64,000 nt of DNA from Roseateles sp. SL47 (GTDB lineage Bacteria > Pseudomonadota > Gammaproteobacteria > Burkholderiales > Burkholderiaceae_C). The notes under the pieces were generated by a model. The model was not told where the DNA came from. It saw nothing but the letters and a program-made list of their open reading frames with translations, and did no database searches. Shown piece by piece: positions 1-64,000 of the stretch. The translations under genes were made by a program, and so were the position numbers. Positions within the stretch are counted from its first letter, which is position 1. Each line of letters starts with the position of its first letter. The stretch covers positions 3,658,001 through 3,722,000 of the forward strand of contig NZ_CP113068.1 of assembly GCF_026625885.1 (NCBI RefSeq), written 5' to 3'.

Positions 1-9
1 CTCCAAGCG

Positions 10-2766
10 ATGCATCGGGCCGATTCATCCCCCCAGCCACCTTTGACGCTGCCCAAGGCTGCGGTCACGCCGCCCGATGTGGCGGATTGGTATGGTGCAC
101 CACCCGCTCAGGCTCGTGAATTGCTGGACCGCGAATGGAATGTGCGGACCAAGGTGCAGTTTGTGCCAGACAACTTTCTGGTGTTGCCGAAGCAACTCCA
201 GCTCTCGCCAGCGGGCAGCGCGGACTGGGTGGACCCGTTGGGCGCCGAGACGGCGCGCGCCAACGCCACGCTGCTGCCGTTGGCACCGGCCCGTCTGCCG
301 ACTGAAAGGACAGGCAGCGGGGTCAACGTCACGCCAAGCTCGGGCACAGGCCCTTCTGCAGGGACGCTCTGGTCCAAGGCCCTGCCGCATGGGTCGGTCC
401 TGCAGCTCCAGCCTCCCTTGCACGCCAGCGCCACCGCGTCCCCGCTGTTTCAGGCTGCCTTGATGACGAGCGGTGTCACCGATCTGTTTGTGGTGGATGC
501 GCTGGTGCCGCCGCCGGACGCGTCCAAGGCCCCGCTGGCGTTCAACCAGAAGAATCCGGCCGTGCCGGCCGTGCTGAAGCGGCAGGCGGAATGGCCCTTG
601 CGGTCGGACGGACCGTTGGCCACCTTCGATGTCAGCACCATTCGGCCGGTCCAGGGGCAGAAGTTCCCCATGCCCAGAATGCAGATGAACTTCCAGTTGT
701 CCGACACCGCTGGCGGCAAGTTGACGCATCAGTGTCGTGTGCATTGCCTGAATCTGGATGATCCCCAATGGTGCCGGCAGATGCTGCGTGGGCTGATGGT
801 GGACTCGATGGACCCCAGCAAGCGGCCGCTCATGCCGGCGGTGATGTGTGAGGACGGTGCCAACAAGTCAGGTGTGGTGGCCACGGCGCTGCATGCCATG
901 CAATGCCTGGAGGCCATGAACCTTGGCACCCTCCGCATGAGCAGTCCCGAAGACCTGGCCCGCCAGATGGACGCGTTTGTGGCGGCCGGTCAGGCTCAGC
1001 GCAGCCCCTCCTTTGCGGCCATGTTGGATGGCATCGACATGCCCAAGCTTGCCAATGACATCTGGGAAGCCTGGACCGACAACCTGAGTTCGCCGGAGAC
1101 CATGGCGGTGCAGGTACGCCAGCAGCTGTTGAGGGGTGGCGTGCCGACCGTTTCTGATGCGCAGACCGCAGGCGCCAGCGCGAGCGATGTTGTGGATTCG
1201 TCTTCGACCCCGGGTGCCGCAGTCACGTCACGGTCCGTCGCGCAGCGGCCGGCGCCTTTGACCTGGGATCGCGTCGGCAGCCCGGTGTCTCACATTTCGG
1301 ACGATTCGGGGTGTCTGTCTGCGGATGCTCAGCAGAGCAGTCGCGATTCGGTGTTCGACTTCCAGCCGTTGCATCCGTTGCAGCCGGTGGCGGAACTGTC
1401 GGAGGAAGAACGCGCGCGCAGCCAGCCAGCCTCCCAGCGCGGCGCGGTGCCCGGCACGGAGGGAGTGCAGACGCCTGCGTTGCCCACGGCGGTGGCTTCG
1501 ACGCTCTCTCGATTCATGGACAGCTCCGCGACCACCGGCCATTTCAAGGAAATCTCCTTGCCAAGGCACGACGGCGGTCGGGCGCGAACGCTGACGCCTT
1601 CCAACCGCATCTCGGACAAGGCTTACGCGACCCTGAGCCGCATCGGCACGGCGCGGCCGGACCGCCCGGCCAAAGCGCAGCAGCCGACCGTGTCGCCGGA
1701 CGTGCCTCAAGAGCTGAACTACGAAAGGACTGCGTTCCGCGACGATGGGACGCCCCGCATGAATGTGGGTGAACAGACGTTGCTGATGCATCACACCCGC
1801 GAGCGGGCGGAGCAGGCAACGAGCGCGGACTTGGCGGCCCTTCATCCGGACGTTCGCCGCGCGTGGTTGCCGGGGGGTGACAGCTTTGAGCGTTTCAAGC
1901 TGCAATTGGACGGTTTTGTGAAGGAGATGACGGCCCCCACCGGCCTGTCGGGCTATCTGCGCGCGAAGCTGTCCGATCCCGTCACCCGTGCTCTGGCGCC
2001 GCACATCGCGTGGGCCACTACGCTGGCGGAGGAGATTCAGATCGGTCTGGCGCGCGCCATGGAACCGACCCATAGCGCAAATAACGCGGTGCCGGATCCG
2101 AGTCAAGCGGCGCTGTTGACCCGGGAAACCATCAAGCAGTTGCTGGAGCAGCGCTTCAATGCGCTGACACCGAGCCAGCAGAGCCGCTGGCGCGAGCGCG
2201 TGTCTGGCAAGAGCGATCGCTTCAACCAGGCGCTGCAGGAGAGCCGGCGGCAGGTGGAAGACCTGCCGCTGCGGGTGATGCCGAGAGCGGAGTTCGAGAA
2301 GCGGGAGGGAGGAGGGGCCAGGACCGGGGTGGTTCCGTTGTTCTTCACCAAGGCGCCACCGGTGAATCCGAAGGAGCGTGCCGAAGCGCTCGCCGCCGCA
2401 GCGGCCAGGGGCGCTAAAGGCGCAACGTCAGGGGCTGCCGCCTCCAGGGCACTGGCAGAAGCCGGCGCACCTGGCTCGCGCAACCTTGAGGCGGACGAGC
2501 TCGCTTCCGGTTCTCGCGACAGCATCCGGTCCCGCGACAGCATCCGGTCTGGCGACAGTATCAGCACCAACACCTCCATGACGTCCGTGCAAAGCTTCGC
2601 TTCGGGCATCAGCGACATGGAAACGGTCGAGTCGCTGCCCGAGCCGGCCGAGCCCCGGCGTCCCCGTCAGCTGGACTTCAGTGACATCCGCAGCCGGGTG
2701 GACCAGGCCTGGGCCCCGCACTGGGTGTTGTCGCTGACTGCGCAGGTGGGGGGACGGACCGCCTGA
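10..2766 (+). CDS. Hypothetical 918-aa protein with tyrosine-phosphatase-like P-loop
   Basis: I do not recognise the family. The frame is open back to the window edge, so the ATG at 10 is only the first visible start. No signal peptide or membrane segment is seen. Residues 280-288 read CEDGANKSG, flanked by hydrophobic strand and helix (PAVM before, VVATALHAM after). This copies the layout of a protein tyrosine phosphatase P-loop (C-x5-R-S/T-G), but the essential Arg is Lys286. An Asp-rich stretch NLDDPQW at 248-254 could correspond to the WPD loop. Residues 380-630 and 790-890 are Pro/Ser/Ala-rich and look disordered; near 835-850 a short repeat (SRDSIRSRDSIRSGDSI) is encoded by a DNA repeat. 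Size, disorder and a phosphatase-like core would fit a secreted effector, but this is inference; no secretion genes are adjacent. Confidence 0.6.
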   Translation: MHRADSSPQPPLTLPKAAVTPPDVADWYGAPPAQARELLDREWNVRTKVQFVPDNFLVLPKQLQLSPAGSADWVDPLGAETARANATLLPLAPARLPTERTGSGVNVTPSSGTGPSAGTLWSKALPHGSVLQLQPPLHASATASPLFQAALMTSGVTDLFVVDALVPPPDASKAPLAFNQKNPAVPAVLKRQAEWPLRSDGPLATFDVSTIRPVQGQKFPMPRMQMNFQLSDTAGGKLTHQCRVHCLNLDDPQWCRQMLRGLMVDSMDPSKRPLMPAVMCEDGANKSGVVATALHAMQCLEAMNLGTLRMSSPEDLARQMDAFVAAGQAQRSPSFAAMLDGIDMPKLANDIWEAWTDNLSSPETMAVQVRQQLLRGGVPTVSDAQTAGASASDVVDSSSTPGAAVTSRSVAQRPAPLTWDRVGSPVSHISDDSGCLSADAQQSSRDSVFDFQPLHPLQPVAELSEEERARSQPASQRGAVPGTEGVQTPALPTAVASTLSRFMDSSATTGHFKEISLPRHDGGRARTLTPSNRISDKAYATLSRIGTARPDRPAKAQQPTVSPDVPQELNYERTAFRDDGTPRMNVGEQTLLMHHTRERAEQATSADLAALHPDVRRAWLPGGDSFERFKLQLDGFVKEMTAPTGLSGYLRAKLSDPVTRALAPHIAWATTLAEEIQIGLARAMEPTHSANNAVPDPSQAALLTRETIKQLLEQRFNALTPSQQSRWRERVSGKSDRFNQALQESRRQVEDLPLRVMPRAEFEKREGGGARTGVVPLFFTKAPPVNPKERAEALAAAAARGAKGATSGAAASRALAEAGAPGSRNLEADELASGSRDSIRSRDSIRSGDSISTNTSMTSVQSFASGISDMETVESLPEPAEPRRPRQLDFSDIRSRVDQAWAPHWVLSLTAQVGGRTA

Positions 2767-2821
2767 TCCGAGCGGTCCGGGGTCTCCCCAGGAGTCCGCT
2801 GGCGCGGGCACAATCGCCGCC

Positions 2822-3481
2822 ATGCGACTCCTGTTGGTAGAAGACGACTCGATGATCGGCGAGCAGTTGCTCGAACTGCTGCGCGCCGATGGTTATGCGG
2901 TGGACTGGGTGCGGGATGGCGAAATGGCCGACACGGCACTCCAGTCCCAGACCTACGACCTGGTGCTGCTGGACCTGGGCCTGCCCAAGAAGGACGGCAT
3001 GCAGGTGCTGCACGGCCTTCGCGGGCGCAAGCAGACCATGCCGGTGCTGATTGCCACGGCGCGTGATGCCCTGCAGCAGCGGGTGGCCGGGTTGGATGCC
3101 GGTGCGGACGACTACGTGCTCAAGCCTTTTGAGCTGGACGAGCTGCTGGCCCGCATCCGCGCCTTGCTGCGCCGGGCCGCTGGGCGCGCCGAGCCTGTTT
3201 ATGAGCACATGGGGGTGACCATCAACCCGGCCACCCGGGAGGTGACGGCCCATGGGCAACCCGTGACGCTCTCCGCCCGCGAGTGGGCGGTGCTGGAGCC
3301 GCTGATTGCGCGGCCCGGCATCGTCCTGTCCCGCCAGCAGCTGGAAGAAAAGCTGTATGGCTGGAAGGACGAAATCAGCAGCAATGCGGTGGAGGTCTAC
3401 GTCCACGGCCTGCGCAAGAAGCTGGGCGCGGAGCTGATCCAGAATGTGCGAGGCGTGGGCTACCGCGTTCCCAAGGAATGA
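2822..3481 (+). CDS. OmpR/PhoB-family response regulator (QseB/TctD-like)
   Basis: This is a DNA-binding response regulator of 219 residues, the usual length. The receiver domain spans about 1-115, with the acidic pocket E7/D8/D9, phosphoacceptor D51 (LLDLGLP), T79 and the KPF lysine K101. The C-terminal winged helix (about 125-217) has the typical SAREWAVLE and VYVHGLRKKL segments and ends RGVGYRVPKE, as in QseB/PmrA/TctD. Its stop codon overlaps the start of the sensor kinase gene (ATGA), so the two are translationally coupled and form a cognate pair. The signal is unknown. QseB-like regulators usually govern envelope or metabolic genes, but nothing nearby shows the target. Confidence 0.93.
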   Translation: MRLLLVEDDSMIGEQLLELLRADGYAVDWVRDGEMADTALQSQTYDLVLLDLGLPKKDGMQVLHGLRGRKQTMPVLIATARDALQQRVAGLDAGADDYVLKPFELDELLARIRALLRRAAGRAEPVYEHMGVTINPATREVTAHGQPVTLSAREWAVLEPLIARPGIVLSRQQLEEKLYGWKDEISSNAVEVYVHGLRKKLGAELIQNVRGVGYRVPKE

Positions 3482-4845
3482 GGGTGCTGCCACGTTCGCT
3501 GCGCTACCGGCTGGTGCTGTTCCTGCTGGCGGCCATGCTGCTCAGCGCCCTGGTGCAGGGCGGCAGTGCCTACCGCAATGCCCTGGCCGAGGCCGACGAG
3601 ATCTTTGACTATCAGATGCAGCAGGTGGCCCTGTCCCTGCGCGCCGGCATGGGCACCGGCCTGCCGCTGCCGCTGGGCGAAGAGCAGAGCATCGATCTGA
3701 TCGTGCAGGTCTGGGGCCTGGACGGCACGCCGCTGTATCGGTCTGCCGGCCCGGACTGGCTGCCGCAGCGGGCTGTGCTGGGTTTTTCCAATGTCGATCT
3801 CAAAGGTAAACGCTACCGGGTGCTGGCCATCCAGGGGCGTTTCCAGGTGGTACAGGTGGCGCAGGACCTGTCGGTGCGCCAGCGCATGGCCGGCCAGTTG
3901 GCGTGGCGGACGGTGTTGCCCACCGCGATGATGCTGCCGTTGCTGGCCATGGTGGTGTGGTGGGTGGTGAGTTATTCGCTGGACCCGTTGCAGCGGGTTC
4001 GCCAGCAGATTTCCCGCCGTGCGGCACAAGACCTGTCCCCGGTGGACGTGGCCGACCTGCCCAGCGAGGTGGAACCGCTGGTAACCGAACTCAATGCCTT
4101 GCTGGACCGGGTGCGGCAGGCCTTCGACACCCAGCAGCGGTTTGTAGCGGATGCGGCGCATGAGTTGCGCTCTCCGCTGGCGGCGCTGAAGCTGCAATTG
4201 CAAGCCTTGAAGCGGGCGCCGGACGACCAGGCCCGCGCCCAGGCGACGGATCGGCTGGCCACGGGCATTGACCGGGCGGGGCGCCTGATCGAGCAGTTGT
4301 TGACCCTGGCCCGCCAAGACAGCAAGAAGGTGCCGCCACCGCCCGAAGCGATTGCGCTGGACGCGTTATGCCGGGACGTGGTGGTGGAAGCCAGCACCCT
4401 GGCGCAGGCGCGCGGCGTGGACCTGGGGTTGGGGCGCTGCGATGCGGTGGAGGTGAGCGGTCAGCGGGATGCACTGCAGATTCTGCTGCGCAACCTGCTG
4501 GACAACGGCGTTAAATATGGCCGCAGCCGGGTGGACCTGAGCCTGGAGCGCACTGCCCATCAAGCCTTGGTGGTGGTGGAGGACGACGGCCCCGGCATTC
4601 CGGATGCGGAACGGTCCCGGGTGTTTGACCGCTTCTACCGGTCTGAAGCACAGGCGCAACAGGCCCCGGGGAGCGGTTTGGGGCTGGCGATTGCCCTCAG
4701 CATTGCCAGCGACCATGGCGCCACGCTGAGGCTGGGGCACAGCACGGGTCTTGGCGGACTGAGAGTGGAATTGGCCTTCCCGCTGAATCACCTGCTGAAT
4801 CACCCGCTGAACGTGCCGCCGACCTTGCCAGCAACCCTCCCTTAG
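3478..4845 (+). CDS. Sensor histidine kinase (QseC/TctE-like)
   Basis: This is the membrane sensor kinase paired with the preceding response regulator. I chose the ATG at 3478, which overlaps the regulator's TGA; the frame is open further upstream only inside that gene. The 455-residue protein has a first TM at about 10-28, a small periplasmic sensor region (30-140), a second TM at about 145-166, then the dimerisation/H box AAHELRSPL with phospho-accepting H228. The ATPase domain shows the N box NLLDNGVKYG (N343), G1 DDGPGIP (370-375), F box FDRFYR and G2 GSGLGLAI (about 398-405). All catalytic motifs are intact. The 3' end is slightly repetitive (NHLLNHPLN) and may be a variable tail. Confidence 0.93.
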   Translation: MRVLPRSLRYRLVLFLLAAMLLSALVQGGSAYRNALAEADEIFDYQMQQVALSLRAGMGTGLPLPLGEEQSIDLIVQVWGLDGTPLYRSAGPDWLPQRAVLGFSNVDLKGKRYRVLAIQGRFQVVQVAQDLSVRQRMAGQLAWRTVLPTAMMLPLLAMVVWWVVSYSLDPLQRVRQQISRRAAQDLSPVDVADLPSEVEPLVTELNALLDRVRQAFDTQQRFVADAAHELRSPLAALKLQLQALKRAPDDQARAQATDRLATGIDRAGRLIEQLLTLARQDSKKVPPPPEAIALDALCRDVVVEASTLAQARGVDLGLGRCDAVEVSGQRDALQILLRNLLDNGVKYGRSRVDLSLERTAHQALVVVEDDGPGIPDAERSRVFDRFYRSEAQAQQAPGSGLGLAIALSIASDHGATLRLGHSTGLGGLRVELAFPLNHLLNHPLNVPPTLPATLP

Positions 4846-4994
4846 AACGTTTCCCCGGCAGGGTCCAAAACGCTGCCACCGACCGCTTGAAGCCTTCGGC
4901 GTCACCTCGGAGGAGAGCGTGATGCTGGCTATTTCGCATTTCCTTGCATCGTCGCTCTTCGACGCGACGACTAACCAGAACAATCGGAATTTTG

Positions 4995-5789
4995 ATGATT
5001 CGTATGCTTCTTGTCGGCCTGTTTGTGGCCTTGGCGACCGGGTGCTATCAGCAGCCTGATTCCGCGTCCTTTTCCCCGCGTGCGGTTCCCGAGAAAGTCG
5101 GAATGCCCTCTGCCAAGCAGGAACGGCGGCGCACGTTGGCCTACGCCCATACGGTCGAGATCGATGTGCCGGAAAACAAGTTGGCTTCCATTCAGGCCAC
5201 CATGCTAAAAGCCTGCCAGGACGCTGCGGCTCAACAATGCGAAGTGTTGGAATCGCAGCTGAAGACCGGTGAATATCCGTCGGCGTTTCTGAAGTTGCGA
5301 GCCCGGCCCGAAGGCATCCGGATCTTGCTGGCCACTGTGGGGCAACAAGGGGACATCACCGGTCAATCCACCACGGCGGAAGACCTGGGCGGGCCGATTC
5401 GCGACAGTGAGAAGAAATTGTCCATGCTCAAGGCCTATCGGGATGAGCTGGAAGCCCTTCGCAAGCGCCAGTTGCAGGACGCCGACAGCCTGATCAAAAT
5501 CACCCGTGAGCTGGCTGAGGTGCAGAACGAGCTGGAAGACGCCACCGGGGTACTGGCCGTGCTGGAGAAGCGCGTGGACACCGAATTGCTGTCCATCCTT
5601 ATCGAGCCGAGGCGCCAGAAATCGTTCTGGAAACCGATTTCGAGTGCTGCCTCCGATTTCGGCGGAAGCCTGTCGCGAGGTATTTCATCGACGATCATCG
5701 GCGTCGCCTTTCTCCTGCCCTGGACGCTCCTCATCGGCCTGCTGGTCTGGGTGGGGCGTAAGCTCTGGCGGCGCCGCAATCAGGCCTGA
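4995..5789 (+). CDS. DUF4349-type lipoprotein
   Basis: This is a predicted envelope lipoprotein of about 264 residues. I chose the ATG at 4995 because it gives a clean lipoprotein signal (MIRMLLVGLFVALATGC, lipobox LATGC); a longer start at 4944 would put a charged 17-residue leader before it. The middle has the DUF4349 pattern: a beta-rich domain (about 40-125), then a long coiled coil (about 140-195: YRDELEALRKRQLQDADSL and ELAEVQNELED), and a C-terminal TM (about 235-255) followed by a basic tail RRRNQA. Function is unknown for the family. A lipid anchor at one end and a TM helix at the other would fix it to the inner membrane or between membranes. It is preceded by a 149-bp gap with no obvious terminator. 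Confidence 0.75.
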   Translation: MIRMLLVGLFVALATGCYQQPDSASFSPRAVPEKVGMPSAKQERRRTLAYAHTVEIDVPENKLASIQATMLKACQDAAAQQCEVLESQLKTGEYPSAFLKLRARPEGIRILLATVGQQGDITGQSTTAEDLGGPIRDSEKKLSMLKAYRDELEALRKRQLQDADSLIKITRELAEVQNELEDATGVLAVLEKRVDTELLSILIEPRRQKSFWKPISSAASDFGGSLSRGISSTIIGVAFLLPWTLLIGLLVWVGRKLWRRRNQA

Positions 5790-5897
5790 GGCCGGGATGC
5801 CGATTTTTTGCAGGTCCGGACCGGTTTAAGAAACATCTAAGGCAGCGGTCTCACACTTCAGCCATCGACTCTGATTGACCTCCAAGAGGTGATTCAC

Positions 5898-7532
5898 ATG
5901 GCACAAGTGGAAAAGATGATCTCGGCCAAGAAACTGGTGTGGGCGCTGGCCGCTGCCGGCGTGCTGGGCGCCACCGGCGGTGCCCTGGCCATGCGCAATG
6001 CGAAGGTGTCCAACGAAGCGGACGTGGCTGCTGCGGGCAGCACGTCCTCCGGCACCTCCACCGGGGCGTCGTCCGGCGCTGGCAGCTCCGCAGCGGTGGA
6101 TGGCGCACAGGTCGCCGCCGTGACCACACCGCTGGGGACGGCGGTGGCCCCGTCCGTCGCCACGGCCACCACTACAGCCGCCACCCAGCCGCCGGCCGGT
6201 CTGCCCGACTTTGCCCAGATCGCCGCCACCCAGGGGCCGGCGGTGGTCAACATCAGCGTGTCCGGCACGGTCAAGACCCGCAGCGCCCGTGTCCCGCAGA
6301 TCGACCCGGACGACCCGTTTTATGAATTCTTCCGCCGCTTCGGCATTCCTGGCGGCCCCGGTGGCTTTGGTGGTGACCAGGACGGCGGCAGCCGCCAGAT
6401 CCGCGGCCAGGGCTCTGGCTTCATCGTCAGCAACGACGGCATCATCCTGACCAACGCCCATGTGGTGCAGGACGCCCAGGAAGTGGTGGTCAAGCTCACC
6501 GACCGGCGTGAATTCCGCGCCAAGGTGCTGGGCAGTGACAAGTCCACCGACGTGGCCGTGCTCAAGATCGACGCCAAGAACCTGCCCACGGTGCGGCTGG
6601 GTGCCACCAAGGACCTGCGCGTGGGTGAATGGGTGCTGGCCATTGGCTCCCCCTTTGGTTTCGAGAACAGCGTCAGCGCCGGTGTGATCAGCGCCAAGGG
6701 CCGCTCGCTGGGCCCGGAAGAAAGCCGCGTCCCCTTCCTGCAGACGGACGTCGCCATCAACCCCGGCAACTCGGGCGGCCCGCTGTTTAATGCGCGCGGA
6801 GAGGTGGTGGGCATCAACTCGCAGATCTACAGCGCCTCGGGCGGTTATCAAGGGCTGTCCTTCGCCATCCCGGTGGAAGTGGCCAACAAGGTCCGCCAGC
6901 AGATCCAAAACGGCGGCAAGGTGCAGCATGCCCGGCTGGGGGTCATGGTCCAGGAAGTCAACCAGGGCTTTGCCGATTCCTTCAAGCTGGAGCGGCCGGA
7001 AGGGGCGCTGGTGGCCAACGTGGAAGAAGGCAGTCCGGCTGCCAAGGCTGGCCTGCGCCCCGGGGATGTGATCCTGAGCTTCAAGGGGCAACCGATTGTG
7101 GCCAGCGGCGACCTGCCGGCCCTGGTGGACCAGTCCAGCCCGGGGGACCGCATCGCCATGGAAGTGTGGCGCGGCGGCAAGCGTGAACAATTGACGGCGG
7201 TGCTGGGCGATGCCAACGACAAGGCGGCGCGTCAGGCCAAGAATGACGACAGTCCGTCGGCCGCGCAAGGCAAGCTGGGGCTGGCCCTGCGGCCGCTGCA
7301 GTCGGAAGAGCGTCGTCAGTTGGGCATCCGCGAGGGGCTGCTGATCGAGGAAGTGTCCGGTCCTGCGGCGCGTGCCCAGGTACGGCCCGGTGATGTGCTG
7401 CTGGCGGTGAATGGCACGCCGGTGCAGTCGGTGGAGCAGGTGCGTGGCCTGCTGCAAAACGCTGAGAAGTCGGTGGCCCTGCTGGTGCAGCGGGGCGGCG
7501 ACAAGATCTTCGTACCGGTACGGATCGGCTGA
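5898..7532 (+). CDS. Do/DegP (HtrA)-family periplasmic serine endopeptidase
   Basis: This is an envelope quality-control protease that degrades or chaperones misfolded periplasmic proteins. I chose the ATG at 5898, which has AAGAGGTG centred about 8 nt upstream; a GTG at 5889 lies inside that ribosome site. The N-terminus has an uncleaved or cleaved hydrophobic segment (about 12-30), followed by a long Ala/Ser/Thr linker (about 40-95). The trypsin-like domain carries the complete triad H188 (LTNAHVV), D218 (DVAVLKID) and S292 (GNSGGPLF). Two PDZ domains follow (about 315-400 and 450-540), as in DegP/DegQ/MucD; GlyPro-rich loop 325-345 of the coding DNA (FGIPGGPGGFGG) is the LA loop. At 544 residues it is a normal two-PDZ Do protease. 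It ends at a strong terminator and appears monocistronic. Confidence 0.94.
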   Translation: MAQVEKMISAKKLVWALAAAGVLGATGGALAMRNAKVSNEADVAAAGSTSSGTSTGASSGAGSSAAVDGAQVAAVTTPLGTAVAPSVATATTTAATQPPAGLPDFAQIAATQGPAVVNISVSGTVKTRSARVPQIDPDDPFYEFFRRFGIPGGPGGFGGDQDGGSRQIRGQGSGFIVSNDGIILTNAHVVQDAQEVVVKLTDRREFRAKVLGSDKSTDVAVLKIDAKNLPTVRLGATKDLRVGEWVLAIGSPFGFENSVSAGVISAKGRSLGPEESRVPFLQTDVAINPGNSGGPLFNARGEVVGINSQIYSASGGYQGLSFAIPVEVANKVRQQIQNGGKVQHARLGVMVQEVNQGFADSFKLERPEGALVANVEEGSPAAKAGLRPGDVILSFKGQPIVASGDLPALVDQSSPGDRIAMEVWRGGKREQLTAVLGDANDKAARQAKNDDSPSAAQGKLGLALRPLQSEERRQLGIREGLLIEEVSGPAARAQVRPGDVLLAVNGTPVQSVEQVRGLLQNAEKSVALLVQRGGDKIFVPVRIG

Positions 7533-7580
7533 TCTGGCGGTAGAGAAGAACGACCTGGGATGCCTCGGTCGTTGCTCCGA

Positions 7581-7618
7581 GGGGGCTCGCGCGTGGTGGC
7601 GCGAGCCCCCGTTTTTTT
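7581..7618 (+). terminator. Rho-independent terminator after the Do protease gene
   Basis: A perfect 12-bp inverted repeat (GGGGGCTCGCGC at 7581-7592 and its complement at 7599-7610, 6-nt loop) is followed by a run of seven T at 7612-7618. It lies 48 bp after the protease stop and just before the convergent cytochrome gene. The T run is on the plus strand only, so it acts mainly on the protease transcript. Confidence 0.93.
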
Positions 7619-7624
7619 AGTGGG

Positions 7625-7936
7625 TCACTTGGTGCTGAGAATCCACTTGACCAGGGTTTCGGCCTCGGCCTGGGTCACCTGGGTGTTGGCCGGCATCGGC
7701 ACCGGGCCCCACACGCCAGAACCGCCCTTGATGACCTTCTCGGACAGCTTCTTCACAGCGTCCTTATCGCTCGCATACTTGGCGGCGACGTCCTTGTAGG
7801 CCGGGCCCACCAGCTTCTTGTCGACGGCATGGCAGGCCATGCAATTCTTCTTCTGGGCCAACTCCTGGCTGGCCAGGGCAGGTGCGGAGGCGAGGGCGGC
7901 CATCACGGTGGCGCAGGCGATCAGGGCAATTTTCAT
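7625..7936 (-). CDS. Class I cytochrome c (c551-type)
   Basis: This is a small periplasmic electron carrier of 103 residues. A Sec signal peptide (MKIALIACATVMAALASAPALA) precedes a mature domain of about 80 residues. The haem site is CMACH; the axial Met is in the VPMPAN segment, and WGPVPM is typical of cytochrome c551/c8. The DNA just upstream on the minus strand (AAAGGATGCC before the ATG) gives a good ribosome site. It is convergent with the protease gene and divergent from the small Trp-rich protein gene. Likely partners are cytochrome oxidases or peroxidases; none is nearby. Confidence 0.9.
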   Translation of the reverse strand: MKIALIACATVMAALASAPALASQELAQKKNCMACHAVDKKLVGPAYKDVAAKYASDKDAVKKLSEKVIKGGSGVWGPVPMPANTQVTQAEAETLVKWILSTK

Positions 7937-8193
7937 GGCATCCTTTCAAATCGTTCCGGGAGCATACCCGGAAGGAAACGGTTGGCAACGGTTGGAAAAC
8001 GTTGACATTCGGTTCGCCCCAATCGGTTCCGTTTGGCTACATTTCAGCCCGCTGCATCCCGCGCGCCGATGTGCGCATCGGGAAAGCGGCAATTTGAAAC
8101 AAGCACAAGGGTTTGGCTGGGGCAGGCCGAGCTCAAAAGATTGTAGTGTCGGGTCGGCCGCGCCGTTGGGCGTCCGCAACGAGGAGAGTGGTG

Positions 8194-8442
8194 ATGTGGT
8201 TCATTGTGGTTGGGGTCTTGCTCCTGCTTCTGAAGGTGGCTGAAGTAGGCCCAGTGGCCGACTTGAGCTGGTGGTGGGTGTTGGCTCCGTTTGGCTTTGC
8301 GGTGGTCTGGTGGGAGTTTGCCGACAAGACCGGCTACACCCAGCGCAAGGCCATGGACCGTCTGGACGAGCGCAAGGAACAGCGTCGCCAGGAGGCCATG
8401 TCCAAACTGGGGACCTCCGACAAACAGCGCCGCCGTCGCTGA
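8194..8442 (+). CDS. Small Trp-rich membrane protein (TIGR04438-type)
   Basis: This protein of 82 residues starts at the ATG at 8194, which follows GAGGAG; the longer frame upstream lacks a site. It has two hydrophobic segments, about 1-17 (MWFIVVGVLLLLLKV) and 27-43 (SWWWVLAPFGFAVVWWEF), with the Trp cluster that gives the family its name. A charged, basic tail follows (TQRKAMDRLDERKEQRRQ, ending KQRRRR). The family is restricted, as far as I know, to Betaproteobacteria and has no known function. The basic tail should face the cytoplasm. Confidence 0.85.
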   Translation: MWFIVVGVLLLLLKVAEVGPVADLSWWWVLAPFGFAVVWWEFADKTGYTQRKAMDRLDERKEQRRQEAMSKLGTSDKQRRRR

Positions 8443-8494
8443 GCGCAGCATGCCGCATGGGTGGAGGCGCCCATGCTGTCATCGCACAAACCCA

Positions 8495-8515
8495 GGGGGC
8501 CGATACGGCCCCTTT
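8495..8515 (+). terminator. Possible weak terminator
   Basis: A 6-bp GC stem (GGGGCC / GGCCCC, 5-nt loop) is followed by only three T. It lies about 50 bp after the Trp-rich protein gene. The short T run makes this a weak call. Confidence 0.35.
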
Positions 8516-8720
8516 GTCATTCGTCAACCCTTGTTTTTGTTGGCGGGTCCCCGAGGTCAAGCATCTGCGGATCGCCCGTGTGTCGCGCGCTGGGTGCCGG
8601 ATCTGTCCGCGAATCGACGGCCCCATTCGTTGAGGTCATGCCGGAGACGATAAGCTCAGGCCCATCAGATGCTCCGAGCGGGCGTCCTCATTGAGATCAA
8701 TAGAACGCGAGGTGCTTAGG

Positions 8721-9791
8721 ATGATTGGCAAGATGCAGCAGTGCCGGAGTAACCCGGGACCCCGTGCCGACCATCGGCCCCTCGCTCGTGGTTTTCGCAC
8801 CGCCTTGGGCGGGTTGCTCCTGGCCCCCGCGCTGCTGCTGGCAACGCCCCTGGTGCATGCCGCGGTGTTCAAGGATACGGGCTTGCAGACCCTGCTTGAC
8901 GCGGGCCAGGCGGACCAGCTTGAAAAACTGGCGAGCCAGCGCCTGAAGGCCACCCCCGACGACCCGCAGGCCACCGCGGCCCTGGCGCTGTCGCAACTGG
9001 ATCTTGCTGACGGTGAGGTGCTGCGCCAGAACATTCAGCGGCTGGAGCAGTGTGTACAGAAGACGCCGCAAGAGGCGAGTTGCTCTTACGCCCTGGCCTT
9101 GGCCCTGGTGATGCAGGTGAGAGGTGGCAGCAAATTCAAGGCGCTTGGGGCCTTGGGGCGGGTCAGTGAGCTGCTGCAAAAGGCGATGTCCCAACTGCCG
9201 GATGCCCCGGAGCCGCGCAGCGCGCTGCAGCAGTACTACCTGGCACTGCCGAGCTTTGTGGGGGGCGGGGAATCCAAGGCGCGTGGCCTGGAGCAGGGCG
9301 TGCAGGACAGCGATCAGTTGCATCTGCTGCGGGCGCGGGCGGCCGCGTCCAAGAAGGATTGGGCATCCGTGGAGCGCGAACTGCGTGCTGTGCGCACCCG
9401 CCGTCCGGAGCTGCTGCTGGAGCAGCGGGTGCTGGGCAGCGATCTGGGTCGGCAATGGATGCATGATGGCCAGCATGCCAAGGCCAAGGCCTGGTTGGAA
9501 GAGCTCGCGCGCCAGCAGCCGCAGCAAGCCATGCCGCTGTACGGCCTGGGCCGGGTGCTGGATGCCATGGGGGACCATGACGCCGCCGTCGCCACTTATG
9601 AAAAAGCCAAGTCGCTCAACGGTGCCGAGCAACTGGCCCTGGATCACCGCATTGGCATCGCCCTGCAGGACAAGGGTGACAAAGCCGGCGCCCGTGCCGC
9701 CTTCGAACGTTACCTCACCCATCGCCGCGCCAGCGCCAGCAACATCGAGGATTGCAAGCGCCGGCTGGCCGAGATCGGCGCCGCAGGCTGA
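8721..9791 (+). CDS. Periplasmic tetratricopeptide-repeat protein
   Basis: This TPR protein of about 356 residues starts at ATG 8721, with GAGGTG about 7 nt upstream; a TTG at 8691 is possible but poorer. The N-terminus is a long signal peptide (hydrophobic stretch ALGGLLLAPALLLATPLVHAA), so the mature protein is periplasmic. The rest is all-helical with recurring TPR-like units rich in Ala and Leu (for example AWLEELARQQPQQAMPLYGLGRVLDAMGDHDAAVATYEKAKS is one clear repeat spanning about 255-300). No enzyme motif is seen. TPR proteins act as scaffolds; the partner is unknown. It stands alone between an intergenic region and lgt. Confidence 0.78.
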   Translation: MIGKMQQCRSNPGPRADHRPLARGFRTALGGLLLAPALLLATPLVHAAVFKDTGLQTLLDAGQADQLEKLASQRLKATPDDPQATAALALSQLDLADGEVLRQNIQRLEQCVQKTPQEASCSYALALALVMQVRGGSKFKALGALGRVSELLQKAMSQLPDAPEPRSALQQYYLALPSFVGGGESKARGLEQGVQDSDQLHLLRARAAASKKDWASVERELRAVRTRRPELLLEQRVLGSDLGRQWMHDGQHAKAKAWLEELARQQPQQAMPLYGLGRVLDAMGDHDAAVATYEKAKSLNGAEQLALDHRIGIALQDKGDKAGARAAFERYLTHRRASASNIEDCKRRLAEIGAAG

Positions 9792-9870
9792 TGGTGGGGC
9801 GCACAGCGTGTGGTGGCCTCGCGCCGCCGCACTATGATTCGGGGCCTCGCCGCCGGCAGCAACTATTCGC

Positions 9871-10707
9871 ATGACTCACCCCCTGATCCACCCTCAGTTC
9901 GACCCGGTCGCCTTCCATGTGTTTGGCTGGCCCATCCACTGGTATGGCCTGACCTATCTGGCGGCCTTTGGCCTGTTCCTGTGGCTGGCCAATGTGCAGG
10001 TGTCGCGCCCCTGGAATGCCCAGCGCGGCTGGACGCGGCAGGGCGTGGACGACCTGCTGTTCTTCGGGGTGCTGGGCGTGGTGCTGGGCGGGCGTATGGG
10101 TTATGTGCTGTTCTACAAGCCCGGTGAATTCCTGAAGCATCCGCTGGACATCTTTGCGGTGTGGCAGGGCGGCATGTCCTTCCATGGTGGCTTGCTCGGG
10201 GTGATTGTGGCGCTGGCGTTTTTTGGCTGGCGTCGGGGGTTCAAGTTCTTCGAAGTGGCTGACCTGGTGGCGCCCTGCGTACCGACCGGGCTGGCCATGG
10301 GCCGGCTGGGCAACTTCATCAACGGCGAGTTGTGGGGCCGCCCGGCGGATGCTTCCGTGCCCTGGGCGATGATCTTCCCGCAGGCGCATGACCAGATTCC
10401 ACGCCATCCCTCGCAGATCTACCAGTTTCTGGGTGAGGGTGTGCTGCTCTTCATCATCCTCTGGCTGTTTTCCCGCAAGCCGCGGCCGATGGCAGCCATG
10501 TCCGGCCTGTTCCTGATCGGTTATGGGGCCTTCCGTTTTGCTGCGGAATACTTCCGCGAGCCGGATGAGTTTCTGGGTTTGCGTTGGTTTGGCTGGAGCC
10601 AGGGTCAATGGTTGAGTGCACCGATGGTGGTCGCCGGCCTGTTGATGATGATCTGGGCTTACCGCCGCGTGCGCGGGGTGGGGACACCGTCGGTGGCGCG
10701 TACCTGA
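9871..10707 (+). CDS. lgt: Prolipoprotein diacylglyceryl transferase
   Basis: This inner-membrane enzyme moves diacylglycerol from phosphatidylglycerol to the lipobox Cys of prolipoproteins, the first step of lipoprotein maturation. The 278 residues are the usual length. Family signatures are present: HWYGLTYL near the N-terminus, [13 protein letters not shown] (HGG motif) and the Lgt signature [14 protein letters not shown] at about 147-160, with the essential Arg in it. About seven hydrophobic segments alternate with short loops. It is not in an operon with thyA as in enterics. Its stop codon is the first base triplet of a 13-bp tandem repeat array. Confidence 0.97.
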
Positions 10708-10808
10708 GGCATGTCGCTGAGGCATGTCGCTGAGGCACGCCATTGAGATGTGCCACTGAGATGTGCCACCGAGGGATGCCACCGAGAGATGTCACCGAGA
10801 GATGCCAC
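10705..10808. repeat. 13-bp tandem array (eight units) starting on the lgt stop codon
   Basis: Eight head-to-tail units of exactly 13 bp run from 10705: TGAGGCATGTCGC twice, then drifting to TGAGATGTGCCAC and CGAGAGATGCCAC. The first TGA is the lgt stop. A ninth, weak unit (TGACACAGGCACC) follows. The unit is not a multiple of three, and each early unit repeats a TGA in a shifted frame. No protein is encoded. Confidence 0.85.
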
Positions 10809-10977
10809 TGACACAGGCACCTCAGACCAGAGCCCGGGGCATGCATCTGCAGCTTGCATCGAGCGCGTTGATCAAGCGTTGATCGAGTGTTCATTGAACG
10901 TTGATGGATCATGCGCCCTGACCGCCTTCATTTTGTCTGCGGAGCCCCTGGCGGGCGCCGCTTTGCTTGGCTGAATC

Positions 10978-11709
10978 ATGAGACAGATCTTTTTTGACAC
11001 CGAAACGACAGGCCTGAATCCGGAATCCGGTGACCGTGTGGTCGACATCGGCTGCGTGGAAATGGTCAACCGGCAACTGACTGGCCGGCATCTGCACTTC
11101 TATCTGAACCCTGAGCGGGACATGCCGGAAGAAGCCTTCCGGGTGCACGGCCTGAGCAGCGAATTCCTGTCGGACAAGCCCAAGTTCGCCCAAGTGGTGG
11201 ATGAGCTGTTGGAGTTCCTGCGGGGTGCTGATCTGGTGATCCACAACGCGGCGTTCGACGTGGGCTTCATCAATGCAGAACTCAAGCGCGCCAAGCGCGA
11301 GCTGCTGCATGAAGTGGTGGCCAGTGTGACCGACACGCTGTTGATGGCCCGCGACATGTTCCCGGGCAAGGCCAACTCGCTGGATGCCTTGTGCCGCCGC
11401 CTGGAGGTGGACAACAGCAACCGTGAGCTGCACGGCGCCGTGAAGGATGCGGAGCTGCTGGCCGAGGTCTACATCCGGCTGACGCGGGGTCAGGACTCGC
11501 TGGTGATTGACGATTCGGACACGTCGTCGCCAGGGCAGGGTGGAGAATTGGAAGTGGCGGCGATTGACCTGAGCAGTTTCCAACTGCCGGTGCTGACGGC
11601 CACGGAAGAAGAGCTGGCGCTGCATGAAAAGGTGTTGGCCGAGCTCGACAAGGCCAGTGGCGGCAATCGCATCTGGAAGGCGCCTGCGGCGGAGTCCGCT
11701 GCGGCGTAA
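10978..11709 (+). CDS. dnaQ: DNA polymerase III epsilon subunit (3'-5' proofreading exonuclease)
   Basis: This is the proofreading subunit of the replicative polymerase. The 243 residues match the family. Exo I reads FFDTETTG (D7 and E9 are metal ligands), Exo II HNAAFDVGFI, and Exo III HGAVKDAELL with the DEDDh His and Asp. A C-terminal tail of about 60 residues after LTRGQ is expected to bind the alpha subunit. The ribosome site is weak (GGCTGAATC before the ATG). Unlike enterics, rnhA is not adjacent on either side. Confidence 0.96.
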   Translation: MRQIFFDTETTGLNPESGDRVVDIGCVEMVNRQLTGRHLHFYLNPERDMPEEAFRVHGLSSEFLSDKPKFAQVVDELLEFLRGADLVIHNAAFDVGFINAELKRAKRELLHEVVASVTDTLLMARDMFPGKANSLDALCRRLEVDNSNRELHGAVKDAELLAEVYIRLTRGQDSLVIDDSDTSSPGQGGELEVAAIDLSSFQLPVLTATEEELALHEKVLAELDKASGGNRIWKAPAAESAAA

Positions 11710-11961
11710 GGCGCGGCGTCTGCTGCGGTCCTTACTGGGGATTTGCTGGGTGTTTGTTGGGCGCTCGTTGGGCGTCTAGTGTTGGGCAACTTGTTGGGCG
11801 ACTCCGTCAGTCGCCTTGACGGTCACCTTGGTCGTCCAGTTGACCGCCGTGTTGACCGTGTTGTTGGCCTTCGCTTCGCCTGTTGTTTTGCGGAGCTTCT
11901 GGCGTCGGTGCGATTAACAAAATTTGCCGGCAAGAGTCGTTAAGAAAAACACCAGAACCTG
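11710..11961. other. Intergenic region after dnaQ
   Basis: No gene is supported. The stretch is T/G-rich on the plus strand with an irregular repetition of GTTGGGCG (four close copies at about 11755-11803) and looks like degenerate spacer DNA. No hairpin terminator is obvious. Confidence 0.5.
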
Positions 11962-11991
11962 TTGAGTTGCCCTGAAATTCCATGGCATACT
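11962..11991 (+). promoter_or_regulatory. Likely sigma-70 promoter for the tRNA-Val genes
   Basis: A -35-like TTGAGT (11962-11967) and a -10-like CATACT (11986-11991) are separated by 18 bp. The inferred start near 11998 lies about 29 bp before the first tRNA. This rests on consensus matching only. Confidence 0.45.
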
Positions 11992-12026
11992 CTTGGTCTT
12001 TCGCGGCGAGCCCGAAGCAACAAATC

Positions 12027-12101
12027 GGGCGGTTAGCTCAGTGGTAGAGCACTGCCTTCACACGGCAGGGGTCGCAGGTTCGAACCCTGCACCGCCCACC
12101 A
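12027..12101 (+). tRNA. tRNA-Val (anticodon CAC)
   Basis: A full 75-nt cloverleaf: acceptor GGGCGGT / ACCGCCC, anticodon stem CTGCC/GGCAG around loop TTCACAC, so the anticodon is CAC, reading GUG. The T arm is CAGG TTCGAAC CCTG and CCA is encoded. It differs from the next copy by one D-loop base (AGTGGTA against AGCGGTA). Confidence 0.97.
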
Positions 12102-12219
12102 GTTTGTGTCTTGTCTGATGATGGGACTCAGTGCTGGGGTCGCGAAGTCGCGAAAGGGTATTGAATAACCCGGACTGTCTTAAGCGCACTGTATTTCGTA
12201 CAGAGCGCACCAGATAACC

Positions 12220-12294
12220 GGGCGGTTAGCTCAGCGGTAGAGCACTGCCTTCACACGGCAGGGGTCGCAGGTTCGAACCCTGCACCGCCCACCA
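12220..12294 (+). tRNA. tRNA-Val (anticodon CAC), second copy
   Basis: The sequence is identical to the copy 118 bp upstream except for one D-loop base. CCA is encoded. The spacer between the copies is unrelated to the DNA upstream of the first, so this is a tandem duplication of the gene itself, probably co-transcribed and ended by the terminator that follows. Confidence 0.97.
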
Positions 12295-12301
12295 AAGGCC
12301 G

Positions 12302-12336
12302 AAGCCTCGCAGATCATTGGATTTGCGAGGCTTTTT
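12302..12336 (+). terminator. Terminator after the tRNA-Val pair
   Basis: The inverted repeat AAGCCTCGCA (12302-12311) / TGCGAGGCTT (12324-12333) is extended inward by GATC/GATT pairing and followed by five T. It begins eight bases after the tRNA CCA end. Confidence 0.85.
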
Positions 12337-12605
12337 GCTTTCTGCGGTGTGTTCTTTGCTTTTGGAGCTTCGGCGTTTGGAGCTTCTGCGTCTGGTCTCT
12401 CTTCCACGTCTGCCCCGAGCGCGCGCGCTCCATCACTGCCACTGTCGTCCGGCCCAGGCCCTGCGGGAGTGATGGCCGACGTGAGTGGCCGAGCCTCTGT
12501 GGCGTGCGAGCGAGGACGTGACTTTGGTCAGCTACAAAGGGCCTTCGCCAGCAAGATCCGACCCCTACACTGCAAACCGCCTCCATGAGGAAGAGCGGAT
12601 GACCG
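12337..12605. other. Gap between tRNA-Val terminator and T6SS module
   Basis: No supported gene. Small frames here are Ala/Ser-rich with no ribosome site and no family resemblance. GAGGAA at about 12587-12592 may serve the next gene. This is the boundary between conserved DNA and the T6SS island. Confidence 0.5.
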
Positions 12606-13934
12606 GTGGCCGGCGTCCGCTGTTTTCAGCTCGTTGGCCCACGCATGCTGTCGTTTCACCCACTCACAAGCACTGCTTCCAAGCTCGTCGACCATCACCT
12701 CGACGGGTTGGGGTACGGGTGGCGCCGGCGCTCCGATCGATTCGATCATCCGGACTTCGACGTCGCCGACCTTGTCGCTTACGACGACAGAATGCTGGCG
12801 TCGCAGGAGGCGCTCGGCGCATTGCACCAGGCAGGGACTGACGTCACCGACCATGCGCATCGCCTGCTGAAGCATCCGTTGCGGCTGGCCGAGCTCTTTG
12901 CCCTGACCGTGCATGCCGTGGCCTCCAATGAAACGTGGCTGCTCAACACCTGCCACGACCTCAGTGTTGGACTCCCGGAACATGCTGAAGCCTTTGATGC
13001 GGCGCTTGCCTGGGTTCCCGCGTCGGACGCCTTGGCTCATGCGATCAAAGCCTTGCCGCTGCAGCGTCGGCTTGCGCTTGAAGCCCGCCGACGCCTGGAC
13101 ATGCCGGCTTTGGTGGACGCCACACTGCTTGAGTTGGCCACAGCGCCATGGGATGACCAACGCCTTCCGGCGGCAATCGCGTTTTCCTGCGACATCGGAC
13201 GTCGCGATCTCTCTGGGCGTTTAGCACCGCTGCTTGAGCATCCGGATCCCGAAGTGCGTGGGGAGACTGCGCGATATCTGGTCATGCTCGCGCCGAGGGA
13301 CAACCAGACGCTCGCCGCCCAGGTCAGCACGACACTGCAAGCACTGCTTGCTGCATCAAGCCCAACAGAACACGAGGCGTCCAGTCGTGCAGCCCAGGCC
13401 CTTGTCCTGCACCAGCCAGAGGCTGCACGCGAAGTTCTGCCCGATCTGTTCACTCGAGCGCCTCGTCTGGCCGTTCAACTGCTGGGGTGGTTGGGCGATC
13501 CAGCGGGCGTGCCGACGCTGATCCACGCGATGCGCCATCAAGAATTGGCACGCGTCGCAGGTGCGTCCGTCAGTCTGATCACGGGATCTCATCCCGGTCG
13601 TGACGGGTGGGCGGGGCAGCGGCCGGACCGGCGCCCACGTGATGCGGCGCCCGATGCGATTCCCGCCATCGAGGCCGATGCGGGTCTCCCTTGGCCGGAT
13701 GCTGACGCCTTTGCAGCCTGGTGGCAGGCCCACGGCGATGCCATCGGCACACATCAGCGATTCGCCGGCCTGTCGGCCCTGCCGCCCGGGTGGCGCGAGG
13801 TGTTGCGCCGTGGTCCCTTGCGGTGGCGACCGATGGCAGCCGACAGGCTCCAACACCACCATCAAGGGCCCGCATTTCCAACCGATGCGCCAGCTTTTCG
13901 CCAATTGACCTGGATGGCTGGCTTGCCCGCTTGA
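12606..13934 (+). CDS. T6SS-associated HEAT-repeat protein (TIGR02270-type)
   Basis: This all-helical protein of up to 442 residues opens the first T6SS effector module. The start is uncertain: GTG at 12606 has GAGGAA 13 nt upstream, while ATG at 12645 (MLSFHPLTS) is the more usual family start. Residues 150-330 show HEAT-like paired helices (for example LAPLLEHPDPEVRGETARYLVML and LLGWLGDPAGVPTLIHAM). The C-terminal part is Trp/Pro-rich and ends with LTWMAGLPA. Proteins of this family sit in T6SS vgrG or core clusters; a scaffold or assembly role is likely but unproven. The next gene follows after 26 bp on the same strand. Confidence 0.7.
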   Translation: MAGVRCFQLVGPRMLSFHPLTSTASKLVDHHLDGLGYGWRRRSDRFDHPDFDVADLVAYDDRMLASQEALGALHQAGTDVTDHAHRLLKHPLRLAELFALTVHAVASNETWLLNTCHDLSVGLPEHAEAFDAALAWVPASDALAHAIKALPLQRRLALEARRRLDMPALVDATLLELATAPWDDQRLPAAIAFSCDIGRRDLSGRLAPLLEHPDPEVRGETARYLVMLAPRDNQTLAAQVSTTLQALLAASSPTEHEASSRAAQALVLHQPEAAREVLPDLFTRAPRLAVQLLGWLGDPAGVPTLIHAMRHQELARVAGASVSLITGSHPGRDGWAGQRPDRRPRDAAPDAIPAIEADAGLPWPDADAFAAWWQAHGDAIGTHQRFAGLSALPPGWREVLRRGPLRWRPMAADRLQHHHQGPAFPTDAPAFRQLTWMAGLPA

Positions 13935-13960
13935 CCTGTTTACCGCAGAAGGATCGCACC

Positions 13961-14236
13961 GTGACCGTTTCCGTTGACCTTTCGACTGCCAAGCCTGAGA
14001 CGCCAGACGGCGCCGCCTTACCCTCTCACACGGCCCCCCACGCGCGCAATATCACCGAGCCCGCGCTGATGCCGCAGGAACTGCTCTTCGAGGCGAGCCA
14101 GCAAGTCACCATCCGCTGCGGGAAATCCAGCATCACCTTGTATCCGAACGGCAAGATCGCCCTGCGCGGTGAGTACATCGTGAGTGATGCCGAGGGGGTG
14201 AACCGCATCGTCGGCGGTCAAATCGAATTGAACTGA
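13961..14236 (+). CDS. Small VgrG-tail-like protein of T6SS module
   Basis: This protein of 91 residues starts at GTG 13961, with AAGGA about 8 nt upstream. Residues 45-91 (VTIRCGKSSITLYPNGKIAL, then GGQIELN at the end) match the last strands of VgrG spikes; the VgrG encoded at 44804-46921 ends with the same pattern (ASLTMSSDGKVTIRG and INGKDIDLN). The first 40 residues are low-complexity. It may be a detached spike segment that caps or bridges VgrG and the DUF4150 tip. Its place directly before a DUF2169 gene resembles, as I recall, the small gene between vgrG1b and tse7 in Pseudomonas aeruginosa. Confidence 0.65.
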   Translation: MTVSVDLSTAKPETPDGAALPSHTAPHARNITEPALMPQELLFEASQQVTIRCGKSSITLYPNGKIALRGEYIVSDAEGVNRIVGGQIELN

Positions 14237-14245
14237 ACGTTCACC

Positions 14246-15310
14246 ATGTGGCAGGTCGACAACCGCACGCGCTACGTCGCCGATGGCGCCTGGCATCGAG
14301 ATTCAGAAGGGAGTGAGGTCTGGGTGGTTGCCGTCAAGGCGACCTATGACGTGCTCAATTCCGGAACCCTGCGCCTCGCGCGCGTTCAAGAGCCGCTTCA
14401 TTCGGGGCCGGAGCCCTTCCCTGGGCTGGAGAGCCCTCGCTGGGAGACCGACTTTGGGCCGCGAAAGGCGGCGACCGACGTTGTGCTGACCGGACATGCC
14501 TACGCCCCTGCTGGTGTGGACGGGCAGCCTCGGCCGGTGGATCAGATGGTGGCCGGGTTCAGCGTCGGACCCGTGCAGAGGCGCTTGCGTGTCTGGGGCG
14601 ACCGCCACTGGCAGTCCAATACAACAAACGCCTCAGCATCAACGCCCACGCCGTTCCTACGCATGCCGCTGGTTTTCGAGCGCGCGTTTGGTGGTCCCGG
14701 CGACATGAACAGCCAGATGGCTGCGAACCCTGTCGGCCAGGGATGGCCGGGCTCGATCGGATCTGGCCGGAGGTCGCTGCCCAACCTGGAGGTCGAAGGT
14801 CATCCGATCCTTGGTCCCGGCGATCAGCCTGAAACCGCTGGTGTCGGCGTGGTTGCCAGCCATTGGCCCATGCGGAGCCGTCATGCGGGCACCCATGATG
14901 ACGCATGGATGCGTCAACGCTATCCGTTACCTCCGGGCGACCAAGACCCCAGGTTCTTCCAGATCGCTCCGCCCGCACAGCAGGTGCCTGGGTACCTGAG
15001 GGGCGGCGAGCCGGTTTCCTTGTTCAACCTCACCCCGCCAGGCTTCGCGCGGGAGGGCCGTATCGACTTCCGGTTGCCACGGCTGAGCCTCGCTTTCACG
15101 ACGCAGTTCAATCAGGGGCCCAAGGAGCGCAGCCGATCGGTCATCCACACGGTGATCCTGGATACCGATGCACTGCGGGTGATCGTTGTCCATCACATGG
15201 CACTGCCTTGCCACGCACGGGTGAATGAACTGCGCAAGACAGTCGTGGAGGAGTTGGCTCGGCCGCTCGACCGCGATATTTGGGTGGCCGCTCACGAGGA
15301 ACCGGTATGA
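14246..15310 (+). CDS. DUF2169 T6SS effector loader
   Basis: This protein of 354 residues has the DUF2169 start (VDNRTRYVADG, then VWVVAVKATYDV) and the internal LVFERAFGG and NPVGQGW motifs of the family. DUF2169 proteins are known from Agrobacterium and others as dedicated chaperone/adaptors for effectors with a PAAR-like DUF4150 tip. The cognate cargo is probably the DUF4150-nuclease two genes downstream. The gene follows the VgrG-tail gene by 9 bp, and its stop overlaps the next start (ATGA), so the module is one transcriptional unit. It is a distant paralogue of the protein encoded at 46934-48199. Confidence 0.85.
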   Translation: MWQVDNRTRYVADGAWHRDSEGSEVWVVAVKATYDVLNSGTLRLARVQEPLHSGPEPFPGLESPRWETDFGPRKAATDVVLTGHAYAPAGVDGQPRPVDQMVAGFSVGPVQRRLRVWGDRHWQSNTTNASASTPTPFLRMPLVFERAFGGPGDMNSQMAANPVGQGWPGSIGSGRRSLPNLEVEGHPILGPGDQPETAGVGVVASHWPMRSRHAGTHDDAWMRQRYPLPPGDQDPRFFQIAPPAQQVPGYLRGGEPVSLFNLTPPGFAREGRIDFRLPRLSLAFTTQFNQGPKERSRSVIHTVILDTDALRVIVVHHMALPCHARVNELRKTVVEELARPLDRDIWVAAHEEPV

Positions 15311-16452
15311 GCACCGATATGCCTCTGTGGTTGCTGGCCGCCTCCTGCTGCTTTCCCTCGGGGCCGACCATTGCGCTGGCGGACGCGGCCTTGCGTGCCC
15401 AGTTGAGGCTGACGCGCCGCCACCCGAGTTACCGGGACCGCGCAGGCGTTCCTGCCCAGGTGAGCAGCTTCCCAGACCCGGAAGGGCGTATTGAAGGCAG
15501 TCCGGATGCCCATCGATGGGGCTGGCTGGCGCGCCACGCGCTGGCGCAGCTGACGACGGCGCTGGCGCCGCATTGGGAGTCTCTGCTGCATCGCCCGCGT
15601 TGGCTGTGGCTGGTGCTACCCGACGAGCACCGGCCGGGTGTGCCAGCAGACCTGCCTGGCGCCTTGCGACAGGCAATGACACAAGACCTCTGGCCATGGT
15701 CGAAAGTGCATGTGGTCCGTGGCGGCCATGCTGCCGGGCTGCTTGCGCTGGAGCAGGCGCGGAACGCGCTCCGAGAGGCGTCGAAGACGTCGGGAGCAGC
15801 CCCACCCCTTGCCGTTGTCCTGGCCACGGATGCGGCAACAGATGCTGAATCGCTTGCATGGCTGGACGCCCAGAATCTGCTGCACGGCGCTTACGTGCAT
15901 CGTCCCGCTGGCCCTCGTGCGCTCGCGCATGGGCGAGTCCCTGGTGAAGGCGCTGCCGCCCTGGCCTTGATGACAGCGCCTGAGCCATCCGGTTTTGGCG
16001 CACCGCCCTGGGCTCGGCTGCTGGGGTGTTCGACGGCGCTCGAGCCCACGGATCGCCACGGGGGGCGTCCCTGTGTCGGCGCAGGGCTTTCAGGTGCCGC
16101 GAGGAATGCCATGGCTCAGGCCGGGAGCAGCCGGCCGCCGATCGGGCTGCTTTTTTCCGACCTGAACGGCGAGCCTTATCGGGCTGACGAGTTCGGCTTC
16201 ACGGCGCTACGTCTCGGCCCCGATCTGCGAGACGGGTGGCAGAGGAAAACGCCGGCGATTGTGAGCGGTGACCTGCATGGCGCCAGCGGTGTGGCGAACC
16301 TTGCGATGGCGGCGTATCAACTCTCAAAACTGGCGACCGGGCAGGGATGCCTCGTGCTGTCGAGCTCGGACGATTCCCTTCGAGGGGCAGCGCTGCTCGC
16401 CAGTGCTGGGGCCGGAAGCAATCTGCCTATGGAGGTGCAGGCATGGCGGTAA
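15307..16452 (+). CDS. Beta-ketoacyl-synthase-like protein lacking catalytic Cys (T6SS module)
   Basis: This thiolase-fold protein of 381 residues starts at ATG 15307, overlapping the previous stop. Ketosynthase landmarks are recognisable: VRGGHAAGLLALEQA at 137-151 is where VDTACSSSLVALHLA occurs in true enzymes, GEGAAALALM (213-222) is the family GEGA motif, and SGDLHGASGVANLA (320-333) matches the GHxxGAxG histidine region (H324). At the Cys position there is H141, so condensation is not expected. A protein annotated this way also precedes PAAR-nuclease effectors in other T6SS clusters (as I recall, PA0098 before tse7), so a structural or loading role is likely. It overlaps the effector gene by 10 bp. 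Confidence 0.75.
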   Translation: MSTDMPLWLLAASCCFPSGPTIALADAALRAQLRLTRRHPSYRDRAGVPAQVSSFPDPEGRIEGSPDAHRWGWLARHALAQLTTALAPHWESLLHRPRWLWLVLPDEHRPGVPADLPGALRQAMTQDLWPWSKVHVVRGGHAAGLLALEQARNALREASKTSGAAPPLAVVLATDAATDAESLAWLDAQNLLHGAYVHRPAGPRALAHGRVPGEGAAALALMTAPEPSGFGAPPWARLLGCSTALEPTDRHGGRPCVGAGLSGAARNAMAQAGSSRPPIGLLFSDLNGEPYRADEFGFTALRLGPDLRDGWQRKTPAIVSGDLHGASGVANLAMAAYQLSKLATGQGCLVLSSSDDSLRGAALLASAGAGSNLPMEVQAWR

Positions 16453-17495
16453 GCATCAACATCAACGGGCTGACGCTCTGCCACAAGGGCAGCGGTGGCG
16501 TGACCCTCAACACCTTGCCGGACGTTTGCAAGACGCCCGATAAGGGGGTACCGCTGCCTTACCGCAACGAGGCTTACTCACGCGACCTGGTCAAGGGCAC
16601 CACCAGCGTCTTCGCCGATGGCCACATGAGCATCGCGAAATACGGCAGCCAGTTTCACAAGAGCGTCTACGACGAGGCCGGCAGCATGGGTGGCGTTGCC
16701 TCCGGCACTCACAAGGCCGAGGCCGAGTGGATCACCCACAGCTTCGACGTCTTCTTCGAAGGTCAACCGGCCTGTCGCCTGACCGACAAGATGTTCATGA
16801 ATCACCGCAACACGGTGAACATGGCCGGGCTCAAACAGCGCGATCTGCCGCAGTCGGATCAGGACTTCTATGACGAGCTCTGCCGCATGGCGTGCGAGTG
16901 TCTGTCGCAGAAGGGGTCGATGACCCAGGGGCAGACGTTCCAGGACTGCGTGCGCAAGAAGATCGACGAGGCGCATTACAACGGACGCTATCCGAAGCCA
17001 GACGCCAAGATGTGGCGGGAAGTTCCCTATGACAGGGGTTCCGGGTGGGACATGATTGGGAGCAAGTCAAATCCGGGGTTGCCGACGTCTAACTTCATTC
17101 GGCCCGACTCGCGACGGCTGGACGTGGTGCGGCTTGGTCAGGATGGGAAACCGACCAAGATCATCGATATGAAGTTCGGCGGCGATTCGCTTTCGCCGAG
17201 AGCGGCGAGAGACTACGAAGACATTGCACAAAAGCACACGGGCTCGGCCGAAGGATTCGAGGAATTCCGCGTCGAAGAGAAGTGCGACTGCGACGATGGC
17301 GACAATCCGCCAAAGCAACCGTCCCCCGCGATGGCTCCGGTCGAGAACAAAGAGGGCATGCTCGATAAGTTCGGCAAGGCGCTAGAGCAGACAACCGGCA
17401 TCAAGCTCGCTGGTGGGGCGCTTATCGCGTTTTTCGTGGTTTCTGAAGTTTCACGGATCGTCTTCCCCCCTCGTAACCTGATTCTTGTTCCCTGA
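16443..17495 (+). CDS. T6SS effector: DUF4150 PAAR-like tip fused to VRR-Nuc-type nuclease
   Basis: This antibacterial effector of 350 residues starts at ATG 16443 (MAVSINING), overlapping the upstream gene. Residues 1-130 are a DUF4150 PAAR-like domain with LPDVCKTP (25-32), a TTSVFADG segment and a conserved HRNTVNMAG end, which should sit on the VgrG tip. The C-terminal domain carries a PD-(D/E)XK core: RRLDVVRL (D227) then IIDMKFGGDS (D242, K244) and a following helix with YEDIA. This agrees with VRR-Nuc effectors of the TseV type, which I recall are paired with DUF3396 immunity proteins, as here. A hydrophobic segment near the C-terminus (323-345) is unusual and may help membrane passage. 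Cys-rich stretches (CDCDD) may bind metal. Confidence 0.78.
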   Translation: MAVSININGLTLCHKGSGGVTLNTLPDVCKTPDKGVPLPYRNEAYSRDLVKGTTSVFADGHMSIAKYGSQFHKSVYDEAGSMGGVASGTHKAEAEWITHSFDVFFEGQPACRLTDKMFMNHRNTVNMAGLKQRDLPQSDQDFYDELCRMACECLSQKGSMTQGQTFQDCVRKKIDEAHYNGRYPKPDAKMWREVPYDRGSGWDMIGSKSNPGLPTSNFIRPDSRRLDVVRLGQDGKPTKIIDMKFGGDSLSPRAARDYEDIAQKHTGSAEGFEEFRVEEKCDCDDGDNPPKQPSPAMAPVENKEGMLDKFGKALEQTTGIKLAGGALIAFFVVSEVSRIVFPPRNLILVP

Positions 17496-17521
17496 GCACC
17501 AGCACATATCTGACGACCGAC

Positions 17522-18511
17522 ATGACAACACGAGACATCATTGCTCAATTGGTTGAGGCGAACGGCGGCGCGACTGTTCTGGACCGCATTCACTTGCCCT
17601 ACGCAGATCCCAAGGCCGGCCCTGCGGCCAAGTTTGGGTTAGGTGCGGAGCTTTATCTGCCTGATATCGATCGATCACTGCTGCGCACGCATGCAGCAGA
17701 CTTTTTGTGCGATTTCTGGTCAATATTTCCCGACCAAGTTGACGAATTTCTGCGGAGCGATGCCAGGCGCTCGAAGCCATTCAAGGGCGACCCGCGCGCT
17801 GCCATTGAACAGGACATCGCACGCGAGAAACCGGAAGAAGGCTACTCAGGTGCGCTGTTTGGTTACGTCGATATCGGGCTTCCCAACGACGACGTGCCCC
17901 CCTATCAGGCAAGCCTGCTAGTCAGTCGAAGCGGGGATCCACGGCCTTCATTTTTCCAGGGATGGATGCCATTGGCATCGCCTACAGAAGACTTGCATAT
18001 TGCCACTCTTCGTGATCGATTCCTGGTATGGTGCCAGCGCTTCAAGCCACTCCACGGCTCCGCGGGTTTCTCGCTGATTGTCTGCCCTGGCATGGAACAG
18101 AACAGTGTCTATGCCTTACAGCTCATGACCCGATTCCCGGGCTTCGATTTTCCGAGCACAGTCGGTTTTACGCGGGAAGTCGGGGACGTGCATGACCGAA
18201 TCAAGTCGGTCAGTTGGCTGACCGCATTGAGCGACGAACTTGTGGCGCAGTTGGGTGGTCTAGCGACGATGCGACAGGCGCTGGAGCCTGCATGCACGGT
18301 CCACGCATACGACGGCGGCGTCGTGATCCAGGCAGGGCCTACGCCGCGCCTGGGGGATACGCACGCCAACGACATTCCAGCGGAATACCGGATCGCGGCA
18401 CGTTTCACCCGACCTGTCCGATTCGAGGATTACGACGAAGGACTGTTCCGCGTCCCGAAGGATCTCAACAAACGAGAAGAGACCCTTAAATGGATCAGGC
18501 GCTTTGACTGA
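17522..18511 (+). CDS. DUF3396 type VI immunity protein, copy 1
   Basis: This 329-residue cytoplasmic protein begins 26 bp after the nuclease effector and should neutralise it in the producer cell. No signal peptide is present, fitting protection against a DNase. Family traits include RFPGFDFP, the WLTAL segment and PAEYRIAARFTRPVRFEDYD near the end. It is followed by a paralogue of the same length. The local DNA is visibly less GC-rich than the housekeeping genes, suggesting transfer. The last 115 bases are identical to the paralogue. Confidence 0.82.
   Translation: MTTRDIIAQLVEANGGATVLDRIHLPYADPKAGPAAKFGLGAELYLPDIDRSLLRTHAADFLCDFWSIFPDQVDEFLRSDARRSKPFKGDPRAAIEQDIAREKPEEGYSGALFGYVDIGLPNDDVPPYQASLLVSRSGDPRPSFFQGWMPLASPTEDLHIATLRDRFLVWCQRFKPLHGSAGFSLIVCPGMEQNSVYALQLMTRFPGFDFPSTVGFTREVGDVHDRIKSVSWLTALSDELVAQLGGLATMRQALEPACTVHAYDGGVVIQAGPTPRLGDTHANDIPAEYRIAARFTRPVRFEDYDEGLFRVPKDLNKREETLKWIRRFD
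18393..18507 (+). repeat. 115-nt segment identical to 19529-19643
   Basis: The 3' end of immunity copy 1 matches the 3' end of copy 2 without a mismatch for 115 bases, whereas upstream parts differ at many sites. It is direct and in frame, and looks like gene conversion or a recent exchange. Confidence 0.9.
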
Positions 18512-18657
18512 TGAAGTTGCCGTCTGTGTGGGCGGTGGAGATGAACCCTTCCCAAGATGAGCTCGCCATTTCGCAGCGCCTCGGTAGCGCCGACAACTGT
18601 GATCACACGGGTCTCATCCCGGTTCCCTGAGCACACGCAGCCGACTTGACCCTCTAC
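18512..18657 (+). other. Spacer between immunity genes with possible effector-tail relic
   Basis: A 39-codon frame (18511-18630) begins with an ATG overlapping the stop of immunity copy 1 and ends GLIPVP, close to the effector's own last residues (NLILVP). The DNA ending TTCCCTGAGCAC recurs at the same place after the effector gene (about 17488-17500). It may be the remains of a duplicated effector 3' end. There is no ribosome site, so translation as a gene is doubtful. Confidence 0.4.
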
Positions 18658-19647
18658 ATGGCGACCACAGACACCATTGCCGAATTGGTCGAGGCGAACG
18701 GCGGCGCAGCCGTCCTTGATGGCATCCATTTGCCTTACGCCGACCCCAGGTCCGGACCTGCAGCCAAATTCGGGTTGCGCGCAGAACTCTATCTACCTGA
18801 TATCGACCGATCAATGCTGCGCACTCAAGCTGCGGATTTTCTCCATGACTTCTGGTTGATGTATCCCGATTCAGTCAACGAATTTCTTCAGCGCGATAAA
18901 AAGCGTGCGAAAAAATTTAGCGGTGATCCTCGCTCTGCGATCGAAGCGGACATTTCAAGTTACGCAGCAGAGACCGGTTACTCAGGGGCACTGTTCGGCC
19001 GGGTTGACATTGGATTGCCGAACGACGACATCCCTGTCTACCAGGCCAATCTGCTAGTCAACCGAGTTGGGGACATGGACCTTTCCTTTTTTGATGCCAG
19101 CACGCCGCTGGCATCAGCATCTGGGCAGTTGCACACCGAACTGCTGCTTAAACGATTCTTGGCTTGCTGCCAACGCTTCAGGCCGCTCCATGGCTCGGCA
19201 GGCTTCTCATTCATCGTGTGTCCAGGCATGTCACAAAATAGTGTCTATGCCTTGCAGCTCATGAATCGGTTCCCAGGTTTTGATTTCCCGAGCGCAGTCG
19301 ATTTCACGATGGAGGCGGGCGGGGTGCACGATCGGATCAAGTCCGTCAACTGGCTGACGGCATTGGGCGACGAACTCGTGGTGCAGTTGGGTGGTTTAGC
19401 AACGATGCGACAGGCGCTGGAGCCTGCATGCACGGTCCACGCATACGACGGCGGTGTGGTAATCCAGGCCGGGCCAACGCCTCGACTCGGGGATGCCTAC
19501 GCCAACGACATTCCGGCGGAATACCGGCTCGCGGCACGTTTCACCCGACCTGTCCGATTCGAGGATTACGACGAAGGACTGTTCCGCGTCCCGAAGGATC
19601 TCAACAAACGAGAAGAGACCCTTAAATGGATCAGGCGCTTTGATTAA
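18658..19647 (+). CDS. DUF3396 type VI immunity protein, copy 2
   Basis: This paralogue of the preceding protein also has 329 residues. I chose ATG 18658 (MATTDTIAELVEANGG) because it aligns exactly with the start of copy 1 (MTTRDIIAQLVEANGG); a TTG at 18646 adds only four residues. The two are similar throughout, with the greatest divergence at about residues 70-165, the likely toxin-contact region, and an identical tail. No effector of its own is present, so it is an orphan immunity gene, possibly against a variant nuclease from competitors. Confidence 0.82.
   Translation: MATTDTIAELVEANGGAAVLDGIHLPYADPRSGPAAKFGLRAELYLPDIDRSMLRTQAADFLHDFWLMYPDSVNEFLQRDKKRAKKFSGDPRSAIEADISSYAAETGYSGALFGRVDIGLPNDDIPVYQANLLVNRVGDMDLSFFDASTPLASASGQLHTELLLKRFLACCQRFRPLHGSAGFSFIVCPGMSQNSVYALQLMNRFPGFDFPSAVDFTMEAGGVHDRIKSVNWLTALGDELVVQLGGLATMRQALEPACTVHAYDGGVVIQAGPTPRLGDAYANDIPAEYRLAARFTRPVRFEDYDEGLFRVPKDLNKREETLKWIRRFD
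19529..19643 (+). repeat. 115-nt segment identical to 18393-18507
   Basis: Second copy of the exact direct repeat shared by the two immunity genes; identity stops one base before the last codon, where GAC/TGA and GAT/TAA differ. Confidence 0.9.
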
Positions 19648-19799
19648 TGGAACCGCCGTCCGAGCCGCCGGAGGGCAGAAGATCGCCCCACACAAGGGTG
19701 CGTTCGGACTCTCAGCGCAATTTTCATAGCCGTTGGCTGACATCGTCCAGGCGAGGGCGGGTCTATGGTGTGTCTTTTCAACTCCGCAGCCCCCACTCG

Positions 19800-19890
19800 G
19801 AGCCGCATTCTGCAGCCGTGCTTGGCCGCGTAGAAGATGGCCTGGAGTATCTGCAGATTGGTCAGGCCGACGTTGCCGCGCACAATCGCA
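19800..19890 (-). pseudogene. Possible IS5-family transposase fragment
   Basis: Read on the minus strand, this stretch encodes NLQILQAIFYAAKHGC followed by RMR, which resembles the N-terminal NLQVLQAILYVAEHGCKWRG pattern of one group of IS5 transposases. Nothing downstream in the frame continues the match. It lies between the T6SS module and the NUDIX gene and may mark the island edge. The match is from memory of the family and is short. Confidence 0.3.
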
Positions 19891-19893
19891 TGA

Positions 19894-20811
19894 ATGTCCG
19901 CTCCTCCCACCTCACACACCACCTTGACTGACGCCACCTCGGCTGCCATTTCCACCCCTGGCGCTGCCCCCGGTCTGCCTCGCGAGCTGACCGAAATTCT
20001 TGCGCGATGCCTCTCCCGAGCGGCCCAGCCGGTGCCGCAGGGGCTACTGCGTTTCAGCCTGGGCGAGTGGCCGCTGGGCTGGATTCATCCGATGCGTGTG
20101 CCGGTGCTGCAGGCCTGCTGGCCCGAACTGCAACTCGCGCCAGGACGAGCTGTCTGGGACGCGGTGGGCCTGGACCTTGCGCAACGTTCCGCGCGGCTGG
20201 CCGCCGTGGCGGCCGCGCTCCGGTCACAAGGGGCGATTACCGGCTGGCGAGACGAAGCCTTCGCCTGCGAGCAGCCGGTGCCCGACCCCTGCACCGCGCC
20301 CGGCGACACCTTGTTCGAGCTGGAACGCAGCGCCTTCCGCTTCTTCGGGTTGATGAGCCGCGCCGTCCATATCAATGGATTTCTCCCCGGCGGCCGCCTG
20401 CTCTGCGGGCGCCGCGCCTTGGACAAGGCCACGGATCCCGGCCGGCTGGACAACCTGGCCGCAGGAGGTGTGCCCGTGGGGGAGCCCTGGCAGGACTGCG
20501 CTCGCCGCGAGCTATGGGAAGAGGCCGGTGTTCCTTTGTCCCTGAGCCAGGGGCTGACCCCACGCGGCCAGCTTCGCAGCACCCGCATGACGCCCGAGGG
20601 TCTGCATGACGAGGTGCTGCATGTCTACAGCCTGGTGCTTCCCCCCGGCTTTGTCGCCGTCAATCGCGATGGTGAGGTCAGCGAGTTCCTGTCTCTGGAT
20701 CTCGAAACGCTGGCTCAACGCCTGCGGCAGGATGAATTCAGTGTGGACGCCGCAGCGGTCACGGCCTGGGGGCTGCTGCACGCGCAGGGCCGCGCGGACC
20801 TCCAGGCCTGA
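19894..20811 (+). CDS. NUDIX hydrolase with DUF4743 N-terminal domain
   Basis: This 305-residue protein has an N-terminal DUF4743 region (about 25-140; QGLLRFSLGEWPLGWIHP) and a C-terminal NUDIX domain. The NUDIX box runs from GGVPVGE to RRELWEEAGV (about 191-211), matching the G-x5-E-x7-REUxEE-x2-G-U consensus with the metal-binding Glu residues intact. These proteins resemble thiamine diphosphate or nucleoside-diphosphate hydrolases; the substrate is unknown. The gene converges with bpt, with 10 bp between stops. The start at ATG 19894 is not certain, as an out-of-frame ATG lies four bases before. Confidence 0.88.
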   Translation: MSAPPTSHTTLTDATSAAISTPGAAPGLPRELTEILARCLSRAAQPVPQGLLRFSLGEWPLGWIHPMRVPVLQACWPELQLAPGRAVWDAVGLDLAQRSARLAAVAAALRSQGAITGWRDEAFACEQPVPDPCTAPGDTLFELERSAFRFFGLMSRAVHINGFLPGGRLLCGRRALDKATDPGRLDNLAAGGVPVGEPWQDCARRELWEEAGVPLSLSQGLTPRGQLRSTRMTPEGLHDEVLHVYSLVLPPGFVAVNRDGEVSEFLSLDLETLAQRLRQDEFSVDAAAVTAWGLLHAQGRADLQA

Positions 20812-20821
20812 GCTTGAAGCC

Positions 20822-21553
20822 TCAGTCCACCCGCTCCACCCGCTGCCACTGCCCGTCGCGCAGCAGCTCATGCGGCAGGAACCGCGACTTGTAGGCCATT
20901 TTGTCGCTCTGCGCGATCCAGTAGCCCAGATAGAGATGGGGAAGCCCCAGCTCGCGGGTCTGGCGCAGTTGCCACAGCACGTTGTAGGTGCCGTAGCTGG
21001 CCTTGGTTTCGGGCTCGTAGAAGGTGTAGACGGCGGATAAGCCGTCGCTGAGGATGTCCAGAATGGACACCATCTTCAGCGCACCGTCCGGCGACCGGAA
21101 CTCCACCAGCCGGGAGTTCACCCGGCTCTGAAGCAGGAATTGGGTGTATTGGTCCACGCTGTCGTGGTCCATGCCTCCGCCGCTGTGGCGGCCCGCCTGA
21201 TACCGCAGGTACAGCTGATAGTGCTCATCGCTGTAGCCCAGCCGCATCACCCGCGCCTGCAGGTCCGCATGCTGGGCCCAGGCCCGACGCTGGCTGCGGT
21301 TGGTTTGAAACTGCCCGACCGGAATCCGCATCGGGATGCAGGCCTTGCAGCCGTCGCAATAGGGCCGGTAGGTAAACATGCCGCTGCGCCGGAACCCGGC
21401 CGACACCAGGGTCGAATAGGCATCCGCATGGATCAGATGACTGGGGGTGGCCACCTGCGACCGTGCCTGCCGGTCCGCCAGATAACTGCACGGATAGGGC
21501 GCGGTGGCATAGAACTGCAGCTCGGCCAGCGGGAGTTCCTTGGGATGGGTCAC
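20822..21553 (-). CDS. bpt: Aspartate/glutamate leucyltransferase (N-degron pathway)
   Basis: This 243-residue enzyme transfers Leu from Leu-tRNA to proteins with N-terminal Asp or Glu, marking them for ClpS/ClpAP. The start ([17 protein letters not shown]), the Cys cluster [18 protein letters not shown] and the YLGYWI segment identify the Bpt/Ate1-like family. It lies 33 bp downstream of aat on the same strand, so the two aminoacyl-transferases of the pathway probably form an operon. Confidence 0.95.
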
Positions 21554-21586
21554 GGTGGTGCAGCGCGGTCGTGCGGCGGTTGCGGG

Positions 21587-22387
21587 TCAAAGGGTGGGGG
21601 CAGCGTCGGAGGCATCGGCGGGGCCCTCCTCCGGCGCGGGTGGACCCCCGTCGCCGGCCTCCAGATGGGCCCACAGGCGAGGATGATAGGTCCAATCCTG
21701 CGGTGCTGGCTGTCCCACGTACTGTGCCAGATGGGATTCAAAGGCCGCTCGTGTGACCGGTGCCGCGCCCAACGAGGCCAGGTGGCCGGTCTGCTGCTGG
21801 CAGTCGATCCACGGAATGCCGTGCTCGCGGCAGAGGCAGACCAGGGCCGCCAGGGCGATCTTGGAGGCGTCGGTCCTGCGCATGAACATGGATTCCCCAT
21901 AAAACATCCGCCCCAGGTTGACGCCGTACAGCCCGCCGACCAGTTCCCCGTCCATCCAGGTCTCGACGCTGTGCACCGTGCCTTCCTGCGCCAGTTGCAG
22001 ATAAGCCTGCTGCATGTCCGGGAGGATCCAGGTGCCGGCCTGGCCGTCGCGCGGTGTGCTGGCGCAGGCTTTCAGGACGACGTCGGTGGCGGTGTCCACC
22101 CGGATGTCGCAACCGGGGGTGCGACGGAAGCGGGCGAGGGTCTTGCGCAGCGAACGTGACAGCTTGAAATCGGCGGTCTTGAGCACCATGCGGGGCTCGG
22201 TGCTCCACCAGAGGATGGGCTGACCCTCTGAATACCAGGGGAAGATGCCCTGCGCATAGGCGGCGCGCAGGCGGGCGGGCCGGAGGTCGCCGCCGGCCGC
22301 CAGCAGGCCGGGCGCATCGCTGCGCGGACCGAGGGCGCGGCGGGTGGGCGGGAACTCCAGGGAATCGTCGTCGAGCCAAGGGATCAT
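21587..22387 (-). CDS. aat: Leucyl/phenylalanyl-tRNA--protein transferase
   Basis: Aat attaches Leu or Phe to proteins with N-terminal Lys or Arg, making primary N-degrons read by ClpS. I chose the ATG at 22387 ([14 protein letters not shown]), the usual family start; the frame continues upstream without a better site. The signatures [17 protein letters not shown] and [16 protein letters not shown] are intact, as is GGDL near the N-terminus. The 266 residues are a little longer than in E. coli because of a Pro/Ala-rich C-terminal tail. It lies first in the aat-bpt unit. Confidence 0.96.
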
Positions 22388-22446
22388 GGCTTCATGGTAG
22401 CGTGGAGGTTTCCCGGTTTCCCGGTTTCCCTGATTCACCTCTCCTC

Positions 22447-22794
22447 ATGATCACCGTTTACGGCATTCCCAACTGCGACACCGTCAAGAAGGCCCGCACC
22501 TGGCTGGACGAGCAAGGCCTGACCTACCAGTTCCACGACTACAAGAAGCAGGGCGTGCCTGCGGACCAACTGCCGCACTGGCTGGAGAGCCTGGGGTGGG
22601 AAAAGGTGCTCAACCGAGCTGGCACCACCTGGCGCAAGCTGGACGAGGCCACCAAGGCTTCGGTGACCGATGCTGCCAGCGCGGCGGCGGTGATGGTGGC
22701 GCAGCCCAGTGTCATCAAGCGGCCGCTGGTGGAATGGGCGGATGGCCGGCTGACGGTCGGTTTTTCCGCCGACCTGTTTGCTGCCCATCGCTGA
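22447..22794 (+). CDS. ArsC-family (YffB/Spx-like) reductase
   Basis: This 115-residue thioredoxin-fold protein starts at ATG 22447 (MITVYGIPNCDTVKKARTWL). The single Cys in PNCDTV is the active-site position of ArsC/YffB proteins; the conserved IKRPLVEW with its cis-Pro is present. It lacks the Arg cluster of true arsenate reductases, so a glutathione-dependent thiol reductase like YffB is more likely. It is divergent from aat and 13 bp upstream of riboflavin synthase. Confidence 0.88.
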   Translation: MITVYGIPNCDTVKKARTWLDEQGLTYQFHDYKKQGVPADQLPHWLESLGWEKVLNRAGTTWRKLDEATKASVTDAASAAAVMVAQPSVIKRPLVEWADGRLTVGFSADLFAAHR

Positions 22795-22807
22795 TCAAGG
22801 ATTCGAC

Positions 22808-23494
22808 ATGTTTACCGGCATCGTTCAAGGCATTGCCTCCGTTCATCGCATCACTGACAAAGAGGGCTTGCGCAGTTTCACGCTGGACTTCCCGAACGGA
22901 TTTTGCGAGGGGCTGGAGATCGGCGCGAGTGTGGCCTGTGATGGCGTGTGCCTCACGGTGACGGAGTTGCGGGGCGACACCCAGGCCGACTTTGACGTCA
23001 TGCAGCAAAGCCTCAAGCTCACCACGCTGGGTCAGTTGCGGGAGGGGGGCCACCTCAATGTGGAACGTGCGGCGAAGGAGGGGGCCGAGATTGGGGGGCA
23101 CCCATTGTCCGGGCATGTGGACTTCATGGCGACTCTGGTCGAGGTCCGCCAGCCGGCCAACAACCATGTCATGCGCATGGCGGTGCCGGCCCCCTGGATG
23201 CGCTACATCTTTGCCAAGGGTTATGTGGCGGTTAATGGTGCGAGCCTGACGGTGGCCGAGGCGCACCGTGACTCGGACGGTTCCGGCTGGTTTGAAGTCT
23301 GGCTGATTCCCGAGACCCTGCGCATGACCACCTTTGCCGACAAGTCCGTGGGTTCTTTGCTGCACATCGAAATCGAACGCCAGACCCAGGTTCTCGTCGA
23401 CACCATCCGCGACGCCGTCTTTGAAAAGGTCGGAGCGCTCCTCCCCGCCCTCAAAGCCTTCGCCCAAGACAAAGGCCTCCCCCTCGACCTCTGA
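22808..23494 (+). CDS. ribE: Riboflavin synthase, alpha subunit
   Basis: This enzyme dismutates two lumazine molecules to riboflavin. ATG 22808 (MFTGIVQGIA) is the family start. The 228 residues carry the two tandem lumazine-binding repeats (about 1-98 and 99-200): the first has ACDGVCLTV and the second GYVAVNGASLTV, each at the expected place. It is the standalone, E. coli RibC-like type rather than the rib operon copy; other rib genes are not in the window, and I see no FMN riboswitch upstream. The stop codon lies within the first intergenic repeat. Confidence 0.94.
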   Translation: MFTGIVQGIASVHRITDKEGLRSFTLDFPNGFCEGLEIGASVACDGVCLTVTELRGDTQADFDVMQQSLKLTTLGQLREGGHLNVERAAKEGAEIGGHPLSGHVDFMATLVEVRQPANNHVMRMAVPAPWMRYIFAKGYVAVNGASLTVAEAHRDSDGSGWFEVWLIPETLRMTTFADKSVGSLLHIEIERQTQVLVDTIRDAVFEKVGALLPALKAFAQDKGLPLDL

Positions 23495-23789
23495 TCGGCT
23501 CAACCCGCGCGGGCAACGCCCGTCGCGCCCTCCAGCCACACCCGTGGATCTGGCTTTGCCGGCCACCGGTTAGCGCTCCTCGAGCGCAGAAGCGAAGCGA
23601 CTGATCGGCTCAACCCGCGCGGGCAGCGCCCGTCGCGCCCTCCAGCCACACCCGTGGAACTGGCTCTGCCAGGCCACCGGGTGGCGCCCCTTGGGGGCAG
23701 GAGCGAAGCGACTGGGGGGCCAACAATACTGCGCCCCTTGGGGGCAGGAGCGAAGCGACTGGGGGGCCTACGCCCTCGACTGGGGGGCC
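23491..23789. repeat. Intergenic repeat cluster (110-bp direct repeat plus 38-bp repeat)
   Basis: Two copies of a 110-bp unit start at 23491 and 23601 (CTGATCGGCTCAACCCGCGC...), differing at scattered sites. A 38-bp piece (GCGCCCCTTGGGGGCAGGAG and the following 18 bases) occurs at 23684-23721 and again at 23731-23768. The CCCC-TTG-GGGG hairpin followed by GCGAAGCGACTGGGGGG is typical of intergenic repeats in Burkholderiales. The opening motif CTGATCGGCTCAACC recurs at 51147 after another stop codon. Confidence 0.88.
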
Positions 23790-25505
23790 CTAACTCCTAT
23801 AGTTGGGACGATGGCCCCGCAGCCACTGCTCCAGCATGATCAGGATCCAGACCATCTCCCCGTAGTACCCGGGGTGTTCCGGCAGCCGCTGCTTCAGCAA
23901 ACTCTGGATGAAATCCGCCCGCACGATGCCGCGTCCGGCCAGGCTGCCCAGCGAATCCGCCGCCAGCGCGCCCAGCCCCGCATCCCGCGTGGCCCACACG
24001 CCAAACGGCAGCCCAAACCCCTGCTTCTTCTTCGTGATGATCTCGTCCGGCAGGAAGCCACGCAGCGCCTCCTTGAAGAACCACCGCAGCTGCAGCCCGC
24101 GCAGCTTGAACGACGGCGGTAGCCGCTGCGAAAACGCCAGCAAGCCGTCGTCCAGCATTGGAAATCCGACCTGCATGCCCGCCAGCCCCGTGGTGCCCAC
24201 CACCTTGGGCAGGTCGGTATCCGCCAGCGTGTAGCGCCAGTCAAACGCCAGCATCCGGTCCACCAGATGGCCGGCCTTGGTGGCGCCCCACACCTGCCGC
24301 TGCTGTTTCTGCGGCGCCAGCGTGTCCACCCGCCGCAGGAAGTCCTGCTCCAGCACCTGCGCCTGACCCAGCCGGGTGAGCAGGTTGTAGCTCTGCAGCC
24401 GGTCCGGCATGGGCACGCGCGCCTGGTCGATATAACTCGCCCCCTTTTTCAGCAGGGGCAGGCGCCCCAGTGGCGACCCCAGCACCGGCTCCAGCAGGCC
24501 GCTGCGCAGCGGCCCGGGAATGCCGTCATACCAGGAGAACACCGTCTGCTTCGCATACCGGGTGTTGCCGCCAAACAGCTCGTCCCCGCCATCCCCGGCC
24601 AGCAGTCGCCGAACGCCATCGTCATGGGCCACCCGGGCGCAGTAATAGGCGGGCAGGGCGGAACTGTTGCCAAACGGCTGGTCGTAAAACGTGGCGACTT
24701 TGGTGATGCCGTCCACCAGGTCCCGGGGCGTCACGTAGTACTCGTGATGGCGGCAACCGAAGTGCTTGGCGGCAATCCGCGCAAAGGCCATCTCGTCATA
24801 GCCCTCGGCCTCGAAGCCGATGGAGTAGGTGTCCGCCGGGCGGCCCGCCACCTGGCTGATCATGCCGGCCACGGTGGAGCTGTCGGTACCGCCGCTCAGG
24901 AAGCAGGCCGCATCCGTGCCGTCCAACTGTCGGCGCACCGCGTTCTCCAGCAGGCCCAGAAATTCCTGCTTCAGGCTGCCGAGGTCCGCCACCGGCTCAG
25001 GATGAAAGCTGGGCACCCAGTACGGTTGCACCCGCAACTGCCCGTGCTCGAACACCGCCACATGGCCGGGCGGCAGGCGAAACACATCCCGGAAGATGGT
25101 GCGAGGGGCGGGGATGACGTGGAAGTAGAGGTAGTCGAACAGCGCCTGCGGGTCCAGCTCGGCCGCGACCAGGCGCCCGGACTCGTCCGGCACTTCCGCC
25201 AGGGCATCTGCCCGGGTGGCGAAATGCAGCTGCTGCCCCACCACGCGGTAACACAGCGGTTCAATGCCGAAGCGGTCTGTGGCCAGCACCGTGCGGCCCT
25301 CCGCCTGGCGCCAGCCGACCGAGAACCGGCCGCCCACCTGGGCCAGCGACTGCGCCGGGTCGGGCTGCATCAGCAGGGCCTGCCAGGGGCGGGCCAGCGC
25401 CGCAGCGTCGTCAGCGCCAGGCCGGGCCAGGTCATCGACCGCACCCGTCAACGAGGCCGGGAACCGAGGCTGACCGGAGCAGAAAAACGAGTCGCGAACT
25501 GACAT
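23790..25505 (-). CDS. Asparagine-synthase-like amidotransferase (polysaccharide locus)
   Basis: This 571-residue protein starts at ATG 25505, with GGGAGG just upstream on its strand. Residues 1-170 have a glutaminase-like fold region (GRFSVGWRQ, ATDRFGIEPL) but begin MSVRDSFFC, without the nucleophilic Cys2 of class II glutaminases. The synthetase domain is intact: LSGGTDSST at 203-211 is the PP-loop and GDGGDELFGG the second signature. It probably adenylates a carboxylate and amidates it using free ammonia or another donor, for example a uronic acid or amino acid on the glycan. It is divergent from the glycosyltransferase gene at 25679. Confidence 0.82.
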   Translation of the reverse strand: MSVRDSFFCSGQPRFPASLTGAVDDLARPGADDAAALARPWQALLMQPDPAQSLAQVGGRFSVGWRQAEGRTVLATDRFGIEPLCYRVVGQQLHFATRADALAEVPDESGRLVAAELDPQALFDYLYFHVIPAPRTIFRDVFRLPPGHVAVFEHGQLRVQPYWVPSFHPEPVADLGSLKQEFLGLLENAVRRQLDGTDAACFLSGGTDSSTVAGMISQVAGRPADTYSIGFEAEGYDEMAFARIAAKHFGCRHHEYYVTPRDLVDGITKVATFYDQPFGNSSALPAYYCARVAHDDGVRRLLAGDGGDELFGGNTRYAKQTVFSWYDGIPGPLRSGLLEPVLGSPLGRLPLLKKGASYIDQARVPMPDRLQSYNLLTRLGQAQVLEQDFLRRVDTLAPQKQQRQVWGATKAGHLVDRMLAFDWRYTLADTDLPKVVGTTGLAGMQVGFPMLDDGLLAFSQRLPPSFKLRGLQLRWFFKEALRGFLPDEIITKKKQGFGLPFGVWATRDAGLGALAADSLGSLAGRGIVRADFIQSLLKQRLPEHPGYYGEMVWILIMLEQWLRGHRPNYRS

Positions 25506-25678
25506 GGGCCTCCCGAAGTGCGCGGCGATTATCAGCGTGCCCCTGCCTGGGGCGTCCCGCAAAGCCGTCCATTCCACCCATCTTGGGGGCATGGCTGGGG
25601 TAGTGTTCCCCCGAATGGGGGCGGGTGCGGCCTGACAATCGCCGCTTTCGCGCCCGGGTGCGGTGCGAGGAGTCCGTC

Positions 25679-26785
25679 TTGCAGGTTCACTGGTTACCTC
25701 ATGCCTATAACCCCGCGTATGCCGGGGTGCGACTGCGTTGCCTGATCCCTCAGGGGGAGCTGGCGCGCCAGGGTGTGGTGTCGCGGTTGCTGCGGGAGGG
25801 CGACCCGTTGCCCGGCACCGGGCTGGTGGTGGTGCAGGCCAAATGGCTGCTGGACGCAGGCAGCCCGGAGCGTTTGCGCGAGCGCAGTCAGCAACTGCGG
25901 CGCGCCCGTGAAGCGGGTGCCACGCTGGTGCTGGACAGCTTTGACAACTATTTTCTGAATGAATCCGGCGATGCCGACCGGGCGCGCCTGCTGGACGCCT
26001 ATCGGGACAGCCTGCCGATGTTCCAGGCGTTCACCGTGTCGTCCCCGGGGCTGCAGCCGCTGCTTCAGGCGCAACTGCAAGCGCTGGCTCAAGGGATTCC
26101 CGGCACTTCGGTGCAGGTGGTGGGCGATCCGGTCGAAACCCCGGACGCCCTGCGGTCCTATGAGTCGTGGCCTCGCCGCATGCATCCCGGGCGCTGGGCC
26201 GGCCACTGGCGCGCCTGGCGAGAGCTGCAGGAGCATCGGCAGGCGCGGCAGCAGGCGCGGCAGTTGCTGTGGTTTGGCAATCACGGCAGCGCCTATGCGG
26301 CGGGCGGCATGGCGGAGCTGGAACGCATCATCCCCTTGCTCAACAGCGTGGCCAAGCAGCAGCCCCTGCGGCTGACGGTTGTGAGCAACTCCGAGCAGCG
26401 CTACCGGGAGGTCATGGCGTCGGCCACCTTCGCCCACCGCTACCGTCCCTGGGATCGGCTTCATTTCCTGCGCTTGCTGGGCGAGCAGGACCTGGTGCTG
26501 CTCCCGGCGCGGCTCACCGCCTTCACAGTCGCGAAAAGCAACAACCGCATGCTGCTGGCACTGGCCCAGGGCGTGCCGGTGATGACCGACGCCTTGCCCG
26601 ACTATCTGCCCTGGCGTGACTTCTGCGCCATCGATGACTGGGACCGACTGGCACGACATGTGCGTGACCCTTCCGAACTGGCGGCCCGGGCGAGCGGGGC
26701 CATGCCGACCATCGCCAGAGACTATTCCGCCGCCGCCATTGCCCAGCAATGGCACGACACCTTGATGAAGATACAGCGACGATGA
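25679..26785 (+). CDS. Glycosyltransferase-like protein
   Basis: I place the start at TTG 25679 (giving MQVHWLPHAYNPAYAGVRLR) because GAGGAG lies six bases upstream; the frame extends to 25625 without a site. The 368 residues look like a GT-B fold: the N-terminal half has LVLDSFDNYFL and FTVSSPGLQPLL, and the C-terminal half has LLWFGNHGS, then RLTAFTVAKSNNRMLLALAQGVPVMTD, which is the acceptor-end pattern of GT4-like enzymes. The sugar is unknown. The stop overlaps the WbsX start (ATGA), so the two are co-translated. Confidence 0.7.
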   Translation: MQVHWLPHAYNPAYAGVRLRCLIPQGELARQGVVSRLLREGDPLPGTGLVVVQAKWLLDAGSPERLRERSQQLRRAREAGATLVLDSFDNYFLNESGDADRARLLDAYRDSLPMFQAFTVSSPGLQPLLQAQLQALAQGIPGTSVQVVGDPVETPDALRSYESWPRRMHPGRWAGHWRAWRELQEHRQARQQARQLLWFGNHGSAYAAGGMAELERIIPLLNSVAKQQPLRLTVVSNSEQRYREVMASATFAHRYRPWDRLHFLRLLGEQDLVLLPARLTAFTVAKSNNRMLLALAQGVPVMTDALPDYLPWRDFCAIDDWDRLARHVRDPSELAARASGAMPTIARDYSAAAIAQQWHDTLMKIQRR

Positions 26786-27912
26786 ATGATTCGACCGGCA
26801 CCCGCCCGTCCTCTTCCCCGCAGGACCCCCTGCTGATTGCCATCGTGCTGCCGCAGTTTCATCCGATTCCGGAAAACGACGCGTGGTGGGGCAAGGGCTT
26901 CACCGAGTGGCGCAATGTGGCCAAGGCCCGGCCGCTGTACAAAGGCCATCACCAGCCGCAACTGCCGGCCGATCTGGGGTTTTACGACCTCCGGCTCGCG
27001 CAGGCCCGGGCCGCACAGGCCGATCTGGCGCGGCAATATGGCATTGGTGGCTTCTGCTACTACCACTACTGGTTCCATGGGCGCCGCCTGCTGGAGCAAC
27101 CGGTGGAGGCCATTCGGGCCAGTGGCGAGCCGGATTTCCCCTACTGCCTGGCCTGGGCCAATGAGCCCTGGACCCGCGCCTGGAACGGTCTGGACCGTGA
27201 AGTGCTGATGGCTCAGCAGTACAGCGCCGAGGACGACGAGGCGCACATCCGCGCGCTGCTGCCGCATTTCCGGGACCCGCGCTACATCCGGGTGGCGGGT
27301 CGGCCGCTGTTCATCGTCTACAAGGCCGACCAGTTGCCGGACCCCCAGGCCACCTTCGGCCGCTGGCGCGAGATCGCCCGTCAGGAAGGGGTGGGCGAGC
27401 TGACGCTGGCGCAGTTCGAATGGAGCGGTGCGGGCTCCGGCAGCGACATCCGGCAGGTGGGCCTGGACCTGTCCATTGAATTTGCACCAGACTGGCGGCA
27501 ACTCGGCGGGCGGCATTTCACCGGCTGGAAGTCGCGTCTGGCGATGCAACTGGGGCTGCTGCCCAAGGCCTATGGGCAACATCAGTTTTATGACTATCAG
27601 CGCATGGTCGACAAGGTGCTGGCCAAGCCGACACCGTCGTATCCCTTCCTGCGCTGTGTCAGCCCCGGTTTTGACAACAGTGCCCGCCGTCCGCAGGGCG
27701 CCACCGTGCTGATGAACAACAGCCCGGCCGCCTACCAGCGCTGGCTGGAGTCCGCATTGCGCTGGACGCGGGACCATCAACCGCCAGACCGCCAGGTGGT
27801 GTTCATCAACGCCTGGAATGAATGGGCGGAAGGCAACCATCTGGAGCCCGACACCCGGGATGGGCATGCCTACCTGGCGGCCACCCTGGCGGCCCGACAA
27901 GCCAGTCGCTGA
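26782..27912 (+). CDS. WbsX-like (GH99-like) polysaccharide biosynthesis protein
   Basis: ATG 26782 overlaps the preceding stop. The 376-residue protein has the WbsX hallmarks: AIVLPQFHPIPENDAWWGKGFTEW (in pieces LPQFHPIPEND and GFTEWRNV), YGIGGFCYYHYWF, CLAWANEPWTRAWNG and INAWNEWAEGNHLEPD. The family is common in O-antigen and capsule loci and is related to GH99 endomannosidases or to glycosyltransferases; the reaction is not settled. It is cytoplasmic, with no signal peptide. It converges on the Kdo-transferase-like gene with 3 bp between stops. Confidence 0.88.
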   Translation: MNDSTGTRPSSSPQDPLLIAIVLPQFHPIPENDAWWGKGFTEWRNVAKARPLYKGHHQPQLPADLGFYDLRLAQARAAQADLARQYGIGGFCYYHYWFHGRRLLEQPVEAIRASGEPDFPYCLAWANEPWTRAWNGLDREVLMAQQYSAEDDEAHIRALLPHFRDPRYIRVAGRPLFIVYKADQLPDPQATFGRWREIARQEGVGELTLAQFEWSGAGSGSDIRQVGLDLSIEFAPDWRQLGGRHFTGWKSRLAMQLGLLPKAYGQHQFYDYQRMVDKVLAKPTPSYPFLRCVSPGFDNSARRPQGATVLMNNSPAAYQRWLESALRWTRDHQPPDRQVVFINAWNEWAEGNHLEPDTRDGHAYLAATLAARQASR

Positions 27913-27915
27913 CCG

Positions 27916-29316
27916 CTAAGGGCCGACCCAGGCCGCGCAAGCCTGCTGATGGCGCGCCACAGATCCACGCATGGATGCCAGCACTTCTTCGGTGCGGTGC
28001 AAGTCGTCCTGAATGGCCGGTGAGCCCGTCATCGCGGCGTGCCAGTAGGCCAGCAGCGATGCTTTGTCGGTGCAGGTGTGCAGCACGCCCTGGTCGCGCA
28101 GCAGCCGGTAGACCGGGTAGGAGGGATAGGTGGTGTTCCACCCGTCCTGGATGGTGAGCGGTTTGCCCAAGCCCAGCGGCTCCAGCACGTTGTGATCCAC
28201 ACCGACGTGAGCCACACTGGCGGCGGCATAAAAATCCCGCAACTCGCCGACGGTGTCCAGCACCAGGCAGTTCACCTCAGGCGCTAACGGCGCATCCGGC
28301 ACGGCGGAGCGGCGCACCCAGCGCAGCCCCCGGGCGTCTATCTGCGCCAGCAGGGCCTGCAGCCGCTCCTTGTTTTCAGGATGGCGGGGCGCCAGGATCA
28401 GCAGCGCCGTCGGATGCTGCGCCAGCAGCTGATGGAAGGCGCCCAGCACTGCCTGCTGCTCGTGCAGTTCGGTCACGCAGCCGCCCACCACCGTGGGTCG
28501 CTGACCGTCGATCAGGGCGCCCAGCAACACGGGGCTGCGCGCTTGCGACACCTGCCAGTGCGGCCGCTGCATCGCATCGAACTTCATGTTGCCGGTGACA
28601 TGGAGCCGGTCGCGGGGGGCGCCGCGCTCGGCCAGTGCGGCGGCGGTGGCTGGGTCCTGCACACACAGCACATCCAGCGCCTGCAGAAAATCGCGCTCCA
28701 GCAGGCGCCGCTCCATCTGGTCCAGCCGCGCCGGGGGGGCATAGTGATACAGCCAGCCATTGAGCAGCAAGGTGGCCGCGCCGCTGCGGCGTGCCTGGCG
28801 CAGGAAGGCATAAGAGAAGCGGCACGGCGCATCGGACGGCAGGCAGGGAATCTCCGCCAGGGCCAGCACCTGCGGCGGCAGTTGCTCGGCCAGTCGGCGG
28901 GCGTCGTGGCTGTGGCCTCGGCTCAGGCACACCACCGCACCCGGCAACCGGGCCAGATAGGCGTCTTGATAGTGCGCATGTTCGGTGATCAGCACCGGCC
29001 GCAGATCCGGCCGCTGGGCCACCAGCCATTCCAGCATCGGCGCCACCGCATTGAGTTCACCGATGGTGGTGATGTAGAGCCACAGCGCCGGGCCGCGCGC
29101 CTGCGGATCGGACAGCGAAAACACGCCCTGGGTGTTGTTGCCCCGCCAGTCGCTGAGTTGCTCCAGCGCGCGGAAGGCGGCCCACCGCAAAGCTTCGCCG
29201 GGGCCGGCGGATCGACCCGTGCGGCTCTGCCGGGGTTGGCCCGGCTGGGAGGGCGGGACCGGGGGTGAAGGGGGGGCAGGGCGGCCGGGCGCCTGGTCGG
29301 TGAGGGCTTCAGGCAT
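27916..29316 (-). CDS. Kdo-transferase-like (GT30-type) glycosyltransferase
   Basis: This 466-residue protein resembles WaaA/KdtA: TIGELNAVAPMLEWL at the N-terminal substrate site, LLLNGWLYHY, then DVLCVQDPATAAALAERGAPRDRLHVTGNMKFDA, VVGGCVTELHEQQAVLGAF and ILAPRHPEN, each in the family order. The usual N-terminal membrane anchor is replaced by a Pro-rich leader of about 40 residues. A true waaA gene is normally in the LPS core region, so this copy probably adds a Kdo-like ulosonic acid to the surface glycan made here. It is the last gene of the minus-strand operon and overlaps the flippase by 8 bp. Confidence 0.72.
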   Translation of the reverse strand: MPEALTDQAPGRPAPPSPPVPPSQPGQPRQSRTGRSAGPGEALRWAAFRALEQLSDWRGNNTQGVFSLSDPQARGPALWLYITTIGELNAVAPMLEWLVAQRPDLRPVLITEHAHYQDAYLARLPGAVVCLSRGHSHDARRLAEQLPPQVLALAEIPCLPSDAPCRFSYAFLRQARRSGAATLLLNGWLYHYAPPARLDQMERRLLERDFLQALDVLCVQDPATAAALAERGAPRDRLHVTGNMKFDAMQRPHWQVSQARSPVLLGALIDGQRPTVVGGCVTELHEQQAVLGAFHQLLAQHPTALLILAPRHPENKERLQALLAQIDARGLRWVRRSAVPDAPLAPEVNCLVLDTVGELRDFYAAASVAHVGVDHNVLEPLGLGKPLTIQDGWNTTYPSYPVYRLLRDQGVLHTCTDKASLLAYWHAAMTGSPAIQDDLHRTEEVLASMRGSVARHQQACAAWVGP

Positions 29317-30781
29317 GGCGACTCCGCAAATGGCTCAGCGCGCGGCGCACTTCACCCATCACCGGGTGATGCAGCCAATGGGCGCAGGCAATCCAGGACA
29401 GGGTGCCGGCGGCGATGCAGACCAGCAGGCGCGGCAGGAGCGGCAGCGACCATTCGGCGCAGGCCAGCTCGGCCAGCGCCAGGCCGGCACAGCAGCCCAG
29501 CGCCAGTTTGGCGCTCGCCCAGCTCGGCGCAAACAGCTCACGCGGACGGGCCTGCAGCACCGTGGTCAGATGGTGGGTGTAGAGCAGGGTCTGCACCAGA
29601 TTGCCAATGAGGAAGACGGCGGCAACCGCCTGGAGGCTCCAGAACGACGCCACCAGCACACATGCCAGATGCAGCGGGCCATACCAGAGGGCCACGGTGA
29701 GTCGTCGTTTGACGTTCCCGGTGGCGGCCAGCGCGTTGGGCGCCAGCACGGTCAGTGCATAGGGCAGGGCGGCGATGGCCAGCAAGGTGGCCAGCGGTGC
29801 CGCCTCCACCCACTGCGCGCCAAACAGCAGGGCCAGCACATCGTGCGACAACAGCGCAACACCCCCAAAAAACGGCCAGGCCACGCCGCTGTAGATGGCC
29901 GTGCCCTTGGCATAGGGGGCCACCAGGCTGTGTCCGGCGCGATGGTCGGCCGCAAAAGCGGGTGTCGCCACCCGCAGCACGGCCGAACTGACCGTGGTGG
30001 CCAGCAGGTCGATCAGCCCGGTCGCCCGGCTGAACAGGCCCAGCGAGGTGAACCCGAACTGCTTGCCGATGATCAGCTCATGCCCGTTGCGGGAGCCGGA
30101 TTCCACCAGCCGCGACGCCGTGAACATCGCGCCAAAGCGCAATTGCCGGCCTGCCCCGCGCAGACGGGGCCACAGCAGGGCCTCGCGCGGGCGCAGCCAC
30201 ACCAGGATCACCACCTGCATCGCAATGCCCGCCACCGGCCCCCAGGCCAGGCTGAGCGCACCATGGCCATGCCAGGCCAGGAAGATGCTGGTGGCGGCAT
30301 TGGCCAGGTTGGCACTGACCTGCACCACACAGACCGTGTGAAAGGCCATCTCCCGGTTGAGCAGTGCAAACGAGGGCGACGCCAGCGGCAGCATCACGAA
30401 GTTGAGGCACAGCACCAGCAGCAGGTCAGCCAGCAGGGGCTCGTGGTAATAACTCGCCAGCAGATGGCGCCCGAGGAAGATGATCAGGGCCAGGCCCCAC
30501 GCCATCATCAGCGTGATGGTGAAGGCGCTGCGCAGCTTGTCCCGGTCCAGTTCGCGCTCCTGGATGAGGTATTCGGACACGCCGAAGTCGCGCAAGATGG
30601 ACGCCAGATTGGTCACCACGGCGCAGAGCGAATACACGCCCACCTGCGTGGGTGTGAGCAGCCGCGCCAGGATCATCGTGCTGGGCACGGTGATCAGCAG
30701 GCTGAGATAGCGCTCGGCAAACGACCAGGCCAGGGCGCCACGGACGGACTTGGCAGCGTCGGAGGACTTGGGGGCGGTCAT
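29309..30781 (-). CDS. Oligosaccharide flippase (Wzx-type, MOP superfamily)
   Basis: ATG 30781 overlaps the stop of the upstream FemAB-like gene (ATGA); the frame reads further upstream only inside that gene. The 490-residue protein has about 12-14 hydrophobic segments, with the family start (SVRGALAWSFAERYLSLLITVPSTMILARLLTPTQVG) and internal RDFGVSEYLIQ. It should move the lipid-linked repeat unit across the inner membrane. No wzy polymerase is recognisable in the cluster, so the product could be a single-unit glycolipid, or the polymerase may be elsewhere. Confidence 0.9.
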   Translation of the reverse strand: MTAPKSSDAAKSVRGALAWSFAERYLSLLITVPSTMILARLLTPTQVGVYSLCAVVTNLASILRDFGVSEYLIQERELDRDKLRSAFTITLMMAWGLALIIFLGRHLLASYYHEPLLADLLLVLCLNFVMLPLASPSFALLNREMAFHTVCVVQVSANLANAATSIFLAWHGHGALSLAWGPVAGIAMQVVILVWLRPREALLWPRLRGAGRQLRFGAMFTASRLVESGSRNGHELIIGKQFGFTSLGLFSRATGLIDLLATTVSSAVLRVATPAFAADHRAGHSLVAPYAKGTAIYSGVAWPFFGGVALLSHDVLALLFGAQWVEAAPLATLLAIAALPYALTVLAPNALAATGNVKRRLTVALWYGPLHLACVLVASFWSLQAVAAVFLIGNLVQTLLYTHHLTTVLQARPRELFAPSWASAKLALGCCAGLALAELACAEWSLPLLPRLLVCIAAGTLSWIACAHWLHHPVMGEVRRALSHLRSRHA

Positions 30782-31872
30782 GAAGTGGACGCCTCCGCCA
30801 CCGGGGGCGCCGTGGCTTCCAGGGCGGGGGCTGGGGCGCCCTGCCGACGAGCCAGCGCCCGGTGCAGCGATTGAATCCATCCCCAGCGGTAGCGGGTGCC
30901 GTGGTAGATCTGGCGGGTGTGGGCCGTCCAGCGGGTGTGCCACTCCATCACCTTGCCGTAGAACTCGATCCGCCGGAGGGCCCCACCGGCGGCTGCGTCG
31001 GCGAAGAGTTGTTCAAACTGCTGCTGGCGCATCAGCGTGGAGGGGGACACCGCCTTGTGCGCTTCGTCATAGGCGGTCTTCAGGATCACGATGCGGTCGC
31101 CGCAGAGGATGCACAGGTCCATGGCCACCACCTCGTCGTTGAAGCGATATTGATAGAGCCGGGCGCGCCCCTGCCGGCAGAAGTTCTGCAGCATCGCGAG
31201 GTAGAAGGCGTATTGGGGATGTCCCGGTGCGATGGCCGTGCCTTCGTTGCCCTTCCAGCCACTGGCCTCCAGGCGGCCGTAGTGGGCCAGCGCCGGCGCC
31301 ACGTCCTCCACCGTGGTCAGGCATTCCAGGCGCGCCTGGATGCCGGAGGTCTCCAGCTTCTTCTGCTGCTTGCGCAGGTTCTGGCGCAGGTTCTTGCCGC
31401 GCGCTTCCCAATAGGCGTCGAATGGGCCGTCGATGTCGACCCACGCGGTGTTGATGTAGTCCTGGCTGCGCCAGTGTGATGTGTCGGCCGGCCGGGGGTG
31501 AAACAGGCTGTCGAGCTGGGTGATGCCCACGGCCAGCGCCAGGGGCGGCAGGGCCCGCGTCAGGTCGGCGGCCAGGGGTTCCAGCGCGGCCCCCGGTGCG
31601 CTCAGCCAGGCACCCAGGGGGAGCTGGGAGGGTTGGAAGGTGGTCCATTGCCCGCGGCGGCCTTTGACCAGAATCGCAGCGGCCGTGGGCGCCTGCACCG
31701 GCCCGTGCAGTGCCAGCAGCTCACGGCCACTGCCAAAGGCGGCCAGCAGAGGCTGGATGAAGCCGCTCTCCAGGAAGGGCAGGCCCGTCACACGGGCCTG
31801 CAGGGTGTCCCAGGCGGCGGCATGCGCACCGAAGGCTTCGGCGGTGGGCAGGGGATGAATCGTCCAGGTCAT
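30778..31872 (-). CDS. FemAB/GNAT-type aminoacyl or acyl transferase
   Basis: This 364-residue protein has the BioF2-like/FemAB C-terminal GNAT domain: RGKNLRQNLRKQQKKLE (about 157-173), GRLEASGWKGNEGTAI and QYRFNDEVVAMDLCI, followed by KTAYDEAHKAVSPSTLM. Such proteins accompany exosortase-type polysaccharide loci and are thought to attach an acyl or amino-acid group to a sugar amine. Both ends overlap neighbours by four bases, so it is translated within the operon. The C-terminal tail is Ala/Pro-rich. Confidence 0.82.
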   Translation of the reverse strand: MTWTIHPLPTAEAFGAHAAAWDTLQARVTGLPFLESGFIQPLLAAFGSGRELLALHGPVQAPTAAAILVKGRRGQWTTFQPSQLPLGAWLSAPGAALEPLAADLTRALPPLALAVGITQLDSLFHPRPADTSHWRSQDYINTAWVDIDGPFDAYWEARGKNLRQNLRKQQKKLETSGIQARLECLTTVEDVAPALAHYGRLEASGWKGNEGTAIAPGHPQYAFYLAMLQNFCRQGRARLYQYRFNDEVVAMDLCILCGDRIVILKTAYDEAHKAVSPSTLMRQQQFEQLFADAAAGGALRRIEFYGKVMEWHTRWTAHTRQIYHGTRYRWGWIQSLHRALARRQGAPAPALEATAPPVAEASTS

Positions 31873-33215
31873 GGGCGGGCTCGCTCAATGTGGGGTGGGG
31901 GCTGCTCGATCGGCTGGCCCAGCCGTGCCTCGTCCAGCACCTGCGCCAGCTCGGTGGTGCGGGCGCGGCGGGAGGATTGGCGGATCACGGATTCGTCCGG
32001 CAGCAAGGGGTGAGGCTGGGCCCAGTCGTCCAGGAAACGGTGCAGCGCCGCTTCAATGGCGACGCCATCCTCCAGCGCCGCCATGTCGGGCAGGCCGGCG
32101 CGGCGCATCAACTGGGCGGTGTCGCCCGCCGGGTCCGCCAGGGTCAGGATGGGACGGCGGGCGCGCAGGTATTCATAGGCCTTGGCTGGGATCTGGTCAT
32201 TGCAGTCGCGCGACTGCAGCAGCAACAGGCCATCGGCGCGCAGCATCTCCGCGAGTGCGTCGACATACGGCAGCGCTGGAAGCACCTGCACCAGATCTGC
32301 CACGCCGTGCTGCTGCGCGAGTTGGCGCACAAAGTCGTCATGGGCGGTGGCCCGCAGGCGCAACTGGAAGCTGGCCGCGGACAGTCGGCCTGCGGCCTTG
32401 GCACGCGCCAGCGCCTGGAAGAGCCCGGCAGGGCTGCGCCAATCGGGATAGACCACGCCGCTGTGCAGCAACACACGAGGGCCGGCAGTGGCGGCGCTTG
32501 TTGTGCTCAGGCGTGCATCGACGAAGTCGCCGCGCATCGGCGGCTGTTCCTGCCCGGATGGGTGTGCCGGCGCCTGCGCTGCGGCAAATGCCTCTTCGCT
32601 GTAGCCGTTTTCGATCACCCGCAGGCGGTCGGCACAGGCCGGGTATCTCGCCGCATACAGGCGGGCGGCCCCCGGCGTGGTGAAGGTCATGCGCCGCGCG
32701 CGGCTGAAGACCTGGCGCTCGACCGCTGCAAAGCTGCGCCACAGCACCGGATCGGCCGGGTAGCCGTCATGGGCCATGGGGTCACGGAAGTCCGCCACCC
32801 ACGGGATGCCGGTGAGCCGCGCCAAGGCATGGCCGATGCGATGGGCGGTCGGAATGGGATAGGTGCTCCAGAGCACGTCCGGCCGCTGCTGGCGGATCAT
32901 GGCCAGCCCGGCGGGCACGGCACCCAGCATCCAGCTGTTCCAGCGGTCCGGCCGCGCCATCCAGCCGGGATAACGTCCCGCCAGGGACAGATGCCGGGCC
33001 GCATCCAGCCCAAAAGCCTGGCGCACCGTCATGCCGGACGGCACTTCCTCCAGCAGATCGCTCGCAGCATGCTCATAGGCGCGCGGATGCACGGTCAGCA
33101 CGCTGGGCCACCAGCCTTCTTCCGGCAACTGCTGGGCAAAGCGCAGGGCCCGTTGCACGCCGCTGGTCCCCGCCATCGGCGGGAACTGGAAGCTGATCAT
33201 CAGCACACGTTTCAT
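31869..33215 (-). CDS. Glycosyltransferase, GT4-like
   Basis: I chose ATG 33215 (MKRVLMISFQFPPMAGTSGVQR), a classical start for this group; the frame upstream overlaps the aminotransferase gene. The 448 residues form a GT-B fold with VADFRDPMAHDGYP, then VIENGYSEEAFAAA and a C-terminal PAKAYEYLRARRPILTLADP, the UDP-sugar end. It has no membrane segment. The gene lies 16 bp after the aminotransferase and overlaps the FemAB-like gene by four bases. Confidence 0.85.
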   Translation of the reverse strand: MKRVLMISFQFPPMAGTSGVQRALRFAQQLPEEGWWPSVLTVHPRAYEHAASDLLEEVPSGMTVRQAFGLDAARHLSLAGRYPGWMARPDRWNSWMLGAVPAGLAMIRQQRPDVLWSTYPIPTAHRIGHALARLTGIPWVADFRDPMAHDGYPADPVLWRSFAAVERQVFSRARRMTFTTPGAARLYAARYPACADRLRVIENGYSEEAFAAAQAPAHPSGQEQPPMRGDFVDARLSTTSAATAGPRVLLHSGVVYPDWRSPAGLFQALARAKAAGRLSAASFQLRLRATAHDDFVRQLAQQHGVADLVQVLPALPYVDALAEMLRADGLLLLQSRDCNDQIPAKAYEYLRARRPILTLADPAGDTAQLMRRAGLPDMAALEDGVAIEAALHRFLDDWAQPHPLLPDESVIRQSSRRARTTELAQVLDEARLGQPIEQPPPHIERARP

Positions 33216-33231
33216 GGCGAGGGCGGGGCGC

Positions 33232-34409
33232 TCATGGGCCAAACAGGCGACGCACCTGCACCACGATGGTTTCCATCTCCTGCTCGCTGAGGTCCTGGTG
33301 ACAGGCCAGTTGCAGCACATGGTGAGACCAGTCCACGCCCATGTCGCCATCCAGCTGCGGCACGCCGGGCCAAAGCCGGTCCCAGCGCGACACGGGGACG
33401 CCGAGACGGCGCATCTCCAAATAGCCCGGGTCCGGCGTGCGGACCCAGAGCGGGAAGACATACGGCGCGCTGTCGGCGGGCAGGCGTGGCATGAGCGGAT
33501 GGAAGCCCTGGCTGCCGCGCAGGGCCTGCAACAGATGCTCGTAGTGGCGACGCCGGGCCTGGACGATGCGTTGACGGGGTACGCCGGTCGCCACCCAGGC
33601 ACTGGCACGGGTCAGTGCCCGATGGGAGAGGGGCAGGTCGATCAGCCCCATGTTGGCATCGAGTGCGTCCTCGGCGGGGGCCCCTGCGGACGCAGTGTCC
33701 GTGGACGGCGCCGATGAGCGCCGCATCAGGCCGCGCAGGGCAAAAGCACCGCGGATCAGCCCGTTCAGGCCGGTCAGCCGGTCATGGCTGGCCCCCATAT
33801 GCAGGATGTCGGCAGCGGCCTTGACCTGCTGGAGGGGAGGCACGGGTGTCAGCGCGGGCAGTTGCAGGTCCGGCCGGTTCAGCGCCAGGATGCCGCCTTC
33901 CGGCGCGGGGAAGAATTTGGTGAGGCTGGCAATCGCGACGTCGCCCCAGCCGCCCACCGGCCGCGTGCCGCTGCGGCCGAACATGGCATGGGCACAGTCC
34001 TCGATCAATGCAATGCCGTGGGCATCACACCAGGCGCGGTTGGCTTCCATCGGCTGCGGAAGGCCGAAGTAATGCGTGGCCAGCATGGCCTTGGCGCGGC
34101 GGGGTGCGTGGGCGTCCAGCCAGTCCAGCTGTGGTGCGCCGTGGGCATCGATGGGATAGAACACCGCCTGCGCCCCCAGCGTCAGCACTGGCGCCACCAT
34201 CGTGGGGCAGTGGTAGGTGGGGAGCAGCACCACATCGTCCGGCCCGACGCCGACACATTCCAGCGCCAGCAGGATGGCCGCCCGGCCACTGGTGCTGAGC
34301 TGATGGCGTGGGTGATCCAGCAGGCTCGGCAGCGCAGCGTCGCGCCCACCACGGAAGGTCTGCCAGCCCATGACGGGCAGGCGAGGGGCCAGCGGGGAGG
34401 CAGGGCTGC

Positions 34410-34413
<4 letters not shown>
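33232..34413 (-). CDS. DegT/DnrJ/EryC1-family PLP aminotransferase
   Basis: ATG 34413 overlaps the stop of the TPR gene (ATGA). The 393-residue protein is a sugar aminotransferase-type enzyme: VLLPTYHCPT (63-71), ATHYFGLPQPM, LIEDCAHAMFG (136-146; the Asp holds the PLP ring N) and SLTKFFPAPEGG with the Schiff-base lysine K166. It would add an amine to a keto-sugar, or modify a small amine precursor. The amine could be the acceptor for the FemAB-like transferase encoded two genes downstream. Residues 240-265 are a low-complexity insertion. Confidence 0.85.
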
Positions 34414-35210
<797 letters not shown>

Positions 35211-35222
35211 GCAAATCTCCAT

Positions 35223-36401
35223 TCAGTCCGCCGCCGAGGCGGGCAGGGGGCACTGGGCGTCAGCGGCCGGCTGGGACGCATGCGACGCGTGCGTCGCCTT
35301 GGTCATTGGGGCCGATGAGGTGGATGAGGCGGATGATGCGGATGAGGCCGGTGCCCGGCCTTGGCCACCTGCGGCCACAGAAACGGCAAAGGACAAGGTC
35401 CAGGACTCCACCTGAGCCCGCCACGCGGCGCTGGCAAAGGTGTGATCCGCTTCGGGCAGGTCTTCCCGGCGCAGGAGGGGGCGCTCCAGCAGGCCCTGCC
35501 AGGCGGGGCCTCCGGTGCGGCAGCGGTCCAGGAACTCCTTGGCCACCAGATCGTCGCCAGAGAGCATCAGCAGGATGGGGCCTTGAAACTCGCGCAGGCC
35601 AAGCGCCATGCGCTCGATGTAGTGCAGGGGGCGGTCCGTTCGACTGGGGGGCGATGCGCTGCGCGTCTGGCTGATCTTGCCCAGCAGTTCACGCACCGCC
35701 GACAAGCCAACGCCGCCACTGAGCAGCTTGCGCCAGAACGACCCCTGGCGCAGGCGGTCCCAGTAGTAGTGCCGCACCTGCGCGCGCGCCAGGCTCTCGG
35801 TGGTGCGCACCCAGGGGTTGGCCAGGCACAGGCCGGCGACGCGGGGATCCTGGCGGCGCTGCACATACAGCAGCGCAGCGGAGGCCGCATCACACAGCCC
35901 CCAGATCAGCACCCGCCGCAGGGCCGGGCGTTCCTGCTGCCATTGGTCGATGGCGGCTGAAATGTCGTCATCAATCTGCTCGAAGTCGCGGGCCTCCCCG
36001 GTGGCGTCGCCCATGCCGCGATAGTCGATGCGCAGGCAGGGAATGCCGCCGGTGGCCAGCGCACGGCCCAGCAGGGTGAACTGGCGGTGGCAGCCCACCC
36101 GGTATTGGGGGCCGCCCACGATCAGCAGCACCCCCAGGTCTTCCGACATCACGCATGGGTGGGGGTTCGGCGCCTGATCAGGCGCCGGGGCCTGCGGGTG
36201 TTGCGGCCGCTCGGTGGTGGACCGGAGCGTGGCAGATGCAACGGCGGGTTCGGTCAGGATGGCCAGGAGGTGCTCGCCCTGGCAGGCGACCGTCAGCACG
36301 GAATCGCGATAGCTGCTGCGGCAGCTGTTCGGATCGCTTATGGGATCGCTCATGGGATCGCTCATGGGATCGCTCGCGGGACCGCGCGTCAGATCCTTCA
36401 T
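35223..36401 (-). CDS. Alpha/beta hydrolase, exosortase-A-associated type 1
   Basis: This 392-residue protein matches the hydrolase-1 family of exosortase-A loci: LIVGGPQYRVGCHRQFTLLGRAL, then LRIDYRGMGDA and the nucleophile elbow WGLCDAASA, where the central position is Cys rather than Ser. The acid LSGDDLVAKEF and the His in LPEADHTF complete the triad. The start at 36401 overlaps the hydrolase-2 stop (ATGA), but the first 25 residues are a 4-residue repeat (SDPM) with further in-frame ATGs, so the start may vary. The C-terminal 45 residues are Ala/Ser-rich. It probably cleaves a thioester or ester in the ACP-linked pathway. Confidence 0.85.
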   Translation of the reverse strand: MKDLTRGPASDPMSDPMSDPISDPNSCRSSYRDSVLTVACQGEHLLAILTEPAVASATLRSTTERPQHPQAPAPDQAPNPHPCVMSEDLGVLLIVGGPQYRVGCHRQFTLLGRALATGGIPCLRIDYRGMGDATGEARDFEQIDDDISAAIDQWQQERPALRRVLIWGLCDAASAALLYVQRRQDPRVAGLCLANPWVRTTESLARAQVRHYYWDRLRQGSFWRKLLSGGVGLSAVRELLGKISQTRSASPPSRTDRPLHYIERMALGLREFQGPILLMLSGDDLVAKEFLDRCRTGGPAWQGLLERPLLRREDLPEADHTFASAAWRAQVESWTLSFAVSVAAGGQGRAPASSASSASSTSSAPMTKATHASHASQPAADAQCPLPASAAD

Positions 36402-37285
36402 ACGGTGGCTCCCCCAGCACTCTGCCGCGCCGTGGCTGGCGGCTTCGATGCGTTCAGCAGGGCCTGGACACTGGCGTCGATCAAGGCCGGTGCCACTTCG
36501 ATTTCAGTCGCCGCCCAGAAGGAAGGGCCCTTCACCGCTGCGGCCTGCACGTGACAGCCGGCCGCTTGCCAGGCCGGAACGGCATGGGCGCCTGCGGGAG
36601 ACAAGGCGGGCTCGTCGCGCAGGCTGGTCTCCAGCCAGATGACGTCGGCATAGCGGCTGTCGGGCTTGAGCTGCGCCTGTTCCAGCCCTCGGGCGAGGGC
36701 GGGCGACAGCGCATAACCGGCCACCTCCACCGGCTGGTCCTGCTCCAACTGCGCGCGCAGGGCCTGCATCTGCCCCTTGGCCTGGCCACCGACCAGATCG
36801 GCCGCCAGCTTCAGCCGCAGGAACTGCTGCAGTTGCAGCTTGCCTGCCGCCACGGGTTGCCACAGCATCAGATTCAATGGGCGCAGCGGGTGCGCCGCCA
36901 GCGCCGGGGCCAGCAGGGCGCCCGAACGCACGCCCCAGAGCCACAAGGGCAGGGCAGCGGTGGTGGGCCCACTGTGCATCGCACCCAGCCAGTCCGCCGC
37001 CAGGCGCATGTCGGCCTGCCAGTCCTCCCAGCCCGCGTCGCCAAAGTCCCCGCTGCTGTCGCCACAGCCCAGCAGGTCCATCATCAGCACCTCAAAGCCA
37101 GCGGCCGCAAAGGCCCGGCTGGTCAGCGCCAGCATCCGGCGGGATTTGTTCAGTTCCTCGGTGAAGGGCGGCAGCAGCAGCACCTGCCCCAGGGGCGTGT
37201 GGACGCCCTGCGCGGCATGGAAGACGCACAGTCGCTGGCCGCGTGGGCCGGCATCCAGGAAGAAGCTGCGGCACGCGGCGGTCAT
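36398..37285 (-). CDS. Alpha/beta hydrolase, exosortase-A-associated type 2
   Basis: This 295-residue protein matches the second hydrolase family of exosortase-A loci: LLPPFTEELNKSRRMLAL near the N-terminus, MMDLLGCGDSSGDFG and LWLWGVRSGALLA, where the elbow reads GVRSG (the family lacks the strict GxSxG). It is cytoplasmic. It follows the ACP gene by 18 bp and overlaps hydrolase 1 by four bases. The two hydrolases always occur together with the AMP ligase and decarboxylase families; the substrate is not known. Confidence 0.85.
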   Translation of the reverse strand: MTAACRSFFLDAGPRGQRLCVFHAAQGVHTPLGQVLLLPPFTEELNKSRRMLALTSRAFAAAGFEVLMMDLLGCGDSSGDFGDAGWEDWQADMRLAADWLGAMHSGPTTAALPLWLWGVRSGALLAPALAAHPLRPLNLMLWQPVAAGKLQLQQFLRLKLAADLVGGQAKGQMQALRAQLEQDQPVEVAGYALSPALARGLEQAQLKPDSRYADVIWLETSLRDEPALSPAGAHAVPAWQAAGCHVQAAAVKGPSFWAATEIEVAPALIDASVQALLNASKPPATARQSAGGATV

Positions 37286-37303
37286 GGCCGGTCTGGGCGC
37301 CGC

Positions 37304-37555
37304 TCAGGCGGCCAACTTGCCGTTCAGGAAATCCGTCAGCGCACCCACCGTGGCGAAGGTGGAACCATCGATTTCGTCATCGTCCACAACGATGCCGAAC
37401 TGTTCCTCCAGTGCGGTGATCAGGCTGACAACGGCCATGGAGTCCAGCTCCGGAAGGGCGCCCAGCAGGGCCGTATCCGGGGTGAAGGACTTGGCGCGTC
37501 CCTCCAGGCTCAGGACGTCGTCCAGAATGTCCAGCAGATGTTCTTGTGTGTTCAT
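37304..37555 (-). CDS. Acyl carrier protein
   Basis: ATG 37555 gives an 83-residue protein; the frame runs on upstream without a start signal. The phosphopantetheine site is ELDSMAVV with S39, and the helix pattern and acidic character are typical of ACP/PCP. It is the first gene of the minus-strand operon, divergent from the AMP ligase at 37677, with about 120 bp between them holding both promoters. It should carry the acyl or aminoacyl group activated by the ligase. Confidence 0.92.
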   Translation of the reverse strand: MNTQEHLLDILDDVLSLEGRAKSFTPDTALLGALPELDSMAVVSLITALEEQFGIVVDDDEIDGSTFATVGALTDFLNGKLAA

Positions 37556-37676
37556 GTCGGCTGGAATCTTAACCGTCGGCCCCTTCACACACGCCCGCCA
37601 AACGCCCCCCCATCCCAAGGGGAGGCCCCCAGGAGCGTGCAGTCGTTCCGGGAGCGTGCATGAGATACTTTTTTCC

Positions 37677-39359
37677 ATGCCTGCCCTCGACAGCCACCTG
37701 CTCCCGCACCTCATCCGGTCCAGCGCCGACCGCAACCCCGCAGCCCCCGCGCTGCGGGACGGTGCCCGCCTGTTGAACTACGGTGATTTGGCCACCCAGG
37801 TCGAGGCGCTGGCCCATGGGCTGCTGTCGCTGGGCCTGGGGCGTGCGGAGCGGGTGGGCATCTACCTGGACAAGCGGATCGAAACCGTGGTGGCCAGCTT
37901 TGCCGCGCCGGCCGCCGGGGCGGTGTTTGTGCCCATCAACCCCATCCTGAAGGCCGAGCAGGTCGGTTTCATCGTCCGGGACTGCGACGTGCGGGTGCTG
38001 ATCACCTCGCGGGAGCGGCTGGCAGCCTTGCAGCCGATGCTGGCGCAATGCCCGTCGCTGCGGCATGTGGTGCTGGTGGACCCACCGGCAGAGGTCAGTG
38101 GGGGGACAGGCGCGGGCAAGGGTGCGGCGACTGGTGCGGCGACTGGTGCGGCCCCTGGCGATGGGGCGGCACCCTTCCCCTGGCTGCGTTATTCGGACCT
38201 GCTGGAGGCCCCCGCCCGCGCCGGCCATCGTGTCATCGACACCGACATGGTGGCCATTCTCTACACCTCCGGCTCCACCGGGCGGCCCAAGGGGGTGGTG
38301 CTGTCCCACCGCAACATGGTGGCTGGGGCCCGCAGTGTGGCCAGCTACCTGGGCAACCATGCGCAGGACCGTCTGCTGGCCGCGCTGCCCTTGTCCTTTG
38401 ATGCCGGTTTCAGCCAGCTGACCACCGCCTTCCATAGTGGCGCGTCGGTCACGCTGCTCAACTACCTGATGCCGCGCGACGTGCTCAAGGCGCTGGAGCG
38501 CGACCAGATCACCGGCCTGACGGCCGTGCCGCCGCTCTACATCCAGTTGGCGCAGCTGGAATGGCCTGCCGCCGTCCAGCAGCATCTGCGCTATTTCGCC
38601 AATACCGGTGGCCGCATGCCGCGCGAGACGCTGGGCCTGCTGCGCCAGCGGGTGCCGTCCGCCCAGCCCTTCCTGATGTACGGTTTGACTGAAGCGTTCC
38701 GCTCCACCTACCTGCCGCCGGAGGAGGTGGACCGCCGCCCCGATTCCATCGGCAAGGCCATTCCCAACGTGGAAATCCTGGTGCTGCGCGAAGACGGCAG
38801 CCCCTGTGCGACGGATGAGCCCGGAGAACTGGTCCATCGCGGGCCGCTGGTCGGCCTGGGCTACTGGAACGATGCGGACAAGACCGCCGAGCGCTACAAG
38901 CTGCTGCCGGCCGGTACCGCCGGCCGCGAAGCCGGCCTGCAGCTGCCGGAATACGCCGTGTTCTCCGGCGACACCGTGCGTATGGATGCCGAGGGCTTTC
39001 TCTACTTCATCGGCCGTCGGGACGAGATGATCAAGACCTCGGGCTACCGCGTCAGCCCGACCGAGGTGGAAGAAATCCTCTACGCCACCCAACTGGTGGG
39101 CGAATGCGTGGCCTTTGGTGTGGACCACCCCACGCTGGGCCAGGCCATTCAAGTGATTGCCACCCCGGCGCCCGGTGCCGGCGTACTGGACACCGCCGCC
39201 GTGCTGGTGGCGTGCCGCGCACGCATGCCGGCCTACATGATCCCTGCCGGGGTGTTGGCCCGTAGTGGCCCGCTGCCCCGCAACCCCAATGGCAAGATTG
39301 ATCGCAAGCTGCTCAGCACCGAGTGGATCGCGGCACTGGAATCCGATGCAAAGTCCTGA
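37677..39359 (+). CDS. AMP-forming acyl-CoA/ACP ligase, exosortase-A-associated
   Basis: ATG 37677 (MPALDSHLLPHLIRSSADRN) is the family start; the open frame reaching 36777 upstream is antisense to other genes and is rejected. The 560-residue protein is an ANL enzyme: the P-loop LYTSGSTGRPKGVV, motif GLTEAF, then FSGDTVRMDAEGF and the hinge RRDEMIKTSGYRVSP, with the C-terminal catalytic Lys in NPNGKIDR. Residues 140-165 are a Gly/Ala-rich insertion (GAATGAATGAA). It would activate a carboxylic acid, probably an amino acid, for transfer to the ACP encoded divergently. Confidence 0.92.
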   Translation: MPALDSHLLPHLIRSSADRNPAAPALRDGARLLNYGDLATQVEALAHGLLSLGLGRAERVGIYLDKRIETVVASFAAPAAGAVFVPINPILKAEQVGFIVRDCDVRVLITSRERLAALQPMLAQCPSLRHVVLVDPPAEVSGGTGAGKGAATGAATGAAPGDGAAPFPWLRYSDLLEAPARAGHRVIDTDMVAILYTSGSTGRPKGVVLSHRNMVAGARSVASYLGNHAQDRLLAALPLSFDAGFSQLTTAFHSGASVTLLNYLMPRDVLKALERDQITGLTAVPPLYIQLAQLEWPAAVQQHLRYFANTGGRMPRETLGLLRQRVPSAQPFLMYGLTEAFRSTYLPPEEVDRRPDSIGKAIPNVEILVLREDGSPCATDEPGELVHRGPLVGLGYWNDADKTAERYKLLPAGTAGREAGLQLPEYAVFSGDTVRMDAEGFLYFIGRRDEMIKTSGYRVSPTEVEEILYATQLVGECVAFGVDHPTLGQAIQVIATPAPGAGVLDTAAVLVACRARMPAYMIPAGVLARSGPLPRNPNGKIDRKLLSTEWIAALESDAKS

Positions 39360-40602
39360 GACCCCGGCCGGCAAGGTGCCGCCGCAGCATGCGCCCCTGG
39401 AGCAGTTTCCGGTGGTGGACGGCCAGTTGCAGGTCGGCGGCCAACCCCTGTCGCGGCTGGCCGATCGCGTGGGCCGCACGCCGTTTTATGCCTATGGCCG
39501 TCACCAGTTGACGGCGCGGGTGCAGGCGCTGCGGGCGGCGCTGCCGGCCGGCATCGAGCTGCATTACGCCATGAAGGCCAATCCGATGCCGGTGCTGGTG
39601 GCGCACATGGCGGGCCTGGTGGACGGCATCGACGTGGCCTCGGGCGGTGAACTGCAGGTGGCGCTGGATGCGGGCGCGGACCCCCGCGAGATCAGCTTCG
39701 CCGGGCCGGGAAAAAGTGAACCCGAGCTGCGGCAGGCGCTGGCCGCTGGCATCCTGATCAACATCGAATCCTTCCGCGAGGTGGATCTGCTGGCGCGGCT
39801 GAGCGAGGGGACGGGTTATGCCGCCCGCGTGGCCGTGCGCGTGAATCCGGACTTTGAGCTGAAGTCCTCCGGCATGAAGATGGGGGGCGGGCCCAAGCAA
39901 TTTGGGGTGGATGCGGAGCAGGTGCCCCAACTGCTGCAGTTGATCGCGGCGGCCGGCCTGGGCTTTGAAGGTTTCCATCTTTTTGCCGGCTCCCAGAACC
40001 TCAAGCCGGACGCCATCATCGAGGCCCAGCAAAAGAGCTTTGAGCTGGCGCTTCGTCTGGCCGAATCGGCCCCCGCTCCGGTGCGGGTGCTCAACCTGGG
40101 CGGCGGCTTCGGCATTCCGTATTTCCCTGGCGAGCAACGGCTGGACCTGGCGCCCATAGCCGCCAACCTGGCCGCCCTCCAGGCGCGGGCCGCGCAGGAG
40201 ATGCCCGGCGCCAGGTTGGTGATCGAGTTGGGGCGCTACCTGGTGGGTGAGGCCGGTGTGTATGTCTGCCGCGTGGTGGACCGCAAGGTCTCGCGGGGAC
40301 AGGTCTATCTGGTCACCGACGGTGGGTTGCATCACCATCTGGCCGCTTCCGGCAACTTCGGCCAGGTCATCCGCAAGAACTACCCGGTGGCCATCGGCAA
40401 CCGCATGGGCGGTGAGCCGGAGCCCGGGGTGTCGGTGGTGGGGCCGTTGTGCACGCCGCTGGACCTGCTGGGCGAGCGCATGGCCCTGCCGCATGCCGAG
40501 CCCGGTGATCTGGTGGTGGTGTTCCAGTCCGGTGCCTACGGTGTCAGCGCCAGCCCGCAGAACTTTCTGAGCCATCCGCCCGCTGCCGAGGTGCTGGTGT
40601 GA
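39346..40602 (+). CDS. PLP-dependent decarboxylase, exosortase-A-associated
   Basis: ATG 39346 overlaps the ligase stop by 14 bases. The 418-residue protein is a fold-III decarboxylase of the LysA/ornithine decarboxylase group: HYAMKANP with PLP lysine K77, the phosphate-binding GGGFGIPY (about 257-264), then ELGRYLVGEAG and CTPLDLL with the catalytic Cys. A DAP or ornithine-like amino acid is the likely substrate; the product would be a diamine or amine. The coupling to the ligase suggests it acts on the carrier-bound or released amino acid. Confidence 0.9.
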   Translation: MQSPETPAGKVPPQHAPLEQFPVVDGQLQVGGQPLSRLADRVGRTPFYAYGRHQLTARVQALRAALPAGIELHYAMKANPMPVLVAHMAGLVDGIDVASGGELQVALDAGADPREISFAGPGKSEPELRQALAAGILINIESFREVDLLARLSEGTGYAARVAVRVNPDFELKSSGMKMGGGPKQFGVDAEQVPQLLQLIAAAGLGFEGFHLFAGSQNLKPDAIIEAQQKSFELALRLAESAPAPVRVLNLGGGFGIPYFPGEQRLDLAPIAANLAALQARAAQEMPGARLVIELGRYLVGEAGVYVCRVVDRKVSRGQVYLVTDGGLHHHLAASGNFGQVIRKNYPVAIGNRMGGEPEPGVSVVGPLCTPLDLLGERMALPHAEPGDLVVVFQSGAYGVSASPQNFLSHPPAAEVLV

Positions 40603-40615
40603 CGCGGCTGCGCCT

Positions 40616-41653
40616 ATGAGCAGCCACGGACCCCGGCTGGCTCAGCTGGACGCGCTGCGCGGCCTGGCGGCACTGCTGGTGGTGGGCTTCCACTACACCA
40701 CGCGGTTCGATCAGCTCTACGGACACCCCACGGCGCCGCTGGTGTCGCTGCCGTGGGGCCATTACGGGGTCAACCTGTTCTTTATGATCAGCGGCTTCGT
40801 CATCTTCATGAGCCTGGAACGCACCCGCCGGCCGATGGACTTCCTGGTGTCGCGGTTCAGCCGGCTGTATCCGGCCTACTGGGGCGCATTGCTGTTGACC
40901 TTCGCGCTGACGCATCTGCTGGGCCTGCCCGGCAAGACGGTGGGGTGGACCACGCTGCTGGTGAATGTGACCATGCTGCAGGAGCTGGTGGGGGTGCCGC
41001 ATGTGGACGGGGTCTACTGGACCTTGACCGTCGAACTGCTGTTTTATGCGTGGGCGCTGCTGAGCTGGCTGCAAGGCGGTGGCCAGCGTCTGTGGCAGTT
41101 GCTGTGGCTCTTCCTGGCCGTGCGCGTGGTGTATGTGCTGGTCGCCGCGTTCGGCTCGGTCGACCTGCCCTGGTTGCTGCAGCGCTGGCTGCTGCTGCCC
41201 TACATCGCCTGGTTTGCGCTGGGCGTTGCGGTGTACCGACTGACGCAACAAGACGCCGTGCCTGCACCCCCTGCACGTCTGGCCTTGGCGGCGGTGGCCG
41301 TGATCGCCTTGGCGAAGGGCATTGGCGTCGGCCTGCTGGCCGTGGGCTGCTTTGTGCTGCTGCGCGGCGCCGCCCAGGGCCGATGGCGCTGGCTGGAGCA
41401 TCCGATGTGGTTGTGGCTGGGCAGCATCTCCTACACGCTCTACCTGCTGCACGAAAACATCGGCTGGGCCCTGCTGCTGCGTCTGGAAGCCCTGGGCCTG
41501 CCGCCGACGGTGGCCATCCTGGTGGTGCTGGCCGTGTCACTGGGGCTCGCCCATGGATTGACCCGGTGGGTGGAGCAGCCGGCGATGCGCTGGATTCGCA
41601 GCCGTTATCAACAGTATCGGCTGCGGCATGCGGCCGTCGTGAGCGGTGGCTGA
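40616..41653 (+). CDS. Acyltransferase 3 (OafA/YrhL-type O-acyltransferase)
   Basis: This integral membrane protein of 345 residues has about ten hydrophobic segments. The family N-terminal motif LDALRGLAALLVVGFHY contains the essential His, and SGFVIFMSLERTRRP with SRLYPAYW follow. It would acetylate or succinylate the glycan on the periplasmic side. The start is an ATG 13 bp after the decarboxylase stop. It is followed directly by an SGNH esterase-like gene. Confidence 0.9.
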   Translation: MSSHGPRLAQLDALRGLAALLVVGFHYTTRFDQLYGHPTAPLVSLPWGHYGVNLFFMISGFVIFMSLERTRRPMDFLVSRFSRLYPAYWGALLLTFALTHLLGLPGKTVGWTTLLVNVTMLQELVGVPHVDGVYWTLTVELLFYAWALLSWLQGGGQRLWQLLWLFLAVRVVYVLVAAFGSVDLPWLLQRWLLLPYIAWFALGVAVYRLTQQDAVPAPPARLALAAVAVIALAKGIGVGLLAVGCFVLLRGAAQGRWRWLEHPMWLWLGSISYTLYLLHENIGWALLLRLEALGLPPTVAILVVLAVSLGLAHGLTRWVEQPAMRWIRSRYQQYRLRHAAVVSGG

Positions 41654-41665
41654 GCGCGCTGCGGG

Positions 41666-42577
41666 TTGGGGGCGGCCCCCTGGTGGGCGGCGGCCACGGC
41701 CGCACTGCTGACGCTGAGCGGTGGCGCGGCCGCATTGAAATTCTGGGCGGATGACCGCCGCACCGATCAATCCCTCGCCGCACGTGTGGCGACGATTCAG
41801 GACATTCCGGCGGACAGCCGCAGTTGTGACACCTGGCTGGCCGGTCGCATGCCGCTGGTGCTGGTGGCCATGGGCCAATCCAATGCCGGCAACCATGGGG
41901 ATCTGCCCGCTCAACCGGCCGGCACCCAGGCCAAGCCGATCCCGGTGCTGCATCAGGGCCGTTGCGTGCTGGCCCAGGACCCTTTGCCGGGGGCGACCGG
42001 GCAAGGGGCGAGTGTTTGGTCCGCCCTGCACCAGCGCCTGGGCGGCCAATGGAATGGGCGGCCGATTGTCTGGATGGTGGTGGCGGTGGACGGGACGCGG
42101 CTGGACGACTGGACGGACGATCAGAGCCCGTTGCGCCGCTGGTGGGAGCGGCAGATCGATGCCACGGTGGCCACCGGCTGGCCCATTGCCGCTGTGTTGT
42201 GGCAGCAGGGGGAGGCCGATGCTCGGCAGGGCACCAGCACCGAGGACTACATGCACGGCCTGCGCCAGCTTCGCGCGCTGACCGAAGCGCATGGCCTGCC
42301 GGGCCCCTGGTGGTTGGCCCGGTCCACGTATTGCCCGCCCGTCGCCACGGACCCGATGCGCAAGGCCGTGCGGCAGGCGGTGGAGGACCTGTTGGAGGAG
42401 CCCACCAGCGGCTTTCGCGCCGGGCCGGATACCGACGCCTTGCCCCGCACCATGAGAAACGGCTGCCACTTCACCGCCGAAGGCGTCGAAGCAGCAGCCG
42501 CGTTGTGGCAACAGGCGCTGGTGGGTCAGCGCCCAGGGCCGTCATCGGCCCCTTCGGGCATCAGCCCTCGATCTTGA
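41666..42577 (+). CDS. SGNH/sialate-O-acetylesterase-like protein
   Basis: The frame is open from the acyltransferase stop; the best start is TTG 41666, giving a 303-residue protein with an N-terminal hydrophobic segment (AAATAALLTLSGGAAALKF), so it should be exported or membrane-anchored. The SASA hallmarks are VAMGQSNAGNHG (nucleophile Ser in GQSN), AVLWQQGEAD and the C-terminal CHFTAEGVEAAA with the catalytic His. It probably removes or trims acetyl groups added by the upstream enzyme. It ends with a 17-bp convergent overlap with the PAP2 gene. Confidence 0.78.
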   Translation: MGAAPWWAAATAALLTLSGGAAALKFWADDRRTDQSLAARVATIQDIPADSRSCDTWLAGRMPLVLVAMGQSNAGNHGDLPAQPAGTQAKPIPVLHQGRCVLAQDPLPGATGQGASVWSALHQRLGGQWNGRPIVWMVVAVDGTRLDDWTDDQSPLRRWWERQIDATVATGWPIAAVLWQQGEADARQGTSTEDYMHGLRQLRALTEAHGLPGPWWLARSTYCPPVATDPMRKAVRQAVEDLLEEPTSGFRAGPDTDALPRTMRNGCHFTAEGVEAAAALWQQALVGQRPGPSSAPSGISPRS

Positions 42578-44576
42578 TGCTCAGCGTCGTGCCGCTGTAG
42601 CTGGTCTTGATCTTGGTGAAACCGTCCACCGTGACGGTGCTGTAGCGGCCGGCCAGCGAGGTGCCGCTGGTCAGCACCTGCACCGTGTCGCCCGCCTTGA
42701 CGCTGAAGCCCTTGGCGAACTTCACGCTCAGCGTGGCACCTTCTTCCACATTCACCGCACCCGCTGCCGCCAGACGGCCGGCGCCGTTGCTGCCCAGCAC
42801 CACCTGCAGCGTGGAGTTGGCACGCTGGCTGAAGCGGCCGCCCACGGCCACTTGCGCGGCGGAGGCATTGCTGATGAGCGTGCCGCCCGCCATGTAGACG
42901 TCTCCCTTGCCCAGGGCCGAGGCGCTGTCGGCGGAGATCACACCGGCCTTGAGCACCAGGCCGCCGCTGAAGGTGTTGGCGCCGCTGAGGTGCAGGGTGC
43001 CGCTGCCGTCCTTGGTCAGCATGCCGGCGCCACTGATGTCATTGCGCCAGCTGTCTTCGGCATAGAAGCCGCCCAGCGAGCCATCCATCGTCACGGACAC
43101 ATCGCCATTGAAGGCGCCATAACCATCGGCTGCGGCCACGTAGTTCAGACGGCCCCAGCCTTCCGCATCGTCCATCACCAGCCAGCCGGAGGGCATGGCG
43201 GTGGTCTTCAGTACCACGCGGCGCTGATCGGCGCTGAGGTAGGGCAGGCGGGTTTCCAGCAGCACTTCGGCGCCCTTCGGCACCGTGGCGACCTTGGTCT
43301 TGTCGCCGTTCTGCGGCAGGCTGAACGTCATGCGGCGCAGGGCATTGGTGCGCAGCGAGGTCCAGTCGTTGAAGCGGTCATCGGTGGTACTGGCCGAATG
43401 GGCATAGGTCAGCAGGGCCGACGACGAGGTAACTCCAGCAGCCGACTGCATCGCCGATTGGGCCTGCTGATAAGCCGTGGCCTTGATGGCGGTGTCCGAA
43501 CCGTTGGCAATCGAGGCGGCGGCGGACGCCATGCCCAGGATGCGGCCTCCGATCACGTCCATCGGCGAATGCATGCCGGCCAGGATGCGGTTCTCGCCCA
43601 GTTCCAGGGCGCGGGCCATCATCTCCTGATAACGCTGCGGCACCAGATAGGCCATGGCCATGGCCTTGCGCACGGCTTCGGCGGTGTGGCCGCTGATGTA
43701 GCCGCCGTCGGTGGCGGGTGTGCTGCTCTTGGCGGGCACCAGTTGTGGCACCACGATGACATTGCTGCTCCAGCGCCAGGGGCGGGCGTACTTGTAGAAG
43801 CGCTTGGCCGGCTCGGTGGAGGCGTTGTCGCCCACGTTGTTGATGAAGTCCACCGCCAGGCCCAGGGTCTTGTTGCCGGAGGCGGTGCTCACGCCCACAT
43901 CGGCCCCGGTGTCGTTGTAGAGCACCGTGGTGGCATCGGCCGGCATGCTGGTGATGGTGGTGGTCTGGCCGGCGGCAGTGCGCCAGGCGCTGGTCAGCGG
44001 GCCCATGCCGTCGCTGATGCTGTAGCCCTTGCCACGGCGGTCATCCAGATAGGCGGCCAGCGCCTGCGCATCGGTGCGGGCGGCGGTGGCGGTGACCACG
44101 TATTGGATGTTGGCACTGTGAACGGTGGTGTCCAGCACCGTGCCGTCGGTGGCATCACCGGGGATGCCGCTCCAGGTGGAGGCCACCACGGCCGGGAAGC
44201 TGCCGTTGGCGGCGGCGGTGACGCCGGCATCCACGATCAGGGTGCTGGGCTTCCAGACCTTCAGGAAACCGGACACCACCCGCACGCCGGCATTGGTCTC
44301 CAGCGTGGCGTAACGGGCATCACCGCGCTGATTGGTGGCGGCGTTGTCGACAAAGGGAGGCACCGTGGTGGTGTCCTGCACGGCGGCGGTGTCGGTGGTG
44401 CCCAGGCCGGCCGGCATCGCGGGCAGGGTGGCAACGGCACCGTCATCACCATCGTCGCTGCCGCAGCCGGCCATCAGGAAGCTGGTCAGCAGGGCCAGCG
44501 CCACCGGGCGCAGCGGGAAATGATGCAGGGGGGAGCTGGAGGACGCGAAGGCGGCGGGGGAGGTCGGAGCGCGCAT
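42561..44576 (-). CDS. PAP2 acid phosphatase lipoprotein with autotransporter-type beta repeats
   Basis: This 671-residue protein has a lipobox (LMAGC, C38) after a 37-residue leader. Residues 250-345 are a full class A acid phosphatase/PAP2 site: K258-x6-R265-P266, S295-G296-H297 and R330-x5-H336-xxx-D340. The region about 520-600 carries an autotransporter-associated beta-strand repeat (GTLHLSGANTFSGGLVLKAG), and the end is beta-rich (TLSIKIEG) but has no beta-barrel domain, so it cannot self-transport. The fusion suggests a surface-exposed or periplasmic phosphatase tethered by lipid. No Shine-Dalgarno sequence is clear at the ATG. Confidence 0.82.
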   Translation of the reverse strand: MRAPTSPAAFASSSSPLHHFPLRPVALALLTSFLMAGCGSDDGDDGAVATLPAMPAGLGTTDTAAVQDTTTVPPFVDNAATNQRGDARYATLETNAGVRVVSGFLKVWKPSTLIVDAGVTAAANGSFPAVVASTWSGIPGDATDGTVLDTTVHSANIQYVVTATAARTDAQALAAYLDDRRGKGYSISDGMGPLTSAWRTAAGQTTTITSMPADATTVLYNDTGADVGVSTASGNKTLGLAVDFINNVGDNASTEPAKRFYKYARPWRWSSNVIVVPQLVPAKSSTPATDGGYISGHTAEAVRKAMAMAYLVPQRYQEMMARALELGENRILAGMHSPMDVIGGRILGMASAAASIANGSDTAIKATAYQQAQSAMQSAAGVTSSSALLTYAHSASTTDDRFNDWTSLRTNALRRMTFSLPQNGDKTKVATVPKGAEVLLETRLPYLSADQRRVVLKTTAMPSGWLVMDDAEGWGRLNYVAAADGYGAFNGDVSVTMDGSLGGFYAEDSWRNDISGAGMLTKDGSGTLHLSGANTFSGGLVLKAGVISADSASALGKGDVYMAGGTLISNASAAQVAVGGRFSQRANSTLQVVLGSNGAGRLAAAGAVNVEEGATLSVKFAKGFSVKAGDTVQVLTSGTSLAGRYSTVTVDGFTKIKTSYSGTTLSIKIEG

Positions 44577-44803
44577 GGAGGGGACCGGGAAACCGGGGAG
44601 TGGGTTGCAAAAACCGCCGGACTCTAGGTGTCAAAAATGTCGCGATCGTGAAAAAGTCTTACAAGATCAAGGCATCCTGCCGGGGCAGTCAGGGTCGGAA
44701 TTGAGCCAGGAGGGTCAAGTCATGTCCCAAAAAGTGACTTTGGACAATTCCCGGTGACGGGCCCGTCCCCCTAATCTCAGGGCTGGACGATTAGGCCCAG
44801 CCC
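44577..44803. promoter_or_regulatory. Divergent promoter region between PAP2 and vgrG
   Basis: No gene. This AT-richer stretch (for example GTGAAAAAGTCTTACAAGAT at about 44648-44667) separates two divergent genes and must hold both promoters, though I cannot fix -10 and -35 boxes with confidence. Confidence 0.4.
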
Positions 44804-46921
44804 ATGCCCGCACCAACACCTTTTCGACTCAAGACTGCACTGCCCGACGACACCCTGCGTGTACACACCTGCACGGTGCGTGAAGCGTTGAGTGAGCTGG
44901 GTGACACCACGCTCACGCTGTTGAGCGACCGCAAGGACATCCAGGCCGCTGAACTGCTTGGCAAGCAGGCATCGCTGACGGTGGCGCTGCGCGATGACGC
45001 GCCTCGCCATGTCAGCGGTTACGTTTCACGGTTCGCCCGCAGCGGCTTTGAAGGCAAGTACAGCGTCTATCAGATGACGCTCAAGCCCTGGCCCTGGCTG
45101 ATGACGCGCACCGCCGATTGCCGGATCTTCCAGGAAATGACGGTGCCGGACATCGTCAAGCAGGTGTTTGACGACCACCCGGTGGCGCGCTTCGAGTTCA
45201 ATTTGATGCGCCCCTACCGCACCTGGAACTACTGCGTACAGTACCGGGAGACGGATTTCAATTTCATTGCCCGGCTGCTGGAACATGAGGGTATCTACTG
45301 GTACATCCAGCACGATGAATCCGGCCACAAGATGGTGGTGTGCGACTCCGCCAGTGCTCACGACGCCGTCGCCACGTGTGCCACGCTGCCGTTTTACGGG
45401 GGCAGTGGGCAAGTGCCGCCGCAGTTGGAGTATGTGTCGCAATGGGCCAATGTGCAGTGCGTGCAGCCGGGCAAGGTGGTCATTACCGATTACGACTTCC
45501 AGCGCCCGTCCAGTTCGCTGGAGACCAGCCAGGCGCGCAAGCGGGACTATGACTTGTCCGACGGGGAGATCTTCGATTACCCGGGCGGTTACATCCAGAA
45601 CGGCGACGGTGCGCAGTATGTGGAAGACCGGCTGGACGAGTTGCAGAGTTCGTACGACCTCTACGACGGTGTGACCAACGCACAGGGCGTTCATACCGGG
45701 CATTTGCTGTCGCTGAGCCGGCATCCGACGGACGACCAGAACATCCAGTATCTGGTCACGTCGACGTCGCTGCACCTGCGCCAGGCGGTGAGTGAGGCGG
45801 GGTCTGGCTCGACTGATTTGAGCTGCAGCTTCAATTGCATTCCTGCGGCGCAGCAGTACCGGCCGACACGGCGCACGCCCAAGCCGGTGGTGCCGGGGCC
45901 GCAGACGGCGATTGTCACCGGACCGGCAGGCGAGGAAATTCACACCGACAAATTTGGCCGGGTGAAAGTGCAATTTCATTGGGACCGGCGCGGTCAGCGC
46001 AATGAGCAGAGCTCGTGCTGGGTGAGCGTGGCGCATCCGTGGGCGGGGTCCAACTTTGGTGGCGTTCACATTCCGCGGATTGGGCAGGAAGTGATCGTCG
46101 GATTCCTCGAAGGGGATCCGGACGCACCCATCATCATCGGACGGACCTACAACGGCGAGAACCTGCCGCCCTGGGACCTGCCGGCCAATGCGACGCAAAG
46201 CGGTTTCCTGACGCGCTCCACCAAGGGCGGCGGGTATGGCAATGCCAATGCCATCCGGTTCGAGGACAAGAAGGGCGACGAGCAGGTCTGGATCCACGCG
46301 GAGAAGAACCAGGACATCGAGGTCGAGAACGACGAGACACATTGGGTCGGGCGGGATCGGACCAAGACCATTGATCGGCATGAGACGACGCTGGTGAAGG
46401 GGAACCGGACGGAGACGGTGAACCTGGATGAAACGATCACGGTGCATCAGAACCGCACGGAGCGGGTGGATCTGGATGAGAAGGTCTCGATCGGGCTGAA
46501 CCGGACGGAAGACGTCGGGGTGAATGAGACGATCTCGATCGGTTCGAATCGGTCGGTCACCATCGGCGGGATGAAGACCGAGACCATTGCGCTGGCGAAG
46601 GCGGAGACGATTGGGCTGGGGAAGGCGTTGACGATTGGTGCGGCGTATCAGACCTCGGTGGGGGGGCTGATGAATACGACGGTGGGGGCCTTCCAAACGG
46701 AGCAAGTGGGGCTCTACAAGCACACTACCGTGGGTCAGAACTACAGCGTCAAGGTGGGGGACTCGTTCCAGCTACAAGCGACAAACAAGATTCACCTGGT
46801 TGTCGGCAGCGCAAGCCTGACCATGTCGAGCGACGGCAAGGTGACGATCAGAGGGACCGAGTTTCTATTCGACTCCTCGGGGCCGGTTCAGATCAACGGC
46901 AAAGATATTGATCTGAACTGA
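44804..46921 (+). CDS. vgrG: T6SS spike protein VgrG
   Basis: This 705-residue protein is the trimeric puncturing spike. The N-terminal gp27-like part (about 1-370) includes RPYRTWNYCVQYRETDFNFIARLLEHEGIYWY (in pieces YRETDFNFI and LLEHEGIYWY). The gp5 OB-fold follows with DKFGRVKVQFHWDRRGQ and the VgrG signature SCWVSVAHPWAGSNFGG. The C-terminal beta-helix (about 490-690) shows regular NRTETVNLDET-type repeats, ending SSGPVQINGKDIDLN. No extra toxin domain is attached. It heads the module that continues with DUF2169, DUF4150, toxin and immunity genes. Confidence 0.96.
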   Translation: MPAPTPFRLKTALPDDTLRVHTCTVREALSELGDTTLTLLSDRKDIQAAELLGKQASLTVALRDDAPRHVSGYVSRFARSGFEGKYSVYQMTLKPWPWLMTRTADCRIFQEMTVPDIVKQVFDDHPVARFEFNLMRPYRTWNYCVQYRETDFNFIARLLEHEGIYWYIQHDESGHKMVVCDSASAHDAVATCATLPFYGGSGQVPPQLEYVSQWANVQCVQPGKVVITDYDFQRPSSSLETSQARKRDYDLSDGEIFDYPGGYIQNGDGAQYVEDRLDELQSSYDLYDGVTNAQGVHTGHLLSLSRHPTDDQNIQYLVTSTSLHLRQAVSEAGSGSTDLSCSFNCIPAAQQYRPTRRTPKPVVPGPQTAIVTGPAGEEIHTDKFGRVKVQFHWDRRGQRNEQSSCWVSVAHPWAGSNFGGVHIPRIGQEVIVGFLEGDPDAPIIIGRTYNGENLPPWDLPANATQSGFLTRSTKGGGYGNANAIRFEDKKGDEQVWIHAEKNQDIEVENDETHWVGRDRTKTIDRHETTLVKGNRTETVNLDETITVHQNRTERVDLDEKVSIGLNRTEDVGVNETISIGSNRSVTIGGMKTETIALAKAETIGLGKALTIGAAYQTSVGGLMNTTVGAFQTEQVGLYKHTTVGQNYSVKVGDSFQLQATNKIHLVVGSASLTMSSDGKVTIRGTEFLFDSSGPVQINGKDIDLN

Positions 46922-46933
46922 GTGTGCCTTCCC

Positions 46934-48199
46934 ATGCAATTCAAGAATCAAACACCGTTTGACGCTTTGGCGTTTGAGGGCGTTGACACGCATGACCGCG
47001 AGTATCACGTCGTCGTACTGTCAGCAAGCTACACGCTCCAACGCGTTGACGGGGTGGATGATTGGACGGCGGTACCAGACGACGGACGCACCGGACTGCC
47101 TGCCCTGCCGTTGACGCTTGCTGACGAACATTGGGGGGATCCCGTCACCACCAGTCTGAAGCGTGAGAGCGATTTGGTCCCTTACAAGCCCAGATGTGAC
47201 GTCAGATGGGTGGGGGTTGCGTATGTAGGCGCGCCGCTGCCTCAGTTCCATGCGCGAATGGCCATCCGACAAGGGGACGACGTCAAACTTGACAAAACAT
47301 TGCTGATCACGGGGCCCCGAGAGTTCATACGCGTTGGCGGACGGGAAGCCGCCGAGGCCAATGGCGATATGCCGAACTATCGACTCGGTCCACCAGAGCC
47401 TACATCGGCAGTTCCACTGCGCTATGAATACGCCTTCGGCGGGAACTGCCTTTTGAAAGCGTCTGGTAACGCCGAGCCCATCGTGAATGAGGTCTGCTAC
47501 CGAAATCCAATCGGACGAGGGTGGTGGGCAAGGGAATACGTCGAAGCGCTTCTACGGACCGATGCCCGGTGGCCGGAACGTATGCCCGCTCCTCAAATAT
47601 GGATGGGATCTCCGATCTCCGAGTGGACAGTCACCGCGCAATCTGGAAGTAAAAGCCCAGTGGAGATGGCCCAGATGCCCTATCCAACGATACCTGCTGG
47701 GTTCGGCCCGCTCGGCAAAGCTTGGGCGCCACGTCTGGCCTTGGCTGGGACTTATGACGCTGAATGGTTGGAGAACCGCCATCCCGATCTGCCGCGTGAT
47801 TTCGACTTTGGTTTCTGGAATGGCGCGCCTGCCGACATGCAGATTGACTTCCCTGACGTGACGGGCGCGGGGGTGCTTATGGCGGTGCAAGGTTTGATAC
47901 CGACAGGCGATTTATTGCGATGGCAAGTGCCCCCTCATCGCGCCTACGTACTTATGCGCCTTGATGACGGCTTGGTTCTACCCAATCCGATGCAGATTGA
48001 TTTGATCGAGGTGGACAACAGTGACCCGTCCAACCCTCCGCGTTTGCGCATCGTTTGGCGTACCGCACTGCTCAAGGCTGCATCGCCGAGAGTGTTGGAA
48101 GCACGGTTTGAAACGGATCCAGGGCAACCGCTTTTGAAGCTGAGACCGTCGGCGCAATACCAGCGCCCAAGTTTGCCTTCGATCTCTTCCAGGAGCTGA
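46934..48199 (+). CDS. DUF2169 T6SS effector loader, second module
   Basis: ATG 46934 (MQFKNQTPFDALAFEG) is the family start, 12 bases after the vgrG stop; an ATG at 46922 is less likely. The 421-residue protein is a fuller DUF2169 member than the copy at 14246: YHVVVLSASYTL, DLVPYKPRCDVRWVG, PLRYEYAFGG and NPIGRGWW are present. It should load the small DUF4150 tip that follows (or its toxin) onto VgrG. The layout vgrG-DUF2169-DUF4150 effector-immunity is that known from Agrobacterium. Confidence 0.88.
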   Translation: MQFKNQTPFDALAFEGVDTHDREYHVVVLSASYTLQRVDGVDDWTAVPDDGRTGLPALPLTLADEHWGDPVTTSLKRESDLVPYKPRCDVRWVGVAYVGAPLPQFHARMAIRQGDDVKLDKTLLITGPREFIRVGGREAAEANGDMPNYRLGPPEPTSAVPLRYEYAFGGNCLLKASGNAEPIVNEVCYRNPIGRGWWAREYVEALLRTDARWPERMPAPQIWMGSPISEWTVTAQSGSKSPVEMAQMPYPTIPAGFGPLGKAWAPRLALAGTYDAEWLENRHPDLPRDFDFGFWNGAPADMQIDFPDVTGAGVLMAVQGLIPTGDLLRWQVPPHRAYVLMRLDDGLVLPNPMQIDLIEVDNSDPSNPPRLRIVWRTALLKAASPRVLEARFETDPGQPLLKLRPSAQYQRPSLPSISSRS

Positions 48200-48201
48200 G
48201 A

Positions 48202-48558
48202 ATGGCTAAGAACCTTGTTGCCCGACAGCAGGTCGGATGGAAGGTGATCTGCACGCGTCCCGACGTTTGCAAAACGCCCATGGGGTCCAGCACGCCACCG
48301 GTCCCTTACCCCGTTTACTCGGAACTGATGTCATCGGCGGACGTCGCCAAATCCGTCCGGAGCAATGGCCATCCGCTGGTGATCCTGGACGATAGCTATA
48401 CCGCCTCGACGATCGGCGATGCAGCGGGAGCCGCCAAAGGTGTTAGTAGCAGCACGGTGGCAGGGAAGTGCTACCCGGCCAAAGCGAGCGGTACGGTCAG
48501 GGCACAAAAGCATTGGCTGGTGCGTCATGGCGACGAATTCGAAATGAACGCTCCTTAA
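48202..48558 (+). CDS. Stand-alone DUF4150 PAAR-like protein
   Basis: This 118-residue protein contains a whole DUF4150 domain and nothing else: RPDVCKTPMG (19-28), PVPYPVYSELMSSAD and the end VRHGDEFEMNAP. It follows the DUF2169 gene by two bases and precedes the toxin by three. In the first module the same domain is fused to its nuclease; here tip and toxin are separate chains, so the toxin must bind the tip non-covalently. Confidence 0.88.
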   Translation: MAKNLVARQQVGWKVICTRPDVCKTPMGSSTPPVPYPVYSELMSSADVAKSVRSNGHPLVILDDSYTASTIGDAAGAAKGVSSSTVAGKCYPAKASGTVRAQKHWLVRHGDEFEMNAP

Positions 48559-48561
48559 TGT

Positions 48562-49626
48562 ATGGCTGCTAGAAAGTCTGGCAATACCAAGGGTCGGGCG
48601 CAAGGCCCGGTCTCATCGAGTGGCAAGCGGGCGGAGGAGTCCAACGCTCCAGCGGCGCCTGAGGCGCCCGCCGAAATCTCCGGCGTTGACGGCCTGCAGA
48701 TGGTGCTCGACCTTGCGGGAATGATTCCAGGTGCCGGCGCGGTGCCCGACTTGCTGAACGCTGCCATCAGCCTGATGCGGGGAGACTTCGTTGGGGCTTT
48801 ATTCAGCGCCGGTTCGGCGGTGCCGGTGATTGGTGACGCTGCGGGTGCAGCGAAGATTGTCAAGAACGGCGAAAAGTACATGCAGGCCGTCGCGGCGGTC
48901 GAGAAGAAGGTGCTGCCGCACCTTCCTGCCCCAATGCGTAAGAAGGTGGAGGCCTATCTTGCGAAAGTTCGCAGCAAGCTGGATGACGTGCTTAGAAAGG
49001 ACAAGCCGGAGAAGCCCGCCGACCGGAAAGCCAAAAGCAAGGATGATGATGGCGTCAGAAGCCAGGGGCAGAGCAAAGGACGATGCACGCTTCGGACTTA
49101 CCACGAAGGTTGCCCAAGTGGACAGACTCCTCACCACGTCGTGCCTGACCACTGCTTCAGAATGCCAGAAAGTCAGGGGGGGCACGCCTATCCGGGCACC
49201 GAAAAAATCACGCATGCCAACGGGCTATGCATCTGCGTCGGAGGCCCGACAAAGAGCACTGGTGAGAATGGCACCAGCGTGAAGCGGGGAGCATTTAAGG
49301 GCAAAGACAAGGTCGCAAAGTGGTTTGGTGCATTGGCTGAACATGGCAAAATCCACGCTCTAATGGACGCGCAAGAGGCTGCGCTCGGAGCGGCCAACAA
49401 CCCGCAGCGAACTGCGACGCTTGATCAACTGGAAGATGCAGGCGCGCGTTCTGCCGGGATCGTCACCGGGTGCGATCCAAAGGATCTGAAACGGCAATTG
49501 AGAGAACACCATCAGAAGAATGGCTTGCCACCGGATACACGGTTGCGAGCCGATCCATTTGGGAAGAATCCACCGCCCGCTACCTTGCAAATGGGCTCCC
49601 AGACAAGGGGCAGGACCGGTCGTTAA
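48562..49626 (+). CDS. HNH/Endo VII-like nuclease toxin (T6SS effector)
   Basis: This 354-residue protein begins with a Ser/Ala-rich leader, then a hydrophobic pre-toxin region (about 45-100: LAGMIPGAGAVPDLLNAA, VPVIGDAAGAAK) seen in polymorphic toxins and thought to help membrane crossing. A Lys-rich linker (140-165) leads to the nuclease: GQTPHHVVPDHCF (H191, H192, H197), ANGLCICVGG (N220) and EHGKIHALMD (H261, H265), a layout of the GHH group of the HNH/Endo VII superfamily; Cys184, Cys198 and Cys223/225 may bind zinc. It has no signal peptide. The immunity gene follows after 23 bp. Confidence 0.82.
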   Translation: MAARKSGNTKGRAQGPVSSSGKRAEESNAPAAPEAPAEISGVDGLQMVLDLAGMIPGAGAVPDLLNAAISLMRGDFVGALFSAGSAVPVIGDAAGAAKIVKNGEKYMQAVAAVEKKVLPHLPAPMRKKVEAYLAKVRSKLDDVLRKDKPEKPADRKAKSKDDDGVRSQGQSKGRCTLRTYHEGCPSGQTPHHVVPDHCFRMPESQGGHAYPGTEKITHANGLCICVGGPTKSTGENGTSVKRGAFKGKDKVAKWFGALAEHGKIHALMDAQEAALGAANNPQRTATLDQLEDAGARSAGIVTGCDPKDLKRQLREHHQKNGLPPDTRLRADPFGKNPPPATLQMGSQTRGRTGR

Positions 49627-49649
49627 ATTGCTTAGGGGAATGTTTCGAT

Positions 49650-50660
49650 ATGCCAAAAAACACCGCTTCAGTTTATTTTTTGGACGCGGTCTGTGTAGAC
49701 CCGGACTGGCTCTACATCGCGACTCAGCTAGAAGATCTGGATCCCGAAGAGACATCGCATTCAAGGATGAGCGTCCTCGATCTGACTCAGCCATCGCAAT
49801 GGGCGTGTCATGACTATGATGACAACATCGTGTCTGTGCACGCATATCGAATGGCAAAGGAAGAGCTGCCAGATGGAAGTCGATATGCTGCATTGGGAAA
49901 GCATGGAACCGTTCACTTCAACGAACGCAACGAGCCGACATTCGAGGAAGTGATTCCCGGCGCAGGAATGACCGACGGGAACTTTGGCGGCTTGATGTCG
50001 CATCTCCGCCTGATCGACGGACACCTGTGGGCCTGCGGTCAACACGGCCAGGTATATCGTCGGTTCGGCCGCGACGATTGGCGCCGTGCCGACGAGGGTA
50101 TTCGTGTTCTCCTCAATCCATTCAACGAGGCTCAGGACATTGAGGGAATGTTGGAAAAGATGACCTCCGCCCCAATGCTGAGTTGTATTGACGGTTTCGC
50201 CAACGATGATGTCTACGTGGTAGGTCTCGGAGGTTTTATGGCGCATTTCGACGGAGCAGCTTGGACTCGGATCAATCTGCCTGTTGACGAGCATCTGGAG
50301 TGGGTGCGTTGCTATGGTCCCGACGACGTATGGGTCTGCGGCTTCAATGGAACGCTTCTTCGGGGTAATGCCCGCAAGGGCTTCAAGAGCCTCAGCGGGT
50401 TGGATGACCATCAAACGTTTGTATGCCTCACGAAGTTCAATGAGTCGGTCTATCTCTGCGCGGAAGAAGGACTGTTCCAGTGGAACGGAAAATCGATTGC
50501 GGCGGTGCGGACTGGCCTCAAGCCAGAGTTGCAGGATGCTTGGCGGGTTGACCATGTGGACGGAGTTCTCTGGAGTGTTGGGGTGACAGACATCGCACGC
50601 TTCGACGGAAAGGCTTGGCAGCGGATTGACCATCCAGATAACAAGCCCATTGGCGGGTAA
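49650..50660 (+). CDS. Beta-propeller-like candidate immunity protein
   Basis: ATG 49650 (MPKNTASVYFLDAVC) follows AGGGGAATG; the frame extends into the toxin gene but lacks a site. The 336-residue protein has repeating beta-strand units with Asp/Trp turns: HLWACGQHGQVYRRFG, DVYVVGLGGFMAHFDGAAW, DVWVCGFNGTLLRG and VYLCAEEGLFQWNG, at spacings of about 45 residues, as in a six- or seven-bladed propeller. No signal peptide is seen. Its position right after a DNase toxin makes it the likely immunity protein; the fold itself is unusual for the role. Confidence 0.65.
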   Translation: MPKNTASVYFLDAVCVDPDWLYIATQLEDLDPEETSHSRMSVLDLTQPSQWACHDYDDNIVSVHAYRMAKEELPDGSRYAALGKHGTVHFNERNEPTFEEVIPGAGMTDGNFGGLMSHLRLIDGHLWACGQHGQVYRRFGRDDWRRADEGIRVLLNPFNEAQDIEGMLEKMTSAPMLSCIDGFANDDVYVVGLGGFMAHFDGAAWTRINLPVDEHLEWVRCYGPDDVWVCGFNGTLLRGNARKGFKSLSGLDDHQTFVCLTKFNESVYLCAEEGLFQWNGKSIAAVRTGLKPELQDAWRVDHVDGVLWSVGVTDIARFDGKAWQRIDHPDNKPIGG

Positions 50661-50662
50661 TC

Positions 50663-51148
50663 GTGCCATCGCCTCTTGCCGTTGATTCCGTACGCGCTCT
50701 TGTCGGATGGCGTGCCACAGAAGAGCGCTGGCAAGCTTTTTGGGATCATTGGTCCGGGGCCAAAATTCGGTCCGAGCATTGGCTAAGACGCGATCTTGCT
50801 TCGTTCAATTTAAGCTGGTTTGGTGGCGAGCTGGAGCTTGAACTGGCTTACGAGGGGGGCACCTTGACCGTGGATGAAACCTGGGCCCTGCGTAGCATGC
50901 GATTGAATGCAAATTGGGGACAACCGCTGCGCCTAAATTGGGGATGGGACATTGATCCATCCGCACTCGATCTGGCTTCATTCGAGCAAAAGTTAGCAGT
51001 GACTGGGCGGCGTCACGTTGACGGTGCCTCGTTTTTTTTGAGTCGTTCTGACGGGGTCGAACTGGCGATTCAACTGGATTGGTTCTGCGGCCATTCTGGG
51101 CCATTGAAAACCCTCTCGATCGCCGCGCTTGGAACAGCGAAGGGCTGA
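50663..51148 (+). CDS. Hypothetical protein, second candidate immunity gene
   Basis: The start is GTG 50663, two bases after the previous stop, so it is co-translated. The 161-residue protein is Trp-rich and acidic (VGWRATEERWQAFWDHW, LNWGWDIDPS, LDWFCGHSG); I recognise no family. No signal peptide or TM is present. Placement at the end of the module suggests immunity or an accessory to the propeller protein. Its stop codon TGA lies inside the motif CTGATCGGCTCAACC, which is the start of the repeat seen at 23491. Confidence 0.55.
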   Translation: MPSPLAVDSVRALVGWRATEERWQAFWDHWSGAKIRSEHWLRRDLASFNLSWFGGELELELAYEGGTLTVDETWALRSMRLNANWGQPLRLNWGWDIDPSALDLASFEQKLAVTGRRHVDGASFFLSRSDGVELAIQLDWFCGHSGPLKTLSIAALGTAKG

Positions 51149-51362
51149 TCGGCTCAACCTGTCTTGGACAACCCCGAAAACTGAGCGATGGCGTCCGGCG
51201 AAAATCCCCTGATTTAGGGCTACGCTGAACAAGCCGTTGATTTCGAGGCTGCGTCGTGCAGACGCGTTACCCGCTCGAATTGACGCCGTTTTGCCCTGCC
51301 CATGCCGAGTTTTTCGACCCTTTTGAGGCAGCAGGCGCGCTGCGCGCCCACTGCGGACGCAT
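51149..51362. other. Gap between T6SS module and transposase remnant
   Basis: No gene. The first bases carry the repeat motif shared with 23491, which breaks off after about 15 bases. The rest (51165-51362) is presumably the end of the insertion element downstream of its transposase; I could not pair it with a second terminal repeat. Confidence 0.5.
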
Positions 51363-52051
51363 TCATGCCACCAGGCGCTTGCGCGCCAGGTAGATGTTGG
51401 CCAAGCCCAGCGCCACGAACGCCCGCGTCGCGTTCTTCGCCAGGCCCTTGTAGCGGACCTTGCTGAAGCCGAACTGGCGCTTCACGACTGCGAACACATG
51501 CTCCACCCGCGAGCGGGTCTTGGACTTGATGCTGTTGACGATGCGCTCCAAGTCGGCCGCATGCCCCGTGCCTCGGACCCTCTGATTCGTTCTGTCTTTG
51601 GCCTTTGGCGCCTTGGAGGCGATCAACTCCTGCTGGGAGGCGTAGGCGCTGTCGCCGAAGACTTCCAGCTCCTGGCCATGCAGCAGTTCGGGCAGCGGGT
51701 GCTTGTCATGAACGTTGGCCGCCGTCACCACCGCGCTATGCGCAAGACCCGTCTCGCTGTCCACGCCGATGTGCAGCTTCATGCCGAAGAAGTACTGCTG
51801 CCCTTCTTGGTCTGGTGCATCTCGGGATCGCGCTCGCCCTTGTCGTTCTTGGTCGAGCTCGGTGCCGAGATGATGGTCGCATCCACGATGGTGCCCGTGC
51901 CGACCTTCATGCCCTTGCTCTGCAGCACCTCACCAACCTTGGCGAACAGGGCCGCACCCAGCTTGTGCTTGTCGTCCTCGAGCAGGCGGCGGAACTTCAG
52001 CAGCGTGGTCCCGTCGCCGCGAGAGACGGAATTCGTCGCCGTCGGCGCCAC
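51363..52051 (-). pseudogene. IS5-family transposase, frameshifted and 5'-truncated
   Basis: The minus strand encodes most of an IS5-family DDE transposase in two frames. The upstream piece (52051 to 51779) reads DGTTLLKFRRLLEDDKHKLG and GTIVDATIISAPSSTKN (first catalytic Asp in VDAT). The downstream piece (51782 to 51363) reads MKLHIGVDSETGLAHSAVVT, VFGDSAYASQQ (second Asp), SRVEHVFAVVKR (Glu) and ANIYLARKRL at the end. Near 51805-51812 the expected KKGQQYFFGMKLH is broken to KKGSSTSSA by loss of one base. About 90 N-terminal residues are missing, replaced by unrelated coding DNA at about 52040. Confidence 0.88.
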
Positions 52052-52250
52052 GCGCCAGGTCTATGCCTACAAGCCCAAGGCCTACAAGGGCCGCGAAGAA
52101 GATGGCATTCCCTTCGAGCTGCGCAAGTTCACCGAGGAGGCCAACGAGGAATTCGGCTGTGCCATCTACAAGACCGTGCGAGTGGGGCCGACGGTGTTCG
52201 CGTTGGGCAGGCCGTTCCGCGTCTTCGAGCGGGAAGGCCCGCAGGAGTGA
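52041..52250 (+). pseudogene. 3' fragment of an unidentified gene beside the IS remnant
   Basis: On the plus strand the last about 68 codons of a gene survive: VAVGATRQVYAYKPKAYKGR, then IPFELRKFTEEANEEFGC and a conserved-looking end GRPFRVFEREGPQE. It begins abruptly where the transposase homology ends and has no start codon of its own with a site. I do not recognise the family. It has the composition of a real protein, so an upstream part was lost, probably with the IS insertion or a deletion. Confidence 0.5.
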
Positions 52251-52318
52251 CGCGAGCATTCGGCCATTCCTTTACCAGCGGATCTGGGTAGCCTGGCTTC
52301 ATAGCGACGCTCAGCTCT

Positions 52319-55300
52319 TCACGGCCGCACGGGGACCTCCATCGGCTCGGTGTCCGGCAGCGGCACCCGAGCCACCTGGCTGACGATGACCAATGGCGCA
52401 TCGCCCTCCAGCAGAGCCAGGTCGATCGGCTCGGTATCGTCCAAACGACGCGCGCCGGGCTCTTGGGTGAGCACCGCACGGGCGGCGGTATCGTGCGCAC
52501 ACACGATCACACGGAACCAGCGGTCCTCATGCTTGAGCCGCACCTCCGCCCAGTCCCAGTGCGCCGGCAGGCAGGCACGCACTCGCAGTCGGCCTTGCTC
52601 CACTACCACACCGCAGATGGATTCCAGCGAGGCCCGCAGCAGCCAGCCGGCGGAGCCGCTGTACCAACTCCATCCGCCGCGGCCGACCCAGGGCGCATGG
52701 GAATAGATGTCCCCCGCCATCACGTAGGGCTCGATGGCATAGACCGGTCCCAGGCGCGGATCGGCCCATCGATGGGCCGGGCTGAGGCCGGTGTAGACCT
52801 GCCACAGGGTCTCGCGCTGGCCCAGCTTGGCCAGGGCCATCAGCGCCCAGACCGCCGCATGGTTGTATTGGCCGCCGTTCTCCCGCACCCCCGGTGCATA
52901 GGACTGGATGTAGCCGGCACTCGGCTCGGCCATTGCCAGCGGTGGATGAAGCAGCCGCGCCAGCCGCGCGACCGGATCCAGCAGATGGCGGCAGGTGCTG
53001 GCCATGGCCTGGCGGGCATGGGTTTCATCGGCCGCTTCGGTCAGCACCGCCCAGCTCTGCGCGATCAGATCGATCTTGCATTCCGGATTGGCTGCGGACC
53101 CGAGGGGCGAGCCGTCGTCGAAGAAGCCGCGCCGGTACCACTGGCCATCCCAGCCCGGGCCGTCCAGCGCCTTCACCCAGCCGTCGCGGGTCGAGGTCCA
53201 GCGCTGGGCACGTTCCGTCTCGCCCCGGGCCATGGCCAGCGGCGCAAAGGTCTCGATGACCTGGCAGAGGAACCAACCCATCCACACCGATTCGCCCCGG
53301 CCCTCATGGCCGACCCGGTTCATGCCGTCGTTCCAGTCCCCTGTGCCGAACAGCGGCAGCCCGTGGGCACCGCTGGCCAGGCTGCGGTCGATGGCGCGAG
53401 CGGCATGCTCATACACCGAGGCCATCGGCCCGTCGGTGCGCGGCGTCTCGTAGATGTCCTCGGCACCTTCGGGGACCTGCTGGCCCACGAGGAAAGGCAC
53501 CTGATCGTCCATCAGGGACAGGTCCCCCGTCCGGGCCACATAGTGGGCCAGTGCATAGGGCAGCCACAGGCGGTCGTCCGAGAAATGCGTGCGGACGCCG
53601 GCACCACCCGGTTCATGCCACCAATGCTGCACGTCGCCCTCCGGGAACTGGCGGGCCGCGCTGCGCCGCAGTTGATCGGCCAGCAGTTGTGGGGCCACAT
53701 CCGTCAGGGCCATGGCGTCCTGCAACTGGTCTCGATAACCAAACGCACCCCCGGCCTGATAGAAGCCGGCCCGTGCCCACATGCGGCAGACCAGCGTCTG
53801 GTAGGGGAGCCAGAAATTGGTCAGCGCATCGAAGCGTGGATCGGGTGTGCGCACCTGACGGCCGCCCAGCAGCTCCGGCCACTGCGCACACTGGCGCTGC
53901 AGCCGTTCGGCTGGGTCCACCGCCCAGGCCGCCTCCATCAGTTCATGATTGGCCTGCGGTGAGGCCGCATGGCCCAGCAGCACGGCCACGGCGCCGGTCT
54001 GCCCCGGGTCGATCTCCATGCGGGCAGCCAGCGCCGCGCAGGCGTCCAGCCCGCCGCCGCAGCGGCGGCCCAGCGCGCCGGGCACCACCAGACGGCCGGA
54101 GGCATCAAAGAACTCGCGGCGGTCGCAGGTCCAGTCCTGGGTGTCCAGCCGCACGCGGGCGGACGGTTCCTGCCCCATGCCGCGATCCGCCGGTTGGCGG
54201 GGGCGCAGGCTCAGGGCAGCCGTGGCATGGCCGAACCCACCCAATTCATCGAGCTGGGTGGCACACAGCGACAAGGCCCGTTCCGGCTGCGGTAGACCTG
54301 CGCCCAGCGGCCCAACCGTCAGCCAATCGGCGCGGGTGGTCACCGACAGCCGCTCGCTGCGGGCACTGCCCATCTGCCATTCGGCCATGGCCACCAGCCG
54401 CAGATGGCGGCGCTGGCGGCCGTGGCTGCGGATCTCCACCTGCAACTGCTTCACCGGGGCGTCGCGGTCCACACACCAGCTCAGCTTGATGTCCAGATCG
54501 TCCAACTGCTGGCGAATGCGGCTGTAGCCGATGCCGTGTTCCACCTGCAGCGGGGCGCCCTCCAGCACATGTCGGCCCAGGCACCAGACCCTGGACTGGT
54601 CCAGGTCGTGCAGGAGTAGCCATTCACCGGGCGGGTCCAGCAGCGGATCGTTGGACCATGGCGTGATCTGATGCATGCGGCTGTTGCCGGCCCAGGTGTA
54701 GCCCGCAGCGATGTCGGTGACCTGGCAGCCAAAGTCCGGATTGGCCAGCACATTCACCCAGGGACGGGACGGATGGCGGCTCGGGGAGACCTCAAAACCA
54801 AAGCCCCCGTGGGACGGGTCGAACAAGCCCTCCGGCGCACGCGCGACCTGGGCCGGGTCCGGTCGGCGGGGCAAGGTCTGCGGCACCATCAGGCGCGGGA
54901 CGCCGTCGGCCGGGTGCATGTCCTCCAGCCAGCGCTCGACCTGCTGCGCCAGGCTGCGGCCATCGGCCTGCAGTCGAATGCGCGTGAGGGTGTTGAGGGT
55001 GAAACGCTCGTCGGGGGAGAGGTCGTTTTCCCGCAGCACATGCAGGGCGGAGCGCAGATGCGTCGGGCGGCCGTGATGCTGGCTCTCCAGCCGGGCCTGC
55101 AACTGCTGAAGAACCTGCTGCACCGGCGCGAAATAAGACGCCGGCTCTTCGTTCAGCACCACCAGGTCCACCCCCACCGCATGCGCACTCCACATGCGCA
55201 AGGCCTTCTTCAGTGCGCGCACCAGGTCCAGGCCTTCCTCGCCGCTGATCTGCACCGCCACCAGCGGGCGGTCACCGGAGATGCCAAAGCGCCAGAGCAG

Positions 55301-58300
55301 GCGTCGGTCACAGCGGCCCAGCGTTTCGCGCGCATGCAGCGGCTCGCGGGCCGCCTGGCCGGTGATCAGGGTATTGAGCTGCAGCAGCGAGCCCCAGGTG
55401 GCGGTGTCGAACTGCAGTTCCCGCAGCCGGATGCCACCCATGGTGTGAGACATGGCGGCGCTGCGCTCCAAATGTGCGGTCTGGCGGTACTTGTCCACCA
55501 GGGCGGCCAGTTGGTCCAGGTCGCGCGAGGCGGCGGTGCAGAAGGTCATCCGCAGGGTGGCCCCCGCTGGAATGTCCGCCCGCACGCGGATGCCGGCCAC
55601 TGGGTCGAGGCCGGTGTCCAGCAGGCGGCCGGGTTCTCCGGCCGAGGTGACATCGGCCTCATCATCGACCACGGTCACTCCGGCATCGCCGGCCGGTCGG
55701 GTGGTGCTGCCGTAGCGGCCCAGCCAGCGGCCACGGTCGGCCACGGGCGTCACTTCGCGGATGGTGGCCGTGGGGCCGACCGGCAGGGTGACGCGCGGCG
55801 GTTGGCCGGCATGCAGGGTGGGGTCGTTGTCCGGTACCAGGAAGAACACCGCTCGCAGGGCGGCTTCGTTTAACAGGCGCGGCCGGCGGCGCAGATGCAG
55901 CGCATGTTCCCGGTCATCCCAGCGCGCCTGGATGAACAGGTTGGAGAAGGCCGGATGGGCCTCGTCGCCGCGTTGCTGGGCCAGTGTGGCTTCGAAGCAG
56001 GAGAGTAGCTCGATGCTGAGGGCTTCCTTGCCGGTGTTGCAGAGCTCCACCTGGCGCAGTTCGCAGTCATCTTCCGGGCTGACCCAGACGGTGGTGCAAC
56101 TGCGCAGGTCCGGCCAACGGGTTTCATACAGCACCCGCTCTGCCTGCATGCGGCAGTGATAGCTGGCGCGCGGGTCGGGGGCGGGGCGGGCGCTGGCGCT
56201 GAACCAGTCCGCCTCGCCGCTGCGCCGCAGGAACAGGAACTGGCCATGCTGGTCACGCAGCAGGTCGTCCCGCCAACGGGTGACGGCGGTGCCATCCCAA
56301 CTGCTGTAGCCGCCACCGTGGCTGCGCAGCACCACCGCATAACGGCCGTTGGTCAGCATGTGCGTCAGCGGCAGGCTGTCGTTCAGCGGCTCGGTCTCAC
56401 GCACCATGCGGGTCTTGCGCAGCTCGCGTCGGCGCGGCAGCACGTCCAGCGGTGGCAGGGCCAGCGGCGCCACCTCGCGCGGCGCGCGTTCATGCAGCAG
56501 CGTGGCCACCGCCTTGATGTGCGGGTCGCTCATCAGCCAGCGGCGCGGCGCTTCATCGGCCAGCACGTTGGTCAGCGCCACAAAGCCCATGGCCTGGTGG
56601 TGGGCCATGTAGGTCTGCACCAGGGTGAAGGGCGTGCCGGCGGTCTGGCGCTGTGGTGTGTAGTCGACCGATTCGATGAAGCCGAAACTGCCGCGCGCAC
56701 CGAGCCGCTCGAAGTCCTGCAGGTTGCGCACCACCGCCGATGGCGCCAACACGCTGGCCATCACGGCGGCATAGGGCGCCAGCACGCGCTCTTCATTGGA
56801 CAGTCGGGCCAGCGCCAAACTCTGCACGCCTTGTGGGCCGTATTGATAGGCGAGGGTGTGGTCCTGCCCGGCAATGGCCGATTCCGAAATGCCCCACGGC
56901 GTGTGGCGGCCCTGTGCTTCCGACTGCTGCTCCGCCACGGCGGTGCGGATGGCGCGGCCCAGCGCACTGGCGGCGGGTTCGCGCAGCACCAGCGAGGGCA
57001 TGAGGTATTCAAACATCGAGCCGGACCAGGACTTCAGGCCCAGTGAGGCATCACGTGTGTCCCGTGCAAAGAACGGTCGGCCGAGCGAGCGCCAATGCTC
57101 GGGGGGCAGGTCACCCTTGGCAATCGCCACCAGGCTGGTCAGGCGGGCTTCGCTGGCCAGCAGATCGTAGTGGTTGTCGTCCAGTTGCTGTGCGTCGGCC
57201 CGCCAACCGATGCGCAGCAGGCGGCGCTCGGGGTCGAACAGCGGGCGGTAGTCGGCCTCCAGGGCCAGGCGGCGCGCACGGTCGGCCAACGCGCGCAGTT
57301 GCTCCCGGGCCTGGGCCAGGGCGGCGCCCTGGTCCCGCCAGTAGGACTCCAACTGGGCGATCAGGTCGCGCACCAGCCAATGCAGGGGCGTGTCCAGTCC
57401 GGTCTGGTGCTCGTCCACTGGCAGCGGCCTGCCATCGGCATCCACACCGCATGGCGACGCTTCCCCCACTTCCGCGCGGGCGGCTTGCAGCCGGGTGCCC
57501 AGCAGGGCCTGCTGCTCTTCCACGGAAGCATCCAGCACCTCCAGCGAGGCCAAGGCCTGCACCAGCGCCGTGCTGGCGGGCAACTGCCCGCCCGTGGCCC
57601 AAGGGGGTTGATGGATGCGCAGCCGGTGCAGTGTCTGCTTCAAGGCCTGGCGCGTATTGCGGGCGATGGATTCGGGCGGGCTGTCGATCAGCACTTCACA
57701 GGCACGCGCCACGGCCAGCAGATGGCCGGAGCAGTTGCCGCTGTCCACGGCGGAGACATACCCGGGCGGCAGCACCGCCAGGGTCTGGGTGTCGTACCAG
57801 TTGTAGAAGTGCCCTTGCCAGCGTGGCAGGCGGTCCAGGGTGTCCAGTGTTGCACGCAGACGCTCGGTCGTGCTCACCAGGCCGATGAAGCCCAGTTCCC
57901 GTGCACAGGCCACCGTCAGCAGGTAGATGCCGATGTTGGTGGGCGAGGTGCGGTGCGCCACCAGCAGATGAGGCGTGAGCTGCACGTTGTCGGGGGGCAG
58001 ATGGTGGTCTTCGGCGCCGACATGGCGGTCGTAAAAGCGCCAGGTGTCCCGGGCCAACTGCCACAGATAGTCGCGGCCCTGCGGGTCCAGCATCGGCTGG
58101 GGGTCGTGCAGGGCAGGGCGAGGGCGACTGGCCCACCAGATCCACAGCGGCGATAGGCCCCAGATCAGCAGCAGCCAGAAGGCAGCCATGCCATGGACGG
58201 GCGCACCCAGCAGTTCGGCGCAGGCCAGCAGCAGGCCGAGCACGATGGCGGTGGCGGGCACCCGCAGATGCTGCACCATCAGGGCGGGCAGTTCATGCCG

Positions 58301-61120
58301 GGCGGCCGCCTGCGCGGCGGCGGCGGTGGTCCACTCCAGCAGGTGGCGGCGGGTCACCGTCTGGCGCCACAAGGCCCGGCCGATGGCGTCGAGGTAGAGC
58401 AGGCCCAGATGCAGCAGCAGGGCCACGTGCCAGGCCGCCAGGGCCACGGCGCGGCCGAGGTCGGCCCCGGTTTCGCGGTAGAAATGGCGCAGCGCCAGGC
58501 CGTCGCGGCTGGGCACCAAGCCCGCCAGCGCACCCACCAGGGGGCCGATGCTGAAGGCCGCCGCCACCAGAGTCAGCGTCAGGCCCAGCGGCAGCGCGTC
58601 GGTGACCAGCACCGCCAGCAGCAGCCCCAGCGACAATGGCGCCACCAGGGAGCGGCGCAGGTTGTCCAGCAGTTTCCAGCGGTTGATGGCGCCAAGGCGA
58701 TATCGGCGGGCATTGAAGAGGAAGGGCAGCAGTTGCCAGTCGCCGCGGGTCCAGCGGTGCAGCCGGGCATGGGCCGCATCCGCATGCATGGGGGAGTCTT
58801 CCACCACGGTGATGTCGGACACACCCGCGCAGCGGGCCATGCTGCCTTCCAGCAGGTCATGGCTCAGCACCTGGCCTTCCGGCAGCCTGCCCGACAGCAC
58901 CGCGTGGGCCGCCGCCACATCGATCAGGCCCTTGCCGGTGAAGCTGCCTTCTCCAAACAGGTCCTGGAAGATTTCTGAACTGACCGCGCTGTAGGGGTCA
59001 ATGCCGAACTGGCCGCCAAACAGGCGGTGGTAGGGTGTGCCCTGGTGATCGTCCGGCATCGGCGCCAGCACCCGTGGCTGCAGGATGGCGTAACCCTCCA
59101 CGATGCGAAGGCCGTCGGCCGACAGGCGTGGGCGGTTCATCGGATGGGCAGCGGTGCCCACCAGCGCGCGCAGGCGCCCGGGCGGCATGTCGGTGTCGCT
59201 GTCCAGGGTGATCAGGTGGCGCACACCGGCGCCCGCCATCGAGATGGGGCCGAGATCCACAAAGGGCGTGGGGCGTTCCGGCGCATGCAGCCATTCGACC
59301 AGTTGTTCCAGCTTGCCTCGCTTGCGCTCCCAGCCGATCCACTTGCGCTCGGTCGCGCACCAGGTGCGCGGGCGGTGCAGCAGCAGGAAACGCGGGTGGC
59401 CGTCGGCCAGGGTGCCATGGCGGTCGTTCAGGGCCGTCACGGCCTGCACGGCGGCGGCGAGAATCTGTTCATCCGCCTCACGATGTTCCTCGTAGGCATC
59501 GGCGAAATCGCCCAGCAGCGCGAACCGGGCCAGCGGTTCGCGGTTGGCCAGATAGTGCTGCTCCAGCTGGGCGCACAAGGGCGCCACTGATGTAGCGGCG
59601 GGGAACATCACCGGCATCACCACCAGCGTGCTTTCCGAGGCGGGAATGCCGTCGGAGAGATCCAGGCGCGGCAGCCGCACGGGATGGGCCAGTTCGCTGA
59701 TCCAGCGGTTGGTCAGGGCCACCACGGCTTCGCTGATCGGTCCGGCGGCCAGTACCGCGATCAGCACCTGCCAGCCCACCGCCAGTTCCGGCCGCATGCG
59801 GCCGATCAGCCACAGCAGCACCACGGTGCTCAGCGCCATCAGTCCGCAAAGATACGCGGCGGCGGCCCAGCGTTCACCGCGTGCCGGTTGCACCGGCCAG
59901 AAGCCGCGTGTGGGCAGGCCCAGTGCGGCGAGCAACTGCGGCCGGCCTTCGCCGCGCCACCAGTAGATGGGTGCGCTGCGGCGGTCAGCGTCCAGCGGCG
60001 CCTGGCCGACGTCAGCCTTGCGGGTCAGGGCGAGCAGCTGCTGCGCCACCTCGAGTTCACTGCGGCCCGATTTGCGGGCCAGTTGTTCGATTTCATGCAG
60101 GGTCAGGTCCTGCGTGTCACTGGCCTCCGCCGCATACACCGGCGATTGCGCCAGCGTCTGCATCACCGGGCTCACGGCCAGTACCAGCCGGCGCCAATCG
60201 GTCTGGTCGATGCGGCGCAGGGCGGTGATGGCATTGCGGATGCTTTGCAGGTCGCGGATGGATTCGTCCTGCTGCAGCGCAAGGACCTGCGACGGTGTCG
60301 GCAGCCGGGTGCTGAGCCAGGCGCGCAGTGCGCCGCCCAGCTCGGACGGCAACTCTTCCAGGCGATGATCCAACTGCAGCCAGAAGGCTTCCAGCACACC
60401 GCGTTCGCGCATGCGGGGTTCGAGCTCGGTGACAGCGTCCAGGCCGGTCTTGGCAGGGTTGCCGTCATACCAGTGGTGCACCACGTCGCGGGCCCCCTGC
60501 AAGGTGGCAAAACGCTCAGCCAGACGGCGCAGGTTTTCCACCAGCACCACCCGCAAGGTGGTTGGCAGGGCCCACAGCTCCGCCAGCGACAACGGACGCT
60601 CTTCCTGATAGGCGCGCAGGTAGCGGGTGAGCAGCTCAATGTCGAAGCCGCCATCGGTGTGGGCCACCCAGGCCCAGGCAATGCCGTAGATGCGCGGCAG
60701 CCCCGCCAGCGGTTCATCCCGCAGGCGCGGCAGCAGCCGGAAAAAGCTGCGCGGCAAGCCGCGGCGGACCTGATGGGTCTGCTCGTCGATCAGGGTGGCG
60801 TTGTCCAGCAGCCATTTGCCGGCGGCGCCGAGGTGGCGATAGTCCCTCGAACGCTTTTCGATCAGGCGCCGGGCCTGCTGCAGCATCGACAGGTTGTCAT
60901 CCAGGCGCGGAAAGAACTGGCTGGCGCCGGCCGTGCCCTGGACGGCCTGCGCACGGGCCAGACTGCGGCCATGCTGTTCAAAACGCGCAGCGCCGAACAG
61001 CACCGAGCGCACCGGGGGCTCCAGTGCGCCGAGGGCGGGGTCCAGCAGGGCCAGTTCTTCCTTGATCTCCGGTGTTGTGGGCGATGGCGCCCGATCCGAC
61101 GCCGTCGCCTCCTGGCTCAT
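52319..61120 (-). CDS. NdvB-type cyclic beta-glucan synthase (GT84-GH94)
   Basis: This 2933-residue membrane enzyme matches the usual length. ATG 61120 (MSQEATASD) overlaps the stop of the small upstream gene. The N-terminal half holds a GT2/GT84 glucosyltransferase with several TM segments; the DSDTDMPPG motif lies at about residue 640, and RLHRWTRGDWQLLPF (about 775-790) is the Q/RxxRW acceptor motif. The second half has a GH94/GH36-like phosphorylase region with FGTGDWNDGMNRVGHEGRGES near residue 2600 containing the catalytic Asp. Such enzymes start chains on themselves, extend them and cyclise them, giving periplasmic cyclic glucans for osmoadaptation and host contact. The gene ends close to the transposase remnant without a visible terminator. 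Confidence 0.93.
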   Translation of the reverse strand: MSQEATASDRAPSPTTPEIKEELALLDPALGALEPPVRSVLFGAARFEQHGRSLARAQAVQGTAGASQFFPRLDDNLSMLQQARRLIEKRSRDYRHLGAAGKWLLDNATLIDEQTHQVRRGLPRSFFRLLPRLRDEPLAGLPRIYGIAWAWVAHTDGGFDIELLTRYLRAYQEERPLSLAELWALPTTLRVVLVENLRRLAERFATLQGARDVVHHWYDGNPAKTGLDAVTELEPRMRERGVLEAFWLQLDHRLEELPSELGGALRAWLSTRLPTPSQVLALQQDESIRDLQSIRNAITALRRIDQTDWRRLVLAVSPVMQTLAQSPVYAAEASDTQDLTLHEIEQLARKSGRSELEVAQQLLALTRKADVGQAPLDADRRSAPIYWWRGEGRPQLLAALGLPTRGFWPVQPARGERWAAAAYLCGLMALSTVVLLWLIGRMRPELAVGWQVLIAVLAAGPISEAVVALTNRWISELAHPVRLPRLDLSDGIPASESTLVVMPVMFPAATSVAPLCAQLEQHYLANREPLARFALLGDFADAYEEHREADEQILAAAVQAVTALNDRHGTLADGHPRFLLLHRPRTWCATERKWIGWERKRGKLEQLVEWLHAPERPTPFVDLGPISMAGAGVRHLITLDSDTDMPPGRLRALVGTAAHPMNRPRLSADGLRIVEGYAILQPRVLAPMPDDHQGTPYHRLFGGQFGIDPYSAVSSEIFQDLFGEGSFTGKGLIDVAAAHAVLSGRLPEGQVLSHDLLEGSMARCAGVSDITVVEDSPMHADAAHARLHRWTRGDWQLLPFLFNARRYRLGAINRWKLLDNLRRSLVAPLSLGLLLAVLVTDALPLGLTLTLVAAAFSIGPLVGALAGLVPSRDGLALRHFYRETGADLGRAVALAAWHVALLLHLGLLYLDAIGRALWRQTVTRRHLLEWTTAAAAQAAARHELPALMVQHLRVPATAIVLGLLLACAELLGAPVHGMAAFWLLLIWGLSPLWIWWASRPRPALHDPQPMLDPQGRDYLWQLARDTWRFYDRHVGAEDHHLPPDNVQLTPHLLVAHRTSPTNIGIYLLTVACARELGFIGLVSTTERLRATLDTLDRLPRWQGHFYNWYDTQTLAVLPPGYVSAVDSGNCSGHLLAVARACEVLIDSPPESIARNTRQALKQTLHRLRIHQPPWATGGQLPASTALVQALASLEVLDASVEEQQALLGTRLQAARAEVGEASPCGVDADGRPLPVDEHQTGLDTPLHWLVRDLIAQLESYWRDQGAALAQAREQLRALADRARRLALEADYRPLFDPERRLLRIGWRADAQQLDDNHYDLLASEARLTSLVAIAKGDLPPEHWRSLGRPFFARDTRDASLGLKSWSGSMFEYLMPSLVLREPAASALGRAIRTAVAEQQSEAQGRHTPWGISESAIAGQDHTLAYQYGPQGVQSLALARLSNEERVLAPYAAVMASVLAPSAVVRNLQDFERLGARGSFGFIESVDYTPQRQTAGTPFTLVQTYMAHHQAMGFVALTNVLADEAPRRWLMSDPHIKAVATLLHERAPREVAPLALPPLDVLPRRRELRKTRMVRETEPLNDSLPLTHMLTNGRYAVVLRSHGGGYSSWDGTAVTRWRDDLLRDQHGQFLFLRRSGEADWFSASARPAPDPRASYHCRMQAERVLYETRWPDLRSCTTVWVSPEDDCELRQVELCNTGKEALSIELLSCFEATLAQQRGDEAHPAFSNLFIQARWDDREHALHLRRRPRLLNEAALRAVFFLVPDNDPTLHAGQPPRVTLPVGPTATIREVTPVADRGRWLGRYGSTTRPAGDAGVTVVDDEADVTSAGEPGRLLDTGLDPVAGIRVRADIPAGATLRMTFCTAASRDLDQLAALVDKYRQTAHLERSAAMSHTMGGIRLRELQFDTATWGSLLQLNTLITGQAAREPLHARETLGRCDRRLLWRFGISGDRPLVAVQISGEEGLDLVRALKKALRMWSAHAVGVDLVVLNEEPASYFAPVQQVLQQLQARLESQHHGRPTHLRSALHVLRENDLSPDERFTLNTLTRIRLQADGRSLAQQVERWLEDMHPADGVPRLMVPQTLPRRPDPAQVARAPEGLFDPSHGGFGFEVSPSRHPSRPWVNVLANPDFGCQVTDIAAGYTWAGNSRMHQITPWSNDPLLDPPGEWLLLHDLDQSRVWCLGRHVLEGAPLQVEHGIGYSRIRQQLDDLDIKLSWCVDRDAPVKQLQVEIRSHGRQRRHLRLVAMAEWQMGSARSERLSVTTRADWLTVGPLGAGLPQPERALSLCATQLDELGGFGHATAALSLRPRQPADRGMGQEPSARVRLDTQDWTCDRREFFDASGRLVVPGALGRRCGGGLDACAALAARMEIDPGQTGAVAVLLGHAASPQANHELMEAAWAVDPAERLQRQCAQWPELLGGRQVRTPDPRFDALTNFWLPYQTLVCRMWARAGFYQAGGAFGYRDQLQDAMALTDVAPQLLADQLRRSAARQFPEGDVQHWWHEPGGAGVRTHFSDDRLWLPYALAHYVARTGDLSLMDDQVPFLVGQQVPEGAEDIYETPRTDGPMASVYEHAARAIDRSLASGAHGLPLFGTGDWNDGMNRVGHEGRGESVWMGWFLCQVIETFAPLAMARGETERAQRWTSTRDGWVKALDGPGWDGQWYRRGFFDDGSPLGSAANPECKIDLIAQSWAVLTEAADETHARQAMASTCRHLLDPVARLARLLHPPLAMAEPSAGYIQSYAPGVRENGGQYNHAAVWALMALAKLGQRETLWQVYTGLSPAHRWADPRLGPVYAIEPYVMAGDIYSHAPWVGRGGWSWYSGSAGWLLRASLESICGVVVEQGRLRVRACLPAHWDWAEVRLKHEDRWFRVIVCAHDTAARAVLTQEPGARRLDDTEPIDLALLEGDAPLVIVSQVARVPLPDTEPMEVPVRP

Positions 61121-61326
61121 AGCCAATGCACCAGCACGGCCAGGGTCAGGCTGGCAAGGGCGGCGGTCGTGACGAGCCGCGGCAGGATCATGCCGTGCAG
61201 GCGCTCGGCCCATGCGGACAGGCCGAACCAGCGGCTGCGAGCCTTCGCGCACTGCAGCAGGTGACGCTGCAGGGCCATGGCCTGGTCATTGACCGGCATG
61301 AAGACGGAGGCGGTTGTGCGGCTCAT
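61117..61326 (-). CDS. Small membrane protein coupled to the beta-glucan synthase
   Basis: This 69-residue protein has a good ribosome site (AGGAA seven bases before the ATG at 61326) and a stop that overlaps the start of the synthase (ATGA). The first 45 residues are basic (LLQCAKARSRWFG); the last 22 form a single TM helix (ILPRLVTTAALASLTLAVLVHWL). I recognise no family. The coupling suggests a partner or stabiliser of the synthase in the membrane, in equal or higher amounts. Confidence 0.7.
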   Translation of the reverse strand: MSRTTASVFMPVNDQAMALQRHLLQCAKARSRWFGLSAWAERLHGMILPRLVTTAALASLTLAVLVHWL

Positions 61327-61488
61327 GATGTGTTCCTTTGTTCAACTTCTGCAACGGGCCGTTTCAATGGCAATTGCCGTGCCCAGTCGAAATCAAAGGA
61401 AACGGCTCCCGAAGGAGCTGAGTGGGGATCAGGAGCCCCCTGCGCCTGCCGCACTGGGCACGGCCGATGCTGCGCGGTGGGGTGGGCG

Positions 61489-62019
61489 TTATTCGATGAC
61501 GCCGCACGCCACCCGAACCCCGCCACCACCCAGCGGCGCGGGATGGTCGGCGTGGTTGTCGCCGCCCGCATGGACCATCAGTGCATGTTGTTTCACGTCC
61601 AGCAGACGCATCAGGCGCGGCGCCAGGACGGGGTTGGTGGCATTGCCTTGCGGATCGACATACAACGCGGGCAGGTCACCCAGATGGCCTTCGCCCCAGG
61701 GTTCCCCATGGCGACCGCTTTTGTCCGGATCCATGTGGCCACCCGCGCGGTCGGCCGTGACAGGATTGCCGTCTTTCATGCCGGGGGCGCAGGAGGGATT
61801 GGCATGCACATGGAAACCGTGCAGGCCCGGTGGCAGATTGTTCAGCTGCGGATAAAACACCAGGCCATAACGCGTTTCAACAATGCGCACCGTGCCCACC
61901 GTCTGGCCGTCGCCTTGCGGCGTGGCCAACTTGAGCGTCACGGTGGTGTCCGCCGCCCAGGCGCCCATCATCGGGCAGAGTGCAAGCAGGGATGTGGCCA
62001 GCCAATGGCGTTGCTTCAT
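61489..62019 (-). CDS. sodC: Periplasmic Cu/Zn superoxide dismutase
   Basis: This enzyme converts superoxide to peroxide and oxygen in the periplasm. The 176-residue protein starts at 62019 after AAGGAG, with a signal peptide ending AWAA. Copper and zinc ligands are visible: [10 protein letters not shown] (His, His and the disulphide Cys), HMDP and [12 protein letters not shown], then the last HADHP and the second Cys in RVACGVIE. The prokaryotic-type insertion is present. It stands alone, between the glucan synthase unit and tRNA-Ser. Confidence 0.96.
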
Positions 62020-62141
62020 GCGGATCTCCTTGTGTTCTGCGTGGAGCGCGATGGGGGGGCAGGGTGCGTGCCCGAGCCATCAAGCTTGTGTCGCGAGAAT
62101 AGGAGTGCGCGATGTCTTCATCAAGAACACAATGAAGGACA

Positions 62142-62184
62142 TCAAAAAGAAAAAACCCCGGAAGACTTTCGTCTACCGGGGTTT
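62142..62184 (-). terminator. Terminator after tRNA-Ser
   Basis: On the minus strand, AAACCCCGG (62184-62176) pairs with its complement (62161-62153), with an inner AGAC/GTCT stem and TTTC loop, followed by a U-rich tail (TTTTTTCTTTTTG). It lies 12 bases after the tRNA CCA end. Confidence 0.88.
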
Positions 62185-62195
62185 GCTCAGGTGTG

Positions 62196-62286
62196 TGGCG
62201 GAGAGAGCGGGATTCGAACCCGCGGTGGGCTATTAACCCACACACGCTTTCCAGGCGTGCGACTTAAACCACTCATCCATCTCTCC
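62196..62286 (-). tRNA. tRNA-Ser (anticodon GGA)
   Basis: The minus strand folds as a class II tRNA: acceptor GGAGAGA, anticodon loop CTGGAAA giving GGA (reads UCC/UCU), a long variable arm, T arm CGGG TTCGAAT CCCG, and encoded CCA at 62198-62196. Length 91 nt with CCA. Confidence 0.96.
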
Positions 62287-62335
62287 GAAGCCCGCCATCA
62301 TAGCGCAGTTTTTGAGAGTGAAAAGAAAGTTCTCA

Positions 62336-63253
62336 TCACAAATTCTTTTTTCCGTTCTTGAACAGCGCCATCGCCGTGCCGATGAGGCCCGACACCTCGC
62401 TCATGTTGCCCGGCACGATCATGGTGTTGTTCTTCTGGGCCAGTTGCGCGAAGGCCTCGACGGCCTTTTCGGCCACCTTCAACTGCACCGCATCTTCACC
62501 GCCCGGTTGTTGAATGGCGGCGGCAATTTTTCGGATGGCGTCGGCGCTGGCGTCGGCCACTGCCGTGATGGCGGCGGCTTCACCCTGGGCCTTGTTGATT
62601 TCGGCCTGCTTCTCGCCTTCGGAGCGGGCGATGGCAGCTTCCCGCTCACCGGTGGCGATGTTGATCTGCTCCTGGCGGCGGCCTTCGGAGGCGGCGATCA
62701 GCGCACGCTTTTCACGCTCGGCCGTGATCTGGGCCTGCATCGAGCGCAGGATTTCGGCGGGCGGGGTCAGGTCCTTGATTTCATAACGCAGCACCTTCAC
62801 GCCCCAGTTCAGCGCGGCCTCGTCCAGTGCCTGCACCACGGCGCTGTTGATGATGTCCCGCTCTTCGAAGGTACGGTCCAGTTCCATGCGGCCAATGACC
62901 GAGCGCAGGGTGGTCTGCGCCAGCTGCGTGATGGCCACGATGTAGTTGCTGGAGCCATAACTGGCGCGCATGGCGTCAGTCACCTGGAAGTACAGAATGC
63001 CGTCCACCGTCAGCTGGGTGTTGTCCTTGGTGATGCAGATCTGGCTGGGGACATCCAGCGGAATTTCTTTCAGCGAATGCTTGTAGGCCAGCCGGTCCAC
63101 AAACGGCACCAGGATGTTGAGGCCGGGCGTGAGCGTGGCGTGGTAGCGCCCCAGGCGTTCCACCACCCAGGCGTTCTGCTGGGGGACGACCTTGACCGAG
63201 CGGATGATGAAGACCACCACCACAATCAGCAGAACCAGTGCAACGATTTCCAT
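62336..63253 (-). CDS. SPFH/Band 7 membrane protein (stomatin/QmcA-like)
   Basis: ATG 63253 (MEIVALVLLIVVVVFIIRS) is chosen: AGGAG lies ten bases upstream, whereas a TTG at 63262 is too close to it. The 305-residue protein has an N-terminal TM (about 4-20), then an SPFH domain (VVPQQNAWVVERLGRYHATLTPGLNILVPF in pieces VERLGRY and LTPGLN), and a coiled region AEREKRALIAASEGRRQEQI (about 185-205). Members form oligomeric microdomains at the inner membrane. It is followed by an NfeD-like gene upstream on the same strand, the standard partner. Confidence 0.93.
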   Translation of the reverse strand: MEIVALVLLIVVVVFIIRSVKVVPQQNAWVVERLGRYHATLTPGLNILVPFVDRLAYKHSLKEIPLDVPSQICITKDNTQLTVDGILYFQVTDAMRASYGSSNYIVAITQLAQTTLRSVIGRMELDRTFEERDIINSAVVQALDEAALNWGVKVLRYEIKDLTPPAEILRSMQAQITAEREKRALIAASEGRRQEQINIATGEREAAIARSEGEKQAEINKAQGEAAAITAVADASADAIRKIAAAIQQPGGEDAVQLKVAEKAVEAFAQLAQKNNTMIVPGNMSEVSGLIGTAMALFKNGKKNL

Positions 63254-63533
63254 GAAACTCAAACTCCTCTAAAAAGTAGAGAGACCACAGGCACAACACA
63301 CAACACACAAGATCAAGATGCCAGGACCCAGCGCACGTGTTCACCGATGCCTGTGAGGCTGCGGGCTCGCGCGAGGCTGGCGCTGTAGCGCTGCAGGCCT
63401 GACCATGAGCCGGCGATGGCAGCCCCGCGACACACCGGTGGGCGCATGTCGCCCGCTGCGGTGTGGGCCTGGCGGCCTGCGCCAGGGGCCGTGCTGCGCG
63501 ACCTTCGGCGTGGGTCTGCCGTGGGTCTGGCGA
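63254..63533. other. Spacer between the nfeD-like and SPFH genes
   Basis: No supported gene. The first 50 bases hold the ribosome site of the SPFH gene and a CACAACACACAACACACAAG stretch. The rest is GC-rich with no terminator I can define. The gap is long for a pair normally translated together. Confidence 0.5.
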
Positions 63534-63965
63534 TCAGGCGGCTTCCAGCATGAGGCAGGCCCCTTCCACCGCGCGGATGACATGACGCCCGGAATGCGGA
63601 GCGCCGTTGCCGATAAAGCGGGCCTGCCAGGCCGCGCCGCGATACTTCACCTCGGCCGTGCCGTCCGCCCGCCAGTGATGGACATCCAGGCTCTGGCCCA
63701 CATCCATATTCACATTCGGATTGGCCGTGGCCGGAATACGCGGGTGGCGGACCTGGCGCCGGTGCCACCAGGTGACCGCGCCGCCACCCACCACGGCGGC
63801 CAGCACCATCTGCAGGCTGAAATCCAGGCCGACATGTGCCGCCAGCGCCGCTGCGGCTGCGCCCAGGGCGAGCATCAGCAGATAAAACGTGGTGCCGCTG
63901 GCGAGTTCCGCCGCGATCAAGCCGCCGCACACCACCCACCACCAGGTGGACAGGCTCCAGTCCAT
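63534..63965 (-). CDS. NfeD-like membrane protein
   Basis: ATG 63965 (MDWSLSTWWWVV) has GGAGG six bases upstream; an ATG at 63986 is less likely. The 143-residue protein has three or four hydrophobic segments (about 10-75) and a C-terminal OB-fold domain (about 85-140: DVGQSLDVHHWRADGTAEVKYRGAAW), the standard NfeD short form. It partners the SPFH protein encoded downstream and is thought to organise that protein's membrane complexes. Confidence 0.9.
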   Translation of the reverse strand: MDWSLSTWWWVVCGGLIAAELASGTTFYLLMLALGAAAAALAAHVGLDFSLQMVLAAVVGGGAVTWWHRRQVRHPRIPATANPNVNMDVGQSLDVHHWRADGTAEVKYRGAAWQARFIGNGAPHSGRHVIRAVEGACLMLEAA

Positions 63966-64000
63966 GTCAGCCTCCGGATGTTTCAAGCATCCCTGTTGTA

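Follow-up and report, generated by a model that had tools for sequence, protein, structure and literature searches.

A probable relocated half-locus of the XrtA/PEP-CTERM exopolysaccharide system in Roseateles sp. SL47, with a predicted VinN/BtrK-type aminoacyl carrier route

The butirosin decarboxylase BtrK acts on carrier-bound glutamate. The ligase of the same pathway, BtrJ, is an ATP-grasp enzyme and not an adenylation enzyme. The vicenistatin cassette is VinN-VinL-VinO, and the pocket residues of the ligase VinN are given as Asp230, Ser299 and Arg331 in the available text of PMC7756342. In the AFC-BC11 system of the Burkholderia cepacia complex, in vitro work showed that AfcQ charges AfcK with L-Asp, which AfcP then converts to beta-Ala on this carrier (available text of PMC12186527); the product, AFC-BC11, is a lipopeptide.

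The XrtA/PEP-CTERM exopolysaccharide (EPS) system has an accessory set described by the models TIGR03098-TIGR03101. In the NCBIfam release used, the names of its ligase, decarboxylase and two hydrolases say no more than "exosortase A system-associated". The available text of Haft 2006 (PMC1569441) mentions none of ligase, decarboxylase, hydrolase, acyl carrier, FemAB or amine. Our literature search found no paper tying exosortase sets to VinN/BtrK chemistry, nothing relevant on beta-alanine in the context of polysaccharides, O-antigen or amino sugars, and no biochemistry of any TIGR03098 or TIGR03099 protein in an EPS setting.

Here we compare a gene block of Roseateles sp. SL47 with these systems. 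The block resembles the vicenistatin cassette in its ligase pocket (Asp, Ser/Thr, Arg), stand-alone carrier and PLP decarboxylase, but it has sugar genes in place of polyketide synthases. A second aminoacyl ligase of the VinM type was not found among the block genes scanned, which contain one AMP-binding gene. With BtrK/BtrI of butirosin the block shares a stand-alone carrier and a decarboxylase nearest to BtrK among solved structures, whereas its ligase is unlike BtrJ. The chemistry predicted here from sequence resembles that of AfcQ-AfcK-AfcP in vitro, L-Asp loading followed by decarboxylation on the carrier; that system differs in its decarboxylase and in its product, a lipopeptide and not a polysaccharide.

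The gene block and the XrtA genes

The window is the whole stretch analysed, 64,000 nucleotides of contig NZ_CP113068.1, and positions are counted from its first letter. An asparagine-synthase-like gene (23790) marks the left edge of the block and an esterase gene (end 42577) its right edge. Its genes were searched with NCBIfam and Pfam profiles, and matches were counted to E 0.001. A sequence-only reading had named a set of two hydrolases, an acyl carrier protein, a ligase and a decarboxylase. This set is confirmed by four XrtA-family models above their curated cut-offs, with the carrier gene among them. Hydrolase 1, an alpha/beta-hydrolase (35223..36401, minus strand), matched TIGR03100 with 295.6 bits (cut-off 168.45), and hydrolase 2, of the same fold (36398..37285, minus), matched TIGR03101 with 273.9 bits (cut-off 202.75). 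The stand-alone carrier (37304..37555, minus; PF00550, 30.3 bits) has a DSM serine. The VinN/AfcQ-kind ligase (37677..39359, plus; ORF from 36777, likely start 37677) scored 757.7 bits with TIGR03098 (cut-off 592.35). The BtrK-kind PLP decarboxylase (39376..40602, plus; ORF from 39265, start uncertain) scored 639 bits with TIGR03099 (cut-off 478.45).

Around this set lie mostly sugar genes, and Pfam matches were obtained for the flippase, GT4, DegT-like, KdtA-like and acyltransferase genes. The KdtA-like glycosyltransferase (27916..29316, minus) matched PF04413 with 51 bits; five lipid A Kdo-transferase equivalog models also matched, all far under cut-off. The Wzx-like MOP flippase (29309..30943, minus; PF13440, 208 bits) probably has an internal true start. 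The GT4 glycosyltransferase (31869..33218, minus; ORF to 33608; PF13439, 38.8 bits) and the DegT-like aminotransferase (33232..34419, minus; ORF to 34830; PF01041, 87.9 bits) have starts set by eye, and the DegT match is limited to model positions 46-191 of 360. A membrane acyltransferase of the Acyl_transf_3 family (40616..41653, plus; PF01757, 96.6 bits) and a SASA-type carbohydrate esterase (41666..42577, plus; PF03629, 41.2 bits) close the block on the right. The proposed WbsX-like protein is present (PF14307, 448.8 bits), although its gene (26749..27912, plus) lies just to the left of the interval 27916..42577 assigned to it. The protein called FemAB-like (30778..31872, minus) is a GNAT/FemAB-like acyltransferase by PF13480 Acetyltransf_6 (74.8 bits), but it did not match TIGR03019, the FemAB model of XrtA loci, at E 0.001.

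Three further genes were added. The asparagine-synthase-like amidotransferase (23790..25592, minus) matched PF00733 with 247.9 bits and TIGR03108 with 239 bits, below the cut-off of 816.9; its gene adjoins the set in G001, G003, G006, G012, G015 and G028. A GT1-like glycosyltransferase (25625..26785, plus) had a weak match to PF13524 (20.9 bits, cut-off 25). A 270-aa protein (34410..35222, minus), exported-looking by eye, matched neither a Pfam nor an NCBIfam model at E 0.001, and its homologue adjoins hydrolase 1 in all six of these relatives.

We searched the whole genome for xrtA and PEP-CTERM proteins. Two exosortases were found, both outside the window, so the sequence-only reading was right that the window has no xrtA. 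Its proposal of a glycan system without an exosortase did not hold: XrtA was found (TIGR03109, 342.1 bits, cut-off 208, at 5402643-5403416), as were 17 PEP-CTERM matches over cut-off. XrtA (339-342 bits) and the genes of its core set occupy 5.39-5.41 Mb. This block has export, chain-length, autokinase, amidotransferase, O-ligase/polymerase-like and FemAB genes and a polysaccharide deacetylase gene. The FemAB gene, the genome's TIGR03019 member (516.9 bits), is at 5404724, beside xrtA. The apparent lack of an exosortase is thus a window effect, as the XrtA genes are in the same genome, 1.7 Mb away.

In other species the two parts are contiguous. In G006, xrtA, the O-ligase and the deacetylase are followed by all 16 genes of the window block, with order and strand conserved. 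Among 24 decarboxylase-bearing genomes, 11 have the start of the ligase gene at a distance of 24-41 kb from xrtA. Species with split and joined loci do not form separate clades. Relatives therefore do carry xrtA, export and polymerase genes beside the set; an identical known polymer was not found. The window most probably contains the relocated half of an XrtA/PEP-CTERM EPS locus; in relatives both halves stand together as a single locus. Physical linkage is absent in SL47, but judged by sequence and gene content its system is whole, and we regard position as a movable trait rather than a defining one.

Ligase, carrier and decarboxylase

The nearest single-domain solved structure to the ligase is VinN (185.8 bits), which is also the first match of its middle part (134.5 bits). 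All three VinN pocket residues agree with one and the same shift of 16 relative to the chain numbering. The pocket positions, which are the contacts for the alpha-amino and alpha-carboxylate groups, hold Asp, Ser/Thr and Arg in every one of 58 ligases; the trio was present in 1 of 20 other, hand-picked AMP ligases. A Burkholderia arboris ligase encoded in an afc-like cluster shares 51% identity with the window ligase and has an R-to-K spacing of 192, as in AfcQ, of which it is a probable orthologue. AfcQ is in turn probably orthologous to the window ligase. The serine of DSM is conserved in 40 of 40 carrier proteins. Homology thus supports the earlier proposal that the ligase would charge the carrier with an amino acid. 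This amino acid should be an L-Asp-like amino-dicarboxylate activated on its side chain.

As predicted from homology, the decarboxylase would then make an amine on the carrier, also as proposed earlier. Among solved structures it matched BtrK with 270.8 bits, compared with 164 for the best diaminopimelate decarboxylase, and none of the diaminopimelate or ornithine decarboxylases listed ranked as high as BtrK. Aspartate is not fixed as the substrate, because the window decarboxylase shares only 30% identity with the probable AfcP relative and BtrK acts on glutamate. We propose from homology and active-site residues that the substrate of the ligase is L-aspartate, or a close amino-dicarboxylate, which it activates at the side-chain carboxylate and transfers to the carrier. 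Removal of the alpha-carboxylate by the BtrK-like enzyme would give beta-alanyl-S-carrier, or a GABA-like group if the substrate is glutamate. With side-chain activation, the product would be an omega-aminoacyl thioester and not a free amine.

Transfer and acceptor

Hydrolase 1 has Cys in the nucleophile place and a conserved His (each 25 of 25), whereas hydrolase 2 has Arg in the nucleophile place (35 of 35). Their predicted structure models have pLDDT 80 and 91, respectively, and fold searches returned the general esterase/lipase fold with no specific function. Hydrolase 1 scored over cut-off in 26 of 28 genomes with both XrtA and the decarboxylase, in 3 of 16 with the decarboxylase only and in 0 of 36 with XrtA only, the last count covering 36 of 45 such genomes. 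A weaker step of the proposal is that hydrolase 1, through its Cys-His pair and with the nucleophile-less hydrolase 2 as partner, may move the aminoacyl group from the carrier to an EPS acceptor. In our view hydrolase 1 is a better candidate transferase than the GNAT/FemAB-like protein; it may also be a thioesterase or have an unrelated role. In 13 of 16 decarboxylase carriers without XrtA there was no hydrolase 1 match, so transfer there would go by other means. The protein preceding the ligase in Sinorhizobium and Aureimonas, a candidate shared transferase, had no Pfam family match, and the Sinorhizobium one did not match the window GNAT protein significantly. ORF clustering around 47 decarboxylase loci found no universal partner gene: besides the decarboxylase, ligase and hydrolases, some loci had sugar genes and others had housekeeping genes.

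The most likely acceptor, which is guesswork, would be an amino sugar deacetylated by the xrtA block's polysaccharide deacetylase; the end product would be an EPS with short primary-amine side groups. Such a beta-alanyl or homologous amine could in turn be the point at which XrtA attaches PEP-CTERM proteins covalently to the polysaccharide, with hydrolases 1 and 2 as the bridge. XrtA would then have a sortase-like amine acceptor, to which the ethanolamine lipid proposed for archaeosortase (available text of PMC7157517) is a parallel, and this would account for hydrolase 1 being nearly confined to genomes that have both XrtA and the cassette. We consider this extension distinctly unlikely: 45 of 73 XrtA genomes lack the decarboxylase at E 1e-100, so XrtA does not depend on the cassette and another acceptor would be needed there.

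Alternative explanations and meaning

Taken together, a relocated XrtA/PEP-CTERM half-locus with a VinN/BtrK-type carrier route that decorates EPS is the probable explanation. The chances we give to the alternatives overlap, and together with it they need not add up to one. We rejected an exosortase-free locus because the genome has two exosortases and the XrtA core set, and the halves are joined in relatives. A self-standing, exosortase-independent glycan locus that merely resembles XrtA sets is very unlikely. It would agree with 11 of 16 XrtA-less decarboxylase carriers having no exosortase match at E 0.001, and with Sinorhizobium meliloti pSymB and an Aureimonas plasmid, which carry the ligase, carrier and decarboxylase in sugar loci while no exosortase was found on these replicons. 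Against it stand the XrtA and PEP-CTERM matches of the SL47 genome itself, the short ligase-xrtA distance (at most 41 kb) in G006 and 10 further genomes, the presence in the window of hydrolase 1, a part tied to XrtA, and the pattern in the window's family, where, of 36 genomes, the 20 with the decarboxylase are also the 20 with an over-cut-off exosortase.

The other two alternatives concern the product. The decarboxylase matched the diaminopimelate decarboxylase model TIGR01048 with 257.9 bits, below the cut-off of 297.9, and could make a free polyamine-like or cadaverine-type amine from lysine or diaminopimelate as a linker, with the carrier incidental. The higher rank of BtrK sets back this diaminopimelate/lysine reading, and the conserved carrier serine and VinN pocket point to a carrier-bound substrate; we hold it to be highly improbable. 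It is unlikely, too, that the same carrier chemistry serves a small molecule or lipid produced in parallel with EPS, and not the polysaccharide. Such an outcome is suggested by the related Burkholderia ligase, which serves a lipopeptide (available text of PMC12186527), and by two clusters, L089 and L090, that resemble natural-product clusters. The neighbours argue for EPS instead: in the window, G006, Sinorhizobium and Aureimonas they are sugar genes of such kinds as glycosyltransferase, flippase or translocase, O-antigen ligase and deacetylase, a polysaccharide deacetylase being annotated in both of the last two.

One lesson of the preferred reading, the relocated half-locus, is that a locus that looks odd in one window can be an ordinary locus, split. 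The VinN/BtrK-type route would give the ligase and decarboxylase of exosortase-A loci a specific, testable chemistry, and the cassette offers a candidate for the exosortases' acceptor. Zoogloea and Thauera records (L095, L099) have the ligase, decarboxylase, carrier and both hydrolases, and Accumulibacter records (L096, L103) have at least the ligase and decarboxylase. The reading thus predicts a chemical group that would be present in the EPS of these floc and biofilm formers.

Enzyme set of the window block and exosortases of the genome

The window (G000:C1:3658001-3722000) lies in a single-contig genome of 6.39 Mb, and its sugar-coat block spans 23.8-42.6 kb. The first part of the block holds an asparagine-synthase-like gene, glycosyltransferases, a flippase, a GNAT/FemAB-like acyltransferase and a DegT-like aminotransferase. 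The middle holds a 270-aa unknown protein, hydrolase 1 (TIGR03100), hydrolase 2 (TIGR03101) and the carrier protein, after which the ligase (TIGR03098), the decarboxylase (TIGR03099), a membrane acyltransferase and an esterase follow on the opposite strand. Ligase, decarboxylase and both hydrolases exceeded their curated cut-offs by a wide margin, so the set is no chance resemblance. With these four diagnostic proteins and the carrier protein, the exosortase-A-type enzyme set recognized in the sequence-only reading was confirmed.

That reading had also described a glycan locus that shows no exosortase; a glycan system lacking one was not supported by the genome-wide search. The genome has two exosortases and 17 matches to PEP-CTERM signals above cut-off. 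XrtA is encoded at 5402643-5403416 (342.1 bits, cut-off 208). The surrounding xrtA block contains, above cut-off, a pepcterm ATPase, a chain-length protein, an export protein, a tyrosine autokinase, a TIGR03088 glycosyltransferase, a TIGR03108 amidotransferase and a TIGR03097 O-ligase; it also contains a TIGR03019 FemAB (516.9 bits) and a polysaccharide deacetylase. The second exosortase (L006, G000:C1:2495-2497 kb) scored 125.9 bits. Two exosortase matches above cut-off were present in each of the 16 genus genomes.

A single 671-aa ORF (42561-44576) combines a PAP2 phosphatase domain with an autotransporter-type repeat. Between this gene and a GH94 gene sits a type VI secretion island (44804-50669) of lower third-position GC, with VgrG, a DUF2169 protein and a PAAR-like protein. 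The island also has two proteins without Pfam match, at 48562-49626 (+) and 49761-50669 (-); one may be an effector and the other a protein that helps it or confers immunity to it. VgrG had no match in the examined stretches of G001, G003, G006, G012 and G015. The 2977-aa protein at 52319-61252 has GH94 and glucoamylase domains and is cyclic-glucan-synthase-like; a homologue also borders the joined locus in G006.

Joined and split loci in relatives

We searched 60 genomes, our own included, and found the decarboxylase (E <= 1e-100) in 24. In 11 of these (G002, G004-G008, G019, G022, G026, G028 and G055) a single contig carried both ligase and XrtA, with 24-41 kb between their starts; in three (G000, G015 and G050) they shared a contig but lay far apart. 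They were on separate contigs in nine, where the joined or split state is not readable. G036 was the sole genome of the 24 with no exosortase match. In G006, the whole window block of 16 genes comes after xrtA, the O-ligase and the deacetylase, with order and strand conserved. XrtA-system genes beside the set in relatives, which speak against an exosortase-free locus, were thus found. The window block and the xrtA block form one locus in relatives, and a split XrtA locus accounts for the oddity of the window's locus.

Riboflavin-synthase, ArsC and arginyltransferase genes lie next to the window block in 5/5 genomes examined (G000, G001, G003, G012 and G015, our own included) and had no match within the 60 kb of G006 examined. 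The ligase tree was built with a quick method and 20 of its 57 forks were weak. The joined G002, G004-G006 and G008 are nested in a group otherwise split or on different contigs, and the outer G007, G022, G026 and G028 are all joined. Because joined species stand both within the split group and outside it, the count of moves is not fixed by this tree. Across the window's family as coded (36 genomes, 16 of its genus and 20 others), the decarboxylase and an above-cut-off exosortase occupy the identical 20 genomes.

In G050 (L077, G050:C1) about 1.9 Mb separate the ligase from the carrier, the hydrolases and the decarboxylase; the cassette of ligase, decarboxylase and carrier protein can therefore be split as well.

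Occurrence of the cassette in relation to exosortases

Among 369 genomes sampled from the class, the decarboxylase (E <= 1e-100) was found in 43 (37 above cut-off) and XrtA (above cut-off) in 73. Both occurred together in 28 (Fisher p 2.7e-12, kinship ignored), and 45 of the 73 XrtA genomes had no decarboxylase at E <= 1e-100. Sixteen decarboxylase carriers, 15 of the class sample plus G036 and some of them incomplete assemblies, had no XrtA. Eleven of the sixteen had no exosortase match at E <= 0.001; five had another exosortase-like match, three above the general cut-off. On Sinorhizobium meliloti pSymB and Aureimonas pAU20a, the genes around ligase, decarboxylase and carrier include glycosyltransferases, an O-antigen ligase and a polysaccharide deacetylase; a search of those replicons gave no exosortase match.

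Hydrolase 1 was above cut-off in 26 of the 28 genomes with XrtA and decarboxylase (exceptions G360 and G420), in 3/16 decarboxylase-only genomes (G103, G163 and G256) and in none of 36 XrtA-only genomes examined out of 45 (p 9e-7 and 6e-16, kinship ignored). The XrtA-only G198 and G365 had weak matches below cut-off. From this survey of hydrolase 1 and the exosortase-free cassettes, we read the cassette as a sugar-locus module in its own right, which the hydrolases tie to the XrtA system.

Both hydrolases are predicted alpha/beta-hydrolases (model pLDDT 80 and 91). Alignments kept rows of at least 250 bits for hydrolase 1 or 200 bits for hydrolase 2, and 200 residues. Hydrolase 1 has Cys at the nucleophile position and a conserved His in 25/25 sequences; hydrolase 2 has Arg at the nucleophile position in 35/35. 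Hydrolase 1 is a candidate acyl-transferring enzyme and hydrolase 2 a putative inactive partner.

Probable carrier chemistry of the ligase and decarboxylase

NCBI notes on TIGR03098 and TIGR03099 reportedly do not commit to a substrate and speculate about a linker used in exosortase action. Among the open-licence papers searched, "exosortase" never shared a paper with "butirosin", and the phrases "exosortase A system-associated" and "exosortase A-associated" were not found; among papers matching at least three of exosortase, vicenistatin, beta-alanine and ligase, exosortase and vicenistatin did not occur jointly. No title or abstract start among the matches listed describes a link between the exosortase set and VinN/BtrK chemistry; since the scope was open-licence papers, this is no proof of novelty.

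The closest solved structure to the decarboxylase was BtrK (270.8 bits), an L-glutamyl-carrier decarboxylase; the best diaminopimelate decarboxylase scored 164. For the ligase, VinN was the top single-domain protein (185.8 bits). The six entries ranked over it are all multi-domain peptide synthetases, each matched in two stretches, and VinN ranked first when the middle part of the ligase was used. VinN holds 3-methylaspartate by its amino and carboxyl groups, using Asp230 and Ser299/Arg331 (PMC7756342). In the window ligase these residues align to Asp, Thr and Arg, with a single numbering offset of 16 for all three. The trio was retained in 58/58 distinct ligases from the loci examined (at least 500 bits and 450 residues, near relatives included; 28 Thr and 30 Ser at the middle position). 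Among 20 other AMP ligases, hand-picked from below-cut-off matches, one had it, and that one bears the VinN motif TECKR.

L181 (G020:C1:317483-319006) is a ligase under the TIGR03098 cut-off with the motif TECKR, and its genome has no decarboxylase at E 1e-100.

In vitro work on AFC-BC11 biosynthesis showed that AfcK is loaded with L-Asp by AfcQ, which is of VinN type and has the same Arg, and that AfcP decarboxylates the carrier-bound residue to beta-Ala (PMC12186527). A Burkholderia arboris cluster (10 proteins scanned) has the afc hallmarks of AMP ligase, carrier, KAS III and citrate synthase. Its ligase is 51% identical to the window ligase, with the 192-residue Arg-to-Lys spacing of AfcQ. 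On the tree it clusters with other Burkholderia and rhizobial ligases, adjoining 22 ligases of XrtA genomes, the window's among them; the placement is unsure because the branch is very long. The B. arboris decarboxylase is just 30% identical to that of the window, and this makes Asp less certain to be the exact substrate. The B. cenocepacia pair in L090 is closer (ligase 52%, decarboxylase 56%). Beside it, L090 8329-19584 encodes acyl-CoA dehydrogenase-like and KAS III-like proteins and a LuxR-type regulator, and the cluster perhaps makes a dehydro-beta-alanine natural product.

Homology and pocket residues support the part of the suggested carrier-based pathway in which the ligase would load the carrier and the decarboxylase would act on the loaded residue. 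This carrier chemistry is the valuable part of the finding: a guess has become a residue-level prediction, testable by one assay.
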